Program-made: the position numbers and the translations under genes | The notes under the pieces: model-generated | Database searches by the model: none | Told to the model about the DNA's origin: nothing | The model's input: only the letters and a program-made list of their open reading frames with translations | Origin: a virus | Virus record (IMG/VR): IMGVR_UViG_3300044673_000143 | Location: 1-56,488 of that record | Strand: one strand, 5' to 3' | DNA length: 56,488 bases | In this document: positions 1 through 56,488 of the stretch, piece by piece | How positions within the stretch are numbered: position 1 is the first letter of the stretch | How the letters are laid out: every line of letters begins with the position of its first letter

Positions 1-22
1 AAGAAAGATTGAGGTTTGTTTG

Positions 23-247
23 CTAACTTCTCTCCCCCGAATCATCCCTAGAATCCCCGGCCACGAATAGAGCAAGGGCAATTAATTTTCCCTGCCAATT
101 GTCCGATGCAATGTAGTTAAATAACAGAATTAGCCCGTCCATCTCGGGATGACTTTGAGCGTAAGTAACATAGTCGCTGATTAAATAGATTGCCGCTAGA
201 AAAGAGGTTTTCCAGTCTTTAAACAATGCTCGATTCAAATTTCTCAC
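23..247 (-). CDS. small holin-like membrane protein
   Basis: A 74-residue protein starting at GTG (247) with GAGGG eight bases upstream. Its start overlaps the end of the RusA-like gene by 29 bases, so the two are probably translationally coupled. It begins with a K-D-W-K-T-S motif, then has a hydrophobic stretch (about residues 15-28), a polar middle and a second hydrophobic stretch (about 54-63) ending in G-D-S-R-D-D-S. This layout recalls small holin-like phage membrane proteins with an N-terminal W-K-T motif and a hydrophobic C-terminal half. I infer a membrane location. Holin function is a guess, and a second candidate lysis membrane protein lies beside the endolysin at 9.2 kb. Confidence 0.5.
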   Translation of the reverse strand: MRNLNRALFKDWKTSFLAAIYLISDYVTYAQSHPEMDGLILLFNYIASDNWQGKLIALALFVAGDSRDDSGERS

Positions 248-626
248 AGCGAACCCTCGTAAAAATAGGACGATCGCTAATCGTTAAAACTAATTTATCC
301 TCGTCTCCCCTGGCGAAGCTGTGATCGTAGCCCCGAATAATCTTTAGATTGTCCTCTACTATTATCCCCGCGTGTTTCAGTCCGTCATTGACGTATTTCG
401 CCCCAGCAGAAGTATTATCGGGGTCGCGGCTAAAATTCTTGATTATCCACTCGTAATGTAGCCAGATCTCGCCCGTAAACCTCGGGATTTTCTGCTCGAT
501 GGCGAGGATAGCGATGAAGTGATTCCACTTCTTTTTAAGACTCGCGCTTTTAAATTTGTTATCGCGCGCTTCTCGGATCTGATCGTTTAATGTCGGGGGG
601 AGCGGACAGGTAAAAGTAGCGATCAT
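219..626 (-). CDS. rusA: RusA-like Holliday junction resolvase
   Basis: RusA-family endonucleases are small dimeric Mg2+-dependent nucleases that cut four-way junctions during phage recombination or packaging. The protein starts with the family's F-T-C-P-L-P-P-T-L-N strand. Near residue 70 it has D-P-D-N, followed by the K-Y-V-N-D-G-L-K helix and I-I-V-E-D-N, which match the conserved acidic D-x-D-N ... D-D/E-D pattern. I chose ATG at 626 because AGGAAG lies four bases upstream and it gives the normal 135-residue length. The open frame extends to an ATG at 737 that lacks a ribosome site. It sits at the end of the head module, next to the holin-like gene. Confidence 0.8.
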   Translation of the reverse strand: MIATFTCPLPPTLNDQIREARDNKFKSASLKKKWNHFIAILAIEQKIPRFTGEIWLHYEWIIKNFSRDPDNTSAGAKYVNDGLKHAGIIVEDNLKIIRGYDHSFARGDEDKLVLTISDRPIFTRVRCEKFESSIV

Positions 627-771
627 TTTTTCTTCCTGATGTTCCAATGTTGCATTAGCGGGCATTTCCACCAATACTACCCGATCTGTTTTCCCGTCTC
701 GGTATCGATAATTCGGGCGAGACGATACCCGAACCATTGAAAAACACGGTAATTTAGCAAAAATAAAAAGC

Positions 772-1440
772 TCATACCGTGATAGATCTATACTTCCGAA
801 AAGCTAATAGCAAATCGTCGGGAACTGTCCCGAGTTGCCCCGTCCCGTAGCTGATTTTTAATTCCTCGAACGGCAGTTCTACTGACGTAATGCCCTTGAA
901 ACTTCCTGTGTTACAAACCCAATCGAGAACGCGCCCGAAAGCGGCTTTTAGCTGTCTCACCGTTCGGGTATCTTCCGAGAAGTCGATCCCCGCGGAATAC
1001 TCTACGTCCGCCTCGGAAAATTCGGGATAGGGTTCTCGGGTGTTCCACGAGCGGCCGTAGCCCCACGAGCGTCCGCAAAAAGTCGATAGATCGATCTGTC
1101 CGTCGCTATCGATCCGGTACTCGTCGGGGGTTAGGGTTTTCCAGTTGTCGGGGGCGATCGCTCGATTAAATCCATCTACTACGTTCCCGAGGCGAGCTTT
1201 AACAATCGGCGCGGGTTCTTCCGCGAGCGGGGTATCGATCGAGACGTAGGTTAATCGGAAATTCTGAAATTTTAGATTCACGCGTAACTTTTCCCGATGG
1301 CGGACGATCTCCAGTGGACGATCCGCCCCACGATCGCTCTCGACTATCGAGGTAACGAATAAAATCGCGCCCTCTAGCGCGTTGCCGGTTAAGGCCACGC
1401 CGGGCGCGAATAGTGTTAAATCGTCGGAAGTAAAAATCAT
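772..1440 (-). CDS. putative head-tail connector/adaptor protein
   Basis: A 222-residue protein whose ATG overlaps the stop codon of the zinc-ribbon gene (TAATG), which fixes the start at 1440. The C-terminal half carries L-K-A-A-F-G-R-V-L-D-W and ends with the segment V-P-D-D-L-L-L-A-F-R-K-Y-R, a pattern I associate with structural proteins directly downstream of the capsid gene in cyanobacterial prophages. Its place after capsid and before non-structural genes fits a head-completion or adaptor role. No enzyme motif, signal peptide or membrane segment is visible. The function is inferred mainly from position. Confidence 0.5.
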   Translation of the reverse strand: MIFTSDDLTLFAPGVALTGNALEGAILFVTSIVESDRGADRPLEIVRHREKLRVNLKFQNFRLTYVSIDTPLAEEPAPIVKARLGNVVDGFNRAIAPDNWKTLTPDEYRIDSDGQIDLSTFCGRSWGYGRSWNTREPYPEFSEADVEYSAGIDFSEDTRTVRQLKAAFGRVLDWVCNTGSFKGITSVELPFEELKISYGTGQLGTVPDDLLLAFRKYRSITV

Positions 1441-1664
1441 TAGGAGATTTTGAGCATCGGGCAATATTTTTGATTCTCTTTCGTCCGTTGCGGGCAGAAA
1501 GCGGCGCGCGCTCCATCGTCGTACTGCAATCGCCCCCCGCAATCGTTACAGAGCTTCACGCCCTGACTCTTCAGGTTCAACAGTTGATACTCGCTCTCCG
1601 CGGGGGGGAAGTCGGGCGCGGGAATCTCGCCAGCGTTCTCGGTCTTGGTTTTCGTTTCGGCCAT
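1440..1664 (-). CDS. small zinc-ribbon protein of the head module
   Basis: A 74-residue protein with an acidic/proline N-terminus and a C-terminal four-cysteine ribbon (Cys39, Cys42, Cys57, Cys68) likely to bind zinc. It lies 48 bases downstream of the capsid stop, across a hairpin, and its stop overlaps the connector start. Its role is unknown. It could be a minor head component or a small DNA- or protein-binding factor. Two other proteins in the same operon, the MuF-like protein and the protease, also carry Cys/His clusters. Confidence 0.6.
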   Translation of the reverse strand: MAETKTKTENAGEIPAPDFPPAESEYQLLNLKSQGVKLCNDCGGRLQYDDGARAAFCPQRTKENQKYCPMLKIS

Positions 1665-1685
1665 AGCTACCTTTTAAAATATTGT

Positions 1686-1709
1686 TTAAAACGGGGATTT
1701 CTCCCCGTT
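1686..1709 (-). terminator. weak intrinsic terminator after the capsid gene
   Basis: On the minus strand an 8-bp perfect stem (AACGGGGA / TCCCCGTT, loop of four) is followed by a short TTTT run. It lies between the capsid stop (1713) and the next gene. The short U-tract suggests partial termination, which would lower expression of the genes after the capsid. Confidence 0.5.
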
Positions 1710-1712
1710 GGA

Positions 1713-3620
1713 TTAACTCAGCCCGGAAAGAGCGTTATCGGTCGTCCGGAACTTGGCGACCCGTAGCTGTTGACTAGAGTTGCCCGATCCGGTCGGATCG
1801 ACATCGAGAGTATCGACCCCTTCCCACGAGAGCCACGTTAGGCGGGATTCCCGATCGAAGTTGGTAACGCTATCGGTGCGAACCTCGACGGGCATCGCCA
1901 CACCCCGGCCTACAGCACCGTGTCCGAAGAAATAGGAATCGCGGAAAGTCGCGGTGGTCGCGGGAGAACCGGCGCGAACGGTGACATTCGTTACCCCGTC
2001 AGCCCCGGCGTTACCTACCCCGAAAGCGTTGCTCTCGAAACAGTGAACCCCTTCGATAACGCCCATGTACCCGTTAACCCGAGGCTCGGACTCGTCGGGG
2101 ACGTAAGCGGGCAACATCGCGTTAAGGAAGTCGAGAAGGTTAGAAGGGGTCGGGACTTCCCAATCATCATCAAGATCCTCGCGAAGTTGCTTCCACGCGG
2201 TAGAGTTCATAACCGAGATAAAATTGCCATCGGGTAAAGGCTCCCACGGGGACGTGCTACTATGGGCGCGATGACGCATCTCGCGGAGGAATTGTTTGGA
2301 CATCCGCCCATCGCCGTTCTGTAGAGCGGTCGCGGAAGTGGTGATCGTGTTGCCGCGGTTGTACCAGATGACCGAGGTAACATCGTAGCGGGAACGGATC
2401 AGGCGATCCTCGAATTGGGCGTAATCGTAGCCGAATTTTTGATTGAGTTCCGCGGCCAGTTCGTAAGCCGAAAAATACTCGACAAAGCTAACGATCCGGA
2501 TCGGGTTGATCTGTGTCTGCGCGTCCTCTTTCCCCCGTCCGTACTCGCGGATCTGAACATCGACTTTCGAGGTGTTCATCGAGTCGCTACGGGTCGTGAT
2601 CGCGCTGTAGGTACTGCCCGCTGAAAGTTCGTAATCAGCAAGGGTCGGGGAGACGGAAAGATAGTTAAATCGCCCGATCTGAATGACGTTCCCGCGCGAT
2701 TTCGCAAAATCGTAGCGCATCAAGGGCATCATGTGAAACACGAAGCCGGGGCGATGGGTGACGCGCATGATCGCGGAGAGCGTCGGCAGAAAACCGCCGG
2801 GAAGATCCGAGATGATCGTGTTAGCCACGCTCTCGCCGGGATCGATCATCTGAATATCGGTTCCCCGGAACAAACCCGCGCCCTTGCCCCACGAATTGAG
2901 ATCCGCTAGGACATGGCGATAATTCTGCTTGACGTAGCGATCGAGTTCTTGTTTGTCGAAATCGATCACCCGCTCTTTAGTACCCGTGTACTTGAGGACT
3001 TTCGGGAGCGAATCGATGTGATGCTGGATCTCTCGGAACGTGCCGGGTAACTTATCGTTGTAGCCGATCGAGATATTCGTGTTGAAATTTACCGTCTTGA
3101 ATTTCGGCGCGTTGTTCTGTTCTTTCACTTCGTCGTTTTTCGCCTCTTTTGCCGGTTGACCCGATCCGTGGAGTTTCCCGAGGTCGTTGAAATTGTTAAT
3201 AATCCGCTTGGATTCGTTCAGTTCCGTTTCGAGCGCGGTTAGCTTTTCGTTAGTCTGCCTGACCGCTTCCGCGGTTTCCGCTAGAGAGGAGTTAATCCCG
3301 TCTCTCTCGTTTTCTAGTTGCCGATTTCGCGTTTCTAGCTCGGCTTTTTCCGCGTCCGTCGCCGCTTTTACCTCGTCTACGGCCGACTTAACCGCGGAAG
3401 CGACGATCGACTCGATCTCTTTTAAATCGAGCGGAGTCGGAGCGGTTTCGGTTTCGACATTCTTGACGGGAACGAATCCGGCGGGAGACTGTAGCGCGTT
3501 CCGCTCGACGGCCTTGGTCTTCATCTCGAATAATTCTTTCTCGTCCACGGTTTCCCCCTCGGAATCTTTCACGACCACGGGGGTCACTCGTTTAATTTCT
3601 TGCAGTGTTTTTTGGGACAT
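1713..3620 (-). CDS. major capsid protein with N-terminal scaffold-like domain
   Basis: A 635-residue protein. Residues about 60-145 are strongly charged and heptad-like (Glu/Lys/Ala-rich), as in a scaffold or delta domain, and are followed by a Lys/Glu/Asn linker near 150-170. The remainder is the shell domain, with an E-Y-F-S-A-Y-E-L-A-A-E segment, F-E-D-R-L-I-R-S-R-Y-D, and a C-terminal D-S-Y-F-F-G-H-G-A-V-G-R-G stretch reminiscent of phage capsid proteins of the HK97 fold. It lies directly downstream of the protease gene. The protease could remove the N-terminal coiled coil during maturation, so no separate scaffold gene would be needed; I see none. The start at 3620 has only a weak upstream GAGAAAA. 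Confidence 0.75.
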   Translation of the reverse strand: MSQKTLQEIKRVTPVVVKDSEGETVDEKELFEMKTKAVERNALQSPAGFVPVKNVETETAPTPLDLKEIESIVASAVKSAVDEVKAATDAEKAELETRNRQLENERDGINSSLAETAEAVRQTNEKLTALETELNESKRIINNFNDLGKLHGSGQPAKEAKNDEVKEQNNAPKFKTVNFNTNISIGYNDKLPGTFREIQHHIDSLPKVLKYTGTKERVIDFDKQELDRYVKQNYRHVLADLNSWGKGAGLFRGTDIQMIDPGESVANTIISDLPGGFLPTLSAIMRVTHRPGFVFHMMPLMRYDFAKSRGNVIQIGRFNYLSVSPTLADYELSAGSTYSAITTRSDSMNTSKVDVQIREYGRGKEDAQTQINPIRIVSFVEYFSAYELAAELNQKFGYDYAQFEDRLIRSRYDVTSVIWYNRGNTITTSATALQNGDGRMSKQFLREMRHRAHSSTSPWEPLPDGNFISVMNSTAWKQLREDLDDDWEVPTPSNLLDFLNAMLPAYVPDESEPRVNGYMGVIEGVHCFESNAFGVGNAGADGVTNVTVRAGSPATTATFRDSYFFGHGAVGRGVAMPVEVRTDSVTNFDRESRLTWLSWEGVDTLDVDPTGSGNSSQQLRVAKFRTTDNALSGLS

Positions 3621-3671
3621 GGTACAGGTTTTCTCGCGATCGCTAAAAAAATTATACTTGAAGTTTTAACC

Positions 3672-4385
3672 TTACGCCATTACAAAAGCGTTCAAGTTTT
3701 TATCGACAATTCTGGCCTGACGACAGTTACCGGCGAATACGAACGAACACTCTAGCGACTCCAGTTTGCCGACGCGCCGATAGTACGGGGTTAGCAATTC
3801 TTCGTCTACCCATCCCGCCATATACGGGGGATAGTGATCGCAATGTTTATCGCTGTAGGGGGTGTTACAGGTAGGACAGTAAGATTTTCCGTAGAAATTC
3901 CCGCCGATACTCACGTTCGCGCGTCGGCCGTAGATAATATCGGACGCTTCGGGATGGGATGATTCGAGGAACCCGAAAACCAAGACCTGATGATAGCCGT
4001 CTCGCTCGATAATCCCCCGGTCTTCCTCGGGATTCGGGGATTTAGAAAGAATCTTGCTCATTCCCTCCTCGCTCACCCGCGGTAGCGAGTAGAGGAGCGC
4101 GTCGTAAACCATCCCGAAGGTTTTCGATCCGTTCTCCCACGCGTGATCGATCATGAGCGGGCATCCGGGATAGCTCGCTACCATCGTCGCTAGTGCCGTC
4201 TCGTCCCACGCCATCAGCGATCCGTGGATTAGATTATTCGAGGCGAGAAGACAGAATCTTGTTAGTTCCGAGGCTTCCCACGGGGACGCGCCGCGGGGAG
4301 CGTAGGCGTTAATCGCCGTCAGTTCTTCCGCGGTAGGCTCGCGCGTCTCTAGTAGTTTCTCGAAATCCGCTCGGGTTAAAAGCAT
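3672..4385 (-). CDS. putative prohead maturation protease with Cys/His insertion
   Basis: A 237-residue protein. The segment P-L-M-I-D-H-A-W ... F-G-M-V-Y-D-A (His81) and the later N-V-S-I-G-G (Ser159) match the His and Ser strands of HK97-type prohead proteases, which cut the scaffold domain from capsid subunits. Just after the Ser strand is a probable zinc cluster (Cys170, Cys173, His181, Cys182, His184) that classical family members lack. The gene lies 51 bases upstream of the capsid gene, as expected. The N-terminal 30 residues are acidic. Protease activity is inferred from these motifs and from gene order. Confidence 0.6.
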   Translation of the reverse strand: MLLTRADFEKLLETREPTAEELTAINAYAPRGASPWEASELTRFCLLASNNLIHGSLMAWDETALATMVASYPGCPLMIDHAWENGSKTFGMVYDALLYSLPRVSEEGMSKILSKSPNPEEDRGIIERDGYHQVLVFGFLESSHPEASDIIYGRRANVSIGGNFYGKSYCPTCNTPYSDKHCDHYPPYMAGWVDEELLTPYYRRVGKLESLECSFVFAGNCRQARIVDKNLNAFVMA

Positions 4386-4512
4386 AGCGTTAAATCTATA
4401 TTTACAATTCTATCTTTAAACTGAAAGTTTATGTTAAGATAATTTCGGGTGTTGGCTAATAAATTCAAAATTTAAAACCGAAATTTAACGTTCGATGGCA
4501 AGTATCCTAGAT

Positions 4513-4540
4513 AGCGGGGTGACTCCTCCCCCGCTTTTTT
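4513..4540 (+). terminator. terminator-shaped hairpin oriented on the plus strand
   Basis: AGCGGGG pairs with CCCCGCT around a nine-base loop and is followed by TTTTTT on the plus strand. On the minus strand, in which all flanking genes read, no U-tract follows. It sits in the 159-base gap between the MuF-like gene and the protease gene. It may end an antisense transcript, or act as a stabilising or processing hairpin in the minus-strand mRNA. Confidence 0.5.
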
Positions 4541-4544
4541 GTGT

Positions 4545-5183
4545 TTACAGCCATCCCGATCCCCGAAGTAGGTTCGTTGTCGGGCGGGCGCGGGAATTGG
4601 AGTAGGCGAGGTAACAACCGCAATTATCCCGGCAGGAACAGCGATCGGTGGGACGGGGTAGCGTCCCGACGATCTGCCATCCCATAGCCTCGTAAACGCG
4701 GCACTCCCGGCAGGATTCAATTTTCGTTCGTACCCGTTTTTCCCATCGGCTCACCGTGGCGTATCCCCGGCGGTTCCCTTCCTCGAACGCCTCGCGCGCT
4801 TTAGCGATATAGCGTTTCGCCCGGTTTAAGATCTGTTTTTCGCTTTGGGTTCCGAGAATAATATCCCGGCTGAATTTTCGGAGGCGGGCGTATTGAGAGC
4901 GGAGGATAGAGCCGATCCTGCCGTAGTCCGAGGCGTTCATGTCCGGCCGACCGATCCGGTATAGCTGGATCGTCAATGTTTTAATCTCCTCGCTCATCCG
5001 CGTTTCCCATTCCCGAGGCGTTATCCGTTCTGATAGTAGCTCTCGGGTTATTCGGGTAGCCCGATCCTCTCTCGCGGCGATCGTCTCGGACACGAGTTCC
5101 CGAACGCGGGCGGCCGATAGGAATTTCTTCGATCGGTTGTCGTGATAGCGGCGCGTGAGGGGATTAAAACTAAAGTCGCTCAT
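4545..5183 (-). CDS. MuF-like minor head protein
   Basis: A 212-residue, Arg-rich helical protein whose C-terminus has cysteines at 158, 161, 182, 184, 188 and 190 in a C-x2-C ... C-S-C ... C-G-C arrangement around a Y-E-A-M-G-W motif. This resembles the C-terminal zinc-like module of Mu F/SPP1 gp7-type minor head proteins, which bind the portal inside the capsid. It follows the portal by a few genes and precedes the protease, the usual position. Its start overlaps the end of the 56-residue gene upstream. Confidence 0.65.
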   Translation of the reverse strand: MSDFSFNPLTRRYHDNRSKKFLSAARVRELVSETIAAREDRATRITRELLSERITPREWETRMSEEIKTLTIQLYRIGRPDMNASDYGRIGSILRSQYARLRKFSRDIILGTQSEKQILNRAKRYIAKAREAFEEGNRRGYATVSRWEKRVRTKIESCRECRVYEAMGWQIVGTLPRPTDRCSCRDNCGCYLAYSNSRARPTTNLLRGSGWL

Positions 5184-5340
5184 CGATCTCTGGCTCTAAA
5201 AAATTCTCGAAATCGGGATCGGGAGGTTTCTTTTTCCAGTCCCCGATCGCCGCGGATACATCGCTAGAATTCACGTTCGCTCTCGACAGCAACCGCGTCA
5301 CCGGATCGAGATTCTTGTCCTTCGGATTGAATTTCGCCAT
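5170..5340 (-). CDS. conserved 56-residue head-module protein
   Basis: A short gene starting at ATG 5340 with GGGAGA nine bases upstream. It encodes a polar 56-residue protein with N-P-K-D near the N-terminus, D-P-V-T-R-L-L-S-R-A-N-V and S-D-V-S-A-A-I-G-D-W in the middle, then a Pro/Asp/Glu-rich tail. I recall similar small proteins between portal and minor head genes in cyanobacterial prophages, without a known function. Its TAG stop lies inside the start of the MuF-like gene (14-base overlap), supporting coupled translation. Confidence 0.65.
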   Translation of the reverse strand: MAKFNPKDKNLDPVTRLLSRANVNSSDVSAAIGDWKKKPPDPDFENFLEPEIDERL

Positions 5341-5443
5341 CGAGCAAATCTCTCCCTATATTGAGAATTCCTATCCCGATCCAGAGTAAGATCCCGGAGT
5401 AAATTCTGACGATCTCTTGGTTTTCGCTCTTTAATTCCCGCAT
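5264..5443 (-). CDS. small hydrophobic protein, overlapping
   Basis: A 59-residue frame from ATG 5443, with GAGG six bases upstream. It has a hydrophobic centre (I-Y-S-G-I-L-L-W-I-G-I-G-I-L-N-I-G) between charged ends. It fills the gap after the EAL gene, and its last 77 bases overlap the next gene in another frame. The hydrophobic part lies in the non-overlapping section, which makes it look real. No function can be assigned; a single membrane helix is possible. Confidence 0.4.
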   Translation of the reverse strand: MRELKSENQEIVRIYSGILLWIGIGILNIGRDLLDGEIQSEGQESRSGDAVAVESEREF

Positions 5444-5479
5444 TATATCCTCGGGTAGATGTGTCATCGCGGATCTAGT

Positions 5480-6202
5480 TTACCCGAAATCTTTTGACAA
5501 GTATCTAGATAGATTCTCGGGAAGTTCGGGGCGATGGATCTCGTACCCTTGAAAATAGTCTATCCCTAATTCTTTTAAACTATTAAATTTTTCTAAAGAC
5601 TCGATCCCTTCCGCCGCGGTAGTGATCGACTGTTCCCGGCAGAAGTTTGTAAAATAGCGAATAAAACTAGATTTTGCCGGGTTCTCGGAATCGAGCAAAA
5701 ATCGCCGATCGAACTTGACGATCTCGGGGAGGATCGCGAATAGCCGATCGAGTCCCGCGTGATTACAGGGAAAGTCGTCGATCGCGAGCTTGTACCCGAT
5801 TTCTTTTAGGTGAAGAACTCCCTTTAGTCCGCTCGGGGAAAGCGGATCGCTTTCCGTTACCTCGATTATTACCCGCTCGGGATCGAGCGTTTCCGCGAGC
5901 TTTTTCAGGTGACACCGATCGGATAATTGTAGCGGCGATATGTTTACGCAAACCCTCGAAATACCGTAGTTTCGGGTATCTTCCCGGATCGATTCGGCGA
6001 GGGATAGATAAAGCGAAAATAAAAGATCCTCGTCCGCGGCCGCCTCGAACACGATCCGCGCGCCTATTTCCTCGAATCCTTTCCATCGGGCGAGAGATTC
6101 GTAAAGACGGGGAACTCCGTCAGCGTTGACGATCGCTTGATAGTGCGGGCGGATCTCTCCCGCGGCTAACGCCCTAGCGAGATCTCCCGATTTTTTTTGC
6201 AT
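5480..6202 (-). CDS. EAL-domain protein, c-di-GMP phosphodiesterase family
   Basis: A stand-alone EAL domain of 240 residues with no sensor, GGDEF or membrane segment, so probably cytoplasmic. The expected active-site residues are all present: Glu35 (in E-S-L, the EAL signature), Asn87, Glu114 and Glu117 (E-V-T-E), Asp142-Asp143, Lys163, Glu198 (A-A-E-G-I-E) and Gln218 (F-Q-G-Y). These coordinate two metals and hydrolyse c-di-GMP to pGpG in the family. Loop 6, normally D-D-F-G-T-G-Y-S-S, reads D-D-F-P-C-N-H-A-G here, a class-2-like change that can reduce activity or alter dimer control. It starts 29 bases inside the 3' end of the portal gene with AAGGA four bases upstream, so it is expressed with the head genes. 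A binding or structural role without catalysis is also possible. Confidence 0.85.
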   Translation of the reverse strand: MQKKSGDLARALAAGEIRPHYQAIVNADGVPRLYESLARWKGFEEIGARIVFEAAADEDLLFSLYLSLAESIREDTRNYGISRVCVNISPLQLSDRCHLKKLAETLDPERVIIEVTESDPLSPSGLKGVLHLKEIGYKLAIDDFPCNHAGLDRLFAILPEIVKFDRRFLLDSENPAKSSFIRYFTNFCREQSITTAAEGIESLEKFNSLKELGIDYFQGYEIHRPELPENLSRYLSKDFG

Positions 6203-7478
6203 TACTTCCTTTTTTAGGTTTTTTGTCGGCTCCCGCGCCGTTCCCGCTTTCTTCCTCGCTACCCGTATTTTCGGACTCGTTCCCGCTCATCCCGTCGATC
6301 GATTCCGACCACTCCGGCCACAAGATCCGATACTTATTGCGCGCGTTTTCTACATACCACTCGTATCCCTTGCGTAAAACGATCTCCGTGTCGATCGTCT
6401 GTTTGATCGCCCCGGTTAGCAATTGACACCACCCGTAACGCATCCGGGAATAACGGCGATCGGGCGATCTCGATAGCTCTTTCGTCCCGCCTTTCGATTC
6501 GAGTCCGGGGAAAAAATACGAGGGGAATCCGGGAATAATCAGCTTGTAGCGGCATTGTAGAAGATACTCGATCAGGGGCGATAGATCGTCCCGGAAATTC
6601 GCCATTTTGTTAATCAGGTACTTGTCGCTTTTTAGCACGAAATCGGTAATGGTTCCCGACTGTCGGCGTAATTGTAGTTCTTGCTCGAATTTTCGCTTTT
6701 CCTCTTCCGAGATCCCCGGAAACGTGTAGATCGTCGGATCGCTCGCTATATCGTCGGCTTTTCTCTGTAGGTTGTCAGCCGCGCGCTTCACGTCCGCCCA
6801 CGCGTCGAGGGAGGGAAGCCAGAGCGATCGCCCGTAGAGAAATTCGGGAGAGTGCCGGAGATGGATGATTTTTTCTGGCTCGAAAAAATAATCGGGATCG
6901 GAGTGCGATAGATATTTTCTCTGCTCGAATCCGAGCAATTCCCCCTGATCGGATTCTTTCCGGAACATCTCGAACGTGGGGAGGTAGAGACTCCTACTCA
7001 CGCCGAAATCCTTGCTCTTGTTCGGGGATAGTCCCTCGCGCTCGATCCCTAGCTCGATAAAACAATCCCCTTTCCCGAGCGACCACCGCAACGCTTTTTT
7101 AAGCTTGTCGCCGCCGATAACGTAGGAGTCGAGAGATTGTTTTCGCTGTCGCGCGTCCTCGCCTATGGCGAGAACCTCGGGATTAACGGGCGTTTCCTCG
7201 TCGTCTAGGGTATCGGCGATCGTCCATCCCCGATCGTCCCCGTCGGAACTAGCGAAAGTATCGTCGGCCGCCATCTCTAGGGAGTGGAAAACCTCGTAAC
7301 ACCACTGGTTAAGCTCGATTAACTCTCGGGAGATACGGGGATCGCGGATCGGGTTCTCCTCGATCTCCAGATCGTACCGGCGCGACATCGACAAAATTCC
7401 CGACGTGGCCAGCGATCGCTGTGATCCTCTCAGCGATCCATCTTTTTTTTTGCCTTTTTTATCTTTTGCTTTAGACAT
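6174..7478 (-). CDS. portal protein
   Basis: A 434-residue protein from ATG 7478, beginning with a Lys-rich basic leader. It has the portal-family layout: L-N-Q-W-C-Y-E-V-F near the N-terminus, a G-D-C-F-I-E-L-G-I strand, I-I-H-L-R-H-S-P-E-F-L-Y-G-R-S with W-A-D-V-K-R-A-A-D-N-L-Q-R-K, and a Ser/Glu/Gly- and Lys-rich disordered tail. Portals form the dodecameric DNA channel at one capsid vertex. The 3' end overlaps the EAL gene by 29 bases. Only a weak ribosome site precedes the start. An in-frame upstream extension runs into the terminator hairpin and is unlikely to be used. Confidence 0.8.
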   Translation of the reverse strand: MSKAKDKKGKKKDGSLRGSQRSLATSGILSMSRRYDLEIEENPIRDPRISRELIELNQWCYEVFHSLEMAADDTFASSDGDDRGWTIADTLDDEETPVNPEVLAIGEDARQRKQSLDSYVIGGDKLKKALRWSLGKGDCFIELGIEREGLSPNKSKDFGVSRSLYLPTFEMFRKESDQGELLGFEQRKYLSHSDPDYFFEPEKIIHLRHSPEFLYGRSLWLPSLDAWADVKRAADNLQRKADDIASDPTIYTFPGISEEEKRKFEQELQLRRQSGTITDFVLKSDKYLINKMANFRDDLSPLIEYLLQCRYKLIIPGFPSYFFPGLESKGGTKELSRSPDRRYSRMRYGWCQLLTGAIKQTIDTEIVLRKGYEWYVENARNKYRILWPEWSESIDGMSGNESENTGSEEESGNGAGADKKPKKGSNAKKIGRSR

Positions 7479-7510
7479 GGGAATAATAGTTCTACTCTGT
7501 ATTCTAAGAG

Positions 7511-7536
7511 AAAAAGACCGCTCTAGTAGCGGTCTT
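7511..7536 (-). terminator. intrinsic terminator before the portal gene
   Basis: On the minus strand AAGACCGCT-ACTAG-AGCGGTCTT forms a 9-bp perfect stem with a five-base loop, followed by TTTCTC (five consecutive Ts counting the stem end). It separates the three-gene unit at 7.56-8.34 kb from the head operon. No clear portal promoter is seen downstream, so some read-through is likely. Confidence 0.75.
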
Positions 7537-7562
7537 CCTTGAAACATTCAGCGAGAGAAACT

Positions 7563-7901
7563 TTAAAATTCTCGAAATACTAGCGGTTCGTCGGACGGAG
7601 GCGCGTAATCGTGAACCCCGTACCCGTTCCCGTCGTCGTCTCGCGGATCTGGCTCGTTCGATGGAACCTCGTAACCGATCCCGAAGCAGTCTACAATATT
7701 GAGTGAATGTTTTCTGGTTGCGGGAGGGACGGGGATAACCTCGGACGGGAGCAACCACAGATTCTCGGTTTCGGGAATCTGAAAATCGACGGATAGGTAG
7801 GGAGTTTCGGGAACGAACCCCACGATCCGACCGACTCCCCGATCGATACTTTCCCCGATCTCTTCCGTTTTTAATCTCACGTTTTGATCTATGGTGAACA
7901 T
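7563..7901 (-). CDS. hypothetical protein, 112 residues
   Basis: Starts at ATG 7901 with GAGGAGG eight bases upstream, four bases after the preceding gene ends, and is the last gene before the terminator. The N-terminal half reads as beta strands (M-F-T-I-D-Q-N-V-R-L ... V-G-R-I-V-G-F-V), perhaps an SH3-like barrel, and the C-terminal half is acidic and rich in Pro, Asp and Gly. I do not recognise it. Confidence 0.65.
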   Translation of the reverse strand: MFTIDQNVRLKTEEIGESIDRGVGRIVGFVPETPYLSVDFQIPETENLWLLPSEVIPVPPATRKHSLNIVDCFGIGYEVPSNEPDPRDDDGNGYGVHDYAPPSDEPLVFREF

Positions 7902-7905
7902 AGTT

Positions 7906-8163
7906 TTAATCCTCCTCTACGGGATTTAAAATCGCTTTTTGCCGCTCGATAGATTCGGGAGCGAAGAATAGTTCGTCGGTAAGGCGATCCATTAGAATCT
8001 CCGCGACTCGCTCATCCACGATAATAGCCGATCTTGTTGATAGGCTAATGCCGTAAAGGGATTCACGATCGCTAGGGGCGACAATTACAACCTCGTAACA
8101 GTTAATAAGATTCTTTTTCCCGTTCACGTCCTCGATAATTAACGGTCTATATCCCTTATTCAT
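7906..8163 (-). CDS. hypothetical protein, 85 residues
   Basis: An acidic 85-residue protein. Its start at 8163 overlaps the end of the upstream small gene by eight bases. A V-E-D-V-N-G-K-type strand is followed by a helical, Glu-rich C-terminus. No family is recognised. It is transcribed from the promoter at 8377-8405 with its two neighbours. Confidence 0.6.
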   Translation of the reverse strand: MNKGYRPLIIEDVNGKKNLINCYEVVIVAPSDRESLYGISLSTRSAIIVDERVAEILMDRLTDELFFAPESIERQKAILNPVEED

Positions 8164-8341
8164 GGCTGTTTTTCTCCCCGAGGCAGTGTTTGACTAGCGT
8201 TTGCTCGCATTGAATTAGCTGTTTAAAAGATTCCGATATTTCCTTTAAATATCGGTTCATCTCTTTTTGTTCTTCGGTCATTTTAGTGATAACTATCACT
8301 AGGTCGTCAAAACAATTCCCTAAATACTCATCATCGATCAT
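8156..8341 (-). CDS. hypothetical protein, 61 residues
   Basis: First gene after the promoter at 8377-8405. I take ATG 8341 (M-I-D-D-E-Y-L-G) because the alternative TTG at 8353 would abut the TGGAG ribosome site. The protein is mostly helical and charged (M-T-E-E-Q-K-E-M-N-R-Y-L-K), possibly a coiled coil, with two cysteines near the C-terminus. Function unknown. Confidence 0.5.
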   Translation of the reverse strand: MIDDEYLGNCFDDLVIVITKMTEEQKEMNRYLKEISESFKQLIQCEQTLVKHCLGEKNSHE

Positions 8342-8376
8342 AAGACAAAACAACTCCAGAAAGCTCGATTAGCTAA

Positions 8377-8405
8377 ATAATACTAAAGCTTTCTTGAATT
8401 GTCAA
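8377..8405 (-). promoter_or_regulatory. promoter A, TTGACA-17-TATTAT
   Basis: Minus-strand TTGACA (8400-8405), a 17-base spacer and TATTAT (8377-8382). The -35 box lies in the conserved block TTTACTTGACAATTCAAGAA that also precedes the transcription units at 20.4 kb and 31.5 kb. It would start a transcript about 30 bases before the 61-residue gene. Confidence 0.75.
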
Positions 8406-8424
8406 GTAAATTAGAGAGAGGATT

Positions 8425-9180
8425 TTAGATAGCTTGTAAAGCTCTATTGTAATATTTGATTCTATCGCTAAGTCCGTTGTATCCTCCGTTCACGCGTCGG
8501 GTTACTCGCTCTACACTCGCGCCCCGATCGATGAGCGAGTTCATCGCGTTATCCATCCACCAGAATCCCGAGATCTCGAACGGGTAGCGCGTGACAACGT
8601 ACCGCCACCCTTCCATCACGCGGGGATCGCCGATGAAATCCGCGAATCTTTGGTAGTTGTGCCGTCCCGTGACCTGAATCGCCCCGACCCCCTTGAATCG
8701 GCGACCGTCACCAGGGCGGACGTTCCCGAGATCTCTCCGTCCCTCGTAAGCCGCGCCCGATGCGAACTCGCTGAATTGCCGGAATCCCATTGATTCGTGG
8801 GCGCATTGCGAGATAAAGTGTCGAACGCGGGGGATCGTGGTTATCTCGAATCTTTTCAGGCAATTGTCGAGGCTCTTAAATAGGGAATCGGCGATCGGGT
8901 GATTCAGGATAAACTCTACTTGATCCTCTCGAACCACGGGAGAATCGATATTCGAGTTGTCGAAGTGATCGCGGAAAGCGTACCAGTTCCAGAAGTCCCC
9001 CCGGATCTCGGTTCCCTCGAAAAGTAAGTGCTTTCCTTTCGGGCGAATCCAGTTATAGGTAATTTTTTCCCCTTTCTTCACCGGGATCGTCGCGAATCCG
9101 TCCGGGGGATTCGGATCGGAGGAGTCGATCGGGTAGGATTTTAGAAGCGTATCCCGGAGGGCGATTAGACTATTGCTCAT
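8425..9180 (-). CDS. GH19 chitinase-like endolysin
   Basis: A 251-residue lysis enzyme expected to cleave the peptidoglycan glycan backbone. The catalytic GH19 fold spans about 95-251, with the first catalytic Glu in A-H-E-S (Glu129), the likely second in F-S-E-F (Glu138), Y-E-G-R-R near 145, the conserved K-G-V-G-A-I-Q-V-T-G-R-H-N-Y substrate strand (163-176) and N-G-G-Y-N-G-L near the C-terminus. Residues about 28-75 form a separate Trp- and aromatic-rich region (Y-N-W-I-R-P, W-N-W-Y-A-F-R-D-H), probably a cell-wall binding domain. There is no signal peptide, so export needs the adjacent membrane protein. Its ATG overlaps that gene's stop by four bases. Confidence 0.85.
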   Translation of the reverse strand: MSNSLIALRDTLLKSYPIDSSDPNPPDGFATIPVKKGEKITYNWIRPKGKHLLFEGTEIRGDFWNWYAFRDHFDNSNIDSPVVREDQVEFILNHPIADSLFKSLDNCLKRFEITTIPRVRHFISQCAHESMGFRQFSEFASGAAYEGRRDLGNVRPGDGRRFKGVGAIQVTGRHNYQRFADFIGDPRVMEGWRYVVTRYPFEISGFWWMDNAMNSLIDRGASVERVTRRVNGGYNGLSDRIKYYNRALQAI

Positions 9181-9680
9181 TTTGTTGAGGAGTTGATAGT
9201 TTCTGTTAATTTTTTAAGGTGAGAAAAAATCATCGTTTGCCCGCGTTGGATCGTCACGAGCCGATGAGCGAGCGCGTCCTGTCGCGAGCGGAGTTCCCCG
9301 AACTGCCGCTCGTATACCGGCATGATCTGATCGGCCACTTGCTGTTTTGTCTCCACGACGGCGAGCCGTTCGGTTAGTCCCGTGATCTTCTCCCCGAGTT
9401 GTCGGATCGACCCGTCAAGGTGTCCTACGCTCGTATCTAAGCGTTCCATCATTTTCTCTAATCTGCCCGCCTGAGCCTCACTTAATTCGGCGGCTCGCTC
9501 GATTGTAGCCTCGTCTAGCTCTTTAGCCTGTGATCTCGATCGGAGCATGAAATACGAACCTACCGCGGAACCGACGGCGATCGAAATACTGAATACGACC
9601 CCCCAATCCTGAATCGTCCATTGCGACGGGGGCGGCGTGACGGCCGTGGGAAAAGTAGCGACAGTCATAGTTTTTTCCAT
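9177..9680 (-). CDS. membrane protein with coiled coil, putative holin or spanin
   Basis: A 167-residue protein with a Pro/Thr-rich N-terminus, one transmembrane helix (about 27-47: W-G-V-V-F-S-I-S-I-A-V-G-S-A-V-G) and a long charged coiled coil (about 52-150). It overlaps the endolysin start in an ATGA junction. Position and topology suggest it controls lysis, as a holin, pinholin-like protein or inner-membrane spanin. The choice among these is not settled by the sequence. ATG 9668 is an alternative start. Confidence 0.6.
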   Translation of the reverse strand: MEKTMTVATFPTAVTPPPSQWTIQDWGVVFSISIAVGSAVGSYFMLRSRSQAKELDEATIERAAELSEAQAGRLEKMMERLDTSVGHLDGSIRQLGEKITGLTERLAVVETKQQVADQIMPVYERQFGELRSRQDALAHRLVTIQRGQTMIFSHLKKLTETINSSTK

Positions 9681-9707
9681 AATAGATCTTTCGTTCTATC
9701 TGTAATT

Positions 9708-12047
9708 TTACCGAGTCGGGGAGGCGAACAGGAACTTTCCGCCGGGCATAAAATTCCCGGATGAGGGAACCCCGCCGAAATTGCCCGTATTGTCCCAGAG
9801 CGTTCGGCACGTCCCGTAAGTCCGATCGCATCCCGCGGTTAGTCTTACCTTGTCGTGAGCGAAAATTGAATCGGACGCGCCGGTGAATAACTCGATCCTC
9901 GTAGTTCCCGAGGACGCGGGGTAAGACTCGGATCTATAGATCGGGTACGACGCGCTCTTGTTCTTGCCATCTAAAAACGTCAGGGTTCCCCATGAAAGGT
10001 TATCGAATACCCCGTAGACCTCGATAACGCGGCGATCGGTGACGGTTCGCACCGAACTCGTGTAGGTCGGAATACTTTTCCGGCATCCCGTTCCGTCGCC
10101 GTTATCCTGTCCGAAAAACCACCGGCACAGGGGCGTTACCCGTTCGTCCCGCGATTGCCGGAGCTTGATACTCGCCTCGGTTAAATTTTCGAGAGTATAG
10201 GTTTCGCCGCTTTTCGAGGCGATCTCCCCGACAAATCCTATCTGTACCCGCTCGTCGGGTAGATCGAGAAGCGAGTCGGGGAGATCTCGCCAGTCCACTA
10301 CGGCCGTGATAATTTTTGCCTCTTGAAATCGGGGCGAGAGAATCAAGGATTCTTTTAGATCGTCGGTGAACGCGCCGCGGAATTCCTCGTTATCGGAGTT
10401 AAACCCGAGAGAGCGATCGAGCGCGGTGGGATCGAGGGCGCGGCGGGCGCGGTACGTCACGCCGTCGATCCTTAGATCCCGCGAGTGATTCGTGTACCCG
10501 AGCTTTTCCCCGTCCGCGAGTTCGATCAGTACGGACCGGCAGATCGTGAGTACGGGAGAGGATAGCGATCCCCCCGTCCCCGCGTCCGTTCTAGCTCCGT
10601 CCGTGAATCGTCGGATCTGGAGTTCCCCGAGGGAGTAGACGCGTTGGATCGTCTGATTGGAGTAGCTTAGGGATTTCGAGTTAAATCGCGATATTACGTT
10701 TCCCCCGTTCAGGAGATCGGGAAAAAGAAACGTCGCGCCGGTTCCCTTGTGAGAGAGCCAGAGGCAGGTTAGATACTCTATATCTCGCTGGCGTAAGGTT
10801 TTTCTCTGCTGTAGCGAATTAGTGTCCGAGGGTTTCCCCCGACGCGCGAACCGTTTTCGCTCCCCGCTAGAGAGGTCGATAATATTAGTCTGGAATTCGG
10901 GGGATAGTGTCGAGGCTTTGTAAAGATTAAGCCCGAAAACGTGGGACGTGCTACCCTCGAACACGTCCGCGGGAACGATCGCCGGTTCGATTCTCGACTC
11001 GCGTAGTACGAATTTCGGGATCTCGAAAACGCCTTTAATTGTTGTCGGATTCCCGTCTATAGTCTTGACCAGCGGCCGATAGTCGAGGCGATCGCTCTCG
11101 AAAGAACAGGGAATTTTAAAAGTTCCTTCCCATGTCAATAGTCCCGCGGATGGCGGGCTATCGAAAACGATCCGATCCGGCGCGACAACGTACCCGCTTA
11201 GTTCGGTGTTTCCGCGGTAGATCTTGAGTCCCGCGTCGGGATAGAGAATCGGACGGTAGTGGACGCTTCCGCCGCACGAGTAAGCTTTTGTCAGGATAAA
11301 CTCGGTTCGAGTTCCGTCCGCGTCGGGATATAAAACGCCTTGCGTACTCGCCCCATTGCCGAGATTCACGGGAATCCTAGTAGCCCGATCGTCCGAGAGA
11401 TCCCGGTAGAGAAAATCCCCTTTCGCCCCTTTCCTCGCCTCGTGAAAATCGAGAAGGCGATCGAGATCTTCGGTTCGGAGAGCGGATCGGGAGAGGTTGA
11501 AAACGCGGATCGGGTCTGCCCATTCCACGATCCTCTGTTCCGCGTCGCCGGTGTTGTCGTATTCGTAATTACTGAATTGAATCTCTACAGAAAAATCCTT
11601 GTCGGGTAGGATCGGGAATTCGGGAAGATCTACGGGATAGGGATTTAGTGGAAAATGGGCGGGATTCGTGACCCGAACGACCGCGACGATCTCGACATCG
11701 TAGCCGAGTCGAGTGTGTCCGGAGATCGACCCTTGAGAAGAGTAGTTAGCGGACGTTCTATAAATTTCGCCTCCTCCGAATCCGAAATCTATAGCCCCGG
11801 TTTCCCGCGCGTTGTAATTAGTTTCGGAAATATAACCAATTCCCTGTATTTGCTTGTATTTAGTGACAATCTTCCATTGTTGTCCGAAAGTGCTTGTCCC
11901 TCTGTTATCGTCCACGCTTGCTATATCTAGCCTTGGGACTTTATCCCACGAAATCGGGTTTAATGTTCGCCAAAAAGCGGGATTATCCTGCGATCCGTTT
12001 AGGGATTTCTCCCTACAGGTTCCGAAAACGTGGTAGTAGAGATTCAT
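9708..12047 (-). CDS. fused distal tail/tail hub protein (DUF2460-DUF2163)
   Basis: A 779-residue protein that joins two families usually encoded by adjacent genes in gene transfer agents. Residues about 140-400 match DUF2460 (distal tail; V-E-I-Q-F-S-N-Y-E-Y followed by I-R-V-F-N-L-S-R-S-A-L and the F-H-E-A-R-K-G-A-K-G-D-F-L-Y-R-D segment). Residues about 490-779 match DUF2163 (hub), with L-R-I-D-G-V-T-Y, a C-R-W-F-F-G core and the diagnostic end L-T-A-G-C-D-R-T-Y-G-T-C ... N-T-G-N-F-G-G-V-P ... M-P-G-G. It probably forms the ring at the tail end that holds the peptidase and tip proteins. Those partners lie over 20 kb away, beyond the replication genes. A TACAAT box lies at 12071-12076 upstream, but no good -35 is seen. 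Confidence 0.75.
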   Translation of the reverse strand: MNLYYHVFGTCREKSLNGSQDNPAFWRTLNPISWDKVPRLDIASVDDNRGTSTFGQQWKIVTKYKQIQGIGYISETNYNARETGAIDFGFGGGEIYRTSANYSSQGSISGHTRLGYDVEIVAVVRVTNPAHFPLNPYPVDLPEFPILPDKDFSVEIQFSNYEYDNTGDAEQRIVEWADPIRVFNLSRSALRTEDLDRLLDFHEARKGAKGDFLYRDLSDDRATRIPVNLGNGASTQGVLYPDADGTRTEFILTKAYSCGGSVHYRPILYPDAGLKIYRGNTELSGYVVAPDRIVFDSPPSAGLLTWEGTFKIPCSFESDRLDYRPLVKTIDGNPTTIKGVFEIPKFVLRESRIEPAIVPADVFEGSTSHVFGLNLYKASTLSPEFQTNIIDLSSGERKRFARRGKPSDTNSLQQRKTLRQRDIEYLTCLWLSHKGTGATFLFPDLLNGGNVISRFNSKSLSYSNQTIQRVYSLGELQIRRFTDGARTDAGTGGSLSSPVLTICRSVLIELADGEKLGYTNHSRDLRIDGVTYRARRALDPTALDRSLGFNSDNEEFRGAFTDDLKESLILSPRFQEAKIITAVVDWRDLPDSLLDLPDERVQIGFVGEIASKSGETYTLENLTEASIKLRQSRDERVTPLCRWFFGQDNGDGTGCRKSIPTYTSSVRTVTDRRVIEVYGVFDNLSWGTLTFLDGKNKSASYPIYRSESYPASSGTTRIELFTGASDSIFAHDKVRLTAGCDRTYGTCRTLWDNTGNFGGVPSSGNFMPGGKFLFASPTR

Positions 12048-12206
12048 GGTATCGGGAAAGCGTCAACACGATTGTACCTTTCTTCCTGACAGTTTCACGT
12101 AAGAGAAAAGTATGTTTTTTTAAGATTTCCGAGAATTCCCCCGATCGCCCTTCCGAATCGGAGGGGAAAGATAGGTGTATCAAGACTTTAATTCAGGTGC
12201 ATCTAT

Positions 12207-12365
12207 ATGAAATTTTTAAAATCTCTCGCTCTTTCCGCTCTCGTTTTCGCTTCCCTTGCCGGTTCCGCTCTGGCTCAAACCGAAAAACCTTCTAACGAGG
12301 CTCACGGTCTTCGATGTTACCCGATCGTCTCTCCTCCGACGTGTACCTCGGCTCCCCGTATTTAA
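12207..12365 (+). CDS. secreted 52-residue cysteine-loop peptide (moron-like)
   Basis: An isolated plus-strand gene among minus-strand structural genes. The N-terminus is a textbook Sec signal peptide: M-K-F-L-K, a 14-residue hydrophobic core of Ala, Leu, Ser, Val and Phe, and a cleavage site S-A-L-A|Q after residue 23. The mature peptide of about 29 residues has two cysteines (37 and 46) that could form a disulfide loop. An AGGTG box lies upstream of ATG 12207, and a strong terminator follows 18 bases after the stop. Standing alone with its own terminator, it fits a lysogenic-conversion gene. The target is unknown; it could act in the periplasm or outside the cell. Confidence 0.6.
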   Translation: MKFLKSLALSALVFASLAGSALAQTEKPSNEAHGLRCYPIVSPPTCTSAPRI

Positions 12366-12382
12366 TCGAGGTTTAGGCTAAT

Positions 12383-12413
12383 AAATCACCCTCTTTATCG
12401 GGGGTGATTTTTG
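12383..12413. terminator. bidirectional intrinsic terminator
   Basis: AAATCACCC pairs with GGGTGATTT (9 bp) around a ten-base loop. TTTTTG follows on the plus strand and TTTATT on the minus strand. It lies between the converging ends of the secreted-peptide gene (+) and the LamG-like operon (-), and can serve both. Confidence 0.8.
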
Positions 12414-12414
12414 C

Positions 12415-13230
12415 CTATAATTCAAGTCCGTTCCCGTTGTTGTAGAGCGCGGCTATCTCGGAATCCGTCGGTCTACGATACCACCAGAGAAGCTGATCGA
12501 GGCGATCGGTGTGATTCAGGTTGTCGGAAGTTCCGCTACTTCCCCCGAAGAGATAAATCCGCGCCGAACTCGAACTATTTTCGTCGGTAAAGCCAGTGCC
12601 GATCGTTCCCGGTGCATTGTAATGGACTCCGTTGATAGAAAGTACAAAGTTGCGAGAGGACGCGCTATATCTAACTGCTACATGACACCAAGTATTAAGC
12701 GCAACCTGACTGCTGGATAGTTGTAAATCGATATTGTCTCTCGCTATTAATCGAGGGGCAGTCGTACCGCTTCCCCCGCTATTTCGGGAGAAAAAATTAA
12801 CAACAAACATCCAAAACGCAGACCCACTCGTGGTTATAGAGTCTATTGCAAAAGGTGAAGCACTAGATCCCCCTGTAATCACAGTAGGATAAAACCAAAA
12901 AGCGACCCCGAAATCCCGATTGAAGTTGACCGTTCGCCAGACATTGCTATCGAGCGTATATCCCGATCCGGTATTTACCAAGCATCGGGTTCCGAGCTTC
13001 GGGGAACTATTGTAATTATTTCCCGTGATCGCGTTGTTAAAACTAGCGGCTTGGGCGATCGAGTAAGCGAAATTATCGAACGGAAAATTATATACAAGTC
13101 CGTTGTAAAGTGTACTCGGAACTACGCTTGTATCTAAAGAAAGTTGCCCGGAGTTTGACAATAATAATCCCGATCCGATCGATCTGATTAATTTAGCCGC
13201 CGCTAACTCCATCCCTCTCATTCCTAGCAT
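12415..13230 (-). CDS. LamG-like (concanavalin A fold) receptor-binding protein
   Basis: A 271-residue protein. Residues about 45-270 show the LamG/lectin-like jelly-roll pattern: an N-F-P-F-D start, G-V-A-F-W-F-Y-P-T (strand with aromatics), T-W-C-H-V-A-V-R-Y-S (the conserved W-h-H-V motif), L-S-I-N-G-V-H-Y and the C-terminal D-Q-L-L-W-W-Y-R-R-P-T-D-S-E-I-A-A-L-Y-N-N-G-N-G. Such domains bind surface carbohydrate. It is the last gene of the fibre cassette and ends at the bidirectional terminator. The start overlaps the preceding stop at 13230. Confidence 0.65.
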   Translation of the reverse strand: MLGMRGMELAAAKLIRSIGSGLLLSNSGQLSLDTSVVPSTLYNGLVYNFPFDNFAYSIAQAASFNNAITGNNYNSSPKLGTRCLVNTGSGYTLDSNVWRTVNFNRDFGVAFWFYPTVITGGSSASPFAIDSITTSGSAFWMFVVNFFSRNSGGSGTTAPRLIARDNIDLQLSSSQVALNTWCHVAVRYSASSRNFVLSINGVHYNAPGTIGTGFTDENSSSSARIYLFGGSSGTSDNLNHTDRLDQLLWWYRRPTDSEIAALYNNGNGLEL

Positions 13231-13646
13231 TAATAATCCTCCCCGATCGCTATAACATTAATCTGAGTTCCCGAACTAGCCGCGCTAACTAAATTAGCCC
13301 GCAATTGAAACCCTCTTCTCAACTGTAAGATACGATTACCCTGAGCGTCGAACGGTAATCCCGGTATGCCCGATAAACAATCTACGGGTAAAGCGGAAGT
13401 AGAGTTTCCACTACTCGCGGGAATAGTGACCCTTCTCAGGATAAAGTTACTGGTTCCGTCAGAGATATAAAATTGAATGTCTTTAGAACTCGTATCGGTA
13501 CTGGTGACGATAATCGCTTTGATATTCGAGTCGTCCGCTCCCGCCGTGTAACAGGTTTTGATGTTGGTTCCGTCACTGTTAGCGAAGGTTTGCGGAACTT
13601 GAGCGTTGATGTTTTGAGCGGCTGGTGAGACGTAGGTTTTAGGCAT
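13230..13646 (-). CDS. small structural protein of the fibre cassette
   Basis: A 138-residue, beta-rich protein (P-K-T-Y-V-S-P-A-A-Q-N-I-N-A-Q at the start, repeated Ser/Thr/Ile strands, and an L-R-R-G-F-Q-L-R-A-N-L end). It sits between two LamG-like genes, with a five-base gap upstream and a one-base overlap downstream. A virion surface, fibre-linking or chaperone role is likely from context. No specific family is recognised. Confidence 0.55.
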   Translation of the reverse strand: MPKTYVSPAAQNINAQVPQTFANSDGTNIKTCYTAGADDSNIKAIIVTSTDTSSKDIQFYISDGTSNFILRRVTIPASSGNSTSALPVDCLSGIPGLPFDAQGNRILQLRRGFQLRANLVSAASSGTQINVIAIGEDY

Positions 13647-13651
13647 GATGT

Positions 13652-14278
13652 TTAGTTAATAAAAGGTTTCTTCTGGAATAAAGTAGCTATCAAAAAATCA
13701 GATTGTTCCCCGATCGCTATAAACGGATCGAACATATCTCCAGAATAACGAAGTTGACTATCTCCCGAATTAAAAAAACTACACTTACCCAGTGTCCAAT
13801 TTCTTGAATTATTACCAACAGAAAAGTTTATAGACGTTGAAGCGTTTACGACTCCATCGATATATAGTCGAGATTGTCCGTTATTAGAATAACTGAACCC
13901 GATATGTCTCCACGCGCCGGTAGTAATCGTCACTCCCGAAGAATTTAGAGTTAGGTCGGGCGAGAAATCGTTGCCACCATCGAGATTAAGTCCTAAAGAT
14001 GAACTGGTCAAACTAAACGAGAGGGGAAAATCTCCCGTCCCCGTGGCGAAATAACTGTTTTTGGAAAGAATATTCTGCACACCCGAAACCGAGGATGGTT
14101 TAATCCAAACACCAAAAGTAAGAGATGACGGCACGGATGTTGAAATCGGTAAAACCAAACCGTTGTGATTTCCAGTAAATGTATAAAACTGACTGTTACC
14201 GAGTTTTATCGATAAGCTAAAAGGCTCTGTCGGTACGGTCTGCCCTGTTGTATACAACCCACTCAATCCTACCGTCAT
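13652..14278 (-). CDS. LamG-like receptor-binding protein
   Basis: A 208-residue, Ser/Asn-rich beta protein with the LamG landmarks T-F-G-V-W-I-K-P (strand), T-G-A-W-R-H-I-G-F-S-Y-S (the W-x-H-h-x-h-x-Y motif) and S-R-L-Y-I-D-G-V-V-N-A-S. It ends with D-P-F-I-A-I-G-E-Q rather than the usual Y-N-N-G ending, so the C-terminal edge differs from its two relatives. It probably recognises host surface polysaccharide. Confidence 0.6.
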   Translation of the reverse strand: MTVGLSGLYTTGQTVPTEPFSLSIKLGNSQFYTFTGNHNGLVLPISTSVPSSLTFGVWIKPSSVSGVQNILSKNSYFATGTGDFPLSFSLTSSSLGLNLDGGNDFSPDLTLNSSGVTITTGAWRHIGFSYSNNGQSRLYIDGVVNASTSINFSVGNNSRNWTLGKCSFFNSGDSQLRYSGDMFDPFIAIGEQSDFLIATLFQKKPFIN

Positions 14279-14305
14279 CTTAAATCCCTCCTGCTTGAAT
14301 ATCGG

Positions 14306-15052
14306 CTAGTATAATTCGTGGTAATTTCGTAATCTTCCATTGTTCCATAGATAATCCTCCTCAACATCAGATAATATCTTCTCGTAAATACAGGCTTTTG
14401 TAATTACCCCGTTTAACCCGTAAGGTGTACCTGTTCCCGAAGATGCACTCAATCTAACAGGACTAGGAGTATTAGAGTGAATGATAGCATTGTTGTAGGT
14501 TTTAGTATCGGATATTCCGTTATTGACTCGAATCGATATAGTACCCGATAATTTATTGTATTTACAGACTATCCAGTAACGGGTATTGAGAGTAAAGTTT
14601 CCTGCGTTATTAGCGGTTATAGTATCTTGTCCACCACCAACATCTTTATTGAATATACCGAATATAAATCTATTCGCTACTGGATCGCTGACAGACGTTA
14701 TAATTAAACCCCATTCCCTTCCATTTGTCCCAATATTGTCTTTGTTAAAAATAAAGAAATAATTCCCATTAACGGAGGGTGATTGAAACAAAGCTACAGA
14801 ACAGCAGATTGTAAAACTCTTAGAAGCTAGTTCTAATGTAGAATTATTCGCTACCGACAATGAATATTGAAAGTTCGGGCTACTTGTCGATAGATGATTT
14901 CGATAACTAACATTAGTTGCGGTTAGATGATTAGTTCCGTGAGAATCTAAGCGATTTCCCGAAATCTCTTCTAGATCCCACCACGATATTAAACCGTTTT
15001 TTAGATTCGGAAGTAATACCGCTTGATTAAACATAGAACCGAGATAGACCAT
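14306..15052 (-). CDS. LamG-like receptor-binding protein
   Basis: A 248-residue protein with L-I-S-W-W-D-L-E-E (typical N-terminal strand of the fold), T-R-Y-W-I-V-C-K-Y-N-K-L-S-G-T-I-S-I-R-V-N-N-G (central strands) and a C-terminal E-E-D-Y-L-W-N-N-G-R-L-R-N-Y-H-E-L-Y. The upstream fibre gene stops one base before its start codon. Three such genes in one cassette suggest duplication and divergence of host-recognition modules. Base composition is more AT-rich by eye than the fibre gene beside it. Confidence 0.65.
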   Translation of the reverse strand: MVYLGSMFNQAVLLPNLKNGLISWWDLEEISGNRLDSHGTNHLTATNVSYRNHLSTSSPNFQYSLSVANNSTLELASKSFTICCSVALFQSPSVNGNYFFIFNKDNIGTNGREWGLIITSVSDPVANRFIFGIFNKDVGGGQDTITANNAGNFTLNTRYWIVCKYNKLSGTISIRVNNGISDTKTYNNAIIHSNTPSPVRLSASSGTGTPYGLNGVITKACIYEKILSDVEEDYLWNNGRLRNYHELY

Positions 15053-15053
15053 T

Positions 15054-16673
15054 CTAAAATCCTCCCGCTAACATAACAGCCTGTACCTCTGCTAATAATT
15101 GATTCTGTAACAATACCAACGTTGAATTTTCCCCTATCCCACTAACAATACTCCATCGATTCGTATGGAATACTAACTCTACTCCCTGTCCTCCCCTATC
15201 TAATACTAGATTCGTATTCCCGACGATATTATGTCCCGTATTGGCGGTAATCGTGAGTGGATTAATCCCGAATCCCGTGAGTAGAGAGGAGTTATTAAAG
15301 TCGGCTATCTCGATAACATCACTGTTGTTTGGAGACGCGGGAAGGGTGAGAGTGAAAGATCCGCTAGAGGTGTTGCAGAGATAACGGGTATTGGATACTG
15401 CCGTGGTGTTAGCGGTGATGACGGATGTGGTGAGGGAAGATCCTCCACCACTCACATTAACCGTAACAGCACCACCAGAATTAGTCGCCGTTACTCCCGA
15501 CCCCGTGAAATTAAAACTCGTGGCGTTGGATGTGAGATTTGTCCCCTCGTCGGATACGGTGATAGCCGATCCACCACCGGACGGAAGGTTCGTAAGCTGG
15601 CTCCCGTCCACCGCCGGTAACTTTCCCGCTCCATCGAGAACCACCACTTTCCCCGCTGTCGTCCCCGTATCGAGTCGGGCGGTGCTGAGTGTTCCCGTCG
15701 TGATATTCCCCGCGTTGATCGCCGTGATATTGCGTCCGTCACCGGCGGGATAGCGTCCGTCCACGTCTCTTTGCAACAGATCTCCGGGGTCGGTTCCGGG
15801 CTTGAGGAAAGCGGCCGCCCCGAGAGCGATCGACTCGATTAAAGTTCCCGCCGCGTTCACCCGTAGAAATTGAGAGGCGCGGCCGGTGAACGAACTAAAA
15901 GTATCGGCGAGTCCGGTGAAAGCGGAACTTCCCGAGGTTCCCGCGTTATCGTCTCCCCACCCGACCGCGTAATCCCCGTTCGTGGACTTCTTGAGAACTT
16001 GCCCCGTTGTCCCGCCCGGCGGGATCAGTCTTCCTCCCGTCAGGATCGCGGTAATTTGCGCCTGTAAGTTCTGGAAAGCTTGAATAATAGTATTCGAGTT
16101 GGTGATCGCCGTATTCGCTCCCGTGACTAGCCCGAACAGGGGAACCGATCTTACCCACGCGGAAAAACCCGTCCAGCCCTTTACCCCGTCTTTAACGCCG
16201 TAGACGTTATCGCCCGAGGGAGTCCCGGCGATCTCGTCCGCGACTTCCGCCGCGTCAACTTTTAGATCCCCGTCCGAGTCGTAATCGTCCGCGAGCATAT
16301 CGCCCCCGCCCGGAGCGGCCGCCCACTCGTTCCCGCTATAAACTAGATCCCCTCCCGAGAGGAGCGATACTTTTAATCCCTCGAAAGGATCGTAAAATTT
16401 CCACGCGCCCGAAATTACCTGTCCGCTTAACCCGATCGCCGGGCAAGCGATTTTATCGGTCTTTCCCGACCACGCGCCAGACGCGCCCGCGGGAACGATA
16501 TAGAACGAATCGGGGCTTAGTCCGTTCGTCGGGGGGGTCGTGACAATTCGGGAGACGATCGGCGCGCGGGCGACGCTGACGAGTCTAAATAATTCGTTCG
16601 CGACCTGTTCTTTATATTCTTGAGAGGAGGACAGTAATAGCCCGTTACTTCCCAGTATTCTCGCCGTAGTCAT
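15054..16673 (-). CDS. tail fibre protein with DUF2793-like domain
   Basis: A 539-residue fibre protein. Residues about 30-115 resemble DUF2793, with A-P-I-V-S-R-I-V, P-D-S-F-Y-I-V-P-A-G-A-S-G-A-W-S-G-K and W-K-F-Y-D-P-F-E-G-L. The middle is Gly/Thr/Ala-rich with fibre-shaft motifs such as G-R-N-I-T-A-I-N-A-G-N-I-T-T-G-T-L. The C-terminus has an L-T-L-P-A-S-P-N-N-S-D-V-I-E-I head domain and ends L-L-A-E-V-Q-A-V-M-L-A-G-G-F. Its first 29 bases overlap the helicase gene, so receptor genes share a transcript with replication genes, which is uncommon. Confidence 0.7.
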   Translation of the reverse strand: MTTARILGSNGLLLSSSQEYKEQVANELFRLVSVARAPIVSRIVTTPPTNGLSPDSFYIVPAGASGAWSGKTDKIACPAIGLSGQVISGAWKFYDPFEGLKVSLLSGGDLVYSGNEWAAAPGGGDMLADDYDSDGDLKVDAAEVADEIAGTPSGDNVYGVKDGVKGWTGFSAWVRSVPLFGLVTGANTAITNSNTIIQAFQNLQAQITAILTGGRLIPPGGTTGQVLKKSTNGDYAVGWGDDNAGTSGSSAFTGLADTFSSFTGRASQFLRVNAAGTLIESIALGAAAFLKPGTDPGDLLQRDVDGRYPAGDGRNITAINAGNITTGTLSTARLDTGTTAGKVVVLDGAGKLPAVDGSQLTNLPSGGGSAITVSDEGTNLTSNATSFNFTGSGVTATNSGGAVTVNVSGGGSSLTTSVITANTTAVSNTRYLCNTSSGSFTLTLPASPNNSDVIEIADFNNSSLLTGFGINPLTITANTGHNIVGNTNLVLDRGGQGVELVFHTNRWSIVSGIGENSTLVLLQNQLLAEVQAVMLAGGF

Positions 16674-19512
16674 CCCCGAACTCCTCGCGCATTTTGCTTT
16701 CTACCCATTTTTGATTATCGATACCGCCGCAACAACGATTCAAATAATCTTGATAACTTTTCACGTTGTCTTCAGTATACTTCTCCCCGAATACCGCGTG
16801 AAGCTTCCAGAACTTCTTTGGCCACCAATCCGTTAATTTATAGATCCTAGCAACATCGAACCTAGCGGCTTCGGGCTTCTTCCCTTTTTTATACGCTTCC
16901 CGCCGCGCTTCCCGATAGGCGTAATAGATTTTTTTATCCTCGTCCGAGACTAAAAGCTGTAACTTCTCGTTCGCTATCCGCCTCTCTTTCCCCTCGGAAA
17001 TAAACTCGAACCCGCACTCGGGACAGACCCGCGCCGACGCGTGAACCATGCAACCGCAATTCTCGCATTCCTTGACGGGAGCCTCGCCCTTCTCGATGTC
17101 TCCAGATCCCCGGAGAACGGGATAGGTCACGTCCTCGATAAAGCCGTGACGCTTCACGTTTCCCGCCTGATCGAGAACGATACAGTCCTCTTTCCCGAGC
17201 CACTTGCAGATCCGTTGACCGCGGCCGGTCATCTGGATATAAAGGGTCGTACTCTTAGTAGGGCGGGAATGAATAATACAGCTAATTTCGGGCAGATTGA
17301 ACCCGATACCGCAAGTATTGATATTGATAATCCCCCGCGTTTTCAGTCGCGCCACGTTTTTAAATATTTCCCGTCTTTCCTCGTGCGGGGTTTCCGCGGT
17401 GATCGTGGCGACGGGAATCCCCCGATCGGTGAATTCTTTCGCGAGCGAGGCGGCGTGAACTTTCCCCGCGGCGAAACAGACGAACGGACGATCCTGCCCG
17501 AGCCTTTTGTATTCCCCGACGATCGACTGTACCGCCTCAAGACAACGGGTTTCGAGTTCCGCCGCGTCGAAATCACCGCCGGTAGACTTAACTCCTTTCG
17601 TGTCGATCTGGTCTTTAGTAGCGAAGTAGACGCATCCCACGAGCGCGCCGCGGTCGATCATCTCTCTCGGGGTCGGGCCGGTAACTTGTGTCTCGAAAAT
17701 GTCCCCCATTTCCTCCCGCTTCGACAATCGCCACGGGGTCGCTGTCAGTCCGATCACGATCCGGTTATCCGTCGATAATTCATTCCCCGAAAATAAATGT
17801 TCCTGTTTTCTAAGGATTTCCCAAGCGGAATTTAATTCTTGCATTTTCTCCTTCGTTCCCCCGTGGTCGGGATGATGGAGAAGGGCGAGGGATTTGAATT
17901 TAGTTTTCACTTCCTCGAAAGTGACCCGATACCCGAATTCCAATCCTTCCCGCTCGACGGCGATTCCGAGAGTAGCGAGTTCGGCAGAAATGTCTTTTAT
18001 CGAGGTCGTCTGTCTGCCGTTTTTGAGATTATTAAAATTACCCCTGAACCAAAGCGAGTACGCCGACAAATGGCACTCATCGAGAAAAATAACTTCGGGA
18101 TCGAACCATGAAATATCCCGCCTCGCTAGTGTTTGAGTCGTGGCGATCTGCACTTTTCGGGTTCGGTCTTCTTTGTACTCTCCCGCTATTATTCCCGCGG
18201 TTAATCCGAATTTTTCGAGAGCTTCTATCGTTTGCTCGATCAAGCAGGTGAACGGCACGACGATCAGTGTGCGACGTTGTTTCTTGATCGCCGCGTCGTA
18301 AATCATTTGGCAGAATAGAACTGTATTGTGGGTTACGGTAAAATCCCCTAAGAGAAAGCGGCGATTTCCGTCGATTGTAAACCCGTAATAATTATCTTCC
18401 TCCAAAAACTCTAGCTTGAAATTTGTTCTTAAAACATTGCATTTCTGTTTTTCCGTGTATTCTTTCGGGGTTTTCTTGTATTCGGTCTTGATCGGGATAG
18501 TTTCTGTATTACCGCTAATTCTGACACGATAGTAAGTTTCTCCTTTTACTTCTTTGGTTCCCACGCTTGTGAAAAAACCTAGAGAGCGAGCGAGAAAAAC
18601 AATTTGATCCGCGAGTTCTTTTCTTTTTTGCGCTATCTCGTAGCCCCCTTTTATCTGCCAGTGTCCGTCCGTGTCAAGAAGTCCGGCGAGAAGTTCTAAC
18701 CTGACCTCTCTTGAGTTGATTAGATAGTTCTGAGGAATATGCTTGTTTTGGACAAGATCTAAGTCTCTCATCATGTTCAATAAATAATTCTTTCTTCGTC
18801 CCTTCTCTCCCATCGTGATCCTGTGAAGCTGAGAATTCGGGTTGTCGTTCCTTGCATCAGAATAAACTTTCATCCCTAAACGATCGGCGTATTTCTTTAT
18901 ATAGTCGATCAATACAGGATTAGACGTACAGACATCCGTGTGCCTGTGATTGCCATCTCCTAGCCAGATACCGAGGAAGTAGGGATCTATCGTGATGGGT
19001 TTGCTGTCGAATTCTACAGGAACCCGATAGAGCAACATCGAGATCTGAATATGTTTCGGGAGAGAAAGGTACTGATCGATAGAAAAATCGTAAACATCTC
19101 CGTTGATCCATCCCGATTTCGGATAGCTTCTCCCGTTATAAACTAACGAAAGAATGTGGCTACGGTTGCAAGTAAATGGCTCTCCCTTGTTCGGGATTAC
19201 CTTTACCATAGTTTCTCTTCCTCTACAGATCGAATCGACATGACGGGGCTTGCTATCATCCCCCATCAGAATATCCCCTACCTCGATATTTTGCGATAGC
19301 TTCACGCTACCGTCATACATAATAATCGGCGTATCTTTTGCTAGACACTTTCCGTACCCGCAAGGAGCGACGGCTAGAATCCTTTTAAATCCCGATCTGA
19401 GGTTGCCGTAAATCTCTTTTTTAAGAGCTTTCTGATCGGGACGGAGTTGGATCGTCGGGGACGAGATTGTCAGGGTGTTCTTTTCGGTTTCTTGGAATAA
19501 TGTTAGGTTCAT
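16645..19512 (-). CDS. SF2 helicase with P-loop intein and inserted J-domain
   Basis: A 955-codon gene for a DEAD/DEAH-type superfamily 2 helicase that remodels DNA for phage replication or recombination. The precursor holds an intein (residues 56-396) inside the Walker A loop (C-G-Y-G-K | T-V-L-F). The host protein continues with motif Ia, the D-E-C-H box (478-481), a J-domain-like insertion with H-P-D (547-549), motif III T-A-T-P-W (590-594), motif VI G-R-G-Q-R and a C-terminal C-x2-C ... C-x2-C zinc ribbon. The spliced protein would be 614 residues. Splicing is needed to rebuild the ATP site, so the precursor should be inactive. The gene overlaps its upstream neighbour by four bases and the fibre gene downstream by 29. 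Confidence 0.8.
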   Translation of the reverse strand: MNLTLFQETEKNTLTISSPTIQLRPDQKALKKEIYGNLRSGFKRILAVAPCGYGKCLAKDTPIIMYDGSVKLSQNIEVGDILMGDDSKPRHVDSICRGRETMVKVIPNKGEPFTCNRSHILSLVYNGRSYPKSGWINGDVYDFSIDQYLSLPKHIQISMLLYRVPVEFDSKPITIDPYFLGIWLGDGNHRHTDVCTSNPVLIDYIKKYADRLGMKVYSDARNDNPNSQLHRITMGEKGRRKNYLLNMMRDLDLVQNKHIPQNYLINSREVRLELLAGLLDTDGHWQIKGGYEIAQKRKELADQIVFLARSLGFFTSVGTKEVKGETYYRVRISGNTETIPIKTEYKKTPKEYTEKQKCNVLRTNFKLEFLEEDNYYGFTIDGNRRFLLGDFTVTHNTVLFCQMIYDAAIKKQRRTLIVVPFTCLIEQTIEALEKFGLTAGIIAGEYKEDRTRKVQIATTQTLARRDISWFDPEVIFLDECHLSAYSLWFRGNFNNLKNGRQTTSIKDISAELATLGIAVEREGLEFGYRVTFEEVKTKFKSLALLHHPDHGGTKEKMQELNSAWEILRKQEHLFSGNELSTDNRIVIGLTATPWRLSKREEMGDIFETQVTGPTPREMIDRGALVGCVYFATKDQIDTKGVKSTGGDFDAAELETRCLEAVQSIVGEYKRLGQDRPFVCFAAGKVHAASLAKEFTDRGIPVATITAETPHEERREIFKNVARLKTRGIININTCGIGFNLPEISCIIHSRPTKSTTLYIQMTGRGQRICKWLGKEDCIVLDQAGNVKRHGFIEDVTYPVLRGSGDIEKGEAPVKECENCGCMVHASARVCPECGFEFISEGKERRIANEKLQLLVSDEDKKIYYAYREARREAYKKGKKPEAARFDVARIYKLTDWWPKKFWKLHAVFGEKYTEDNVKSYQDYLNRCCGGIDNQKWVESKMREEFGDDYGENTGK
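17788..17928 (-). other. J-domain-like segment inside the helicase
   Basis: Residues about 529-575 (R-V-T-F-E-E-V-K-T-K-F-K-S-L-A-L-L-H-H-P-D-H-G-G, then M-Q-E-L-N-S-A-W-E-I-L) reproduce helices II and III of a DnaJ domain with the invariant H-P-D tripeptide. This tripeptide activates DnaK ATPase in J-proteins. It lies between helicase motifs II and III, a position where an insertion can loop out of the RecA fold. Confidence 0.7.
18325..19347 (-). other. intein with LAGLIDADG homing endonuclease
   Basis: A 341-residue intein beginning with Cys56 (C-L-A-K-D-T-P-I, block A) and containing block B around C-N-R-S-H-I-L, two LAGLIDADG-type motifs (F-L-G-I-W-L-G-D-G and E-L-L-A-G-L-L-D-T-D-G) and block F/G ending F-T-V-T-H-N. 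The C-extein begins with Thr, a usable +1 nucleophile. Both endonuclease motifs keep their acidic residue, so homing into inteinless helicase alleles is plausible. Confidence 0.9.
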
Positions 19513-19817
19513 AAGCTCCCCCCTACAACCATGTACTCGTTTCCTCTCGCGTCGATTTTGCAGTATCCGATTAGGAGTGTTTCGGGATCGTATCCGGCAA
19601 GCTTCGTAATAAAACTATTTCTCTCCGCGATAAATAAATCGGTTCCCCCGTCAACGGCTCGAACAGCGTAGTAAATACCCGGGATCGTGTACGCTATCTC
19701 CCTCGCTCGTTTTGCGGTTAGCGGTTCGCTTAGGTAGTAGCTCGGGCGTGTATCCTCGAAAACAGGGCTTCTAGTGTAAGTTAATCCTGTTCTCTCGCTG
19801 ATTTTTGTTTCTTTCAT
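19509..19817 (-). CDS. hypothetical protein, 102 residues
   Basis: A 102-residue soluble protein ending in an ATGA-type overlap with the helicase start, so translated together with it. It has a K-R-A-R-E-I-A-Y-T-I-P-G-I-Y-Y-A-V-R helix-strand unit and alternating strands toward the C-terminus. No family is recognised. It belongs to the unit driven by the promoter at 20441-20469. Confidence 0.6.
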   Translation of the reverse strand: MKETKISERTGLTYTRSPVFEDTRPSYYLSEPLTAKRAREIAYTIPGIYYAVRAVDGGTDLFIAERNSFITKLAGYDPETLLIGYCKIDARGNEYMVVGGSL

Positions 19818-19826
19818 CTCTCTCTC

Positions 19827-20033
19827 TTAATCGTCTAACGGCAATTGATTTAAAATATCTCGCAACGCTTTCGCTTTAGCTTTTGACCAGCAGAGATAGC
19901 TGTCTCCGATCCCCTCTATCTGTAATTGATAATTGTAGACGTAGGGGCGAGGGGTTAAAGTAACTTTTAATCTCCGATCGAGATCGGTTAATTTGATCTC
20001 TCCGTGTTGATTGATTTCTTTTTCGATACTCAT
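19827..20033 (-). CDS. hypothetical protein, 68 residues
   Basis: Start fixed at ATG 20033 by an ATGA overlap with the preceding 50-residue gene and an AGGAG box eight bases upstream. The protein is strand-rich (K-L-T-D-L-D-R-R-L-K-V-T-L-T-P-R) with a C-terminal helix (S-K-A-K-A-K-A-L-R-D-I-L). Function unknown. Confidence 0.6.
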   Translation of the reverse strand: MSIEKEINQHGEIKLTDLDRRLKVTLTPRPYVYNYQLQIEGIGDSYLCWSKAKAKALRDILNQLPLDD

Positions 20034-20182
20034 TCTCTCCACTCCTTTAAATGAGTTTTACACTTTAGCAAATGGGCTTTTAGCCTCTCCGAAGATTCTC
20101 TTTCCTCGATCTGGCGGATAAGTCCTTTCGTGTTTCCCTTCTCGCCTAAATTAGTCCAGATAACTACTTTCTCTCTCGCCAT
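20030..20182 (-). CDS. hypothetical protein, 50 residues
   Basis: A tiny basic gene locked between neighbours. Its ATG overlaps the upstream stop (TAATG) and its own TGA overlaps the next ATG. The sequence starts M-A-R-E-K-V-V-I-W-T-N and continues as a charged helix (I-R-Q-I-E-E-R-E-S-S-E-R-L). Both junctions support it as real despite its size. Function unknown. Confidence 0.6.
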   Translation of the reverse strand: MAREKVVIWTNLGEKGNTKGLIRQIEERESSERLKAHLLKCKTHLKEWRE

Positions 20183-20412
20183 TACGCCGCCTCGACTTTA
20201 CTGGGTTTACGCTCGCGCTTTTTCCATTTGATAGGCTTTTCCCCGCGCTTTTTCAAACACTCGTTAATCGCCCCTAGTTTGAAAGCCAAAACTTGTCTTT
20301 TAAGCTCTCCAGAAGGATCTAGATCTCCCGTCGGACGATCGTAATACTGATCTCTATACCAATAAGCGAGGGACATTAAAACGCAACTATTCTCGTTAAC
20401 AAGTGATTTCAT
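20182..20412 (-). CDS. hypothetical protein, 76 residues
   Basis: First gene after promoter B, with AAAGGAAAG just before ATG 20412. A helical N-terminal half (S-L-A-Y-W-Y-R-D-Q-Y-Y) leads to a strongly basic tail (K-K-R-G-E-K-P-I-K-W-K-K-R-E-R-K-P), which suggests nucleic acid binding. No known family is recognised. Confidence 0.6.
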   Translation of the reverse strand: MKSLVNENSCVLMSLAYWYRDQYYDRPTGDLDPSGELKRQVLAFKLGAINECLKKRGEKPIKWKKRERKPSKVEAA

Positions 20413-20440
20413 CTTTCCTTTTGACTTCTAAACTAATTAA

Positions 20441-20469
20441 ATCCTACTAATTCTTTCTTGAATTGTCAA
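20441..20469 (-). promoter_or_regulatory. promoter B, TTGACA-17-TAGGAT
   Basis: Minus-strand TTGACA at 20464-20469, 17-base spacer, TAGGAT at 20441-20446, within the same TTTACTTGACAATTCAAGAA block as promoters A and C. It lies just after the end of the methyltransferase-linked small gene and should drive the small genes, the helicase and perhaps the fibre cassette down to the terminator at 12.4 kb. Confidence 0.8.
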
Positions 20470-20477
20470 GTAAATTT

Positions 20478-20696
20478 CTAGAAAGTAACTTCCGTGAAAT
20501 CTTCCTTTCTAAAACACCAAAATTTGTATCCCCTAAGCTCGGGGAATTCGGGATCGATCGACTCGAAATGATAGAAGATCCCGATCGCCGTTTTGACGAT
20601 CCCGAGGGGTTTGCATTTCCGAAAAATTTGACCGTAGGAATCTACGCGATAGATCTTGTCGGGGTAAGTCGATTCTCGGTACTCTCCAATAGACAT
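20478..20696 (-). CDS. hypothetical protein, 72 residues
   Basis: Starts at ATG 20696 with GAGGAG nine bases upstream, inside the last 55 bases of the methyltransferase gene. The product is strand-rich and aromatic (M-S-I-G-E-Y-R-E-S-T-Y-P-D-K-I-Y-R-V-D; G-Y-K-F-W-C-F-R near the end). It may be a small partner of the methyltransferase, but nothing in the sequence shows that directly. Confidence 0.6.
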   Translation of the reverse strand: MSIGEYRESTYPDKIYRVDSYGQIFRKCKPLGIVKTAIGIFYHFESIDPEFPELRGYKFWCFRKEDFTEVTF

Positions 20697-21817
20697 CGGA
20701 CGATCTCCTCGTAAGCGTTCGGGGGGAAACAGTTGCCGATAATCTCCGTCGCGAGAGTGACTTGTGGCGGTAGTCGGTAATCCGCGGGGAACGTGCAGAG
20801 CGTGGCGAGGCAACGGGGCGTTAATTTCACGATCTTGATGTATTCGGGCGGGACGGACGGGATTAGCTCGATAACGTCTAGGGTGTGCGAGTGTCCTCCC
20901 CCGCACGTCAGCGTGGGCGCGGGTTCGTGTTCTCCCCTCGGGTTCGTTCTGTCTTTATTCCCCCCGGCGCGTTGCATGAGTACCCGAAGCGCGCCCTGAT
21001 GGGCGGATCGGATCGCGGGGGCGGGACGATACTCGGGATAGCGGAGAGCCTTGCGGTTGTTATCCACGAGGATCGCCTTGAATCTCGCCCCCGACCCCGA
21101 CGCGGTTACGGTCGGTGACGGGGCATCCGCGGGGACTCCCCGAGAGCGTTTCCCGTCCTCGTTAATCAGACAGGTAAAATCGAAATCTTTCAGTCTCCGT
21201 TTCTGCCACTCGGCAAAAGTTGTCTCGGGGCAATCGGGTAAAAGATGCTCGATCGCCGCGTACCACCCGATCTCGGGTTTCGGTTCGGGAAATCGATAGT
21301 CGATATTGTCCCGAGAGGCCACGAGTACAAGCCTCTTCCGGTTTTGCGGAACGCCGTGATCCTTGCAGTTGATCACTTTCTGAAAAGTTCTGTACCCGTG
21401 TTTTTCGAGGCAAGCGTGGATCGCCTTATAAACATCGGACTTTCGATAATCCGAGACGTTTTCGAGCGTGAACCACCGGGGACGGATCGCCTCGATAGCT
21501 TCGATACACGCGTACCCGACATTATTATCGGGGTGCGGGGGGAGTTCCCGACTCCGGGCGTTCGAGTAGCCCTTGCAGACCGGGGACGCGTGAAGCAGAT
21601 CGATCCCTTCCCACCGGCGATAGTCGAACCCGAGCGCGTCGGCCACGGCGATATGATCCCCGAAGTTCTCGCGGTAGACCGCGGCGATCTTCGGTTCCCG
21701 CTCTAACGCGCCGACGATCTTGAATCCGAGCTTTCTTAGAGCGGCATCCGCGCCGCCGCCTCCCGAAAAAATCGTGGCGGCCGTCAACTGTCCCGGACTG
21801 AGTAGGGTTAGTGTCAT
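20642..21817 (-). CDS. DNA (cytosine-5) methyltransferase
   Basis: A 391-residue C5 methyltransferase. Motif I is F-S-G-G-G-G-A-D (17-24), the catalytic motif IV is S-P-V-C-K-G-Y-S with Cys81, motif VI is L-E-N-V (118-121), motif VIII is Q-N-R-K-R-L (158-163) and motif X is G-N-C-F-P-P near the C-terminus. It transfers a methyl group from SAM to cytosine. The usual P-P/S-C of motif IV reads P-V-C. No restriction gene is nearby, so the likely role is masking phage DNA from host restriction. The target-recognition region lies around 170-330. The start has no strong ribosome site. Confidence 0.85.
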   Translation of the reverse strand: MTLTLLSPGQLTAATIFSGGGGADAALRKLGFKIVGALEREPKIAAVYRENFGDHIAVADALGFDYRRWEGIDLLHASPVCKGYSNARSRELPPHPDNNVGYACIEAIEAIRPRWFTLENVSDYRKSDVYKAIHACLEKHGYRTFQKVINCKDHGVPQNRKRLVLVASRDNIDYRFPEPKPEIGWYAAIEHLLPDCPETTFAEWQKRRLKDFDFTCLINEDGKRSRGVPADAPSPTVTASGSGARFKAILVDNNRKALRYPEYRPAPAIRSAHQGALRVLMQRAGGNKDRTNPRGEHEPAPTLTCGGGHSHTLDVIELIPSVPPEYIKIVKLTPRCLATLCTFPADYRLPPQVTLATEIIGNCFPPNAYEEIVRCLLESTENRLTPTRSIA

Positions 21818-21869
21818 GATATTTCGTTCAAAAAAGTTTACAGAAAAGTCAAAGCGGATGTTTAAAATC

Positions 21870-24716
21870 TCACGTTCCCACGTCGTTCACGTAGCAACTG
21901 CCGAAGGGCAATGTAAATCGGTTCAGGGTTTCCCCGAATCGGGTTTCCGCCTCGATCAGCCAGTTCCCGATCGTGTCGAAAGTTATCCCCACGATCCGGG
22001 CGATCGTGCGGGTTGGAATAATTTCGCCCCCCGCGTCGGCCGGTTCCGCGGTTCGGATCAAAACTTCCTGCCGCTCGTAATCGGGTAGTGCGTCAATATG
22101 GGTTCCGTCCGCGCTGTAAACCGAGGGGAGTTCTTCAGCGCTGACTCCTGATTCCTGACTCCTGAATTCTGACTCCTGACCACTAGACTCGATAATAATT
22201 TCCTCTTCCTCGAATACCGTTTCCTCTACGGCGATCGCCGTTGGCTCTAGGTAGTGCAGTGTTTTTCCCTCTAACCGTCCGTGTCCGGCCTTCTGTAATT
22301 GTTCGAGTAGTTCGAGGGCGAGAGCGGAATTCATTTTCTGTCCGTCGATCTTGCGGGACTGAAATTTTTGATGGATCTCGCGGGTCGTGATCTTGCCCGC
22401 CGTTCTCACGAGATCCCATATTTCATGTAGGATTCCCTGAATCGGGTTCTGGTCGTCGCCGCCGGTAATCCCCTGAATGGCGAGAAATTGATTGATATAG
22501 AAGTCGGTCACGGCGGCCGCCTTAGCCGCGGTCTGCACGGGAATTCGGTAGAGGTCGGTATGTTCGGGATCGTAGATCCAGTTCAATAGATGGATCGAGA
22601 GCGCGAACCGTAAAAACATTTTCATCTGCTTCCCGACATACGCGGACAGCGAGGGATTTTTCGAGCGGTTCAACTTGACGAGATTGTTATAGCGATAGTT
22701 GAGATCCCAAGCGAAATTCTCGCCCTTCTCGGTGAACCAAAGATCGTTGCGCTCTACCCCGTTCTCCCCGACCTCTAGATCGATACCGTTCACCCGATTG
22801 AACGCGTCTAGGATTAGGGACTCGATCGAGTTCATGTCCATCGGCGGGCGACCGGGAACGGGATCGAGTGGTTCGTTAATCAGGAAGTGAAACCGGGAAA
22901 CTAGCCCGTCAACGTCATCGGAAAGATCGAGGTATTTCTGCAATTTCCCGATCTGTATCCCCCCGAGAACGTTGAGGGTTTGACCGTTCAAGGTATAACG
23001 GTTCTCGCGGTTCACCCGGTCAAAAGTAAACTGCAAGGGATCGTTCCACGCGGATAATAGCCTTTGTCGATCGCTACCTTTCCCGCCCGATTTGTACTGG
23101 TTCATCCCGTCGAATAATCCGGTCAGTTCGTCGGCGAGCCATACCGCGCCCTGCCATCGGGATTGTAGGGAGGAGGTTTTGAGAATCGCGTCTAGCGTTC
23201 CCTCGTCGTACACCCACCGTTTCGCCCGGCAGTGTTCCCGCTCGTAGAGGCGCGGGTTAACATCGGCGTTGGTCATGTTCTCGCGCCGTTCGTCGCGGGT
23301 CATTTCCGCCCATTCCGCTTTTAATTGTTCGAGGCGATCGTACTCGCGATCGATCCGATCCTGTTCGATCAGGTCGCGCTCTTTGAGAACACGGTAGATC
23401 TGTTTTTGGGTCGTGGTTTTCCCGCCGCTCGGATAATCTACGTCGGCCATGTAAAAGATCGGGAATTCTTTCCAACACTCGGAAGAGTTCCGCGACGTCC
23501 TCATATTAATCGCGAACCGGGAACCGAGGATCGCGCCCATGACCGGCCAGAGCGAATGAAGTAGCCGGATCGACGGTTGGCGGATCGTGTTAGCCCGAGA
23601 TTCTAGTGCCTCCGCGAGTTTCGGCGGGAGGATCTTGTGTATATCGAGTTCTTTCTGCCGGTAGTGGCTGTTCTTGAGGAAATCCCCGATCGCCGCGTCG
23701 ATCCGATCCGACTCTTCTAGTTCCCGTTCCCTCGCTCTCTTCAGTTCGCGGATGTCGTTCGGTGTTTTACCCGAGGCTTTCGCCCACCCGTGGATCTTCG
23801 CTTCCCATTGGGTGCGGGTTAGGCGTTGCTCGATCGCCGCGTCGATCGCCGCGATGATTTCCTCGATCGTCAATAAATTTTCTTCCGCGGGCTTCACGGG
23901 TTCCCTGACGCGGATCTCTTTCGGGGCATCGACAACGGCCGCTAGAATTTCCTCTTTCGAGATTTTCTTTTCCTCGATCCAGTCGATAATATCGCAACCC
24001 CCGGACTCGGGCAGATGGTTCCAGAGAACGGAATCGGGATAGGCGTACAAGAAACGCGCGTCGGGAAAATCTCGATAGATTCGGGCAACGTGCTTCACTC
24101 CCGGATTATCGCGATCCGGGCAGAGAATTAATTTCGCCCCTTTCAAAAATTCCGAGTGCGATTCTTGCCACTTGCCCGCCCCCCCGAGGCTACAGGTAGC
24201 GACAAACCCCATCGCCTCTAATTTCTCTACCTTGTTCTCTCCCTCGACCACGAGGATCGGGGTTCCCGCGGCGATCGCTTTCCCGAGTCTATCGGCGCGG
24301 TACAGGGGGATCTCGTTATATTCAATACCCTGTAGGTTCCAGATCCAAGTTTTCCCGCCGTCTTTCGAGTGTTGCTGTCTGCAATCCTTTTTCCAGTTCG
24401 CGCCCTCTCGGTAATCCTTGCGGTACACCCGGACGATCGTGCCGTCCCGTAGCGGGGGATAGGCGTAGTGGGTAGTTTTCTCTTTTTTAAATTCTGAAAA
24501 TTTCTTGTCGCGCTTGAGATAGTAGATCGGCTCGCCCGTGCCAGTGGACTTTTTCGATCGCTCCCATCCATCGCCCGGATCGGCTCCCCGTCTACACACC
24601 GAGAGCAGATTTCCCTCGTCCGAGGTATAGCCGAAACAGTAATTAGTCTCGTTCCGGTTCCCGCAATGGGGGCAGGGTTGCAATTTGACGCGGTTCTGTG
24701 TTAGTATTGAGGTCAT
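21870..24716 (-). CDS. primase-helicase with TOPRIM and DUF3987 domains
   Basis: A 948-residue replication protein. The N-terminus has a zinc ribbon (Cys15, Cys18, Cys27, Cys41). A TOPRIM domain follows (V-V-E-G-E-N-K near 160, then L-I-L-C-P-D-R-D-N-P-G near 210). The large central region matches the DUF3987 ATPase family of phage primases, with P-S-G-G-K-T-T as a P-loop-like motif. The C-terminus has a winged-helix-like segment and an acidic linker (E-E-T-V-F-E-E-E-E). It likely primes and unwinds at the phage origin. I use ATG 24716. A GTG at 24758 would add 14 residues but lies in a hairpin. Neither start has a good ribosome site. Confidence 0.8.
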   Translation of the reverse strand: MTSILTQNRVKLQPCPHCGNRNETNYCFGYTSDEGNLLSVCRRGADPGDGWERSKKSTGTGEPIYYLKRDKKFSEFKKEKTTHYAYPPLRDGTIVRVYRKDYREGANWKKDCRQQHSKDGGKTWIWNLQGIEYNEIPLYRADRLGKAIAAGTPILVVEGENKVEKLEAMGFVATCSLGGAGKWQESHSEFLKGAKLILCPDRDNPGVKHVARIYRDFPDARFLYAYPDSVLWNHLPESGGCDIIDWIEEKKISKEEILAAVVDAPKEIRVREPVKPAEENLLTIEEIIAAIDAAIEQRLTRTQWEAKIHGWAKASGKTPNDIRELKRARERELEESDRIDAAIGDFLKNSHYRQKELDIHKILPPKLAEALESRANTIRQPSIRLLHSLWPVMGAILGSRFAINMRTSRNSSECWKEFPIFYMADVDYPSGGKTTTQKQIYRVLKERDLIEQDRIDREYDRLEQLKAEWAEMTRDERRENMTNADVNPRLYEREHCRAKRWVYDEGTLDAILKTSSLQSRWQGAVWLADELTGLFDGMNQYKSGGKGSDRQRLLSAWNDPLQFTFDRVNRENRYTLNGQTLNVLGGIQIGKLQKYLDLSDDVDGLVSRFHFLINEPLDPVPGRPPMDMNSIESLILDAFNRVNGIDLEVGENGVERNDLWFTEKGENFAWDLNYRYNNLVKLNRSKNPSLSAYVGKQMKMFLRFALSIHLLNWIYDPEHTDLYRIPVQTAAKAAAVTDFYINQFLAIQGITGGDDQNPIQGILHEIWDLVRTAGKITTREIHQKFQSRKIDGQKMNSALALELLEQLQKAGHGRLEGKTLHYLEPTAIAVEETVFEEEEIIIESSGQESEFRSQESGVSAEELPSVYSADGTHIDALPDYERQEVLIRTAEPADAGGEIIPTRTIARIVGITFDTIGNWLIEAETRFGETLNRFTLPFGSCYVNDVGT

Positions 24717-24747
24717 AAGAACATAAAGTTTTTGATTGGAATTAGAG

Positions 24748-24771
24748 AACTCGCTCACCGCGAGTTTTTTT
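24748..24771 (+). terminator. plus-strand-oriented terminator hairpin
   Basis: AACTCGC-TCACC-GCGAGTT followed by a run of Ts on the plus strand, just upstream of the primase start. On the minus strand no U-tract follows. It could stop transcripts running antisense through the primase gene toward the immunity region, or shape the primase mRNA leader. Confidence 0.55.
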
Positions 24772-24867
24772 ATTGGGTTTCCGATCCCCTAGAAGAGAGA
24801 ATCTAGGACTAATCCTAACAGAAACTTTCTTGTAGGGGAATACTACAAGAGTAATCTCCCCGTAACT

Positions 24868-25089
24868 TTACAATCTCTTACGGAGTTTTGAAAGATAGGA
24901 GTCGCGGATCTCGCGGTCGATCTGGAGTTCGATCTCGGGGGGGATCGAGAGAAATAGGGATAAGGCCGCCTCTATAATCTGTCTCCGGGATTTCCCGGTC
25001 TGTTTCTCCCTCTCCCCGACCTGTTCCCATATCTCGCGATCGATATAAGACGAAAATTTTGTAGGCTTTTCGGTAGGTGACTGAATCAT
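24868..25089 (-). CDS. ribbon-helix-helix DNA-binding protein
   Basis: A 73-residue protein with the pattern of CopG/Arc-type regulators: a short strand (K-F-S-S-Y-I-D), helix A (R-E-I-W-E-Q-V-G-E-R-E-K-Q-T-G) and helix B (S-R-R-Q-I-I-E-A-A-L-S-L-F-L). The charged C-terminal helix may aid oligomerisation. It is divergent from the XRE repressor across a 161-base control region, so it may be the Cro-like or antirepressor partner of the switch. Confidence 0.7.
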   Translation of the reverse strand: MIQSPTEKPTKFSSYIDREIWEQVGEREKQTGKSRRQIIEAALSLFLSIPPEIELQIDREIRDSYLSKLRKRL

Positions 25090-25181
25090 AATTTTCTAGT
25101 CGGATAGAGAACGATTCTTTTAGCCTAGCACAACGGAACCGCTCGACATACCCGCTCGGACAAGCTTTTTCCCGGTCGATC

Positions 25182-25222
25182 TTGTCATATTTTTGGAATA
25201 CAGGATAGAATAATCTGTATCC
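25182..25222 (+). promoter_or_regulatory. repressor promoter with overlapping palindromic operator
   Basis: TTGTCA (25182-25187), an 18-base spacer and TAGAAT (25206-25211). An inverted repeat, GGAATACAG (25195-25203) and CTGTATCC (25215-25222), brackets the -10 box with an 11-base centre. This is a good candidate operator through which the repressor or the divergent RHH protein controls transcription. AGGAG and ATG 25251 follow. Confidence 0.6.
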
Positions 25223-25250
25223 TTACTGAACAAAAACTAGGAGATCTAAT

Positions 25251-25874
25251 ATGGCCGTATCGCGCACCGTTACCGACGAGAACGGAAAAACCGTTCCGAG
25301 AAAGCGGGTAAAATCTTCGGCTCTAACCGAACACGGAATCGAACGCCTCGGGAAAACTTTAAAAGAAAAACGCGACGATTTAGGCATGACGCAAGAGGAG
25401 TTCGTGGTCTGGATCGAGCGCGAATCGGATCGCCTCGGAATTCCGGGCGTTCGTCTCTCCGTCGGGGCGATTCAGAATTGGGAATTACCGCGTATCGCGT
25501 CCTGCCCCGACCTCGGGAATATGCGGGTTCTCGCCGCGGTTTTCGGACTCGATACCGATTCTTTCGTTACTTACTTAAACGGCAACTGGAAATCGATTAA
25601 CGAGTTGACGGGCGATCCCGATTATCGGAAAAAGGGAGGTATCGATTTAAGCCCGAACCTAGCCGCGGAGATGTTCCGCAACGCCGACATCCGCGTTAAG
25701 GCTCCCGTTATCGTCGGGGAATTGCAATCGCTTTTCGCCCGTATCGAGGAAATTCAATTCGCGACGACGCGCGAGGTTAGCAAGGAAGAGGTAGAGGGTT
25801 ATTTAACGTCCGCGCCGAAAGAGGTTCAAAAGGAATTCTACCGACTTCTACAAGATCGATTGATCGGCGCGTAG
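25251..25874 (+). CDS. XRE-family repressor
   Basis: A 207-residue regulator on the plus strand, with AGGAG eight bases before the start. A basic N-terminal arm (K-R-V-K-S-S) precedes an HTH_XRE domain (about 30-95: L-G-K-T-L-K-E-K-R-D-D-L-G-M-T-Q-E-E-F ... L-S-V-G-A-I-Q-N-W-E), with a longer than usual insertion between helices. The C-terminal part is helical and Glu/Lys-rich, without the Ser-Lys autoprotease motifs of LexA/CI. It likely maintains lysogeny. It is paired with the integrase and opposes the minus-strand lytic genes. Confidence 0.7.
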   Translation: MAVSRTVTDENGKTVPRKRVKSSALTEHGIERLGKTLKEKRDDLGMTQEEFVVWIERESDRLGIPGVRLSVGAIQNWELPRIASCPDLGNMRVLAAVFGLDTDSFVTYLNGNWKSINELTGDPDYRKKGGIDLSPNLAAEMFRNADIRVKAPVIVGELQSLFARIEEIQFATTREVSKEEVEGYLTSAPKEVQKEFYRLLQDRLIGA

Positions 25875-25889
25875 TCGATTGTAACGATC

Positions 25890-26159
25890 TAGGGAAGTTT
25901 TAGGGAATCGATTTTCAGCGGCCGACAGAAGTTAGAAATGGCGAGGCTTTCAGGAACTACATCGACGGACTTAAAATCCGTTGAGGCTTATCACCTCGTA
26001 AGGGTTCGAGTCCCTTCGCCCCCACTGTTTACTACTATTTGAACGGGTTACAGCGTCCGATACGATGATTTAAAGTTGATACAGAAAAAACACTAAATGC
26101 GTCACGACGCGTCCGACTTTAGGGAAGATTTAGGGAAGATAGACGAGCGGATTAGGGAA
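25890..26159 (+). repeat. five TAGGGAA direct repeats flanking the attP core
   Basis: TAGGGAA occurs at 25890, 25901, 26120, 26131 and 26153, always in the same orientation. Two copies lie left of the half tRNA, 11 bp apart. Three lie right of it, spaced 11 and 22 bp. The one- and two-turn spacing on both flanks is what integrase arm-type sites look like. The right group lies inside the first codons of the integrase gene. Confidence 0.6.
25938..26024 (+). other. attP-like 3' part of a tRNA-Leu(UAA) gene
   Basis: The 3' two thirds of a tRNA-Leu are present: anticodon stem ACGGA/TCCGT with loop CTTAAAA (anticodon TAA, 25965-25981), a long variable arm (GAGG...CCTC), T-arm AAGGG-TTCGAGT-CCCTT (26000-26016), acceptor strand CGCCCCC and A (26017-26024). 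The 5' acceptor strand GGGGGCG is missing and the D-arm region is degenerate. It lies between the repressor and the integrase, so it is most likely the phage attachment site that restores the 3' end of the host tRNA on integration. Confidence 0.75.
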
Positions 26160-27209
26160 TCAAATTTAACGTTGCGAAGGGTAGCGATCCGGAGGAAGGG
26201 AGATCGTTTGTTCCTACGGGCGACGCTACCCGATCGGGTGACGGGGAGAAAAAGACAACAGGAATTAAGGACGGGCGCGCCCGCGACGATAGCGGGACTA
26301 AGAGCGGCCAAGATCAAGGCCGATACCCTATCGAGCGAACTTATCCTCGGAACTTTCAAATGGGAAAACTGGCTATCGCCCGAGTTAGTCGCGTCGGGAG
26401 ATAGTTGTAGGGAATGGATCGAGAAACTAACGGCCGACCACTGGAACCGAGTGAAACGAACGAAAAGCCGCGAGAGAAGCTTTCGGGAAGATTATCTCAA
26501 TCCGTACTCGAAACTCCCCCCTAACGCGATTTTAAGCGAGGATCTACTAAGGGAAACGCTCGTCAGAGAGACGAGTCCGGGAGAGGGAAAGACGCGTAAC
26601 CGATACTGTCTAGCCTACACGAGGCTCGCGCGGTTCGCGGGATTGGGAATCGATTTCAACAAATACAGAATACGGTACGAACCGGGGGAACGGTATCTAC
26701 CCGAGGATAGAGAGATAGAGGAGACGATCGACCGGGTGAAAAATCCCGCGTGGAGATGGATAGCCGGGATAATGGCCGCCTATGGATTGCGGCCGCACGA
26801 ACTATTTCATCTCGATCTATCGGGAATGGACGGGGAACCGCCGATTTTGAGGGTTCTGTCGTCCACGAAAACGAGAGAGAGAACGGTGCTACCGTGTCCC
26901 GCGGAATGGGTCGACCGTTGGAACTTGAAAGAAAAGCATTGGCCTGATTTCACGGTATCCCCCGAGACTCACGACAATAAAGATCTCGGGGCGAGGATAA
27001 CGCCGGGGCTAAAACGGAACGGGATTCTATGGACGGGCTACGCTTTCCGGGATTGCTACGTTATCCGATTGGAGAAAGCGGGGTGGCCGCCTAATCTCGC
27101 GGAGAAGATGGGCGGCCACAGTCGGGAGACGAGGAAAAAATCCTATCTCCGGCACGTTAACGATCGGGATCTGATCGACGTGTTCCGTCGGTTGAATCGG
27201 GGGGATTAA
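26097..27209 (+). CDS. int: tyrosine recombinase (phage integrase)
   Basis: A 370-residue integrase for recombination at the adjacent attP. The N-terminal arm-binding region (about 15-60, R-L-F-L-R-A-T-L-P) and core-binding domain precede a catalytic domain with Arg232 (A-Y-G-L-R-P-H-E-L), Lys258, the Y-A-F-R box (Tyr315 in place of the usual His, then Arg318), His341 (G-G-H-S) and nucleophile Tyr350 (K-K-S-Y-L-R-H). The His-to-Tyr change is, to my knowledge, common in cyanobacterial relatives. No Shine-Dalgarno sequence is obvious before 26097. The arm-type repeats overlap codons 7-22, which may link expression to att occupancy. Confidence 0.85.
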   Translation: MRHDASDFREDLGKIDERIRESNLTLRRVAIRRKGDRLFLRATLPDRVTGRKRQQELRTGAPATIAGLRAAKIKADTLSSELILGTFKWENWLSPELVASGDSCREWIEKLTADHWNRVKRTKSRERSFREDYLNPYSKLPPNAILSEDLLRETLVRETSPGEGKTRNRYCLAYTRLARFAGLGIDFNKYRIRYEPGERYLPEDREIEETIDRVKNPAWRWIAGIMAAYGLRPHELFHLDLSGMDGEPPILRVLSSTKTRERTVLPCPAEWVDRWNLKEKHWPDFTVSPETHDNKDLGARITPGLKRNGILWTGYAFRDCYVIRLEKAGWPPNLAEKMGGHSRETRKKSYLRHVNDRDLIDVFRRLNRGD

Positions 27210-27210
27210 A

Positions 27211-28200
27211 TCACTTCAATCTCTCCACAAAACTAACAGCTTTTTCCCACAATTCCGCCGAAAAATCGACAGTATACCCGTCCCCGATTTTACGGGAATT
27301 TCCTTCCGAGACGAGCTTTAAAAACACGTCCCGAATATCTTTCGCTTTCGGGGGAAGTTGAACGGGCTTGACGGGCATTTCCTTGGGGGTTTTGATTTTT
27401 CCGTTCGGCTTTAAAAAGCTCGGGCGTTTCCGTTCCTTGTGGTTTTTCGCGACCGACCCGACGATCGATCCCGTGACCTTCTTGGCTCCCGTTTCTTCCG
27501 CGAGGTTGACGGATTCGAGAATAATTTTCTCTTTCTCGGATAGAGTTAGTTCGGGTTCCCTCATGAGCGTCTGTAGCGTCGTTTCGGCGATCTCTTTTTC
27601 CTCGATCGCCTTCAGCACCGGAGCGGAGAAAGTCGAGATCTCTAATACCCGATCGTAGTCGGATTTTTTCCATCCCGTCCGCTCGCAAAATTGCGCCCGC
27701 GATTGTTCCTCGGATAATCCCGATAGGCAGTCCTCCCGTAGGTGACGGCGGATCATTTTCGCCCGATCGAGTAGGGATAGCTTTTCCGCGTCCACTCCCA
27801 TCGAGAGCATTTCGTACTCTAGATCCCGGATCGTCTGTCCGCGGGCGAGAGTCTTGATAATCGCCGTGACGTTGGAGATCTCGATCCCCCGCGTGGCGTT
27901 GTAAAACCACGCGAGAGTTCTTCGATGCCCATCTTTCGGGAAGAGGCGATCGCCGTCCGCTATTAGATGCAACGGTTGATAGATCGCCCGCGCCGCGACG
28001 ACTTTATCGGCTAGTTCGATAATCGAATCGAGGTCGTAAGAAATACGGGTATTCCATCCCGACTCTCCCGATACCGCGGCGATTAGGTCTTCCGAGAAGG
28101 TTAGCGGGAGTTCGCCGGGGAGAACGTGCATTTTTCCGTCGTCGTGCAATCCGATCCGCGGCCCGATAAATTCCCCGTTAGCGAGGCGGAAGGAAATCAA
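27211..28200 (-). CDS. ParB-like nuclease/partition-domain protein
   Basis: A 329-residue protein with a ParB N-terminal-like domain. A ligand-binding strand region (about 50-85: S-I-I-E-L-A-D-K-V-V ... I-Y-Q-P-L-H-L-I) leads to D-G-H-R-R (90-94), the equivalent of the G-E-R-R CTP-binding motif. A central helical HTH-like region follows (F-C-E-R-T-G-W-K-K-S-D-Y-D-R-V-L-E-I-S), then a basic Pro/Lys-rich linker and a small C-terminal domain. It may act in partition, as a regulator, or as a nuclease. The repeated bipartite elements at 31.7 and 55.2 kb are candidate binding sites. It converges with the integrase, with one base between stop codons. Confidence 0.65.
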   Translation of the reverse strand: MISFRLANGEFIGPRIGLHDDGKMHVLPGELPLTFSEDLIAAVSGESGWNTRISYDLDSIIELADKVVAARAIYQPLHLIADGDRLFPKDGHRRTLAWFYNATRGIEISNVTAIIKTLARGQTIRDLEYEMLSMGVDAEKLSLLDRAKMIRRHLREDCLSGLSEEQSRAQFCERTGWKKSDYDRVLEISTFSAPVLKAIEEKEIAETTLQTLMREPELTLSEKEKIILESVNLAEETGAKKVTGSIVGSVAKNHKERKRPSFLKPNGKIKTPKEMPVKPVQLPPKAKDIRDVFLKLVSEGNSRKIGDGYTVDFSAELWEKAVSFVERLK

Positions 28201-28217
28201 CCGGGGATCGATTAATA

Positions 28218-28538
28218 TTAATTCCCCGCGGGCGTTTCCGTAGGCTCGGATTTTTTCTTTTCCCTGAAGTTTTTTGATTGTCCTTTCCCCTCTAATAATT
28301 TTTGAAATTTCTGCCAGTTGTAGCGGTATCCTCGTTCTCCGTGGATCTTGTAGTGAACTCCTTCTTTCGCCTTCTTGCGATAACGTTCGAGGGTAGAGCG
28401 AGAGATTTTAAGCCTCTCGCAACACTCCTGACTGTCTACCCACAGATCGGACTTGAGTTCTAGACAGAGTTCCGTCAATAGATCAACTTGATTCTCTAAA
28501 TGATAGACGCGTCGTTTTAGTTCTTCGATCTCGCTCAT
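28218..28538 (-). CDS. helix-turn-helix protein with N-terminal coiled coil
   Basis: A 106-residue protein. Residues 1-30 form a heptad-like coiled coil. Residues about 33-75 form a MerR/excisionase-type winged helix (V-D-S-Q-E-C-C-E-R-L-K-I-S-R-S-T-L-E-R-Y-R-K) with an aromatic wing (G-Y-R-Y-N-W). The tail is Lys-rich and disordered. Its position in the early operon near the integrase makes excisionase or transcription regulator the main options. Confidence 0.6.
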   Translation of the reverse strand: MSEIEELKRRVYHLENQVDLLTELCLELKSDLWVDSQECCERLKISRSTLERYRKKAKEGVHYKIHGERGYRYNWQKFQKLLEGKGQSKNFREKKKSEPTETPAGN

Positions 28539-28569
28539 TTTCGGGATTTATAAACAACCCCGAAAACTA

Positions 28570-29679
28570 TTAGAAATTGATGCACCGCAAAACGATCTCG
28601 ATCACTTCCCACGGAGAAAGATTACTACAGGTATTCCACCCCGATCCCCCGACCGTAGCGCGTCCGCCCCATCCTTCCTCGCTCGGATCTCGTTCTTTTT
28701 CCGCTATTGACAGCGTGGTATAGGTTCCCGTTGTAAAGTCGATTTTTTCAGTTTCAGGGTGATTCGGATTACAGGCAAGTGTGTACTTGTTGCCGAGGTA
28801 TTTGTTATCCACGATTACCTCGCGTTGGGTGAGGGTAATGGGGGAATAAAAGCTGATATTTTGTCCTTTCTTTTCTAAAATCCGATCGATCGCCCGATAG
28901 GTGCAACGGGGATCGATGTACGTCCCGCCTAGCCCCGACATCGTGACTACGGCACAATTTTTATAAAAACTAATCCGATTCTCCTCGATTAGTTGATTCG
29001 TGAACTTCTCGACTTTCTCCCAATACTCGGAAATTTTCGGATGGTCGCACGGCCAGTTATCCTTACCCTCGATCGCTCTCACTAGATCCCAAAAGGATTT
29101 TTCAAAAGCGCGGGAGTGAAAATACTCCTTCTGCTCGATCGTCCATTCCCGCCGATCTTTGGGCATATCGAGATCGATAGCGAGGTCGTCCGATTCGCAT
29201 TTCATTCCCGCTACACACTTAGCGGCAAAATCGGCGTAATTGGATAGTTCGGGCGGGACGGCGAGGTGATCGCAGTCGTAAGAGATAGCGACTAGCTTGC
29301 TGTAGTTATCCGTGTATCTCCCGTTAAAACAATAGAGATTTGTTCGATCGGGCGCGAGGTAGGTTAGGTAGAGGTGTACCGCGCTAGATACCGCGTCCGC
29401 GTCTAACTGAGTGGTCGCGAATAATATATTATCGCGTTTGTCTATCGGGCAGAGATCGGAAAAATTAACTCCTTCTTCCGCCATGAAATCTATCTGTTTT
29501 TCGATGTCTTCAATTTGAACTTTGTCGCCGCCGGGTCGATGATGGTCGAAATGCCAGTCAATTTCACGCGGTTCCCATCCCGGTACGGTTCCGTCGATCA
29601 TAACGACCGAACACTCCCCGAGTTCGGCGATTTTGGTATTGAGAGTTTCTAGATTTGTCGTAACAAGAAAATTAAGCAT
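28570..29679 (-). CDS. DHH-type phosphoesterase-like protein
   Basis: A 369-residue protein. It has D-H-H at 45-47 (in W-H-F-D-H-H-R-P-G-G), an acidic L-D-A-D-A-V-S-S-A motif (92-100), Y-D-C-D-H-L (134-139) and a Gly-rich C-terminal segment, G-W-G-G-R-A-T-V-G-G-S-G-W-N. These resemble the metal-binding and substrate motifs of DHH/DHHA1 phosphoesterases (RecJ, nanoRNases, c-di-AMP phosphodiesterases). In the classical order the D-x-D motif precedes D-H-H, whereas here it follows, so the family may be permuted or only distantly related. A role in nucleotide or signal degradation is inferred. Its leader is a near copy of that before the XRE gene. Confidence 0.5.
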   Translation of the reverse strand: MLNFLVTTNLETLNTKIAELGECSVVMIDGTVPGWEPREIDWHFDHHRPGGDKVQIEDIEKQIDFMAEEGVNFSDLCPIDKRDNILFATTQLDADAVSSAVHLYLTYLAPDRTNLYCFNGRYTDNYSKLVAISYDCDHLAVPPELSNYADFAAKCVAGMKCESDDLAIDLDMPKDRREWTIEQKEYFHSRAFEKSFWDLVRAIEGKDNWPCDHPKISEYWEKVEKFTNQLIEENRISFYKNCAVVTMSGLGGTYIDPRCTYRAIDRILEKKGQNISFYSPITLTQREVIVDNKYLGNKYTLACNPNHPETEKIDFTTGTYTTLSIAEKERDPSEEGWGGRATVGGSGWNTCSNLSPWEVIEIVLRCINF

Positions 29680-29680
29680 G

Positions 29681-29701
29681 ATTTTACTTCCGATGATGTT
29701 G
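29681..29701 (-). repeat. duplicated leader with ribosome site, copy 1
   Basis: Twenty-one bases directly before the DHH gene are identical to 30043-30063 before the XRE gene. The shared leader contains CATCATCGGAAG, which supplies the ribosome site. The copies are 362 bases apart. This may allow matched translation control or reflect a gene insertion with its leader. Confidence 0.7.
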
Positions 29702-29705
29702 GTAT

Positions 29706-30041
29706 TTAGCGGTCTTTACTGGCAGATACGCACGTATGCTGTTCGTTGTTTAGAAAAATAGGAAACTCGAAATCAGCATCTAGAGCGGCAAGGTAGGCGA
29801 TGATCTCTGAAAAAGTATGATCGTGGTTTGCACTCTCCAGTTTCGAGATCCAGCTTTGAGTAACGCCTAGCTTTTCCGCAACTTGCTTTTGTGTTAGCCC
29901 GAGATATTTTCGGAGTCTTTTTAATTCGGTTGAAAGATCGAGACGGAAAAGTTCTTGACGTTCTAGGATTCGATTCTCGAAAGTTGGCGGGAGGATCGAT
30001 TCTAGGTGTTCTAGCGCATCACTTCCGCGATGAATGTTCAT
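29706..30041 (-). CDS. XRE-family helix-turn-helix regulator
   Basis: A 111-residue protein with an N-terminal helical region and a clear XRE HTH (about 41-95: L-K-R-L-R-K-Y-L-G-L-T-Q-K-Q-V-A-E-K-L-G-V-T-Q-S-W-I-S-K-L-E). The C-terminal F-S-E-I-I-A-Y-L-A-A-L-D-A-D-F recalls HigA-type antitoxins and their phage relatives. No toxin gene is adjacent, so it is better read as a regulator of the early region. Confidence 0.7.
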   Translation of the reverse strand: MNIHRGSDALEHLESILPPTFENRILERQELFRLDLSTELKRLRKYLGLTQKQVAEKLGVTQSWISKLESANHDHTFSEIIAYLAALDADFEFPIFLNNEQHTCVSASKDR

Positions 30042-30042
30042 T

Positions 30043-30063
30043 ATTTTACTTCCGATGATGTTG
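30043..30063 (-). repeat. duplicated leader with ribosome site, copy 2
   Basis: Second copy of the 21-base leader described at 29681-29701, immediately before the XRE-family gene. Confidence 0.7.
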
Positions 30064-30101
30064 AGAGATGATCGGCGTTGTCAATGCCCCTGACAAGCTT
30101 T

Positions 30102-31136
30102 TTAAAAACCCTCGTCTTCATCCGCGGGGACGGTTTCGAGTAGTGGTCTATCCTCGATCATCGCGTCGATTTCCGCGGATACTTGGGGATTAATCTCGTT
30201 CCCGACGATCTCCGCTTCGGTGAAATTAACTCGATCCTTTAACAGGGAATTGACCGTATCAAAATACTCTCGCTTGGTTGTACAGCGATCGGCTATTAGG
30301 GTCGCTTCCGATAGCGACATCCCCTGTTTGACCGCCCACTGAATCCCGTCTTTTTTGCTAGATGCCCACTCGTTCCCGTTGGACGCGGGTAACGCTTTTT
30401 GCTGTCCCGAAGAAGGCAGTTCGGGGCGGGAAGGCTCGCCCGTGAACTGTTGGAAAGCGCGGGTTTCAATGACTTGCAAAACTTTGGCGGCGCGATCGGG
30501 ATGAACGCGGATCGAGAGTAGATTAAAAGTCTTTCTTCCCCGTTTTCCGTCCGGGAGAGGATAGGAAAGTTCCCGCGGCCCGCGCTCTAGTAGGAAAGGA
30601 ATCCCGGTCAGACTCCCCGCGGCGGTTTCCACGGCTAGAAGTTGTTCGGTTAGTCCGATGATGTCCCATTTTGAATGGGTTTCGACCTCGAAATAGCCCA
30701 TCTCCCCGAGCTTCGGTAATACGACGTGCAGTCTTCCTACTTGCTTACACTCGCACGTCCCGAAATTGCCGTCAGCCCCTTCTATTAGTTTCTTGCAGGG
30801 TAGGGGACGGGTAGCGATAATTTTTCCTTTTTCCTCGTAAAGTACGCGGGTTTCTTCGTCGCATCGGGTAACGATCGAGGACTTGCCCCATTCTTCCATC
30901 CACGCGGGAAAAACTTGTTCGACGGAAGCGAACGGGAGAAGGCAGTCGAGTTGATCTGGTTCTTTCCCGTAGACTCGGGTGAATTTTTCGTTAATCCCGT
31001 CGATGTCGGAATCGACGCGAAAATAGGTTAGATCCGAACCCGGTCGGTTACTTCCCGCTTTTTTCTCGTCTCCCTTACGGATTTTTCCGAGCATCGGAAA
31101 TCGGGCGTTTCTAGTGGTCAAAGATTTAATAGGCAT
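30102..31136 (-). CDS. Gp3-like protein (phage recombination directionality factor family)
   Basis: A 344-residue protein. The central part (about 85-165) has a cysteine pattern, R-P-L-P-C-K-K-L ... F-G-T-C-E-C-K-Q-V-G-R-L-H-V-V-L-P, followed by G-Y-F-E-V-E-T-H-S-K-W-D-I, which I recognise from the Gp3-like family named after the phiC31 recombination directionality factor. The C-terminal third is a low-complexity linker and a small helical domain. In temperate phages with tyrosine integrases the family's role is unclear and may be in DNA replication or repair. The gene lies early in the operon from promoter C. Confidence 0.5.
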   Translation of the reverse strand: MPIKSLTTRNARFPMLGKIRKGDEKKAGSNRPGSDLTYFRVDSDIDGINEKFTRVYGKEPDQLDCLLPFASVEQVFPAWMEEWGKSSIVTRCDEETRVLYEEKGKIIATRPLPCKKLIEGADGNFGTCECKQVGRLHVVLPKLGEMGYFEVETHSKWDIIGLTEQLLAVETAAGSLTGIPFLLERGPRELSYPLPDGKRGRKTFNLLSIRVHPDRAAKVLQVIETRAFQQFTGEPSRPELPSSGQQKALPASNGNEWASSKKDGIQWAVKQGMSLSEATLIADRCTTKREYFDTVNSLLKDRVNFTEAEIVGNEINPQVSAEIDAMIEDRPLLETVPADEDEGF

Positions 31137-31153
31137 TGTTTTTCTGAATAAAA

Positions 31154-31468
31154 CTAAAACGGAATATCGTCGGAAACTTCCCCGATCTTGAAACCCATTG
31201 CCTCGCCGCTAACAACCGAGGGGAATTCGTCAATAGGCTTGCCGTAAAAATACTTTTTCACGGACGGGCAAGTAATATCGTGGGCGGCGGTCACTCGCTT
31301 TGCCTCTGTCAGCACTCGCTCCCGCGCCTGTTCGATAAGAAGCTCGGCGCAAGCCTCGTGATCTTCCCCCTCGGTTTTGGCGTGAATAAATACGCCTAAC
31401 TCTAAAGATTCAAAGTTCCCTAGGTTAAATTTTTGAGTATAGGAAACTGAAACGTTCTCTACGATCAT
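31154..31468 (-). CDS. conserved small early phage protein
   Basis: A 104-residue protein and the first gene after promoter C. ATG 31468 follows GAGAGGACAA, so it is preferred over the upstream in-frame start at 31489. The N-terminus K-F-N-L-G-N-F-E-S-L-E-L-G and the following Glu-rich helix are found, as I recall, in small phage proteins near recombination genes. No biochemical role is known to me. Confidence 0.6.
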   Translation of the reverse strand: MIVENVSVSYTQKFNLGNFESLELGVFIHAKTEGEDHEACAELLIEQARERVLTEAKRVTAAHDITCPSVKKYFYGKPIDEFPSVVSGEAMGFKIGEVSDDIPF

Positions 31469-31506
31469 TTGTCCTCTCGCTACTAACAAAAGTGTAACTT
31501 ACTTAA

Positions 31507-31535
31507 ATCCTATCAATCCTTTCTTGAATTGTCAA
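31507..31535 (-). promoter_or_regulatory. promoter C, TTGACA-17-TAGGAT
   Basis: Minus-strand TTGACA at 31530-31535 and TAGGAT at 31507-31512 with a 17-base spacer, in the TTTACTTGACAATTCAAGAA block shared with promoters A and B. It drives the early operon toward 27.2 kb. Confidence 0.8.
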
Positions 31536-31658
31536 GTAAATCCCCAAAATAAAGATCCCCTTATCCAATTGCGAGAGGACGCGGGAAACCGCGGGGGATC
31601 TGGATCGAGTTTAGCCGGATCGGGGGAAGAGTGTCAAGGTAGGGGGAAGGGTTAGGAG

Positions 31659-31747
31659 TGTTATCCGATGTTAGGGGAGTTAATAACATAGGGAAAGTAT
31701 TGATATATATAGGATCTAACTTTTTGTTATTGTTGTTTCCCCGATCC
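31659..31747 (+). repeat. bipartite palindrome element, copy L1
   Basis: TGTTAT (31659), then the palindrome-like site TGTTAGGGGAGTTAATAACA (31669-31688), 34 bases, TTTGTTAT (31723-31730), ten bases, and CCGATCC (31741-31747). It forms an inverted pair with copy R1 in the same intergenic region. The 31.47-31.94 kb gap has no convincing gene. Confidence 0.8.
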
Positions 31748-31831
31748 TCGACTCTCGTTTTTTCTCTACGGAAATCCTTCATCCTAGCGGACGACCTCGC
31801 TTATCCCCGATCTCGATCTCTTTTTTGTCTA

Positions 31832-31930
31832 GGATCGGGCGAACGTTCATAACAAAAACCTAGAACCCCCTCCCTGTAGACGTTTCGGGGTGTTATGGAC
31901 TCTCTAACACCGGGAGAGGAAAAGATAACA
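31832..31930 (-). repeat. bipartite palindrome element, copy R1 (inverted)
   Basis: Read on the minus strand: TGTTAT (31930-31925), TGTTAGAGAGTCCATAACA (31909-31891), 34 bases, TTTGTTAT (31856-31849), ten bases, CCGATCC (31838-31832). Mirror image of L1 with identical internal spacing. Promoter E begins 12 bases to its right. Confidence 0.8.
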
Positions 31931-31942
31931 GAAACTTTTTAC

Positions 31943-31971
31943 TTGACAACTCCGATCGGGATCGATAAGAT
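31943..31971 (+). promoter_or_regulatory. promoter E, TTGACA-17-TAAGAT, plus strand
   Basis: TTGACA (31943-31948), 17 bases, TAAGAT (31966-31971), again preceded by TTTAC and followed by A. It is the only member of this promoter family on the plus strand and drives the small operon at 32.0-32.5 kb. Confidence 0.75.
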
Positions 31972-31988
31972 AGGGGTACGAGCGAATG

Positions 31989-32080
31989 AATCTCTATTAG
32001 GGATTGAAATGAATAAGTCTGGGCTTAATGTCGAAAGCTATTTCATTCCCCGCGCCCCGAATAAATCCCTATTAGGGATA
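31989..32080 (+). repeat. two palindromes in the leader of the plus-strand operon
   Basis: AATCTCTATTAGGGATT (31989-32005) and AATCCCTATTAGGGATA (32064-32080) are near copies of one palindrome, 75 bases apart and downstream of promoter E. They may be operators. The first also supplies the AGGGA before the possible ATG at 32011. Confidence 0.55.
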
Positions 32081-32116
32081 CCCCGAATCCGAGTAGGGGA
32101 AAGTTTTGAGTCATGA
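32011..32116 (+). CDS. possible 34-residue leader peptide
   Basis: A short frame from ATG 32011, with AGGGA five bases upstream, whose TGA overlaps the ATG of the next gene (ATGA). Because promoter E lies just upstream, a longer version starting before it is excluded. The second palindrome is read as K-S-L-L-G-I-P. This could be a translated leader for coupling rather than a functional protein. Confidence 0.3.
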
Positions 32117-32313
32117 TTGAATTAAAAGCGTCCCGTAGTCTCGATGTGTTACCCGGTCGCGCGCTAGTCGCAAGCATTAAAGGAGAAATTCCCCGTGGAA
32201 CTATCTTTTTGTGGGATGGAGTCCCCACGGATACCGAGATCGAGGTACAGGAGAAAGAGTCGGGGAAAAAATACTTTATCTCTGTTCACCAGACTGTATT
32301 AGAGGAGATCTAA
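32113..32313 (+). CDS. hypothetical protein, 66 residues
   Basis: A small strand-rich protein (M-I-E-L-K-A-S-R-S-L-D-V-L-P-G-R-A-L-V-A-S-I-K-G; E-I-E-V-Q-E-K-E-S-G-K-K-Y-F-I near the end) in the plus-strand operon after promoter E. It is three bases from its downstream partner. The transcript opposes the tail operon. Function unknown; the early-type promoter makes host-takeover or regulation plausible. Confidence 0.55.
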   Translation: MIELKASRSLDVLPGRALVASIKGEIPRGTIFLWDGVPTDTEIEVQEKESGKKYFISVHQTVLEEI

Positions 32314-32316
32314 GCT

Positions 32317-32517
32317 ATGAGTAGAGAAAGATCGATCGCCGAACAACTCGGTAAAAAACACGGCTATCGCCCCGAGTTAGTACTGGAATGGTGCAAGGCA
32401 AAAGGGGATGAATCCTTGTCGGATAAAGAACTGTCCGATAAATGGAATCGAGACTTAGAAAAGTCTAGTAGAGCGATCCAGTACGCTTATAATGGAACAG
32501 ATCTTTTGTCCGCTTAA
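32317..32517 (+). CDS. hypothetical protein, 66 residues
   Basis: ATG 32317 is preceded by AGGAG at ten bases. A charged helical protein (I-A-E-Q-L-G-K-K-H-G-Y-R-P-E-L-V-L-E-W-C-K) that could hold a small helix-turn-helix. Its stop overlaps the stop of the converging tail-tip gene by four bases, with no terminator between them. Confidence 0.55.
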   Translation: MSRERSIAEQLGKKHGYRPELVLEWCKAKGDESLSDKELSDKWNRDLEKSSRAIQYAYNGTDLLSA

Positions 32518-35411
32518 ATACTAACCCCTAGCGCCTCTTTAAAGGTTACGGGGTAACTCGAATTCTGAAAAACCCGCACAACATACGACGGACGAGGAGA
32601 ACCCCAATCGGCCGCTTGTTGCGTCGCGGTATACGTGACCGATCGCTCTCCCGCCCCGGTCGCGAACTCGCGTTTTACCGCGTCGCCATCGTAAATTCTG
32701 ACCGTGTAAGTATCTAGTTCTCCCGCGGCGTAGGGAATATCGATATAATCCGTCCAACGCCCGTTTAAGCGCGTTCTACGATACCACGAGATAATCACAT
32801 CTCCCCCGCTCCGTTCCGAGGTCACGACCGCCGGGAACGGTTTGACGCTCTCCAATTTGACGGCGTGGATCGTCTCGGTATCGACTTCCGTTTCCGCGAG
32901 TCCGTCCGGCACGACTTTAAGGTGTAATTCACGGTTCACGTCGAACGTATCGACGGGTAAGCGAACGAGGTAATCGGTGAGGAGTACGAACCTTTCACCG
33001 ATCGCGTGATTATCGATAAAAGCCTCGGTTCCCTTTAGCCCGCGGATCGTGTAGGAAATATCGAAGGTGAGCGGACTGTTCGAGACGATTTCCGCGTTTT
33101 TAAAAGCGAGAATTTCGCCCGTGGAAAACCAGCCGAGTTGTTTTCCCGATAGGAATTTTTCGAGCGTTACCGGCTCTATCTCGCCCGAGTCCATCCGTAC
33201 CCGAATCCAATTGAAGTCATCGATAAACGCGGGCGAGGAATTATTGAAATTCGCGCTAAAGCTTAATACCGTTCCCGTTACGCTCTCGCCCGTGATGGCG
33301 GTAGCGAGATCGTAACTTTCCCCGCCATCCTCGGAATAGAATAGCGCGCCGGCGCGGTAGTCCGCGTCTCCCTCGATCGCCACGTAGATCCCGAGATCCG
33401 CGTCCGAGGATTCGATCGGGGGACACTCAATAACGATCGCCGTAGCGGAACCGTAGCCCGCGGGGTTTTCCTCGGACTCGAACGGGTTATTAACCGTAAT
33501 ATCGGGCAGGAAATCGCTCGTGATCTCGTCTATCCCCGAGCAGTCGGTAACAACTCCCCAAGTAGAATTATCGGCTAGTCCGTATTGAGTATCTTGCGTG
33601 AATATTAGATTATCGTCCGCGTCGTAGATCCTGAGTTCGGTTGTCGGGGTCGGGGATACCTGCCCGAGGGGGAGGGTTGTCTCGAATCTTAAGGGCGCGC
33701 GGTAGGAAATAATCGGACTAAATACCGTCCCCCTTTCGATGCGAGTGCGATTTGTATAGTAACTTGTATCGATCTCTTGCCCGTCTTGAGTTCGGACAAT
33801 TCTGAACTGTTGCACTTCCCGACCGCGCCAATCTTCCGAGGGGGGCGAGGATACTCCCGCTCCGACCCCGATCCATTGCCCGTCTCCGAAAGGGAGAAGG
33901 TAGCTCGCGCCGGAACCGGTAAAAACATTCGAGGGCGCGTTACTATCCCACGATCGGAAGAATCGGGGAAAAGCTATCGGGCCGGAGATCGGCGGTGTGG
34001 TTGTCGTGTTAGTAATACTGTAGTATTCCTGTCCGTTCGGGAAATAGCTAGTGATGCGCGTTGTAGCGGTAACGCTATACAATGTTTCCGGTTCGATGGC
34101 GGGAGGGGGCGCGTCTGTATTGAACGAGTGCAGATCGAGAACGGCGATATGCTTGCACTCGCTCGAAAACCCCTGAAACCGAGTAGCTTCTAGTTCGATC
34201 AGGTATCCCGCCCCTCGGGTTTTTTTCGTGATCTGCAAAACTTCTCGATGGAAAAGCCGATCGCTGTCGGACGAGATTAGATCCCCGACCGCGAGATCGT
34301 CCCACGCGGGCAGTAGGAACATTTTCGAGAGCGTTTTCGATTGCGTTCTGCCGAGAAAAAGAACGCGCGAGGCGAGAGTAGTGAAAAGATTATCGGTAGA
34401 GATCAACCTAGTTTGAATCGTTAGCTCGTTCTCGTGCCTCGCCGATGGATCTTTTGCCGTGACCGAGATGTTATCGTAATCCTTGAGAACGTTCGATCCG
34501 CTCACCGTGACCGCGCTAGGTATCTCTCGAAAATGCGTTTGTTTTATCTCGTAAAGATCGATCGGGCGATCGCCGAATTTTTTAGCCCCGAGGGATAGTT
34601 TCGGGATCGACTCTACCCCGCTCGATGTTCGCTGTTGCTTAAAAATGATCTTATCTTTCGTCTCTCGGGTTATCAGGAAAAACGCCCGTAATAATTCCCC
34701 GATCTGATCGGCGAAAGACGTTCCCTCGAATAGTAGATCGAATCCCTCGATCTGCATATTATCGGGAACCCCGCTAACGTCGATCTTGTTTTCCGCTATC
34801 CCGGCGATCTTGCAGACTTTTCTTAGAATATCCCTAATCTTCGGATTCTCCCCGCCTTCCCCCACTACTTCCACGTCGATTTTCGGGAATCCGTTGCCGT
34901 TGAATTCGGCGAGCGGGTAGTTGTTAAAAACTAGATAACTCCATCCCGTGAACGCGGGTACGGGGTTCGTTTCGTTCGCTTGAATTACCGACGATGGCGA
35001 GGTTTGGTTTCCGGTGTAGATCGTGCAACACTCTAGGAATTTCTGACTTTTCTTGTCGTTCGAGCCGTGGGTATAGACGAGAATCCCGTTCATCCAGACG
35101 CGGCGCACGTACTCGATCTCTCGGGCGATCGGGTAAGCGGCCGTGAGGAAATAAGTAAAAGTTTCGGTTTTTTGCCCGCCTTTCCCGCCGCGCTTTTTTC
35201 GCTTTTCCTTGAGCTTCAAGCCCCACATCATTTTTAACCCTTCTTTCTCTACCCGTCCGAACGGGAGAGAGAGGGAAAAGCCGTATTCCGCCTCGGGGAT
35301 ACCCGTATCCTCGATTTTGCCCTGTCGCTGACGCGGGGGCGACGGGGCGAGTACCGCGGTTAGTACGCTTGTTGCGATCCCGATCGCCACGGGAATTAAA
35401 AAGGCGGCCAT
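32514..35411 (-). CDS. tail-tip protein, GTA gp15/host-specificity type
   Basis: A 965-residue protein. A hydrophobic N-terminus (A-A-F-L-I-P-V-A-I-G-I-A-T-S-V-L) with P-S-P-P-R-Q is followed by L-P-F-G-R-V and G-G-Q-K-T-E-T-F-T-Y-F-L-T-A-A-Y, features of the phage tail-tip protein family that includes GTA gp15. Later regions are beta-rich with fibronectin-like strands (about 840-960: W-T-D-Y-I-D-I-P-Y ... Y-T-V-R-I-Y-D-G). It caps the tail and contacts the host surface. It directly follows the NlpC/P60 gene, as in gene transfer agents. Confidence 0.7.
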   Translation of the reverse strand: MAAFLIPVAIGIATSVLTAVLAPSPPRQRQGKIEDTGIPEAEYGFSLSLPFGRVEKEGLKMMWGLKLKEKRKKRGGKGGQKTETFTYFLTAAYPIAREIEYVRRVWMNGILVYTHGSNDKKSQKFLECCTIYTGNQTSPSSVIQANETNPVPAFTGWSYLVFNNYPLAEFNGNGFPKIDVEVVGEGGENPKIRDILRKVCKIAGIAENKIDVSGVPDNMQIEGFDLLFEGTSFADQIGELLRAFFLITRETKDKIIFKQQRTSSGVESIPKLSLGAKKFGDRPIDLYEIKQTHFREIPSAVTVSGSNVLKDYDNISVTAKDPSARHENELTIQTRLISTDNLFTTLASRVLFLGRTQSKTLSKMFLLPAWDDLAVGDLISSDSDRLFHREVLQITKKTRGAGYLIELEATRFQGFSSECKHIAVLDLHSFNTDAPPPAIEPETLYSVTATTRITSYFPNGQEYYSITNTTTTPPISGPIAFPRFFRSWDSNAPSNVFTGSGASYLLPFGDGQWIGVGAGVSSPPSEDWRGREVQQFRIVRTQDGQEIDTSYYTNRTRIERGTVFSPIISYRAPLRFETTLPLGQVSPTPTTELRIYDADDNLIFTQDTQYGLADNSTWGVVTDCSGIDEITSDFLPDITVNNPFESEENPAGYGSATAIVIECPPIESSDADLGIYVAIEGDADYRAGALFYSEDGGESYDLATAITGESVTGTVLSFSANFNNSSPAFIDDFNWIRVRMDSGEIEPVTLEKFLSGKQLGWFSTGEILAFKNAEIVSNSPLTFDISYTIRGLKGTEAFIDNHAIGERFVLLTDYLVRLPVDTFDVNRELHLKVVPDGLAETEVDTETIHAVKLESVKPFPAVVTSERSGGDVIISWYRRTRLNGRWTDYIDIPYAAGELDTYTVRIYDGDAVKREFATGAGERSVTYTATQQAADWGSPRPSYVVRVFQNSSYPVTFKEALGVSI

Positions 35412-35439
35412 GTTTTAAGGCGGAATACTAAAGTTTCTT

Positions 35440-35868
35440 TTAGTATTGTACCCGATAGATATAGGCGAGGGTTTTGATATATTCCGCGAGGTAGGAGCGG
35501 ATCACGCCCGAATCCATGTCCGCGTGGATCATCGCCCCTTCCCCCGCGTGGATCGCGACGTGGGTGATCACTCCCGCCCGCCGGAACGCGAGTATGTCCC
35601 CGGCGATCGGGGGGAAACTATCGATCCGGTACAGGTAACGATCGAGGGACTTCACGAGAAAATCGCTTCGGGGAATCCGCTCGTAATTTTCGAGCGCGAA
35701 ATCCTCGGGCAGAAAGCCGACGTTCCTGCCGACCCCGGCGAGGAACCCGACGCAATCGCACCCGATCCCTTTCTTGGACTGATTGCTATACCACGGAGTC
35801 CCGATCCACCCGATCGCCTCGATGACGATCCGATCACCGATTGGCGCAATAACAGGCGTGTTCACCAT
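35440..35868 (-). CDS. NlpC/P60 tail peptidase
   Basis: A cell-wall peptidase of GTA gp14 type that would open peptidoglycan for DNA entry. Numbered from an upstream in-frame Met at 35874, it has I-G-C-D-C-V-G-F-L with nucleophile Cys41, T-H-V-A-I-H (His105) and M-I-H-A-D (His117), the Cys-His-His layout of the family. ATG 35868 is preferred because GGAAG is seven bases upstream, versus one base for 35874. The start lies within the end of the 68-residue membrane protein gene. Confidence 0.8.
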   Translation of the reverse strand: MVNTPVIAPIGDRIVIEAIGWIGTPWYSNQSKKGIGCDCVGFLAGVGRNVGFLPEDFALENYERIPRSDFLVKSLDRYLYRIDSFPPIAGDILAFRRAGVITHVAIHAGEGAMIHADMDSGVIRSYLAEYIKTLAYIYRVQY

Positions 35869-36040
35869 TATCATTCTTCCGTGTAGAATCCATCGCTACC
35901 GAGTTTCGGTAGACAATGCAGTGATTTCCGTATAGAACCCGATCCCCCCGGCACGAATCGAGAAAAGTCAGCGCGGCCGCCCCCCCGAGAAATACCCCGA
36001 CGATCGCTAGAACCCGCTTTTTCTCCGATAGCTCGCTCAT
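35834..36040 (-). CDS. small membrane or lipoprotein-like protein
   Basis: A 68-residue protein starting in an ATGA overlap with the tape measure stop. A basic N-terminus (S-E-K-K-R) precedes one hydrophobic helix (V-L-A-I-V-G-V-F-L-G-G-A-A-A-L-T-F-L-D-S-C). The helix ends at a cysteine that could be lipidated, although F-L-D-S-C is not a standard lipobox. Two more cysteines sit at the C-terminus. It may act at tail attachment to the cell membrane, or in superinfection exclusion. Unknown. Confidence 0.5.
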   Translation of the reverse strand: MSELSEKKRVLAIVGVFLGGAAALTFLDSCRGDRVLYGNHCIVYRNSVAMDSTRKNDNGEHACYCANR

Positions 36041-39000
36041 CCGAAAAATCTCCTTTTTGTCCGCTCGTTCTGCGCGTTCTCGCGCTCTTTGAGTTGGGTT
36101 AGAGAATACCCCATATCGTTCCGCGATTCTATCGTGATGTTACTGACATTCGTGATCGCGAGAGAGCGATCGGAGGAAGAATTATTCGAGGTCGTGACAT
36201 TATAGCCGGTTCCCCCGACGAATCCCCCGCCGGCGTAATTTTTAACCGGCGCGTTTTTATATTCTAGATAGGATCTGGCCTCGTTCGCGGGGATAACGTA
36301 CTCGTCCTCGTTAGCCACGATCAGCCGGGGATTTCTTCCCCCGCTCATAGACCGCTCGCGCCGGAACGCGGAAACCATATTTTTCTCTACGGGCGCGTCG
36401 CCTCCGATTTTCCCGCCGGAACTAAAGAGGCTAAGTCCCGTTCCGAGGGAATAAGAGGACGCGCCCGTGAAAGATGTCGGGGCGAGCGACGCGAAAGACG
36501 ACGACCCCCCGGTAGCCCCGCCTATGATTCCCGAGACTAAAGCCCCGAGAATTCCCGATCCGAATCCCGATCCGCCCCCGGTCGGGACGGGTGACGCTTT
36601 CCCCCCTCCCCCGAAGATCTGCATTAGTAGTTGATTGGCCGCCATCTCCCCGATCTTCTGTAGGAAGTTGATCAGAACGTTTAGCATCTGTTGCAAGGTA
36701 TCCCGCCCGCCGGTGAACGCGGCCCGTAACAGATCCCCGAACGCCCCTACCGCGGGATTAGCCTCGATAAACGCGGACGCGAGATCGGCCTGTTGCATTT
36801 TATCGAGCGCGGCCGACATCTCCCCGAGTTTTTGCGGGGAAAGCGATCCCTCTTCCGCGTACCGCTTGAGTTCGAGGCGACGGCGCGCGAAGTCCGCTTC
36901 TATCCGGAGTTTTCGGGATTCCCCGGTATTGAACAGGTTCCCGAGGGGGTTCATCCGGTTACTCGCGTCGATACCGTCGGCGATCAGATTGTTGTAGCGT
37001 TCGAGAGCCGTCACCCGTTCTTCCTCGATCGCTCGGGTAGCGGCCGCGTCGCCCCGGATCTGCCCGTACTTGGCGAGTTGATCGTCGAGGGCTTTATAGC
37101 CTTCTAGGATAGCTAGATTCCGCTTGTTCTCCGCGGCGAGGGCGTTGAAAGCGTCATCGTTGCCGGTGTCTTTCAGTAGCCGCGCCCGCGTTTCTTCCGA
37201 GTTTTTAGCGAAACTATCGGTAAGTTGTCCGAGCGATCGGATCTGTGACTGGATACCCTCGCGCTGTTTCTCGATCTCGCGGTTCCCGTTGCGACGGGTC
37301 TGCTCGACTCTTTCCGAGAAAGTTAGATACCCTTTCGAGGAAAGCATTAGATCGGAGGAACTATCGCCCGTGTCCCTCAGTCCGATCTCGGCTTGAATCC
37401 GACTCTCTCGCGTCTGTAAGATCAATCCCGCGATCCGATCGAGGTTTTCCCGTCTCGCCCGTTCGAGCTTGAGTAAGTTTTCGGCCTTCTGATTCTCTAG
37501 CGTTCGTTCCCGGTTAATGCGGATCTGCGTGTCGAGTTCCCGCGCCCGATCGTAGTCGAACGAGGGCAGTGGGGCGAGCGGGATATTCGCCATCGGTTGA
37601 CCCGATAACGCTCCCGAGTATTTCGGAACGTTGCCCGCGTTGTAGTTCGCCCGTTCCTCGGGTGTAAGGGGCTGTAGATTCGGGTTGAGAACGGTGCGGG
37701 CGAATCCCTCCCAATTTTTATAAAGTCCCGAGCGCATCAGAAGACGATCGAATTCCGCCGATCCCGAGGTCTGAACCTGTTGCACTACCGAGGGATGTTG
37801 AATATTATCGGCGTTGACCGTCTCCCGGTACGTGCGGGTTTTCGGATCGTAGGTAGGCGAGGGATCGTATTTATAGATCTGTCCGTTGCCGTAGTCGATG
37901 TAATCCCCGCGCTGTAATGTTCGGGGATTGTTCGGGGTTCCCTGCCGCGTCGCCTCGGACTTCATCGCCCCGGCGTTACCCGCGCCCCCGATCGCCGGTG
38001 CTATTTTCGGGGATTTCCCGCCGGCGATCTCTCCCGATCGGGCGAGGAGTTTCTTGGAATTCTCCAGAATTCCCGCCCATATCTCGTTAAGCGACTTAAA
38101 TGTTAACTGCTGACGCTCGATCTCTTTAGCTATCTGTACCTGTTGCGTCCAGAAATCCCGTAGCTGTTTGAGGCGATTCCGTTCCGCGTCGTAGATCTGC
38201 TCTTGCAGATCCCGCAACTGTCGGGCGAACTGGATCGATTGATCTTGAATATCGAGCGGTTTTGTCCGCAATCCGTCCGCCTCTCCCTGAATCGACGCGA
38301 TTTCATCCCGGTACTGTAGGATTAGCTCGTCTATCTGTTTCTGTAGGGAATTCACGCCGGGGGTTCTACTCCCTAGCATCGATACCCGTAAACGTTGCCC
38401 CTCTAGGCTACGCTGACTCGCCCGAAATTCGTTCTCGGACTCGATAAGCGACCGCTGTAACCCGCGGATCATATCCCCGTAGGCTTCCCGGAATCCCCGC
38501 ACCTCGCGGGACGATTGAATCTGGAAATCCTCGATCGATACCCTCAGATCGACTATCTGTTTTTGAAGGTTCGTGTAGTAATCCACGAGATCGAAAGACT
38601 GATCCCGTAGGGATAGTTTCGCTTGCTCGATCTGAAGTTGGATTCGGGCGATATTCGCTTTAATTTCGAGGGGATCGCCCTTGAGTGTCCCATTAAGCTT
38701 CGATTGCTCGAACGCGAGTTGTTTGTAAAGTTTTCCGAGTTCGATCAGTGTTTGGTCGCGGGCGAAAGTCTTGACCTGACTCGATACGGTTCGGGATGTT
38801 AGCCCGATTAATTTGTTTGTCGCCTCGATCTCGATCGCCGTGGTCGCGTAGAATTCGGCGAGGTCGTTCTGCTGATCCCGTAGCGATAATCTCGTCCGGG
38901 CGATATTCGCTTTAATCCGGGCGATATTGGATTTAATCGGGAGGGGATCATCGACGTTAGCCGCGAGCCGTTCCTGCTCGATCGCCAGTTGCTTGTAAAG

Positions 39001-42000
39001 TTCTTCTAGGGATAGCCGCGTCTCGGACGATTGAAACGAGCGGAGTTTTCCGGTCGGGGTAGAGGAATAGAGTTTTTCCTGTTTCCCGGCGATAAGAACC
39101 TCGTTCCCCGCCTGTTTCTCGTTTATCTGGCGACGCTTCCGCTCGGTAATAATTTCCCGGTTGATCGCCTGAATCTCTTTTTCCGAGGATAGAATATCCT
39201 GTCGGGTAGAGACGTACCGTTTCGCCATCTCTAGGATATTTTTTAGCGCGGCGTTCGATTCGAGATCTCCCGAAAACTCGTCCATGACATCCTCGATCAT
39301 TTTCGGGGAGAGGAGGTTTTTCGCGATCGCCTCGGAAAAACTGCCAACCCCGAGCCGTTCGAGGTCTTTGCCGAAATAAGTGGAGAGGGTTTTATCGGCC
39401 GCTTCGGTGATGCGGGTATTGAGTTTTGCCCCCGTTTCCGTCGCGGTTGTCTGTAGCGAGGCGATTTTCTCTTTTGCCGTCTGTAGCGATTCCTCCCGCA
39501 CCCTGACGTTAAATTCGTACTCGTTAAGCTGTCCCGCGGCGAATCCCTTCTCGTTGCCGATCTGCCGATTCAGGGATTTTCGAGCGTTAATAAAGTCTCG
39601 ATTTTCTTGAGCGTTAAGGGTTCTTTTAAAACCGAACTGAAGTTTTTTGTACTGCTTTTCTTGATCCTTGAGTATATTGAGATAATTCTGCTGTTCGGCT
39701 TTGAGTTGGGCGATTACGGCTTTAAGTTTTGTCGATTTGTCCGTGTATTCGTCTACGGAAACATTGCCTTTTTGATAAGACTCTTCCAGTTTCGCGAGCG
39801 AGCTTTCGTAAGCTTGCAGATCCGCGGCAATACGGGACCCTAGAGAACCGAAGCGTTTATCGATCGCTTCCTGTTCCTGTTTCATCAGTTCTTGTTCGAC
39901 GGTATTCGCCCGCGCCACTCCCGCGGAATCCCCTTTCCCCGCGGCGATCGCCCGTTCCGCGCGAACCTGAGCGAGCTTGTTCCGAAGACCTTGCAGGGAA
40001 TCGATAAATTTATCGATCCCGGTTACATCGGAAAGTTGATCCCTGTATCCCTTTAGGACGGTTTCGCCTTCTTTTAGGGTGTCGTTAATATTCCGAATAT
40101 CCTTGCTCGTTCCGTAGCTATCGAATCCGACTTTTCCCGCTTCCCGGAACGGACTCCACGTAAAGAGCGCGACCGTTTTATCCCACCAGTTCCCCTCGGA
40201 TAGATCTTTTTTGGTTTGTTCCGGCGTGAAAACTTTTTCTAGGAAATTTTGCCGGTTAGATTCGGGCTTGATTTTCCCGAGATCTTCTAATACTTTTTTC
40301 GATTCTTTGATCGTCTGTAGATTGTTACGAAGATCCTCGCTCCCCGCGTTCCAGATCGCGAAGAATAGTTGTAATCCCGCGGTCACGGCGAGAGGGATCG
40401 CCATTACCGAAATAGCCGAATTAAAAACTACCCCCGTCGCTTTCGCTGTCGCTGACAACATTTGCATCCGCGTGGCGGTTTCTCCGGCGCGTACTCCAGT
40501 AGTAAAAAGAGCGGCATTGTACGAAGAAAGGACAAGCTGTCCGAGTCGCGTGGCGGCAATAAATTGTAGGACGGATTTTGTGACTAACCCGATCGTGACG
40601 TTAAGCGCGGCTCTCGCGACAATTAACAAGGCGTCGAGGTTGTCGTTTACCCCCCCTAGCGCGACGTTCAGCAGTTGTAGAGCGGGATAGGCTACCGCGC
40701 CGATCTTCTCCCCGACTCCCATCGATAACTGTTCGAGATTATTCTGATAGCGGTTAATTTCCGCCTGTAGGGTTTTCCCAGATTCCCCGAGTCCCCCCGC
40801 GCTCATCCGCTCGTATTCGGCCGATAACCGGGGGATCACGTCTTGCGATAACAATTGTCCCGCGGACGCTTGCCGGTAGAATTCGGCGGTGGTTAGTCCC
40901 ATCGCTCGGGCGGCGACGATCAGCGCGTCGTAAAGTCCCCCGGACTCGGTTAACTGTTGGGTGAATTCTTCCACCGACAGAACGGAGCGGGAGGCCATCT
41001 GATTGATCGCCCGGAATGTCTCGGTCTGTTGTTGCGGGTTGGTATTGCGCACCGCGAGAGCCGATTGAAATCCCCGGTAGATAGAATCGCCCTGAGCCTC
41101 TAGCGGGGTGTCGGTAGTGACGATCCGGAATTGCGCGTACTGTTTCACGCTCTCTTTGAACGAGATACCGAGTTCGTTAGCCCGATCCCGCAACTGTCCG
41201 ATCGCCTCGTCCGCGTTGTCTACCCCGGCGACATCGAGGTTAACCTTGATTCTCTGTAGCTCGACTAGAGACTGAAGCGAGTTCGTTACCGCTTGCTGTA
41301 CGGTGAAGGGAAGATTTTGAATACCGAAATAAAGCGGCTGTAATAAGAATTCCGCTCCCTTGAGTAGAGCGAATCCCCCGACTACCGCGAGCGCGGCTTT
41401 TCTGAGATTGAACATCCCGCCCGTGGCCGCGTCGAGTTCCTTATCGATCGTCCGTAGTAGTTTACCGGCCGTCGATAGCGAACCTATAAATCCGTCGAGT
41501 TGCGCGACGGCGACGCGGATACCGCTAACGATCCCTCTCGTGAACCCGCTAGAAACTCCCGCTTTCTCGATGCTATCGAGGGTGTTAAATAAATTGTCGC
41601 GTTTTTTGTTCCAATCCCCGAGGATTTCTTCTCGCGTTGTTTTCGGGCGGGCGATAACGGTAGCCCGCTTCATCGCTTGGAAAGCGCGGGGGGAAGTAAA
41701 GGTTCCCGAATCCATCGATCCGAGAACTTCGTCGATAACCTGTAAGCGTTCCCCGCGGTCTAGCCCCATCTCTTTAAGAGCCTGAAGCACCGCTTTTCGG
41801 GCTTCTTTCGACTTCATCCCGACAAAGAAAGTAAAGTCGCTCACCTCTTTATCGAAGCGGGTTTCTAGTCCTAGTCCGAAGCGGATCTGGCGCGCGCCTA
41901 ACGCTAGTCCCTCGTAGAAGAACCGCATCGCTTTCATCGCTTTTTTGGACGGCGACGCGTTCCCGAGTCCCTTGTTCGTCTCGTCCACGATGTCGAGCGC

Positions 42001-45000
42001 GTTCTGGTAGGCGATTTTTTCCGCCTCGTTCGTGGCGACCCCGATCTGTAAACCTTTTTGGAAATTGGACGCGCCGACCTTGCCCGCGGTGAACATCAAG
42101 GTAGACATATCCGCGCCGATAGCGGTAGCGATCGTTCGGAGTTCTCCCTGTTGCTTGAGGAGCGCGACGGATAGCTCGATAAAAATATCCTTACGTTTAC
42201 CGGCGGGCAGGCTCGGATCTTGCCAGAGCTTATAAAGTTCTTGGAACCGCGACATCTGTTGCTTGATCGCGCCGGGTTGCGTCCGCTCTTGAAACATCCC
42301 GTCACGCCCGAGAAGCTTGTCCCAATCGCTCGCGTTCGGGTCTTGTACCCATTCGAGATCCTGTAGCTCGATGCCTTTTTTCTTGGCCAGTTCCCTTGTA
42401 CCGTCCTCGAACGGACGGACTCCCCCGATCTGTCCGTCATAGGTGTGCAACGCGCCTACTGCCGTGAGAAGGAATTTATCCCACAAGATCCCTTCCATGC
42501 CGTAAGTGTCCGAACTAAATTCCTCGTCTCCTGTAGCGATTCGGAATTTCTCGAACATTTTCGGGATGTCGGCCTCGATGAGTCTCCCGAAACGGGACGT
42601 TATCCGCTCGACCATATCGCGCGACATCGGAGCGGAGCTTGCCAGCCCGCTTGCCATCCCGAGACTGTCGCCCGCGTGTAACATCATCCGATCGGGGTTG
42701 AACAAACCCTCTAGGGCTACGGGTTCTCTCCCGCCGTAGTTATGGGTTCCGAAAGCCATCAGCGCGCGCGGTCGGTTTATCCCTCCCCCGGTTCCGATGA
42801 ATTTACCGGCCGCGTCGGGATGCCAGAACCCGTAAATCGGACTGACCCCCTCGGGAGAGTAGTCGGGACGGATAGCGTTCTCGAATCGTTTTCGGAGAGA
42901 GCGATCCTTGTTGCTGTTCGGGTGTAGGGCTTGGTAGCCCGTGTTCATAATCGAGTCGAGGTGTTCCCGTCTCGCGTAGATCAGGAATTTTCCGCCCTGC
43001 TTCTGGTTGAGTTCAAGGCGTTTATTAATATCTCGGAATAGCGCGTCGATCTGACCGATAAAGACTCTCGCCTCTTCCGCGGTTCCTATTTCCAATCCCT
43101 TGATCAGGTTTTTCCCGGATCGCTTTCCTTTCCACGAGGGCGATCGGTTCCCGAGCGCGTCATCGAGATCGTCTATAGCGTTCTCCCCGATCTCGCGGGT
43201 GTTCAGTCTCGCGGAATCTAGCTCGTTATTCGCTCCTTTTGTTAGGTTCCCGATCGAGCGTTGAATATCCCCCTGTAAATTCTCGATATTAATAACGAGG
43301 GCGTTAAGGTTGCGATTGAGTCCCGATGTGTCGAGTTCGGGGTTCGCTCGAACTTTAGCGATCTCGCCCTTGATTTTCTGTAGTTGCCGGTAGTATTCCG
43401 CGAGCTTGCGGGGATCGGGTTCCGCTTCCGCGAGCGAGCCTTTCGCCATTTTACGGACGGTCGCGACCGACTGCCCGATCGTCGTCACGAATCCTTTATC
43501 GATCGGGGAGGCCGCGTAACTCATCCCCGCTAACGCCTCGCGTCCCGCTTTCGTGCGTCCTTTTTCGTTCGTGGCGAGGAGAAGTTTTATTAACGTCTCG
43601 GGCGGGACTTTCGAGATAATCGCCTTCCAGTAATCATCGACCGAGGGCGTTTTTTTACTCCCGCCCGGCAGTACGTTCAATCCCTGATTGCGAGCGATCT
43701 CCCGTAGTCGGTCGCGGGTGTAATATTCCCGCTTGAAAGGGTCAACGCCGGGGGGGAGCGCGGGCAGATTATTCGTGATTCTAGAGAGAGAATCGGTAAG
43801 TTTAGCGAGGGACGCGCCTAGTGCCATCCCTTTCGCTTCTAGTTCGACAAGTTTTTCGGGGGCTAACGCTTTCGGGGCGATCGCTTTTCTGGCCGTCCCG
43901 AATAGGGTTTCTACGGCGAATCCCGTTACTGTCGTCGCGGTAGCGTAAGCGGTTCCCGCGGATTCTCCTTCCACGATCGAGTTTGCAACGCTTTGTATCG
44001 GCGCGATCACCGCGTTAGCTATCTGTTCGGTCGCCATGTTCACGCCCTGAATAATCCCCCGGATAGCGGGGTTCGCGTCGGCGGGAACCGCAATATCTAG
44101 CGCGTCTTTGATATGCGCGGCTAGTTCCTGGACGTATTTATCGCTTCCTGTTTTGTAAAGCTCGTGAAAAACGTTGTATAGCGATTGATAGATCCCGTGA
44201 GCGACATCATCGGGCAATCCCGCGAGGGTCATCGCCCCCAACGCCATCGGCGCGACAACGGGAGCCGCTATATTCTTCGCGGCCATCGCCGCCGGTATTC
44301 TCCCGAGAAAAGCGGATTCTACCTTTCGGGCGGCGATGACGAGCCGATCGAAGATCTGGATCGTCGCGTTCGCCCCCTTCCAGAGCGATTTATCCGAGAG
44401 ATTGAGGGCATTAAAGATCTCGCGCTTGGCCGTCTGTAGCAGTAGACTCGCGGTATCCTCGTTCCCCGCGATGTTGACGATCTCGTTATTGCGGTCGGGG
44501 GTCTGTAGGCGATTGACGGCCATCTCCCGGAGTCTGCCGTCAATGGTGACGGGGGTAGAAACTTTTCGGGCGACGATCTCCGCGTCGATCGAGTCGATCA
44601 GTTTCGAGATACCGCTAACGTAAGCCTCGACAATTTCGGCCGTCTTTCTTTCTAGGGGCGTTTCTAGATTGGCGTAAACCTCTTGTAAGGCCGATTTCAT
44701 GTTCTCGGCCTTGATCTCGAATTTTTTAGCGATCTCGGGATCTTCTAGTGCCGATTGTATTTGTGACGATTTTAGGAGATCGGGGACGCGGGCGAATTCC
44801 TTGCCCCGTTCTGCCGCGAGATTCACGAAATCGAGGATCGCGTTAATACCGTAGCCCGCGGCGGCGAGTTCCCCGAACCCACTCGTATCCTGTCGGTTCG
44901 ATACCTCGTACCGGACGAGACTTTCTAGCAACTTGTCCAAGAATCCCGCGAGGCGTTTGTAGTTCGTTCCTTCCCCGAGGGCTTTTTCTTTGCCGATCCT

Positions 45001-47946
45001 GCCGCTCTTCGCGGTTTTTATATTCTTCCCGAGTTCCGCGATCCGCGAGAATTTCGAGGTGGACAGAAGTTCGGTTAGTTTCTGTAATCCCGCGGGATCT
45101 CCCGCCGCGTACAGCTTTTTCGCCTCTAGAGCGATCTCTAGATATTGCTTCTTGAATATTTCCGCGTCTTTCTCGTACAGCTTGAAAAAAGCGAGTAAGG
45201 CTTTTTCCATCTGTTTCTCTTCGGGTGTATTGAAAGTTTGCTCGCGGTATTTCCCGGACATTTCCGCGTAGGGAGGCTGTCCGTAGGCCGCGGCGATCTT
45301 CGCGGAATCCCAAAGAAGTTTGTAAAAATCTACTTTCGTTCTCCCGTCCTCGCTTTTCTGGAAATAGTTTTTCCCTAGTTTCGAGAGTTTCCCGAGTTCT
45401 TTGAGAAAATCCCGGTACACGGAACGGAATTCGTCGGCATAGCCCCTTACCGGCGGTTCCGTCGCCTTGCCCGCTTTCCATAGTTGGATCAGGCTTCCGA
45501 AATCACCCGCGGGCAAATTTAATTCTTCGGCCGACTTGCGTAGCGCGTCCTCGATCGTGGCGATCGATTCGAGAAAGGGATCGAGCGGCTGAAAGTCCGA
45601 TTCGGGATACGGCGACGGCTTGCCCTGTCTTCGGGCTAATTCGTTGAACGCGTCCCGGATTAGATCCGAGATATTGCGAACGACTAAAGAGGTTTGCCCG
45701 CCCCCGCGTTCCCCGAGTCCGGCCACGTTATCGATCCCGAGTCCGGATCTCAGAACCCCCTCGATCTCCCTAGCGATCTGTCCCTCGAATTGTTTCGCTC
45801 CCTCGCTCCCCGTCGCGCGCGCTAGTTGTCGGGTTTTTCGCAATAGCGTCCCGAGTTCTTTGGTATCGAGAATCCCGCCTATTTTTTTGTTTACGCTTCC
45901 GATCTCTTTGATAATCGCCGCGAGATCGTCGATATAGGCGTTAGCATCTTGCCCGACTTTCAGGGATTTTATTTTCTCGAATACTCCCGTTAGTCGCTTG
46001 GCTTCTTCGGGTCGCATTACCCGGTTATTCAGGAACGAGGAAAGGAGTAGCAGGAATTCAGAAACGGGCTTTCCGAGATCCGCGAGCATTTTCCCGACCT
46101 CGTGATCGTATCCCCATCCGCCGATCACGGTTTGCAGATTATTTTTCGGATTTAATATCCCGCCGGGGAGAGCGATCTCGTTATCGAGTCTCTCGATCTC
46201 GTTCGGTTTCGCCGTTTTTCTGTCCCCGGCGTACAGGGTATCCCCGAAAAATCCTTTCCCGATATGGTCTAGCGTTCCGATATAGGCTTGGAATTTGGCG
46301 TACTCTCCCTTTATCCCGCCACTTGTCGCCGTCATGCCGGCCATCGGAGTACCGATAGCGAATCCCTTGATATTCGAGATCGCTTTTCGTAATTCGGGAA
46401 ACCGTTTCGCTATCTGATTGAGGATAGCGATCGCCTCTTCCACGACGAAGCCGCCCCCCGATGCCCCGGCGAGGGTGATCTTTTTATCGGGGAACATCAT
46501 CGACGCGGATAGTGCTTTCGTGGCCATCCGGATCGAGTCGTCGTTATAGCCCTTCTCGACAGACTGCCGGAGGATCGACTCTACCGGGTGAAACTGTTCG
46601 AGGTTGGCGATGATGTCGTTAACCATCTTCTCGCCAAAAAGGTTAGCGAGCGCGTCTTTCTGTTCTTTGATAAACGGCAGGATCGATCCCCGCAAGATCC
46701 GGTTATACGCGCCCTGTTCTAGATCCTCGATCGATGTCGTGTGATAGGGCGTAATGGTATCTACGAACGCTTTCGGGAAAAGAGCTTGAATTCCCGCGGC
46801 GATCTGATAGGTCGTATCTACATTGGGCTTGCCCCGCTTCGATTTTGTCGGGTCAACGCCGCCCGTCATGAGAACGATATTATCGGACGCGTCGATCTTG
46901 TCCCGAACCGCGTCGTATTCCCGCCCGAAAATTCCCGACTGTTGCCGGGCCATCTCGGAAGAGTCCCGGAGTTGTACCCGCTTACGAACTCGCAGGGGTT
47001 GAGCCGATAGCTTCATGAAAGCCCCGGCCGCTCGGACAAAATCCTCTTTAACCGTTTCCTCGAATCGAGAAACTACTTTTCCCCGCGCTTCCTCGAATAT
47101 TTTTTTATCGGCCGCTTGGCTCTCGGTTAGTTTTGCCCCGGCTTTCAGGATCGAGGGATCGAACTTCGCTTGCGCCATCGCGACGAAAAGATCCTCTAGA
47201 TCCCGGTAAAACCCCGGATCGGTGATGTTATCGAGGAAAGTATCAAAATTCTTTTGAAATAGGCGTTTCGCGTCTTTCAATCCATCGGGGAACCCTAGCA
47301 ACTCCCGAAATCCCGTATCGAGTCCTTTTTTGACCCGATCCACCTTGTCTTTCGTGTAAATGCCGAATTCCCGCCCGATCGCGTCGAAGTCGGTATCGAA
47401 TCCCTTATAAAAACCTTTTCCGGCTTTTACTCCCGCGTAGGCTCCCGCCCCCGTGAAAAATCCCCCGACCGCGTTGCCCACGGTCAGATTAAATAGTTTT
47501 TCGAGGGGATTCCGGGAACGCGGGCTAGAGTTACGAACGGTGACGGATAATCGCTCGATCGCCTTTTCTACCCGATCCTGATACCCCGAGAAGCGATGTT
47601 CGACAACGAGGCGAGAGGGAACCCGTATATCGACGCTGACGCGCTGTAATTCCCGCAACTCCCGATTGAGGCGGATTAGGGAATCGTCTTCCACTCGAAC
47701 GCGGATCGGATTACGTCGGTAGTGCGCGGCGGTTTTATCGAGGTCGTCCCGTTTGAGTTTTAGGTGATCGTTCAGTTCGTAGAGGCGGCGATCGTCAACC
47801 TCTACTTTGATTCTCGCGGTCATGCCGACGCGCTCGACCTGACGTTTCAACGAGGAGATCCGATTCTCCGCTCTCGCGATCTTCCGATCGTAATCGGCGG
47901 TATTTAGCCCTAATCCGATTTCAAGCGTACCGAGCGAGAGCGTCAT
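36037..47946 (-). CDS. giant tape measure protein with embedded enzymatic-like domains
   Basis: A 3969-residue tape measure protein setting tail length. A basic coiled coil (1-130) leads to a globular region. Residues about 350-620 resemble an alpha/beta hydrolase: a G-A-S-G-G nucleophile elbow (Ser496), F-A-I-G-T-P-M-A-G and a candidate Asp/His in G-Y-D-H-E (614-615). Residues about 1650-1890 form another folded insertion (F-L-I-Y-A-R-R-E-H-L ... G-F-W-H-P) that I cannot name. A tape-measure N-terminal-type domain lies at about 2210-2400, near hydrophobic segments at about 2180 and 2450-2530. Long coiled coils with a 90-residue internal repeat (near 2980-3080) and a Gly/Ser-rich C-terminus follow. 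The start overlaps the chaperone stop (ATGA). Confidence 0.85.
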   Translation of the reverse strand: MTLSLGTLEIGLGLNTADYDRKIARAENRISSLKRQVERVGMTARIKVEVDDRRLYELNDHLKLKRDDLDKTAAHYRRNPIRVRVEDDSLIRLNRELRELQRVSVDIRVPSRLVVEHRFSGYQDRVEKAIERLSVTVRNSSPRSRNPLEKLFNLTVGNAVGGFFTGAGAYAGVKAGKGFYKGFDTDFDAIGREFGIYTKDKVDRVKKGLDTGFRELLGFPDGLKDAKRLFQKNFDTFLDNITDPGFYRDLEDLFVAMAQAKFDPSILKAGAKLTESQAADKKIFEEARGKVVSRFEETVKEDFVRAAGAFMKLSAQPLRVRKRVQLRDSSEMARQQSGIFGREYDAVRDKIDASDNIVLMTGGVDPTKSKRGKPNVDTTYQIAAGIQALFPKAFVDTITPYHTTSIEDLEQGAYNRILRGSILPFIKEQKDALANLFGEKMVNDIIANLEQFHPVESILRQSVEKGYNDDSIRMATKALSASMMFPDKKITLAGASGGGFVVEEAIAILNQIAKRFPELRKAISNIKGFAIGTPMAGMTATSGGIKGEYAKFQAYIGTLDHIGKGFFGDTLYAGDRKTAKPNEIERLDNEIALPGGILNPKNNLQTVIGGWGYDHEVGKMLADLGKPVSEFLLLLSSFLNNRVMRPEEAKRLTGVFEKIKSLKVGQDANAYIDDLAAIIKEIGSVNKKIGGILDTKELGTLLRKTRQLARATGSEGAKQFEGQIAREIEGVLRSGLGIDNVAGLGERGGGQTSLVVRNISDLIRDAFNELARRQGKPSPYPESDFQPLDPFLESIATIEDALRKSAEELNLPAGDFGSLIQLWKAGKATEPPVRGYADEFRSVYRDFLKELGKLSKLGKNYFQKSEDGRTKVDFYKLLWDSAKIAAAYGQPPYAEMSGKYREQTFNTPEEKQMEKALLAFFKLYEKDAEIFKKQYLEIALEAKKLYAAGDPAGLQKLTELLSTSKFSRIAELGKNIKTAKSGRIGKEKALGEGTNYKRLAGFLDKLLESLVRYEVSNRQDTSGFGELAAAGYGINAILDFVNLAAERGKEFARVPDLLKSSQIQSALEDPEIAKKFEIKAENMKSALQEVYANLETPLERKTAEIVEAYVSGISKLIDSIDAEIVARKVSTPVTIDGRLREMAVNRLQTPDRNNEIVNIAGNEDTASLLLQTAKREIFNALNLSDKSLWKGANATIQIFDRLVIAARKVESAFLGRIPAAMAAKNIAAPVVAPMALGAMTLAGLPDDVAHGIYQSLYNVFHELYKTGSDKYVQELAAHIKDALDIAVPADANPAIRGIIQGVNMATEQIANAVIAPIQSVANSIVEGESAGTAYATATTVTGFAVETLFGTARKAIAPKALAPEKLVELEAKGMALGASLAKLTDSLSRITNNLPALPPGVDPFKREYYTRDRLREIARNQGLNVLPGGSKKTPSVDDYWKAIISKVPPETLIKLLLATNEKGRTKAGREALAGMSYAASPIDKGFVTTIGQSVATVRKMAKGSLAEAEPDPRKLAEYYRQLQKIKGEIAKVRANPELDTSGLNRNLNALVINIENLQGDIQRSIGNLTKGANNELDSARLNTREIGENAIDDLDDALGNRSPSWKGKRSGKNLIKGLEIGTAEEARVFIGQIDALFRDINKRLELNQKQGGKFLIYARREHLDSIMNTGYQALHPNSNKDRSLRKRFENAIRPDYSPEGVSPIYGFWHPDAAGKFIGTGGGINRPRALMAFGTHNYGGREPVALEGLFNPDRMMLHAGDSLGMASGLASSAPMSRDMVERITSRFGRLIEADIPKMFEKFRIATGDEEFSSDTYGMEGILWDKFLLTAVGALHTYDGQIGGVRPFEDGTRELAKKKGIELQDLEWVQDPNASDWDKLLGRDGMFQERTQPGAIKQQMSRFQELYKLWQDPSLPAGKRKDIFIELSVALLKQQGELRTIATAIGADMSTLMFTAGKVGASNFQKGLQIGVATNEAEKIAYQNALDIVDETNKGLGNASPSKKAMKAMRFFYEGLALGARQIRFGLGLETRFDKEVSDFTFFVGMKSKEARKAVLQALKEMGLDRGERLQVIDEVLGSMDSGTFTSPRAFQAMKRATVIARPKTTREEILGDWNKKRDNLFNTLDSIEKAGVSSGFTRGIVSGIRVAVAQLDGFIGSLSTAGKLLRTIDKELDAATGGMFNLRKAALAVVGGFALLKGAEFLLQPLYFGIQNLPFTVQQAVTNSLQSLVELQRIKVNLDVAGVDNADEAIGQLRDRANELGISFKESVKQYAQFRIVTTDTPLEAQGDSIYRGFQSALAVRNTNPQQQTETFRAINQMASRSVLSVEEFTQQLTESGGLYDALIVAARAMGLTTAEFYRQASAGQLLSQDVIPRLSAEYERMSAGGLGESGKTLQAEINRYQNNLEQLSMGVGEKIGAVAYPALQLLNVALGGVNDNLDALLIVARAALNVTIGLVTKSVLQFIAATRLGQLVLSSYNAALFTTGVRAGETATRMQMLSATAKATGVVFNSAISVMAIPLAVTAGLQLFFAIWNAGSEDLRNNLQTIKESKKVLEDLGKIKPESNRQNFLEKVFTPEQTKKDLSEGNWWDKTVALFTWSPFREAGKVGFDSYGTSKDIRNINDTLKEGETVLKGYRDQLSDVTGIDKFIDSLQGLRNKLAQVRAERAIAAGKGDSAGVARANTVEQELMKQEQEAIDKRFGSLGSRIAADLQAYESSLAKLEESYQKGNVSVDEYTDKSTKLKAVIAQLKAEQQNYLNILKDQEKQYKKLQFGFKRTLNAQENRDFINARKSLNRQIGNEKGFAAGQLNEYEFNVRVREESLQTAKEKIASLQTTATETGAKLNTRITEAADKTLSTYFGKDLERLGVGSFSEAIAKNLLSPKMIEDVMDEFSGDLESNAALKNILEMAKRYVSTRQDILSSEKEIQAINREIITERKRRQINEKQAGNEVLIAGKQEKLYSSTPTGKLRSFQSSETRLSLEELYKQLAIEQERLAANVDDPLPIKSNIARIKANIARTRLSLRDQQNDLAEFYATTAIEIEATNKLIGLTSRTVSSQVKTFARDQTLIELGKLYKQLAFEQSKLNGTLKGDPLEIKANIARIQLQIEQAKLSLRDQSFDLVDYYTNLQKQIVDLRVSIEDFQIQSSREVRGFREAYGDMIRGLQRSLIESENEFRASQRSLEGQRLRVSMLGSRTPGVNSLQKQIDELILQYRDEIASIQGEADGLRTKPLDIQDQSIQFARQLRDLQEQIYDAERNRLKQLRDFWTQQVQIAKEIERQQLTFKSLNEIWAGILENSKKLLARSGEIAGGKSPKIAPAIGGAGNAGAMKSEATRQGTPNNPRTLQRGDYIDYGNGQIYKYDPSPTYDPKTRTYRETVNADNIQHPSVVQQVQTSGSAEFDRLLMRSGLYKNWEGFARTVLNPNLQPLTPEERANYNAGNVPKYSGALSGQPMANIPLAPLPSFDYDRARELDTQIRINRERTLENQKAENLLKLERARRENLDRIAGLILQTRESRIQAEIGLRDTGDSSSDLMLSSKGYLTFSERVEQTRRNGNREIEKQREGIQSQIRSLGQLTDSFAKNSEETRARLLKDTGNDDAFNALAAENKRNLAILEGYKALDDQLAKYGQIRGDAAATRAIEEERVTALERYNNLIADGIDASNRMNPLGNLFNTGESRKLRIEADFARRRLELKRYAEEGSLSPQKLGEMSAALDKMQQADLASAFIEANPAVGAFGDLLRAAFTGGRDTLQQMLNVLINFLQKIGEMAANQLLMQIFGGGGKASPVPTGGGSGFGSGILGALVSGIIGGATGGSSSFASLAPTSFTGASSYSLGTGLSLFSSGGKIGGDAPVEKNMVSAFRRERSMSGGRNPRLIVANEDEYVIPANEARSYLEYKNAPVKNYAGGGFVGGTGYNVTTSNNSSSDRSLAITNVSNITIESRNDMGYSLTQLKERENAQNERTKRRFFG

Positions 47947-48467
47947 TTTGTTTTATCCCCTAGCAGTATAAGTTCGTCGTAAAGTCCGCAATCCACGATT
48001 ATCTGTAGGGCGTAGACGGGAACCTCCCCGGCTTTTAACGCCTCTACCAATACTTCGGCGGTTTCGGGATCGAAGAAATATTCTTTCTCTTTCTCTAGTC
48101 GGTAGGGGAGAAAATCGCCGGGCGAGAGATCGTCCACTTTCCCGCTATCTTTGGCTTGCGCTTTCATGTACGCGTGAACCATCGCGGCGATCTGGCTTGC
48201 GGTTCCCGATAGCGAGTTTATTTCTTCCGCCTTGACCCGTTGCACTCCCGACCATTTTTTGAGGATCATCCAGTCCGGCCACTCGTGCCATTCTTCGGCC
48301 GGCAGTCCCCAAGCGAACCACTGGAAATAGATCTTCTCCCATTCGATCGGGTTGCTTATCGCCTCTAACCTCGCCTCTATCGCGTCGTCTATTCTTTTTT
48401 TTCGGTTTCCTCCTCCTCGGGTTCGAGTTCTTTTTCGGGTTCGCTCACCGCGGGCGGCGCGGGCCAC
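47943..48467 (-). CDS. tail assembly chaperone, frameshifted (GT-like) C-terminal part
   Basis: This frame is best read as the extension of the gene at 48389-49159, reached by a -1 shift at the A8 run. The fusion would contain 255 residues of the first frame plus 150 of this one (R-I-D-D-A-I-E-A-R-L-E onward), about 405 in total. The first 24 residues of an independent translation are a low-complexity Arg/Gly shadow of the first frame. The real part holds W-F-A-W-G-L-P-A-E-E-W-H-E-W. In lambda-like phages such G/GT proteins coat the tape measure protein before tube assembly, and this gene sits directly before it. Confidence 0.7.
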   Translation of the reverse strand: MARAARGERTRKRTRTRGGGNRKKRIDDAIEARLEAISNPIEWEKIYFQWFAWGLPAEEWHEWPDWMILKKWSGVQRVKAEEINSLSGTASQIAAMVHAYMKAQAKDSGKVDDLSPGDFLPYRLEKEKEYFFDPETAEVLVEALKAGEVPVYALQIIVDCGLYDELILLGDKTK

Positions 48468-49159
48468 TGGTTAATATCGGGGTAAACGTAATCGTTATAA
48501 AAGCGGATCAGCATCGCCGGGTGAAGTCCTTCGATGTCGGAGCGGGTGAGGGGTTCTTTTTTGGGATTGGCTTTCGCTACCCGGCGCGGGCTATTTAAAA
48601 ACAAGGTGATTAGTTCGCGATTGTAATTGTCGAACGCGTCGGATCTTTCTTGAAATAGACTATTTAATTCATCGAGAAACGGCGCGATAAGATCGGCGGT
48701 TTCTTTACTAAACTCGCGGCGTTTTTTGCGGGAATCGGAGATCGATTCTTGTACGACCTTCGCGATATTTATTTTTTCCTCGGGGCGCGAGTCCGTCATC
48801 TCCGCGGCGGAAACCATGATTTCTTCGACGCGTTCGGCGAGAGAGTTATCGCTCATGACGATCGATTCGACCTCCCCGATCGATAGCCCGGTTTTCTGGC
48901 TAACCGCTTTAAGCTGTTCTAGAAAAACTTTATCGGCTTTTTCCCGTCTCTCGAACGCTTCGGGAATAGCCTTATTCTCGGACGGGTGAACCCCGTACCG
49001 CTTGGTTAATTCGATCCCGATCTCCCCGTCTTTTTCCGATACGATCGTATCGAGTTTTTCTAATACTTTTTCCTCCTCGATGTACCCGATCCATTCCTTC
49101 CTTAGCGGGAAAAAGTGGGCTTCATCCGTCTTGAATTTTCCTAAGATGCTTAATGCCAT
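48389..49159 (-). CDS. tail assembly chaperone, short (G-like) form
   Basis: A 256-residue helical, acidic protein located between tube and tape measure genes, the usual place of gpG. A helical core (about 60-190) is followed by S-P-R-R-V-A-K-A-N-P-K and a Glu-rich tail. The frame ends TAG right after a run of eight As. Its start overlaps the end of the 91-residue gene by 38 bases and has a weak ribosome site. It probably binds the tape measure protein and recruits tube subunits. Confidence 0.7.
   Translation of the reverse strand: MALSILGKFKTDEAHFFPLRKEWIGYIEEEKVLEKLDTIVSEKDGEIGIELTKRYGVHPSENKAIPEAFERREKADKVFLEQLKAVSQKTGLSIGEVESIVMSDNSLAERVEEIMVSAAEMTDSRPEEKINIAKVVQESISDSRKKRREFSKETADLIAPFLDELNSLFQERSDAFDNYNRELITLFLNSPRRVAKANPKKEPLTRSDIEGLHPAMLIRFYNDYVYPDINQWPAPPAVSEPEKELEPEEEETEKKE
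48395..48402 (-). promoter_or_regulatory. -1 ribosomal frameshift slippery site
   Basis: On the minus strand the zero-frame codons GAA AAA AAA GAA TAG contain A-AAA-AAA, an ideal -1 slippery heptamer. A shift there enters a 150-codon open frame (AGA ATA GAC...). The zero-frame stop lies one codon further on. Eight consecutive As lie directly upstream of overlapping frames in the tail chaperone position. Confidence 0.8.
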
Positions 49160-49397
49160 GTATTTTTACTCGCTTATTTTTTTTTACGCGCGGTAGATCG
49201 TTCAACCAGAGGGGATCGAGTTCTAGTTCGTACTCGTCCCGGTGTCCCCTCGGATCGGGGTCTGAATAGAAGGTTTTTTTCTCGTCCTTTATTTCTCGAT
49301 CGAACACCCCGACGCGGAAGTAAAGGTATTCACCGCGGATCTCGCAATTCACGAGAAATACCTCTTGCCCCGCGTCCGTCAAGTGCCGGATCATCAT
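49122..49397 (-). CDS. small tail-module protein, 91 residues
   Basis: A compact, strand-rich protein (Q-E-V-F-L-V-N-C-E-I-R-G-E-Y-L-Y-F-R-V-G-V-F-D) with a basic C-terminus (K-K-N-K-R-V-K-I-H-G-I-K-H-L-R-K). Its ATG overlaps the tube protein stop by four bases, and its end overlaps the chaperone gene. Likely a tail assembly accessory. No family is recognised. Confidence 0.6.
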   Translation of the reverse strand: MMIRHLTDAGQEVFLVNCEIRGEYLYFRVGVFDREIKDEKKTFYSDPDPRGHRDEYELELDPLWLNDLPRVKKNKRVKIHGIKHLRKIQDG

Positions 49398-50134
49398 AAG
49401 GTGTAGTCGGCTTGAACCACGTCGCCATCGAACGGAGAGCTTGCCATACCATCGATGTAGCCCGCCTTGCCCGTGATCGTGAGGTTGATCGTGTTCTGGA
49501 GATAGGCGGTTTTATCGCCGTTCTCGCCGCGGGAAACATAGCATTGAGCGTTACGCCCGCCGCGCTGTCCGGGTTTGAGGATTTCGAGGTACAGACACGC
49601 GCCCGCTTCTTCGGCCGCGGTGATCACTTTGAGGGAGGGATCTCCGTACACTTCCGGGCCGGAGACGGAACCCGAGTAGTTGACGCTCTCGATGAATTTC
49701 TCCATCGCGAGATCGTCCGAGAAAACGGAGTCGGAACCCTCGTTATTACTCGCGTCGATGTTGTAGGTCTTCGCGCTGATTACAGGAATCCACGCGCGGA
49801 TCGTGCAGGTTTGCGGGGTCGGTGTGTCGAGAGTATCGGAGAATTTTGCCGGTTCGATGTCGATCGCTACTTGCGTCGTGGTCGTGGTTTTCTTCCGAAC
49901 GATGACGTAGTTGCCGGTAGCCCCGATCTCGATCTTGGTTCCCTCGAATAGAAGGCGACCGAATCCCCCGCTCGCCACGGTGATCTGATCGTCTCCCTCG
50001 TCAACGCCCGCGGCGAGCGCGACGGTTCTAGCAGGGGCGGGATCGCCGTAGGGAAAAACGGCCGACACTAATACTTTCGTGTTACGCGCCGGGGTTAGAT
50101 TGTCCGGGGTCTTGAGATCCGCGTAGGTAGACAT
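49394..50134 (-). CDS. major tail tube protein
   Basis: A 246-residue, beta-rich protein with V-L-V-S-A-V-F-P-Y-G, a G-D-D-Q-I-T-V-A-S-G-G-F loop, repeated Thr/Ile/Val strands and a small C-terminal N-L-T-I-T-G-K-A-G-Y segment. It lies between the completion-protein genes and the chaperone/tape measure genes, the standard place for the tube subunit. Tube proteins stack as hexameric rings around the tape measure protein. The assignment is from position and fold pattern rather than a motif. Confidence 0.65.
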   Translation of the reverse strand: MSTYADLKTPDNLTPARNTKVLVSAVFPYGDPAPARTVALAAGVDEGDDQITVASGGFGRLLFEGTKIEIGATGNYVIVRKKTTTTTQVAIDIEPAKFSDTLDTPTPQTCTIRAWIPVISAKTYNIDASNNEGSDSVFSDDLAMEKFIESVNYSGSVSGPEVYGDPSLKVITAAEEAGACLYLEILKPGQRGGRNAQCYVSRGENGDKTAYLQNTINLTITGKAGYIDGMASSPFDGDVVQADYTL

Positions 50135-50170
50135 TATTTTATCTTTCTGCCTAAAGTTTCAAGTAATATT

Positions 50171-50617
50171 TTACCTTAAAACTTTGGCCGTCGATACCTT
50201 GATAACGGCTCTCGGGCGGACAATTCCTTCGGGCGTTTTCGTGTAGGACGTGACGCGGGGCGATTCTAGGACGTTCCAGTACGGGCAGATCTGGAGTCTG
50301 CCGACAACGGGGGTCAGGGAACGGGATAGATCGTACTGCTTGAGTACGATCGTGTATCTCGCGACCTCGATATAGTTCCCGAGTAGGGAATCGTATTCGG
50401 GATCGGGTTCCCGTTGGATTATCGTCTCGATCCCGCTATCGGGTTTTACCCGATAATTCGAGGGTAGTTCGGGCGGTTCTGTCCAGATAGCGGGAACCTC
50501 GCTTATTTTTTGTCCCGAGGGATTTAAAATCTCGTATTTTCCGAGGTCGGAATCGAGAACGAGAATCAGGTTATTTCTGATCGCCGCTAGGGTCGATCTT
50601 AGTTCGGTTTCGTTCAT
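50171..50617 (-). CDS. putative tail terminator/completion protein
   Basis: A 148-residue protein with an N-terminal helix (E-T-E-L-R-S-T-L-A-A-I-R-N-N-L) and alternating strands (I-E-V-A-R-Y-T-I-V-L-K-Q-Y-D). This resembles small alpha/beta tail terminator proteins that cap the tube. It lies between a gp10-like gene and the tube gene, as expected for that role. Confidence is moderate because no signature motif is present. Confidence 0.5.
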   Translation of the reverse strand: MNETELRSTLAAIRNNLILVLDSDLGKYEILNPSGQKISEVPAIWTEPPELPSNYRVKPDSGIETIIQREPDPEYDSLLGNYIEVARYTIVLKQYDLSRSLTPVVGRLQICPYWNVLESPRVTSYTKTPEGIVRPRAVIKVSTAKVLR

Positions 50618-50726
50618 TTCTTATATCCCTTATTTTTAACAAAAGATCAACTATTTTGCATAACATATCGGCTCGCTCGGGCGATTCGGTCGCGTGAAAC
50701 GGACTTTTGTAAAATTTAATTGCCAT
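50571..50726 (-). CDS. possible 51-residue overlapping gene
   Basis: A short frame filling the gap between two tail genes, starting M-A-I-K-F-Y-K-S-P-F-H and continuing as a helix (E-R-A-D-M-L-C-K-I-V-D-L-L-L-K-I). It starts seven bases after the gp10-like stop and overlaps the next gene by 47 bases. The ribosome site is weak, so this is tentative. Confidence 0.35.
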   Translation of the reverse strand: MAIKFYKSPFHATESPERADMLCKIVDLLLKIRDIRNERNRTKIDPSGDQK

Positions 50727-50732
50727 ATAGTT

Positions 50733-51128
50733 CTAACCCAACTTCTCCCGTAAAATATCGGCGTAGCTTTCTAGCGGATCGTATTCCTTCACCGCTTCAT
50801 CGATAAACGGGCGCGCGGGAACGTCGGTTACTCCCCCGTCCGCCCGCTCTATTTGATAGCCCTCGTGAACTAGCGCGGCGTGTTCGGCGGTGTAGCCGAT
50901 CACCTTATAGGTATCGCTAATATCTTCCGTGAACTGGCTATTTTTCAATTCTTCCGTGTCCACGATGTCACGGGGGGAACCGGCGATCGTGCTGTTCCTC
51001 CGTCGCGTTTCCCGCGGCCACTGCCATTTCGGATCGCGGATCTGGTAGGTTATTTCACCGGCGAACTCGTCTACCATTTCCCCGAACGCTTCTATTGCTA
51101 TTTGCTTCCCTATATTCCAATTAATCAT
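50733..51128 (-). CDS. HK97 gp10-like tail completion protein
   Basis: A 131-residue protein ending in the recognisable D-V-P-A-R-P-F-I-D-E-A-V-K segment of HK97 gp10-family neck/tail components, with A-A-L-V-H-E-G-Y just before it. Such proteins join the tail tube to the head. Its start overlaps the upstream gene by eight bases. Confidence 0.65.
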   Translation of the reverse strand: MINWNIGKQIAIEAFGEMVDEFAGEITYQIRDPKWQWPRETRRRNSTIAGSPRDIVDTEELKNSQFTEDISDTYKVIGYTAEHAALVHEGYQIERADGGVTDVPARPFIDEAVKEYDPLESYADILREKLG

Positions 51129-51549
51129 TTATTTTTATTTTATCCCTATTTTTTTTCCTATCCCGCATGGTTTTAGTATTCTTCGGAAACGGGGGAATAT
51201 GGGGAAGTTCTGAGAACATATTTTTATTTTTGCCGATATAGTGTTTATTTTTTCGCATCGCTCTAAGAGCGTTGCTGTAATCGCTATACCCGAACGTTTC
51301 GGCGAGAATTTTAAGATCGCAATCGACTATATAGTAATAGTCTAGCAGGAACGGACTCGTATCTATCGCGTGTCCGTTTCTATTGCCCGAGCGGTTAAAT
51401 ACTTTCAGTTCGATCTCGTTCGCTAGTGGCTGTAATTTTTCCACTAGCGAACGATATTCTATTTTCAGATCGTCCGCTATTTCCACGAAAGATAAATACT
51501 CATCCCCTCGGTAGCGATCGATTATTTCTTGAATTATTTTTTCGTCCAT
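51121..51549 (-). CDS. hypothetical helical protein at the head of the tail operon
   Basis: A 142-residue protein, the first gene after promoter F. Two helix-turn-helix-like stretches are visible (L-S-F-V-E-I-A-D-D-L-K-I-E-Y-R-S-L and L-K-I-L-A-E-T-F-G-Y-S-D-Y-S-N-A-L), and the tail is very basic (M-R-D-R-K-K-N-R-D-K-I-K). It could be a DNA-binding regulator or a small-terminase-like protein. The evidence does not decide. There is no clear ribosome site; the start follows the palindrome closely. Confidence 0.5.
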   Translation of the reverse strand: MDEKIIQEIIDRYRGDEYLSFVEIADDLKIEYRSLVEKLQPLANEIELKVFNRSGNRNGHAIDTSPFLLDYYYIVDCDLKILAETFGYSDYSNALRAMRKNKHYIGKNKNMFSELPHIPPFPKNTKTMRDRKKNRDKIKIND

Positions 51550-51558
51550 AGCGGAAAA

Positions 51559-51610
51559 GTCTTAGGGACAACCTAAGACATTATACACGATTTATTTTTT
51601 GTCTAGTCAA
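51559..51610 (-). promoter_or_regulatory. promoter F with palindromic operator or attenuator
   Basis: Minus-strand TTGACT (51605-51610), a 19-base spacer and a perfect TATAAT (51580-51585). The palindrome GTCTTAGG-TTGTC-CCTAAGAC (51559-51579) lies directly downstream, over the expected start site. It could be a repressor operator for the tail operon or, with the TTTTCC that follows, an attenuator hairpin. The promoter overlaps the end of the 98-residue gene. Confidence 0.55.
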
Positions 51611-51899
51611 GTATCGCGAGGACAGCTTCTATTCCCCGCCGATAAAGCTCGATCGACGCGTCCGGCGGGAATGCGCGGGCGACGTTGGCGATCGCCTCTA
51701 ATTTTTCCGCGTCCGTCCGCTCGATCTCTATTTCCCACGCGCCGTAAGAGATCGCCCGTCCGAAATGAACGCCACATTCGATCATCTCGTTTATTTCGGA
51801 ATCGTCTACGGGGGATAGCTTCTCTATCGCATTTAGTTCCCCGTTCTCGGAATAGAAGATTATTTCTCGATCATTAGCGTCTGTCGCGATTACTTTCAT
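51603..51899 (-). CDS. hypothetical protein, 98 residues
   Basis: ATG 51899 with AGGAG eight bases upstream is preferred over an earlier in-frame start. Strands at the N-terminus (M-K-V-I-A-T-D-A-N-D-R-E-I-I-F-Y) are followed by a Glu-rich middle and a C-terminal helix. Last gene of the small-gene cluster before the tail operon promoter. No known family. Confidence 0.55.
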   Translation of the reverse strand: MKVIATDANDREIIFYSENGELNAIEKLSPVDDSEINEMIECGVHFGRAISYGAWEIEIERTDAEKLEAIANVARAFPPDASIELYRRGIEAVLAILD

Positions 51900-51921
51900 C
51901 GTTTTTACTCCTATTTGTTTT

Positions 51922-52128
51922 TTATTTCCGAAAGTCAAGACACAAGATCCCTCGGGGATCGATCGTGGCGACGGGTTCCGCGTTATTTTTCCAGATAGAA
52001 TCTAGCATTATTTCCGCGGCCGTCCATTCCCGATCGAGGTCTACCGAGTAAGTTTCTTTTTCGGAGATAAACACGGTTCTACCTATCGGGGTTCCCGCGT
52101 TCGATACGGTTAACGGCTGAGTGTTCAT
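51922..52128 (-). CDS. hypothetical protein, 68 residues
   Basis: Starts at ATG 52128 with GAGGAA ten bases upstream, overlapping the preceding gene by four bases. Strand-rich (G-R-T-V-F-I-S-E-K-E-T-Y-S-V-D-L-D) with a W-T-A-A-E-I-M-L-D-S-I-W helix. Function unknown. Confidence 0.55.
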   Translation of the reverse strand: MNTQPLTVSNAGTPIGRTVFISEKETYSVDLDREWTAAEIMLDSIWKNNAEPVATIDPRGILCLDFRK

Positions 52129-52355
52129 TTTATTTTTTCCTCGTGAAAATATTTTTGTAGCCGATCGATGCACTTATCCCATCCGAGATCGAGAACTTGG
52201 ATTTTTTCGCCGTCGATAATCTCGTGAAGCACGTTCGACTCCGCTCCGTCTGTTCGGATGGCGATCGCTCTATCGGGTTCTTTTTTGTGTACTCGATAGC
52301 GATCTCCCGATCCTTGATCGCTTAACCAATTGTTACAAATATCGCGCGTGAGCAT
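52125..52355 (-). CDS. hypothetical protein, 76 residues
   Basis: ATG 52355 is preceded by GAGGAAAAAT. A small mixed protein (R-Y-R-V-H-K-K-E-P-D-R-A-I-A-I-R; C-terminal helix W-D-K-C-I-D-R-L-Q-K-Y-F). Its TGA overlaps the next start. Function unknown. Confidence 0.55.
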   Translation of the reverse strand: MLTRDICNNWLSDQGSGDRYRVHKKEPDRAIAIRTDGAESNVLHEIIDGEKIQVLDLGWDKCIDRLQKYFHEEKIK

Positions 52356-52387
52356 TTATTTTTCCTCGGGTGATGGTTATTTTTATG

Positions 52388-52403
52388 GGATTCAAAAAGC
52401 GGA
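52388..52403 (-). repeat. intergenic repeat GGATTCAAAAAGCGGA, copy 1
   Basis: A 16-base sequence identical to 56055-56070, with a variant at 56268-56280, each lying between genes of the small-gene cluster about 20-35 bases upstream of a start codon on the minus strand. Probably a shared leader element. Confidence 0.6.
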
Positions 52404-52410
52404 ATTATTT

Positions 52411-52899
52411 CTACTCATTAATAATTTTTTCGGTTATTTCCGATAGCGTTTTTGCGTTTATTAACCCGACATAGCGGGCGTAATTATACCCTTGCGGATC
52501 TACCAGTATTCCCCGGCGATCGGTATCGGACACGACCAAAACACATATCCGATAGGCTTTTTCTCGCCATTTACAAAACTCTTCGCTATTGGACAATAAA
52601 GTCATCCCCTCTAGTTCCGTCGGATAGTCGCTGTCGTGACCACCTTTCCCCGCGAGCCAATCCCGATCGTCTGTTAGAGCGGATGTAAACCGATTGTAAT
52701 CGGCTTGAGACAGGGTTATTTGTTCGGTTATCTTTACCCGCTCTATCACGGGTTTGTCGGGATGAAAATTTTCGAGTTGCGCCACGTATTCTGCAAGCGT
52801 TTTTAGTTTATTTAATTGCGGGAATTTTGCCCCCACGAAAATATTTTTATTTTCGATGTTGATAGAGGCGATCGGTTGAATTTCTAACGCGTGAGTCAT
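52411..52899 (-). CDS. hypothetical protein, 162 residues
   Basis: ATG 52899 has TGGAG eight bases upstream in the cluster's common leader. An N-terminal strand pair is followed by a helical middle (V-K-I-T-E-Q-I-T-L-S-Q-A-D-Y-N-R-F) and a strand-turn C-terminus (C-V-L-V-V-S-D-T-D-R-R-G-I-L-V-D-P-Q-G-Y-N-Y-A-R-Y). The latter recalls small phage proteins that report or bind metabolites, but no family is assigned. Confidence 0.55.
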   Translation of the reverse strand: MTHALEIQPIASINIENKNIFVGAKFPQLNKLKTLAEYVAQLENFHPDKPVIERVKITEQITLSQADYNRFTSALTDDRDWLAGKGGHDSDYPTELEGMTLLSNSEEFCKWREKAYRICVLVVSDTDRRGILVDPQGYNYARYVGLINAKTLSEITEKIINE

Positions 52900-52925
52900 T
52901 GCTTTTACTCCATTGATTATTTTCG

Positions 52926-52981
52926 GTTAACTGCCCTATTTTCGGGCAAGGCTAGGGGAATACCTCGCAACTCCCCTGTAA
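52926..52981 (-). promoter_or_regulatory. double hairpin leader before the 162-residue gene
   Basis: Two stems in a row on the minus strand: AGGGGA...TCCCCT (near 52952-52979) and TGCCC...GGGCA (near 52933-52949), then AATCAATGGAGTAAA before the start. The same pair of stems followed by the same leader occurs before the DUF932 gene, so this is a repeated RNA element, perhaps for processing or stability. Confidence 0.45.
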
Positions 52982-52992
52982 GGCTTGAGTAC

Positions 52993-53433
52993 CTATTTAG
53001 CCGTCACAAGCGCAACTATTTTGCATTCCCCGTCCATTCCCTCGCTATACGTCCGGGCGAGATAATCTTTCTCGTCTATTCCGCGGAAGTTGTAGTATTT
53101 TTCCTTGTTTATTTCTCGCTCGATTACCGCAAAAGTGCCTTGATAGTCATGGCGGGCGATAGCGTATTTTACGAGCTTTATTTGTTCGGTAACGCGTTCG
53201 TTGCTGTCATACCCGATCGCCCTGTAAGTCTCGTATCCGTCTACCGGGGAATAGGGCGCGTAAACTACCGACAGGAGTAGTCGTTTATGAATATTATTAG
53301 CGGGATGAATTTCTTCGTAAACGATACAATCGTATCCGTCATGACAGGCTATTCCATCGGGAACCTATTTTATTTTTCTTAGCGGATCGGGGTCGTTGAA
53401 TTTTTCAGTGAAGCTATGAATAGCGTAAGTCAT
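52993..53433 (-). pseudogene. gene interrupted by an in-frame amber codon
   Basis: An ATG at 53433 opens a frame of 22 codons that meets TAG at 53365-53367 and then continues open for 123 further codons to a second TAG at 52993. The downstream part (V-P-D-G-I-A-C-H-D-G-Y-D-C-I-V-Y-E-E ... E-R-E-I-N-K-E-K-Y-Y-N-F-R-G-I) has coding character and no usable start near its beginning. Either a nonsense mutation broke a 145-residue protein, or amber read-through or a sequencing error is involved. Other genes here end in TAG, so general recoding is unlikely. The protein family is unknown. Confidence 0.6.
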
Positions 53434-53500
53434 GATACAATCCTATTGAATGAATTTTACAGAAGGGTACGCGGGGAATTTCACCCCGCTATTTTATTTC

Positions 53501-54667
53501 CTACCAAGCGCGGACGGCTTGGATTATATTCGATGTTTTCAGTTTTTCTCGGTTCGCTTTCTCGTGAGCGAACGAGGAGATAGAATTTAGGAAAGCTTGA
53601 GTAGAAGACTGGCTATTTCCATTCCATAACGAATTAACGCTACGGTTAAGATTTTTGCTCTCTTCTAATCGATTGTGACAGTAGTATTCTGTCACGCAAT
53701 TTAGTAATCCCCACGCGGTTTCGCGGGATGAAACGAGGTCGCTACCGATGAACGCGTTACGGGTATACATCGCGTGAACGGTTCGGAGTATTTCCGATTC
53801 ATCGGTTAGATCGATGGAGTTAACTAAGCGATCTAACTGTTCTACGGTTATTTTTTCCTGCTGTAACCGTCCTAGCAGGTTACGGGCGAGATCTTTATTT
53901 TCCTGACGGGTTCCGTAGCGGTCTATCAGGATCACTAAACTTTCCGCGCCCGTGATCGTGGTTTGGGCTAAAAGGTTAACCCGATTTTTGTAGGATTCCC
54001 ATCCGTCACGGGCGGCCTGTAAGCAAGCTTGAATATTTAAAGCGGCGTTCGAGTTGTGTCCGATGATCTTGACCTTGTCTCTTACTTTCTCTACCATTCC
54101 GTTGCTACAGACAACACGGAAGGCGATATTAGAAATCGAGTGACCCGCGCCGTAATAAAACGGGTGCTGTATTAACAGCTTTCCCGTATTGGGGTCATCA
54201 CCACATATACTGAACCCCGATCCCGCTAGATCCGCGACCATAAATAATCTCAGTTCCAATTCACCCGCTCGATTGACAGTTTCGAGCTTGCCTATTCTTT
54301 CTAGCGGTAGGGAATTCTCGCTACAGAAATTCCGAAAATTATCGACATACTGCCCGAAAGGAATCAGGCTGTCAGACCATTCCTTACTCACGGTTCCCAT
54401 ATCGCGACCTTCGGGATCGGATAAGGCTATCTTGTTCGGGTTATTCCGTTCGTAGAACATCCCGTACCGATACTCGCTTTTTTGAATCTGCCAGTTCAGT
54501 CCGACCTCGGATAAGGCTTCGTTCGTGGTCATGTTTTTATCGAACTCGATCCCCAATCCATACGAGGGATCAACGCCCCCGTACACGATCTGTGCCTTTT
54601 GGCGATTCCGTTCGCCTAGATTCCATCCGGCGTTGCGGGGATCGGAAATAGATAGCGTCATTTTCAT
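53501..54667 (-). CDS. DUF932-family phage/plasmid protein
   Basis: A 388-residue protein of the DUF932 type found on phages and plasmids. It has an N-terminal I-S-D-P-R-N-A-G-W, a central R-V-V-C-S-N-G-M motif, and an H-N-S-N-A-A-L-N helix region. The family's function is not established; it is often near replication genes and may bind nucleic acid. Two ATGs six bases apart could start it. The second (54661) is better spaced from GGAG. Hairpins flank the gene on both sides. Confidence 0.65.
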   Translation of the reverse strand: MKMTLSISDPRNAGWNLGERNRQKAQIVYGGVDPSYGLGIEFDKNMTTNEALSEVGLNWQIQKSEYRYGMFYERNNPNKIALSDPEGRDMGTVSKEWSDSLIPFGQYVDNFRNFCSENSLPLERIGKLETVNRAGELELRLFMVADLAGSGFSICGDDPNTGKLLIQHPFYYGAGHSISNIAFRVVCSNGMVEKVRDKVKIIGHNSNAALNIQACLQAARDGWESYKNRVNLLAQTTITGAESLVILIDRYGTRQENKDLARNLLGRLQQEKITVEQLDRLVNSIDLTDESEILRTVHAMYTRNAFIGSDLVSSRETAWGLLNCVTEYYCHNRLEESKNLNRSVNSLWNGNSQSSTQAFLNSISSFAHEKANREKLKTSNIIQAVRAW

Positions 54668-54691
54668 TTACTCCGTTGAATGTTTCTAGTA

Positions 54692-54752
54692 TTTGCCCTA
54701 TTCGGGCAATCCCTAGCGGGGAATCGAACCCCGCGCGGCCGCCTATCGGCTA
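54692..54752 (-). other. intergenic hairpins with a tRNA T-arm-like stem
   Basis: On the minus strand CCCTAG, then CGGGG-TTCGATT-CCCCG, then CTAGGG form a continuous acceptor-plus-T-arm shape with the tRNA-like loop TTCGATT. A second stem, TTGCCC-GAATA-GGGCAA, follows. Anticodon and D arms are absent and there is no CCA, so it is not a tRNA gene. It may be a tRNA-like 3' end, a processing signal or a relic. Confidence 0.45.
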
Positions 54753-54755
54753 GGG

Positions 54756-55037
54756 TTATTCATTGGAACCAGTAATAAATACCGGCGTAAAGTTTTCTCG
54801 ATGCACGGGGATAGTCGCAATATGAGAATGAGCGATCGCGTCGAAACAATTGAATTTTTTATTTCCTTTCCCGTTATTCCCCGTGGGGTAGTCTTCCCAA
54901 TAGATCTCGATCCCGTTCTCGCCCACGAACATTTTTAAAAGCGACGGGGCGAGCTTAGGATTATCGGCGTTTAGTACGCCGATAACATAAATCCCCGGCA
55001 TTAGACTTGAAACTTGAAGTTCCTGTACTTCGTTCAT
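54756..55037 (-). CDS. hypothetical protein, 93 residues
   Basis: ATG 55037 with AGAGGAAAC just upstream is preferred over the in-frame ATG at 55070, which would lie at the transcription start of promoter D. Strand-rich N-terminus (L-M-P-G-I-Y-V-I-G-V-L-N-A-D-N-P-K) and an N-G-K-G-N-K-K-F loop. First gene after promoter D. Function unknown. Confidence 0.55.
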   Translation of the reverse strand: MNEVQELQVSSLMPGIYVIGVLNADNPKLAPSLLKMFVGENGIEIYWEDYPTGNNGKGNKKFNCFDAIAHSHIATIPVHRENFTPVFITGSNE

Positions 55038-55073
55038 CTTGTTTCCTCTCGCTTGTTTGTCCTGACACAAACT

Positions 55074-55102
55074 ATCATCCTGTAAATTACTTAAGTTGTC
55101 AA
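55074..55102 (-). promoter_or_regulatory. promoter D, TTGACA with weak -10
   Basis: TTGACA at 55097-55102 on the minus strand within TTTACTTGACAA. Seventeen bases on lies GATGAT (55074-55079), a poor -10. The shared -35 context groups it with promoters A, B, C and E. The weak -10 suggests it may need an activator. Confidence 0.6.
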
Positions 55103-55170
55103 GTAAAATCCTTAAAGTTTTCTCTACAAGTTTTTCTATAGTATCTATAGATTTTTCTCTATCTATCCCC

Positions 55171-55268
55171 TGTTATCGGGATCGGGGGAATGTTAGGGAG
55201 TCAATAACACCCTGAAAGTCTTATCCTGTAACGATTACAGCGATTTGTTATGAATGTTTAGCCGATCC
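55171..55268 (+). repeat. bipartite palindrome element, copy L2
   Basis: TGTTAT (55171), TGTTAGGGAGTCAATAACA (55191-55209), 34 bases, TTTGTTAT (55244-55251), ten bases, CCGATCC (55262-55268). Same architecture as L1. It forms an inverted pair with R2. The region between 55.10 and 55.62 kb has no convincing gene. Confidence 0.8.
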
Positions 55269-55437
55269 GAGGGAAAGAATGGATCGGAACAGGAATAACC
55301 GAACCCGTCCATAAGAACGAACGTAGAGACACGATAAGCGATCGGGATATAGATTCTATCGAGGGAATAGAGAGGATAGGGATAGAAGCTATTTTCGAGG
55401 GGATCGGGAGAGATATACACGGGGAAACGAAGTCACG

Positions 55438-55527
55438 GGAATCGCCCTAACATCAATAACAAAAAGCTAGAACATCGACGTAGAGAGGGATAGAGAATGT
55501 TATTAACTCTCCTAACACTCATTAACA
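55438..55527 (-). repeat. bipartite palindrome element, copy R2 (inverted)
   Basis: Read on the minus strand: TGTTAA (55527-55522), TGTTAGGAGAGTTAATAACA (55517-55498), 34 bases, TTTGTTAT (55463-55456), eleven bases, CGATTCC (55444-55438). The last box is slightly degenerate and one base further away than in the other copies. Confidence 0.75.
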
Positions 55528-55624
55528 GGAATAACTTTTTTCTCTCTCTTCTCCCTCCCGATCCCCTCTATCCCGTCCCTATTTTCCCTACGCCTCGCTA
55601 CAGACATACTACAAGGGAGATACG

Positions 55625-55649
55625 AAAAAACCGCCGGGGCGATCGGCGG
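55625..55649 (-). terminator. intrinsic terminator after the 115-residue gene
   Basis: Minus-strand CCGCC-GATCGCCCC-GGCGG followed by TTTTTT. It ends the unit from 56.45 to 55.68 kb and insulates it from promoter D and the repeat region. Confidence 0.8.
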
Positions 55650-55674
55650 CCGTGTTCGGTTAGCGGTGGGAATT

Positions 55675-56022
55675 TTACACGCTACCTCGCGGGTACATAT
55701 CCGCGTAGTATTCCGAATCGACAATTTTTACCCATTGTTTTTTCGCGATCGGTTTCCGAGTGTCGGTAGGAATGAAATATGTTCCCACGGGTAGATCTAT
55801 TCCTACTTTTTTCAGTTCTTCTTTTTTTACCGATACTCCGATGATGTAAAGATATTTAGCCTCGATACCTAGTGCTTTAAACGCCTCTAATGTCTCACTG
55901 ACTAGGTAAGTAGTTGGGAACGCGACATACTCCCCGGTAACGTAAAAATCTACAGCTTTTAATCGGTGGGATTTTGCGATACTGGAAAATAACTTACGGA
56001 ATTCTTTTTTTGTTTCAGACAT
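55675..56022 (-). CDS. hypothetical protein, 115 residues
   Basis: ATG 56022 follows CGGAGTAAATC. A mixed alpha/beta protein with S-E-T-L-E-A-F-K-A-L-G-I-E-A-K-Y-L-Y-I-I-G-V-S-V-K-K and a C-terminal T-D-T-R-K-P-I-A-K-K-Q-W-V. It is the last gene before a strong terminator. No family is recognised. Confidence 0.6.
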   Translation of the reverse strand: MSETKKEFRKLFSSIAKSHRLKAVDFYVTGEYVAFPTTYLVSETLEAFKALGIEAKYLYIIGVSVKKEELKKVGIDLPVGTYFIPTDTRKPIAKKQWVKIVDSEYYADMYPRGSV

Positions 56023-56054
56023 GATTTACTCCGAAATAATTGATGTTTTTACTA

Positions 56055-56070
56055 GGATTCAAAAAGCGGA
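56055..56070 (-). repeat. intergenic repeat GGATTCAAAAAGCGGA, copy 2
   Basis: Exact copy of 52388-52403. A shorter variant, GGACTCAAAAGCG, lies at 56268-56280, and all three precede genes with a GGAGTAAA-type leader. Confidence 0.6.
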
Positions 56071-56078
56071 TCGGGAGA

Positions 56079-56234
56079 TTATTTAAGCGGACAAGCTAGG
56101 GAAAATATAGCGGGAGAGAACGGGGATTGATAAATCGATTTAAACTGTCTCATATCCGCTTCTGTCCGGACGTATCCGACAATCACATTATCCGAATAAA
56201 CTTCAAAGTTGTAACACTCGATATAGTCGATCAT
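56079..56234 (-). CDS. hypothetical protein, 51 residues
   Basis: A short gene with ATCAATCATTCAATGGAGTA (GGAG at eight bases) before ATG 56234. It starts M-I-D-Y-I-E-C-Y-N-F-E-V-Y-S-D-N-V-I-V-G-Y and ends with A-C-P-L-K. The shared leader and good ribosome site support it. Function unknown. Confidence 0.55.
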   Translation of the reverse strand: MIDYIECYNFEVYSDNVIVGYVRTEADMRQFKSIYQSPFSPAIFSLACPLK

Positions 56235-56287
56235 CGCCTTTACTCCATTGAATGATTGATGTGATTAGGACTCAAAAGCGAGGGGAT

Positions 56288-56452
56288 TTATAGCAGTACG
56301 GGAATTAGATCATCGGCTTCGCAATAAACTACCGTGCCGTTTTCTAGAATTACTTTGTACTCTCGTTTCTCGGATACCGGGCAGAAATAGAGATCGATAA
56401 TTCTGCCAATCTGTTCATAATGCGCGTCGGTCAAGAGAATTACAGCGAACAT
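56288..56452 (-). CDS. hypothetical protein, 54 residues
   Basis: A short gene from ATG 56452, preceded by ATCAATCAATGGAGTTTAAT. Hydrophobic N-terminal strand (F-A-V-I-L-L-T-D), a Y-E-Q-I-G-R-I-I-D-L-Y helix and a K-V-I-L-E-N-G-T-V-V-Y-C-E hairpin. It is the most upstream gene visible; the unit continues beyond the window. Function unknown. Confidence 0.55.
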   Translation of the reverse strand: MFAVILLTDAHYEQIGRIIDLYFCPVSEKREYKVILENGTVVYCEADDLIPVLL

Positions 56453-56488
56453 AATTAAACTCCATTGATTGATTAAGGTTTACTAGAG

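Follow-up and report, generated by a model that had tools for sequence, protein, structure and literature searches.

The 56,488 nucleotides analysed here (the window) are IMG/VR record IMGVR_UViG_3300044673_000143, positions 1 to 56,488. They carry a gene for a sensor-less EAL-domain protein, which is one of several cargoes found in a slot directly behind the portal gene in a group of related freshwater cyanophages. The reading we favour, by a narrow preference over all others taken together, is that the product is a late-expressed c-di-GMP phosphodiesterase that would lower c-di-GMP in the host. The gene is probably an accessory one used to manipulate the host, and not a component of the virion.

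The EAL gene, its neighbours and its carrier

The EAL open reading frame occupies exactly 5480..6202 on the minus strand, a strand that the sequence-only reading had left out, and encodes 240 amino acids from an ATG start with a Shine-Dalgarno-like stretch (AAGGAAG) directly 5'. The product matches Pfam family PF00563 with E=2.6e-37 and 128.9 bits, above the curated cut-off of 31.3, and covers profile positions 3-236 of 236. The EAL domain thus fills the protein from end to end and no other domain was found, in agreement with the earlier description of the protein as sensor-less. Its relatives in the PDB include BlrP1, PdeA, RocR and others, and the nearest EAL proteins encoded on plasmids are 30-35% identical. 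The AF2 model (mean pLDDT 71, pTM 0.69) has an EAL-type barrel fold; its top matches in the PDB are all EAL proteins, with RocR the closest (TM 0.71-0.78, E=1.1e-15).

The first 29 nt of the EAL gene fall within the portal gene (6174..7547, minus), as had been proposed. The portal protein shares 35% identity with the portal annotated in phage Cr-LKS4 and 81-84% with its nearest IMG/VR relatives, and Pfam and PHROG searches with it gave no match; a downstream ATG at 7478 corresponds to the start used in relatives. On the other side, a small conserved gene of 56 codons (5170..5340, minus), with homologues in the divergent EAL carrier L003, in the contig L006 and in the methyltransferase clade described below, marks the far end of the slot, and its Cr-LKS4 counterpart sits directly 3' of the portal gene. 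Beyond it lies a head gene (4545..5183, minus) that had been called MuF-like; it found no match in Pfam, and its sole match is phrog_24776, of unknown function. The earlier placement of the EAL gene between portal and MuF-like genes is therefore right on the portal side; on the other, the small gene intervenes and Pfam does not confirm the MuF assignment. The row continues with a probable head maturation protease (3672..4385, minus; phrog_18299, E=3e-4) and the major capsid protein (1713..3620, minus), which has a long N-terminal coiled-coil stretch and is 32% identical to the annotated Cr-LKS4 major capsid protein over 84%. Upstream in the same row is an endolysin (8425..9180, minus; phrog_181, E=5e-39). 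A simple scan of the minus strand found no promoter-like sites in the portal-EAL interval, with hit numbers no higher than chance. Because the EAL gene overlaps the portal gene and belongs to this head and lysis gene row, it may fairly be taken to be made late, together with the head proteins, as had been suggested.

Several sequence features point to a temperate-type cyanophage. A tyrosine integrase gene (26097..27209, plus; PF00589, E=7e-5, slightly below the cut-off) lies beside the 3' half of a tRNA-Leu(UAA) found with ARAGORN (25937..26025, plus), a probable attachment site; on inspection, the 5' half of that prediction is unlike a real tRNA. Together with a gene resembling Gp3-like recombination directionality factors (30102-31136), this arrangement indicates a temperate type. 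The HIP1 octamer is enriched in the window (16 observed, 3.35 expected), and the nearest named phages are the Cylindrospermopsis phages Cr-LKS4 and RM-2018a, which share the order of portal, small gene, head gene and protease at 31-35% identity in portal and capsid. The same virus is present in another record, 73.2 kb long and 99.99-100% identical across the overlap, which contains an IS/TnpB gene whose nearest relatives are on Planktothrix and Acaryochloris plasmids. Taken together, the HIP1 enrichment, the phage kinship and the IS/TnpB gene indicate that the host is a cyanobacterium. Searching for the host through prophages gave no match, either with the portal alignment or with the tRNA-Leu attachment site (its T-arm/acceptor end). 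The large terminase gene lies in the 15 kb missing from the window.

Other features of these genomes were recorded in passing. In the twin record (L108, 41-1408 and 1339-1818) the IS/TnpB element is inserted in a phage gene that is uninterrupted in the window (25251-25874), a probable repressor adjoining the integrase. The helicase (16645-19512, minus) contains an intein with a LAGLIDADG homing endonuclease, plus a DnaJ-like insert, and the tape measure protein (36037-47946, minus; 3969 aa) has a weak lipase-like stretch at about residues 470-548. A 369-aa protein (28570-29679, minus) with DHH-like (DFDHHRPGG) and DADAVSSA motifs, also kept in the genome of L003, might be a phosphoesterase; as a candidate for the second-step, pGpG enzyme it found no support in Pfam, NCBIfam or the PDB.

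Catalytic residues and loop 6

All nine catalytic residues named in the sequence-only reading (E35, N87, E114, E117, D142, D143, K163, E198 and Q218) align with catalytic residues of PdeA and RocR, giving the complete set of an active EAL enzyme: the ExL glutamate, the Asn, two Glu, the DD pair, the Lys, the base Glu and the Gln. Substrate-side residues are also retained, namely R39 of ExLxR, D165 and E201. E. coli BluF, which is enzymatically inactive and bears the RefSeq name antirepressor, no longer has the second Asp or the base Glu, whereas the phage protein retains every position.

Besides the twin record, scanning IMG/VR with the EAL protein returned a single divergent homologue, L003; only two independent copies were found in 2.9 million contigs. 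The search for portal-EAL neighbours in other phage genomes, proposed earlier as a check, thereby yielded a second intact lineage. The two EAL proteins are 55% identical (56% in the best segment), while the head proteins of the two phages are 80-84% identical; dN is about 0.33 for the EAL gene, matching endolysin and holin, and 0.11 for portal and capsid. All nine catalytic residues are identical in L003 (hypergeometric P=0.004). For the EAL pair, pN is 0.27 and pS 0.73, with synonymous sites near saturation, so that dN/dS serves as a rough guide only; the values indicate that purifying selection acts between the two copies.

The one departure from the canonical active site is loop 6, which reads AIDDFPCNHAGLDRLF (residues 140-155). 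Where the canonical loop has DFG(T/A)GYSS, both phage copies have DFPCNHAG, with both metal-binding Asp residues retained. This loop had been called degenerate. It is indeed non-canonical, but it is not decaying: it forms the longest identical run between the two proteins, 16 residues in a row (P=0.004) at 55% identity overall, which argues for constraint. A scan of IMG/VR for the pattern DDFPxNxAG found EAL proteins with such a loop in this phage clade only. The odd loop is both lineage-specific and constrained.

In active EAL enzymes the DFG(T/A)GYSS loop has been described as essential for activity (PMC12943098), and the two Asp residues bind metals (PMC5301497). Since loop 6 of the phage protein departs from that sequence, its activity may be lost or changed. 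The phage protein shares fold, length and all nine catalytic residues with RocR, PdeA (CC3396) and BlrP1, all of family PF00563, and differs from them in its DFPCNHAG loop, in having no sensor or GGDEF domain, in its identity of 22-35% and in being phage-encoded. A parallel in architecture is E. coli PdeH (YhjH), an active stand-alone EAL protein whose loop 6 likewise departs from YSS (DDFGTGMAN); PdeH, however, keeps the GTG of the loop, is chromosomal and is only 15% identical. Judged from these alignments, an active enzyme is the likelier reading, although not a secure one.

A cargo slot behind the portal gene

Using the portal alignment, we retrieved 80 loci and surveyed what lies between the portal gene and the small gene. 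An intact EAL gene is present in two lineages, a relic of it in 8 contigs, a DNA methyltransferase gene in 47, a vanadium-chloroperoxidase-like gene in 1, and nothing in 10. These last are outgroup loci (portal 32-35% identical) in which nothing separates the small gene from the portal gene, as in Cr-LKS4; neither Cr-LKS4 nor RM-2018a has a slot insert, and tblastn found no EAL gene in either record. Since the junction holds an EAL gene, its relic, a methyltransferase, a haloperoxidase-like gene or nothing, it is a cargo site, at which presence varies among close relatives at a fixed position. The earlier remark that an insertion there is unusual loses much of its force in this phage group, where the junction is used regularly.

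In the 47 methyltransferase loci (portal about 71-76% identical), the slot opens with the methyltransferase gene, which in 43 cases shares its first 8 nt with the end of the portal gene. The slot spans 1.3-2.3 kb where the whole interval is covered. The EAL gene resembles these methyltransferases in its slot, in its overlap with the portal stop and in being accessory and variable; related freshwater cyanophages differ from the EAL phage in carrying an N6/N4 methyltransferase instead. The ends of the methyltransferases (L030 7328-8260, L037 3147-4580, L070 7235-8149 and 44 others) are constant, MINQIIHGDCF... and DPFCGSGTTALACKELGRNYICIEKELEYY..., and the middle region is highly variable, which suggests that target-recognition regions have been swapped among these phages. 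The single haloperoxidase-like occupant (L061, 7235-8944) is a 569-aa protein with CARDB and vanadium-chloroperoxidase/PAP2-like regions, an unusual phage cargo.

The relic is found in the contigs L006-L013, where the first ~25 codons of the EAL gene are fused out of frame to the last ~23. The eight contigs represent three sequence types and are therefore not eight independent cases. Their portals are 81% identical to that of the window, and on the portal tree the EAL clade and the relic clade form one group with a support of 99/100, so that a single loss, after a common ancestor that had the EAL gene, is the most likely history. The deletion in this sister lineage also shows that the gene is dispensable. 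In one of these contigs (L012, about 7540-7558), a baseplate protein is seemingly broken or internally shortened, which could be an assembly error.

Proposed function and alternatives

The course that we infer, from expression timing and hydrolysis to the fall in c-di-GMP and its benefit, would begin with a temperate-type cyanophage lineage acquiring a sensor-less EAL gene in the slot between the portal gene and the small head gene. The gene would be translated late from the head and lysis mRNA, coupled to the portal, and its product would fold as a usual EAL barrel, bind Mg or Mn through E35, N87, E114, D142 and D143, and cleave c-di-GMP to pGpG with E198 as the base. Lacking a sensor, the enzyme would run unchecked and drain the host pool, much as E. 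coli YhjH/PdeH, also sensor-less, lowers c-di-GMP and makes cells smaller when expressed in Anabaena (PMC9927289). In Thermosynechococcus, aggregation is driven by c-di-GMP (PMC5871770). When c-di-GMP is low, cyanobacteria aggregate less, have less matrix and differ in motility and size. A late drop that loosens aggregation or matrix could thus ease the release and spread of progeny from clumps or mats, which is the benefit we prefer.

Among the alternatives, a rather unlikely one is that the protein binds c-di-GMP, or another host partner, and does not cut it, acting as a sponge or a FimX-like regulator that the altered loop 6 has made non-catalytic or conditional. The non-canonical loop, identical in both phage copies, fits this idea, as does FimX, an inactive EAL protein that lacks the DDFGTG motif (PMC5301497). 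A pure binder, however, would have no need of E198 and K163, and the retention of these, of both metal-binding Asp residues and of the remaining catalytic positions sets the phage protein apart from BluF. Somewhat less probable still is a counter-defence enzyme, its specificity tuned by loop 6, which by analogy would remove an antiviral cyclic dinucleotide (c-di-GMP of a CBASS system or a related molecule). Infection-made c-di-GMP triggers bacterial STING effectors (PMC8748872), the methyltransferases that share the slot are plausible anti-restriction genes, and the head genes diverge far more slowly than the EAL gene; its fast divergence is not specific, though, because lysin and holin in the same row are also fast, and the region gave neither a PADLOC match nor a defence-linked neighbouring gene.

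We regard as improbable a captured gene that brings no present benefit and is heading for loss, as happened in the sister lineage. Such a gene would account for the out-of-frame relic (eight contigs, three sequence types) and for the small number of carriers, but the two intact copies, which at 55% identity keep every catalytic residue and show a pN well below pS, speak of long-lasting selection. A structural or assembly role in the head, raised in the sequence-only reading, is very improbable. The overlap with the portal gene and the location among head genes favour it, yet the gene is not conserved with the head genes: relatives with portal and capsid at 81-84% identity have it wrecked or missing, the outgroup lacks it, and methyltransferases (47 contigs) or the haloperoxidase-like gene take its place in the slot.

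Compared with the preferred late phosphodiesterase, a bolder reading is held only tentatively. The two phage proteins would then be the first recognised, truly virus-encoded EAL family, in which a phage-specific loop 6 alters how the protein is regulated or which substrate it takes (it might, for instance, be constitutively active with no dimer control, or act on a different cyclic dinucleotide). The proteins would serve late in infection to shut down host c-di-GMP signalling or a cyclic-dinucleotide defence. Among the EAL matches inspected in annotated phage records nothing comparable was seen. One candidate, the GC-rich GGDEF-EAL DNA of AS-1 contig_14, is probably a contaminant; the inspected gut scaffolds with EAL genes resemble bacterial sequence entered under a phage label. 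A library of predicted viral protein structures held no EAL fold, its best matches being glycerophosphodiester-phosphodiesterase-like and other barrels with weak scores, and our literature search found no EAL protein in cyanophages and no report of a phage directly attacking c-di-GMP.

In cyanobacteria, c-di-GMP governs aggregation, motility and cell size. If the phage EAL protein is active, it would offer a ready test of whether phages reset the second-messenger state of bloom- or mat-forming cyanobacteria before release. Furthermore, the conserved odd loop 6 provides a natural test of the role of this loop in EAL proteins, and the portal-adjacent cargo slot is a place in which to seek further host-directed genes.

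Follow-up and report, generated by a model that had tools for sequence, protein, structure and literature searches.

A helicase gene in the IMG/VR virus record IMGVR_UViG_3300044673_000143 raises the question of whether a J domain can be built into the motor of an SF2 helicase and, if so, what it does there. We analysed positions 1 to 56,488 of this record (56,488 nt; hereafter the window). An earlier note on this DNA, made from its letters alone, had proposed such a domain between helicase motifs II and III, with host DnaK recruited to the replication fork or origin. Here, we describe the enzyme, the evidence for the domain, its fate among relatives (L numbers denote loci) and the roles that it might have.

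The helicase and its intein

The 955-aa ORF (Table 1) matches Pfam ResIII and Helicase_C as well as phrog_16 'DNA helicase' (PHROG, 1.1e-70), and it contains the complete SF2 DExH set: Walker A (after intein removal), DExH, TATP and QxxGRGxR. In a profile search, the closest protein of known structure is E. coli RadD (YejH; 6jde/7r7j, E 1.1e-21). The best NCBIfam model is RadD NF053632 (92.4 bits, E 2.1e-26), with 92 bits against an equivalog cut-off of 720 bits, which makes the protein RadD-like rather than RadD. As in RadD, a pair of RecA domains bearing SF2 motifs precedes a zinc ribbon, for which the matches are weak; unlike the window helicase, RadD lacks a J domain, and its motifs II and III are only 25 residues apart. 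Two zinc fingers are present in RadD. RadD is reported to speed up RecA strand exchange and to bind SSB, and by itself it has displayed no helicase activity on branched DNAs. By its sequence kinship, the window helicase is a RadD-like accessory type of repair or recombination. The gene at 21870-24758, with DUF3987, weak Toprim and (in PHROG) helicase and primase matches, is the likelier replicative one. For these two reasons, the fork or origin named in the earlier note is a guess, while the HPD-intact J domain within a helicase, on which its proposal of DnaK recruitment was built, is present.

Close to the helicase lies a C-5 cytosine DNA methylase gene (20642-21817, minus strand). Elsewhere in the window, a tRNA-Leu (taa) directly precedes an integrase gene (25937-27209; phrog_1, 1.7e-10) and could mark an attachment site or function as a phage tRNA. 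A 3969-aa protein (36037-47946, minus strand) carries a TMP_3 tape-measure domain at residues 2237-2407; this is a very long tape measure for a record of this size.

Table 1. Features of the helicase gene, in order along the protein after the whole ORF (window positions).
Feature	Residues	Position	Strand	Evidence
RadD-like SF2 helicase ORF, 955 aa, with intein and J-domain insert		16645..19512	-	ORF call, Pfam, PHROG, NCBIfam
Intein with LAGLIDADG homing endonuclease, in Walker A (GYGK/T)	56-396	18325..19347	-	Hom_end_hint 1.5e-19, LAGLIDADG_3 1.3e-10
Helicase motif II, DECH	478-481	18070..18081	-	Motif reading
J domain, whole	about 504-571	17800..18003	-	Pfam DnaJ; J-only model, three helices; Foldseek, VIA
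J helix I	about 505-514	17971..18000	-	J-only model, pLDDT about 52; E-L and G invariant to L154/L155
J helix II	about 532-545	17878..17919	-	J-only model, pLDDT about 80
HPD tripeptide, loop before helix III	547-549	17866..17874	-	Sequence; HPDxGGxK invariant in five HPD-bearing rows
J helix III	about 554-569	17806..17853	-	J-only model, pLDDT about 80
Helicase motif III, TATP	590-593	17734..17745	-	Motif reading
Second RecA domain, Helicase_C	672-768	17209..17499	-	Pfam 7.1e-14
Zinc-ribbon-like CxxC...CxxC, as in RadD	814-839	16996..17073	-	Weak matches, weak RadD zinc-ribbon alignment

The intein is recognizable by its Hint match, an N-terminal C56, a C-terminal H395-N396 and the empty site in relatives. 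As it lies inside Walker A, the ATPase of the helicase is predicted to need protein splicing. The element is carried by L001, L004, L005 and L007-L009, the truncated L003 and L006 end at the same junction, and it is absent from L002, L010 and other short relatives. Intein and J domain are unrelated elements. Across L001-L058 and L154/L155, motif II reads DECH in intein-bearing copies and DEVH in intein-free ones (DEAH in L154/L155), an association of DECH with the intein that may reflect shared descent rather than coupling.

The segment between motifs II and III

Pfam DnaJ (PF00226, curated cut-off 27.8 bits) matches the whole protein just under this cut-off (25.9 bits, E 1e-5), and exceeds it with the segment alone (31.8 bits, E 1.5e-7) and in a scan of the record (31.7 bits, E 9.6e-9). 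Searching the PDB with the segment (phmmer) returned the polyomavirus T antigen 1faf (E 1.3e-4) and human DNAJA1 (E 1e-3). A model of residues 492-584 shows three helices in J order with HPD in the loop, at a mean pLDDT of only 61. The top two Foldseek matches of this J-only model are 1faf (E 0.07) and Tim14 (E 0.29), each with probability 1.00, and VIA gives Z 6.2 and 5.4 for the same two, with J domains in about half of 44 rows; a VIA Z below 8 is alone no proof. Judged by these sequence matches and this model, the segment between DECH and TATP is a true J domain, and the H-P-D tripeptide with its helices, read there by the earlier note, is real. The interval that the note had assigned to it, 17788-17928 (residues 529-575), contains helix II, HPD and helix III; helix I lies upstream, extending the domain to about 18003. 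The E. coli DnaJ positions R27 and F47, which contact DnaK, are S and M in the window J domain.

Structure prediction, which the note had proposed as a check, thus bears out the segment alone as three helices matching J domains and stops there: an AlphaFold2 full-length model of the intein-free, HPD-bearing L010, built from 14 rows, reached pLDDT 44 and was discarded. A profile of all 13 J segments found no convincing match in the PDB (best E 0.04, to a non-J protein), because nine of the 13 rows lack HPD. Only four of the 13 segments match Pfam DnaJ, and these are the HPD/PPD ones. CysS_C, DUF3496, Intimin_C and other low-scoring Pfam names on these segments were taken as noise.

The distance from DExH to TATP is 103-108 residues in J-bearing relatives and 22-31 in J-less ones (31 in the L195 type; 22 in L202 and L206), a range read from 15 of 21 distant loci together with L066 and L067. 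Five of the 21 distant loci (L196, L203, L207, L209 and L211) and L065, all without a motif pair readable by script, were left out of it; L065, from Cr-LKS4, was read by eye and has no J domain. When aligned to RadD, profile positions 138-236 (about 99) face RadD residues 121-145. With 25 residues there against about 99-108 here, the J segment has been inserted and does not belong to the RecA core.

How widespread is this arrangement? The pattern HPDxGG ... TATP, scanned in viral contigs in its HPDxGG form and over one spacing range only, occurs in 46 stretches, and in 12 of these it belongs to a helicase in the right frame: ten are of the window's family and two, L124 and L144, are further cases of the fusion for which the earlier note had suggested a search. 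Three further stretches (L110, L125 and L149) lack a DExH box and have TATP in frame by chance. With the segment as tblastn query, no J-bearing helicase was found among the 60 of 235 matches listed from 50,697 phage records, nor among the 15 of 462 matches listed from 72,556 plasmid records; H61 and L269 are stand-alone J proteins rather than J-bearing helicases. L269 (2614-3099, plus strand, on another viral contig), a phage protein, has its J domain, with HPDHGG, at the C terminus. In genome contigs, one relative (L107) was found; its 3-kb contig belongs to a Flavobacteriaceae MAG, which we do not take as a host assignment. In Cylindrospermopsis phage Cr-LKS4 (L270, OQ625504.1), the closest phage isolate, the homologous helicase is J-less. 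Elsewhere, this phage genome encodes four identical-scoring J domains in small proteins, at 81-82 kb and 93 kb on opposite strands; these separate domains are a possible in-trans counterpart of the built-in one. In the open-licence literature, we found no description of an SF2 helicase with a J domain within its motor, in line with the earlier note's view that the fusion is uncommon.

Retention and loss of HPD among relatives

The helicases L154/L155 (on the same contigs as L144/L124) are about 40% identical to that of the window and have the insert at the same site with HPD intact. The J insert is old and of common origin in the window family and L154/L155. Five HPD-bearing rows share invariant positions throughout the domain: EL and G in helix I, TF, E and K in helix II, HPDxGGxK in the loop, and Q, N, A and W in helix III. 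Their HPD codons vary synonymously (CAT/CAC, CCC/CCA, GAC/GAT), and this combination of an invariant HPDxGGxK with synonymous codon changes indicates that HPD is kept by selection where it is present.

Most close relatives have lost it. The loop is covered by 58 of 62 viral loci (L059-L062 end short of it and were dropped; L105/L106, L107 and L154/L155 stand outside this count). HPD is intact in nine of the 58 (L001, L003-L010), including L001, which is identical to the window across 559 matched residues, and it is replaced by PPD in one, L002, which is close to the window. In the remaining 48, a common 4-residue deletion removes HPD, leaving a loop of HAESKE or YAESKE; the lysines of helix II are retained in these copies. 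Each of the six HPD/PPD-type records contains exactly one DnaJ match, the helicase, and none of the ten longer HPD-less records, which may be incomplete, contains another DnaJ match.

The body of the domain remains constrained after this loss. In the HPD-less clade, the N-terminal RecA domain, the J region and RecA2 have pN/pS values of 0.104, 0.078 and 0.060, and the linker that follows the J region has 0.241, as calculated from 780 pairs of distinct sequences, which are not independent. Parsimony assigns 122 synonymous and 27 nonsynonymous changes to the J region, and 493 and 85 to RecA2. Comparing L010 with HPD-less rows, pN/pS is 0.268 in the J region and 0.050 and 0.071 in the RecA parts. 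Given the constraint within the HPD-less clade, the domain body kept a function after HPD was lost. As 49 of 58 loci lack HPD while purifying selection persists, DnaK stimulation is not the family-wide role; with most close relatives lacking HPD and keeping the rest of the domain, chaperone recruitment is probably a partial role.

A tree built with the insert left out (49 rows, of which the J-bearing part makes up 43 distinct rows) has L154/L155 as the first branch among J-bearing rows, with a root that is uncertain because the outgroup branches are long. The window group (HPD, with L002 as PPD) stands apart from the HPD-less group, and the HPD-bearing L010 is nested within the HPD-less clade (support 94/88). 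A single loss of HPD is barely not rejected (AU p 0.053). The deletion junction is common to all HPD-less loops, so that a single deletion, combined with recombination at L010, explains them most simply; HPD may instead have been lost twice, or regained through recombination.

Possible roles and known counterparts

To our mind, there is an even chance that the domain was ancestrally a DnaK-recruiting module in cis and became an HPD-independent docking or structural module in the sister lineage. In this reading, a RadD-like SF2 helicase from freshwater tailed phages acquired the domain in a single, ancient insertion into a loop at its surface, between motifs II and III, and an ATPase for DNA repair or recombination thereby came to carry a co-chaperone module of class-C type in cis. 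The window lineage, with HPD and the helix II lysines intact, would most likely still recruit and stimulate host DnaK at the DNA site of the helicase, where DnaK could remodel a protein complex or aid the folding of the helicase itself. In the sister lineage, the HPD loop would have been deleted and the selected three-helix body would act as an HPD-independent docking or structural module. That the series of intact (window, L154), PPD (L002) and deleted (48 loci) copies records a cis co-chaperone motor switching from DnaK remodelling to HPD-free docking is plausible, at somewhat less than even odds. The J domain, its insertion site, the origin that it shares with L154/L155 and the loss of HPD under continued constraint are shown, and the contact with DnaK, its client and the docking role are what we infer; against a DnaK role speak the small share of loci with HPD (nine of 58), the PPD of L002, so close to the window, and the S and M at the positions of R27 and F47. 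As J analogues without HPD may contact Hsp70, loss of HPD is no proof of lost Hsp70 contact.

Such analogues (ICP22 and a designed sequence), which bind or stimulate Hsc70 according to a 2026 review (PMC13254874), together with the helix II lysines that persist in HPD-less copies, would allow these relatives to bind DnaK through helices II and III with their function unchanged. We consider this improbable, as the pN/pS of the J region between L010 and HPD-less copies (0.268, against 0.05-0.07 in the RecA parts) suggests a change of role. A docking module from the outset, never linked to DnaK, would leave the HPD of the window as an inherited relic, the J fold having been adopted for contact with SSB, a recombinase or a primase, or for self-assembly. 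This seems to us less likely than not, although HPD is absent from 49 of 58 viral loci with the body constrained, no substitute J protein occurs in ten HPD-less records, and a precedent exists in TbPam18 (HSD), which is reported to be a J-like protein of mitochondrial DNA replication, probably acting without Hsp70 (PMC11349236). HPDxGGxK, however, is invariant from the window clade to L154/L155 through synonymous changes, unlike a relic. That the segment is a tolerated, functionless passenger is very improbable: an inter-motif loop can take additions and most copies have lost HPD, but the J region (0.078) is as constrained as the RecA domains (0.104, 0.060), with the following linker at 0.241. 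Least credible of all is that the segment belongs to the RecA fold and carries HPD by chance, since HMM and PDB sequence matches, the J-only model and the 25-residue gap of RadD speak against it, even if the full-length model is too weak to dismiss it on structural grounds.

Phage J domains as such are known. Rki of phage RB43 is an HPD-bearing J domain that works with host DnaK (PMC3486835), and J proteins are also encoded by jumbo phages (PMC7824862) and moraphages (PMC12619734). Rki and similar phage proteins stand alone, whereas the window J domain lies inside a helicase; PMC13254874 reports 49 unique class C sequences from phages, 48 of which lack any further known domain. For the HPD-less relatives, a parallel is found in TbPam18/TbPam16, an HPD-less J fold taken into DNA replication (PMC11349236); these are eukaryotic, separate mitochondrial membrane proteins outside any helicase. 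The HPD-less sister clade is a ready natural control for the window lineage; it also makes it possible to test whether a J domain has changed its role within one protein family, as reported for TbPam18.

The polyomavirus T antigen is an SF3 origin-binding helicase. The window protein and the large T antigen are both viral DNA helicases that carry a J domain of the HPDxGG type, and that of T antigen (1faf) is the best match to that of the window in both sequence and fold. A polyomavirus helicase with a J domain is already known (PMC8894888 and PMC13254874). Its J domain is N-terminal (PMC8894888), whereas that of the window is nested in the SF2 motor; the window helicase, being SF2 with an internal J domain, is not of the T antigen type, and the two combinations are likely the result of convergence. 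Should the window protein stimulate DnaK, a bacterial virus would have its own counterpart of the polyomavirus T antigen: a DNA motor with its own chaperone recruiter.

Follow-up and report, generated by a model that had tools for sequence, protein, structure and literature searches.

Rigidly spaced inverted arms recur at operon junctions of phages that most likely infect cyanobacteria

What is the role of an inverted, bipartite sequence element that a phage carries at more than one place in its genome, and which protein reads it? The segment at 55171–55527 (locus 2) lies in a window of 56,488 nucleotides, the whole stretch of DNA that was analysed, and shares its architecture with a second segment of the same window (locus 1). 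An earlier note had read the two as paired origins, tethering or looping sites, or duplicated control of two operons. Here we define a conserved cis-acting system, with exact arm and spacer rules, and narrow the candidate proteins to a short list.

No annotation accompanies the window's virus record. Its genes include those for head, tail, lysis and helicase functions, as well as for an integrase, an Xre-type regulator, a DUF3987 primase-helicase and a ParB-like protein. IMG/VR record 3300045051_000365 (G001, 73.2 kb) comes from the same phage: it has one mismatch in 14,485 bases compared and includes a stretch absent from the window. The host is most likely a cyanobacterium, because the cyanobacterial octamer GCGATCGC is over-represented (16 copies in the window versus 0.9 expected) and the sole phage relatives of the Gp3-like protein are in Aphanizomenon and Microcystis phages. 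A pattern scan together with protein searches recovered about 40 related IMG/VR contigs with arms, in two sequence groups. Group 1 comprises the window and G001–G007, which have the window's arm sequence; group 2 comprises G008, G009 and G013–G028, whose ParB-like protein is 60–64% and whose primase is about 55% identical to that of the window. Of the 28 stretches returned by the first DNA pattern, those without a second, facing arm were discarded, and most single-arm matches look like chance. Most contigs are uncultured assemblies, where the absence of a gene means its absence from the assembled sequence; gene calls are mechanical open reading frames and promoters are consensus matches. Among named phages (50,697 records) and plasmids (72,556), none had DNA related to the loci, alignments of the ParB-like and DUF3987 proteins found no such prophage in sequenced bacteria, and a paper on freshwater cyanosiphoviruses holds nothing like the element (PMC6157547). 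The carriers belong to an undescribed family of phages, most likely of freshwater cyanobacteria. Elsewhere in the window, a helicase reading frame (16645–19512, minus strand) includes an intein, recognisable by its Hint domain and LAGLIDADG homing endonuclease, and a single tail-region reading frame of 3,969 residues (36037–47946, minus strand) differs in length among relatives.

Each window arm reads, from outside to inside, TGTTA-N9/N10-TAACA, 34 bases and TTTGTTAT, with CCGATCC after 10 more bases in three of the four arms. The arms form two inverted pairs, locus 1 at 31669–31909 and locus 2 at 55191–55517 (Table 1). The palindrome pattern TGTTA-N9/10-TAACA occurs exactly four times in the window, every time inside an arm; ATAACA-N34-TTTGTTAT likewise gives four matches in 56,488 bases, all within arms, and none in 100 dinucleotide shuffles. 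The earlier note had placed 34 bases between palindrome and TTTGTTAT in both arms of locus 2 and a CCGATCC box 10 bases further on in L2, and both are found there. CCGATCC by itself is weak evidence because it is common throughout the window (60 copies versus 25 expected). A second GTT stands 9 bp beyond the GTT of TTTGTTAT in L2, and GTT is repeated 9 bp after TTTGTTAT in R2. Extra TGTTA half-sites lie 10, 20, 21 and 10 bases outside the four palindromes, or one or two helical turns.

Table 1 Positions of the arms, promoters and candidate proteins in the window, with weak extra arms in three relatives.
Feature	Position	Strand	Remarks
Arm L2	55191..55268	+	Conserved in relatives; palindrome TGTTAGGGAGTCAATAACA 55191-55209, 34-bp spacer
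L2 inner boxes	TTTGTTAT 55244-55251; CCGATCC 55262-55268	+	10 bases between the boxes
Arm R2	55438..55517	-	Palindrome TGTTAGGAGAGTTAATAACA 55517-55498, 34-bp spacer, TTTGTTAT 55463-55456
R2 inner box	55444-55438	-	Degenerate, CGATTCC
Outboard TGTTAT half-site of L2	55171..55176	+	20 bp (about two helical turns) outside palindrome
Outboard TGTTA half-site of R2	55523..55527	-	10 bp (one helical turn) outside palindrome
Centre of locus 2	55269..55437	none	About 75% identical to G003 centre
Arm L1	31669..31747	+	L-type spacer with TTGATATATATAGG
Arm R1	31832..31909	-	R-type spacer GAAACGTCTACAGGG
Promoter left of locus 2	55074..55102	-	TTGACA-17-GATGAT; outward, sigma-70-type
Promoter left of locus 1	31507..31535	-	TTGACA-17-TAGGAT; outward, toward SSB-like/Gp3-like/ParB-like operon
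Promoter right of locus 1	31943..31971	+	TTGACA-17-TAAGAT; outward; -35 33 bp outside R1; lost in G002
RHH-like protein, 73 aa	24868..25089	-	Candidate arm binder
DUF3987 primase-helicase	21870..24758	-	Primase profiles and PF13148; alternative binder or initiator
ParB/KorB-like protein, 329 aa	27211..28200	-	Matches ParB-like phage family
Xre-type regulator	25251..25874	+	Probable immunity repressor
Weak extra arm	G018 14,019-14,084; G008 39,331-39,394; G019 70,015-70,079		

The same layout is kept in group 2 with a different sequence, the palindrome reading ATTGTWRATAA-NN-TTATYWACAAT and the single site TTTGTTRATNNYGTT. Within either group, one motif seems to underlie both the palindrome half and the single inner site. 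This half-site motif was set by inspection and by model building on the same arms, and the E-values of models R1 and R2 are therefore not independent for their seed sequences; independence does hold for matches at the third locus and in other genomes. A structured RNA was rejected as an explanation of the palindromes, since Rfam gave no match in the window or at the third locus of G001 (one tRNA was found elsewhere in L080) and changes in one half of the palindrome are not compensated by pairing changes in the other (TGTAGATAA opposite TGTTAATAA).

The loci are not a pair, as the earlier note had supposed. The window's phage has three, with two, two and four arms, which is the group-1 pattern, and group-2 genomes (83–90 kb) have four, with two, two, three and four arms. 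The four-arm third locus (G001 33,188–33,824) lies outside the window, in the stretch that G001 adds, and consists of about 0.7 kb of noncoding DNA between sequences that on inspection resemble hairpins or terminators.

Within and between arms the spacing is rigid. Among 94 distinct group-2 arms, 93 have a distance of 53 or 54 from palindrome start to inner box, and so do 12 of 14 group-1 arms. In group 1, locus 1 always spans 239–241 bp and locus 2 always 325–327 bp (327 bp in the window, 325 bp in two relatives). The 45 distinct inverted pairs of group 2 span 222–231 bp (36 pairs), 359–361 bp (3) or 407–409 bp (6, at the four-arm locus), and 43 of them join one TATATATA-type arm, with a TTGATATATATAGG spacer, to one CTTAC-type arm. 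Two-arm modules of this group keep to 222–231 bp even when different loci have centres without detectable similarity. Locus 1 and the three-arm locus of one genome have centres of 90–93 bp that are only 40–66% identical, which is the level of shuffled sequence; the centre of the same locus is 75–95% identical across phages, and the group-2 two-arm loci do share centre sequence (83% in G019). The two window loci resemble each other over one 121-bp stretch only, at 70% identity, and neither between them nor between the group-2 centres of locus 1 and the three-arm locus does similarity extend across the whole segment, as a segmental duplication would have it. Recent duplication is excluded because module length is constant while the centres of different loci can differ to shuffle level, and these comparisons indicate that module spacing is under selection.

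This bears on several points of the earlier note. Its view of a selected unit rather than a recent simple duplication stands, and when the loci are aligned across related phages, arms and spacing are conserved in both sequence groups. The arms are indeed the conserved unit, being kept in relatives, but the centre is not free in length, since the span is constant for each locus. The centres of the two loci do differ in length as it had said, but its figures of about 101 and 169 bases mixed reference points; like for like, 118 versus 204 bases separate the TTTGTTAT boxes and about 84 versus about 170 the CCGATCC-type boxes.

All loci are intergenic and lie at operon junctions. The promoter previously described on one side of locus 2 is there; its -35 is 88 bp outside the L2 palindrome (87–88 bp in relatives) and it reads toward 54756–55070 and a DUF932 gene. 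Beside the right arm, as also described, the AACTTTTT block common to both loci is present and the TTGACA box is lost, leaving no TTGACA promoter on that side. Outward promoters flank locus 1 on both sides, and the -35 of the left one is 133 bp outside L1 in the window, which has an insertion there, and 90 bp in G002 and G004. Across phages, outward promoters consist of TTGACA or TTGACT with a 17–18-base spacer, at offsets of 87–90 bp (loci 1 and 2) and 30–33 bp (other side of locus 1) in group 1 and of 65–67 bp (three-arm locus) and 76–78 bp (locus 1) in group 2. The steps between these offsets are near one helical turn, which is only suggestive because there are so few independent loci. Throughout group 1, loci 1 and 2 stay in place beside the same flanking promoters; in G003 a RecT-like gene replaces the SSB-like/Gp3-like pair beside locus 1 and the element is unchanged. 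The four-arm locus and the group-2 two-arm locus on the Rha side have no outward TTGACA promoter, so operon control cannot explain everything.

We tentatively favour, at somewhat short of an even chance, the reading that at each locus a phage DNA-binding protein, most likely the ribbon-helix-helix (RHH)-like one, assembles into a nucleoprotein complex, folds the inverted pairs and controls or couples the operons at the junction. Each locus would be a pre-formed scaffold. A small phage-encoded protein would recognise the half-site, TTGTTATTGA-like in the window's group and TTGTWRATAA-like in the other, in the palindrome, singly about 54 bp inward with a partial copy 9 bp on, and in the extra copies 10–21 bp outward. 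Because the distance between the facing arms is fixed, bound protein could draw the roughly 230–330 bp of intervening DNA into a single compact complex; the tethering or looping proposed earlier fits this geometry. Such complexes would stand at operon junctions, often with an outward sigma-70-type promoter 65–90 bp away, and might switch or couple early operons, possibly by bringing loci together. Arms, half-sites, geometry, the three or four loci, conservation, promoter placement and gene distribution are observed, whereas protein binding, the binder, the folding and the transcriptional effect are inferred. The fixed geometry, the repeated half-sites, the promoter placement and the indifference to the adjacent gene together support the mechanism. 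The module is probably a control or replication hub.

Both the RHH-like protein and the primase-helicase became candidates because of their distribution. The RHH-like gene (73–82 residues) is in every carrier whose contigs cover the primase region (G002 and G004 are not covered there), directly upstream of the DUF3987 gene, which is itself present in all carriers with that region covered. The RHH-like protein is the best candidate binder, on a weak RHH assignment under Pfam's cut-off (PF01402, E = 0.014). In the RHH fold the N-terminal strand contacts DNA. Here the two distinct group-1 sequences have KFSSYID as this strand and those of group 2 have KVVS[IV]RV; the presumed contact strand is thus invariant or nearly so within each group and differs between groups, as does the half-site, a match that amounts to a single evolutionary contrast. 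In G008, the interval separating the Xre gene from the RHH-like gene showed no strong half-site of this motif, and hence no sign of autoregulation. The binder may instead be a host protein.

By analogy, the element may work like known scattered sites of phages and plasmids, among them SPP1 origins, KorB operators, parS and ParR–parC. The Cluster O mycobacteriophage Corndog has a repeated 17-bp site, TGTTCGG-N3-CCGAACA, mostly away from promoters, and a ParB-like protein (PMC4351075); its 34 sites are simple and about one-third lie inside genes, whereas those described here are few, composite, intergenic and rigidly paired.

Replication offers the main alternative, a close rival that we hold somewhat less likely than the favoured reading, in which the loci serve as origins or initiator sites and the DUF3987 primase-helicase, or a partner of it, recognises them. 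The four-arm locus would probably be the primary origin and the others secondary origins, enhancers or fork-arrest sites. The presence of the primase-helicase in all covered carriers, next to the RHH-like gene, agrees with this, as do the AT-rich TTGATATATATAGG spacer of L-type arms, the size of the noncoding four-arm locus between its terminator-like hairpins, and the SSB-like/Gp3-like or RecT-like gene adjoining locus 1. There is also a precedent in phage SPP1, whose two distant origins have repeats in common as well as an AT-rich region for unwinding; transcription signals enclose one of the two (PMC6316719). Like oriL and oriR of SPP1, where G38P acts, the present loci are distant, share the same repeats and have an AT-rich stretch (PMC6316719, PMC3485210). 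Unlike them, the present candidate origins number three or four, consist of inverted pairs with rigid spans and come with no identified G38P relative. Three or four near-identical origins per genome would be unusual, both arms of window locus 2 are without the AT-rich spacer, and GC skew does not turn at either window locus, a weak test in a phage.

An extension of the assembly-site reading is more speculative and, in our estimate, rather improbable: the three or four dispersed modules would be anchors clustered by one small phage protein of RHH type, which would fold the genome and time replication together with operon expression, without ParA, ParB or a host factor. If true, this would be a phage genome-organising hub of an undescribed kind. 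Should the modules connect distant operons, or replication begin at several of them, the system would provide a simple model of coupled folding, replication and expression.

It is unlikely that the arms are operators or loading sites of the ParB/KorB-like protein, serving KorB-style long-range silencing or partition. Sites of ParB-family proteins are inverted repeats and may be dispersed through a genome (PMC5016525), KorB exerts repression from distant operators (PMC11790492), and the best structural matches of the protein include the KorB-like DNA-binding fold (Spo0J and KorB; 8qa9 with probability 1.0, 1r71 with a TM-score of 0.68 by target; E-values weak). The resemblance to the RK2 KorB operators (OB) extends to scattered palindromes in a compact replicon, a ParB-family gene nearby and distant promoters (PMC11790492), but here the arms are composite, bipartite and inverted in pairs, and the gene, though present in most carriers, is missing from some. 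In G003, G006 and G007 the interval from regulator to locus 1 is without it, as are all 64.5 kb of G003, although this phage keeps three loci; the three phages share their arms exactly with G004, where the gene is present. The helix-turn-helix region of the protein is moreover nearly identical between groups though the half-site differs. The absence of its gene led to the rejection of the ParB-like protein as a universal binder. Its sole plasmid relative, on a Kovacikia minuta megaplasmid, is 30% identical and has no arms nearby.

We give equally little credence to centromere-like sites of a ParA-independent partition system of RHH, ParR or omega style in an extrachromosomal prophage. RHH centromere-binding proteins bind arrays of approximately 10-bp repeats that can enclose a promoter (PMC5016525), and the half-sites are spaced by about 9–11 bp or multiples of a turn. 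The parC of R1 has short-repeat arrays in two halves around a loop, bound by the small RHH protein ParR (PMC5016525); here, in contrast, there are few half-sites per arm, palindromic rather than tandem, at several loci, and no motor was found. The arm also resembles a bent bipartite site such as P1-type parS, with its A- and B-boxes and IHF bend (PMC5016525), but has inverted pairs at several loci, no ParA and no identified IHF site. Searches for a ParA ATPase (PF13614) matched none of 10 genomes and 14 of 14 controls, and those for a tubulin-like protein (PF00091) none of 8 genomes and 13 of 14 controls; the actin-like ParM query (StbA/ParM, PF06406) had no match even in positive controls. 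One site would be enough for partition, and the window has an integrase, so that an extrachromosomal prophage is not required. ParABS- or tubulin-type partition is disfavoured because ParA and a tubulin-like protein were not found and the ParB-like gene is missing from carriers.

Finally, it is very improbable that the pairs bound a small mobile element or mark places of recombination (a mini-transposon, an invertible segment or an attachment site), as suggested by inverted, end-like arms of two types, a reading frame beside an extra R arm in G018 and reading frames between L and R arms in G015, since group-1 loci 1 and 2 hold their positions beside the same promoters, each locus has its own conserved centre, no inverted centre was seen and the integrase gene adjoins no locus.

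Other products of the region were rejected as binders of the arms. The Xre regulator, a probable prophage repressor for which the arms would be operators, has its DNA-binding half replaced in G015 and G018, where just the last 25 residues are recognisable and the arms are normal; in G001 its first 107 residues run into other sequence at the contig start, and the Xre region looks like a swapped immunity region. The helix-turn-helix protein at 29706–30041, the integrase and the product of 28570–29679 have no counterpart in the covered parts of group-2 G008.

Several smaller features accompany the loci. At the four-arm locus (L075:7701–8501, which is G001 33,100–33,900, with equivalents in L077 and L079) there is a second conserved dyad, TGTTACATAAGTAGTATTTGTAATACA, in two copies in G002 and one in G003, which resembles a recombinase core site; the related GTAGTATYTGTARTATATGTAATAC adjoins the group-2 four-arm locus. 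A conserved promoter-like sequence, TTGACA-18-GARAAT (L080:6590–6690 and equivalents), is directed into this locus, and a hairpin with a T run follows within about 50 bases, making a very short transcript possible. Locus 1 of G018 (L172:4051–5208) has a reading frame and a duplicated R arm, and G015 (L186, L187) has reading frames between its L and R arms; their products (MTTILRRVQQFLDSG...) look host-derived and could reflect a real insertion or an assembly chimera. Several group-2 genomes have a weak extra arm about 1 kb from the three-arm locus (Table 1). On the Kovacikia minuta plasmid (L190:1–12000), several copies of one inverted repeat, TTGTGTGTACACGGTAGC, possibly mobile-element ends, lie within 20 kb of the ParB-like relative. 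In G003, a group-1 phage, a truncated arm of group-2 type, ATTGTAGATAGATTGTAGATAGGGTGATCGACAAC...CTTGCAGAG (51,900–51,960, L079), resembles the right side of the group-2 three-arm locus and is a sign of exchange between the groups.
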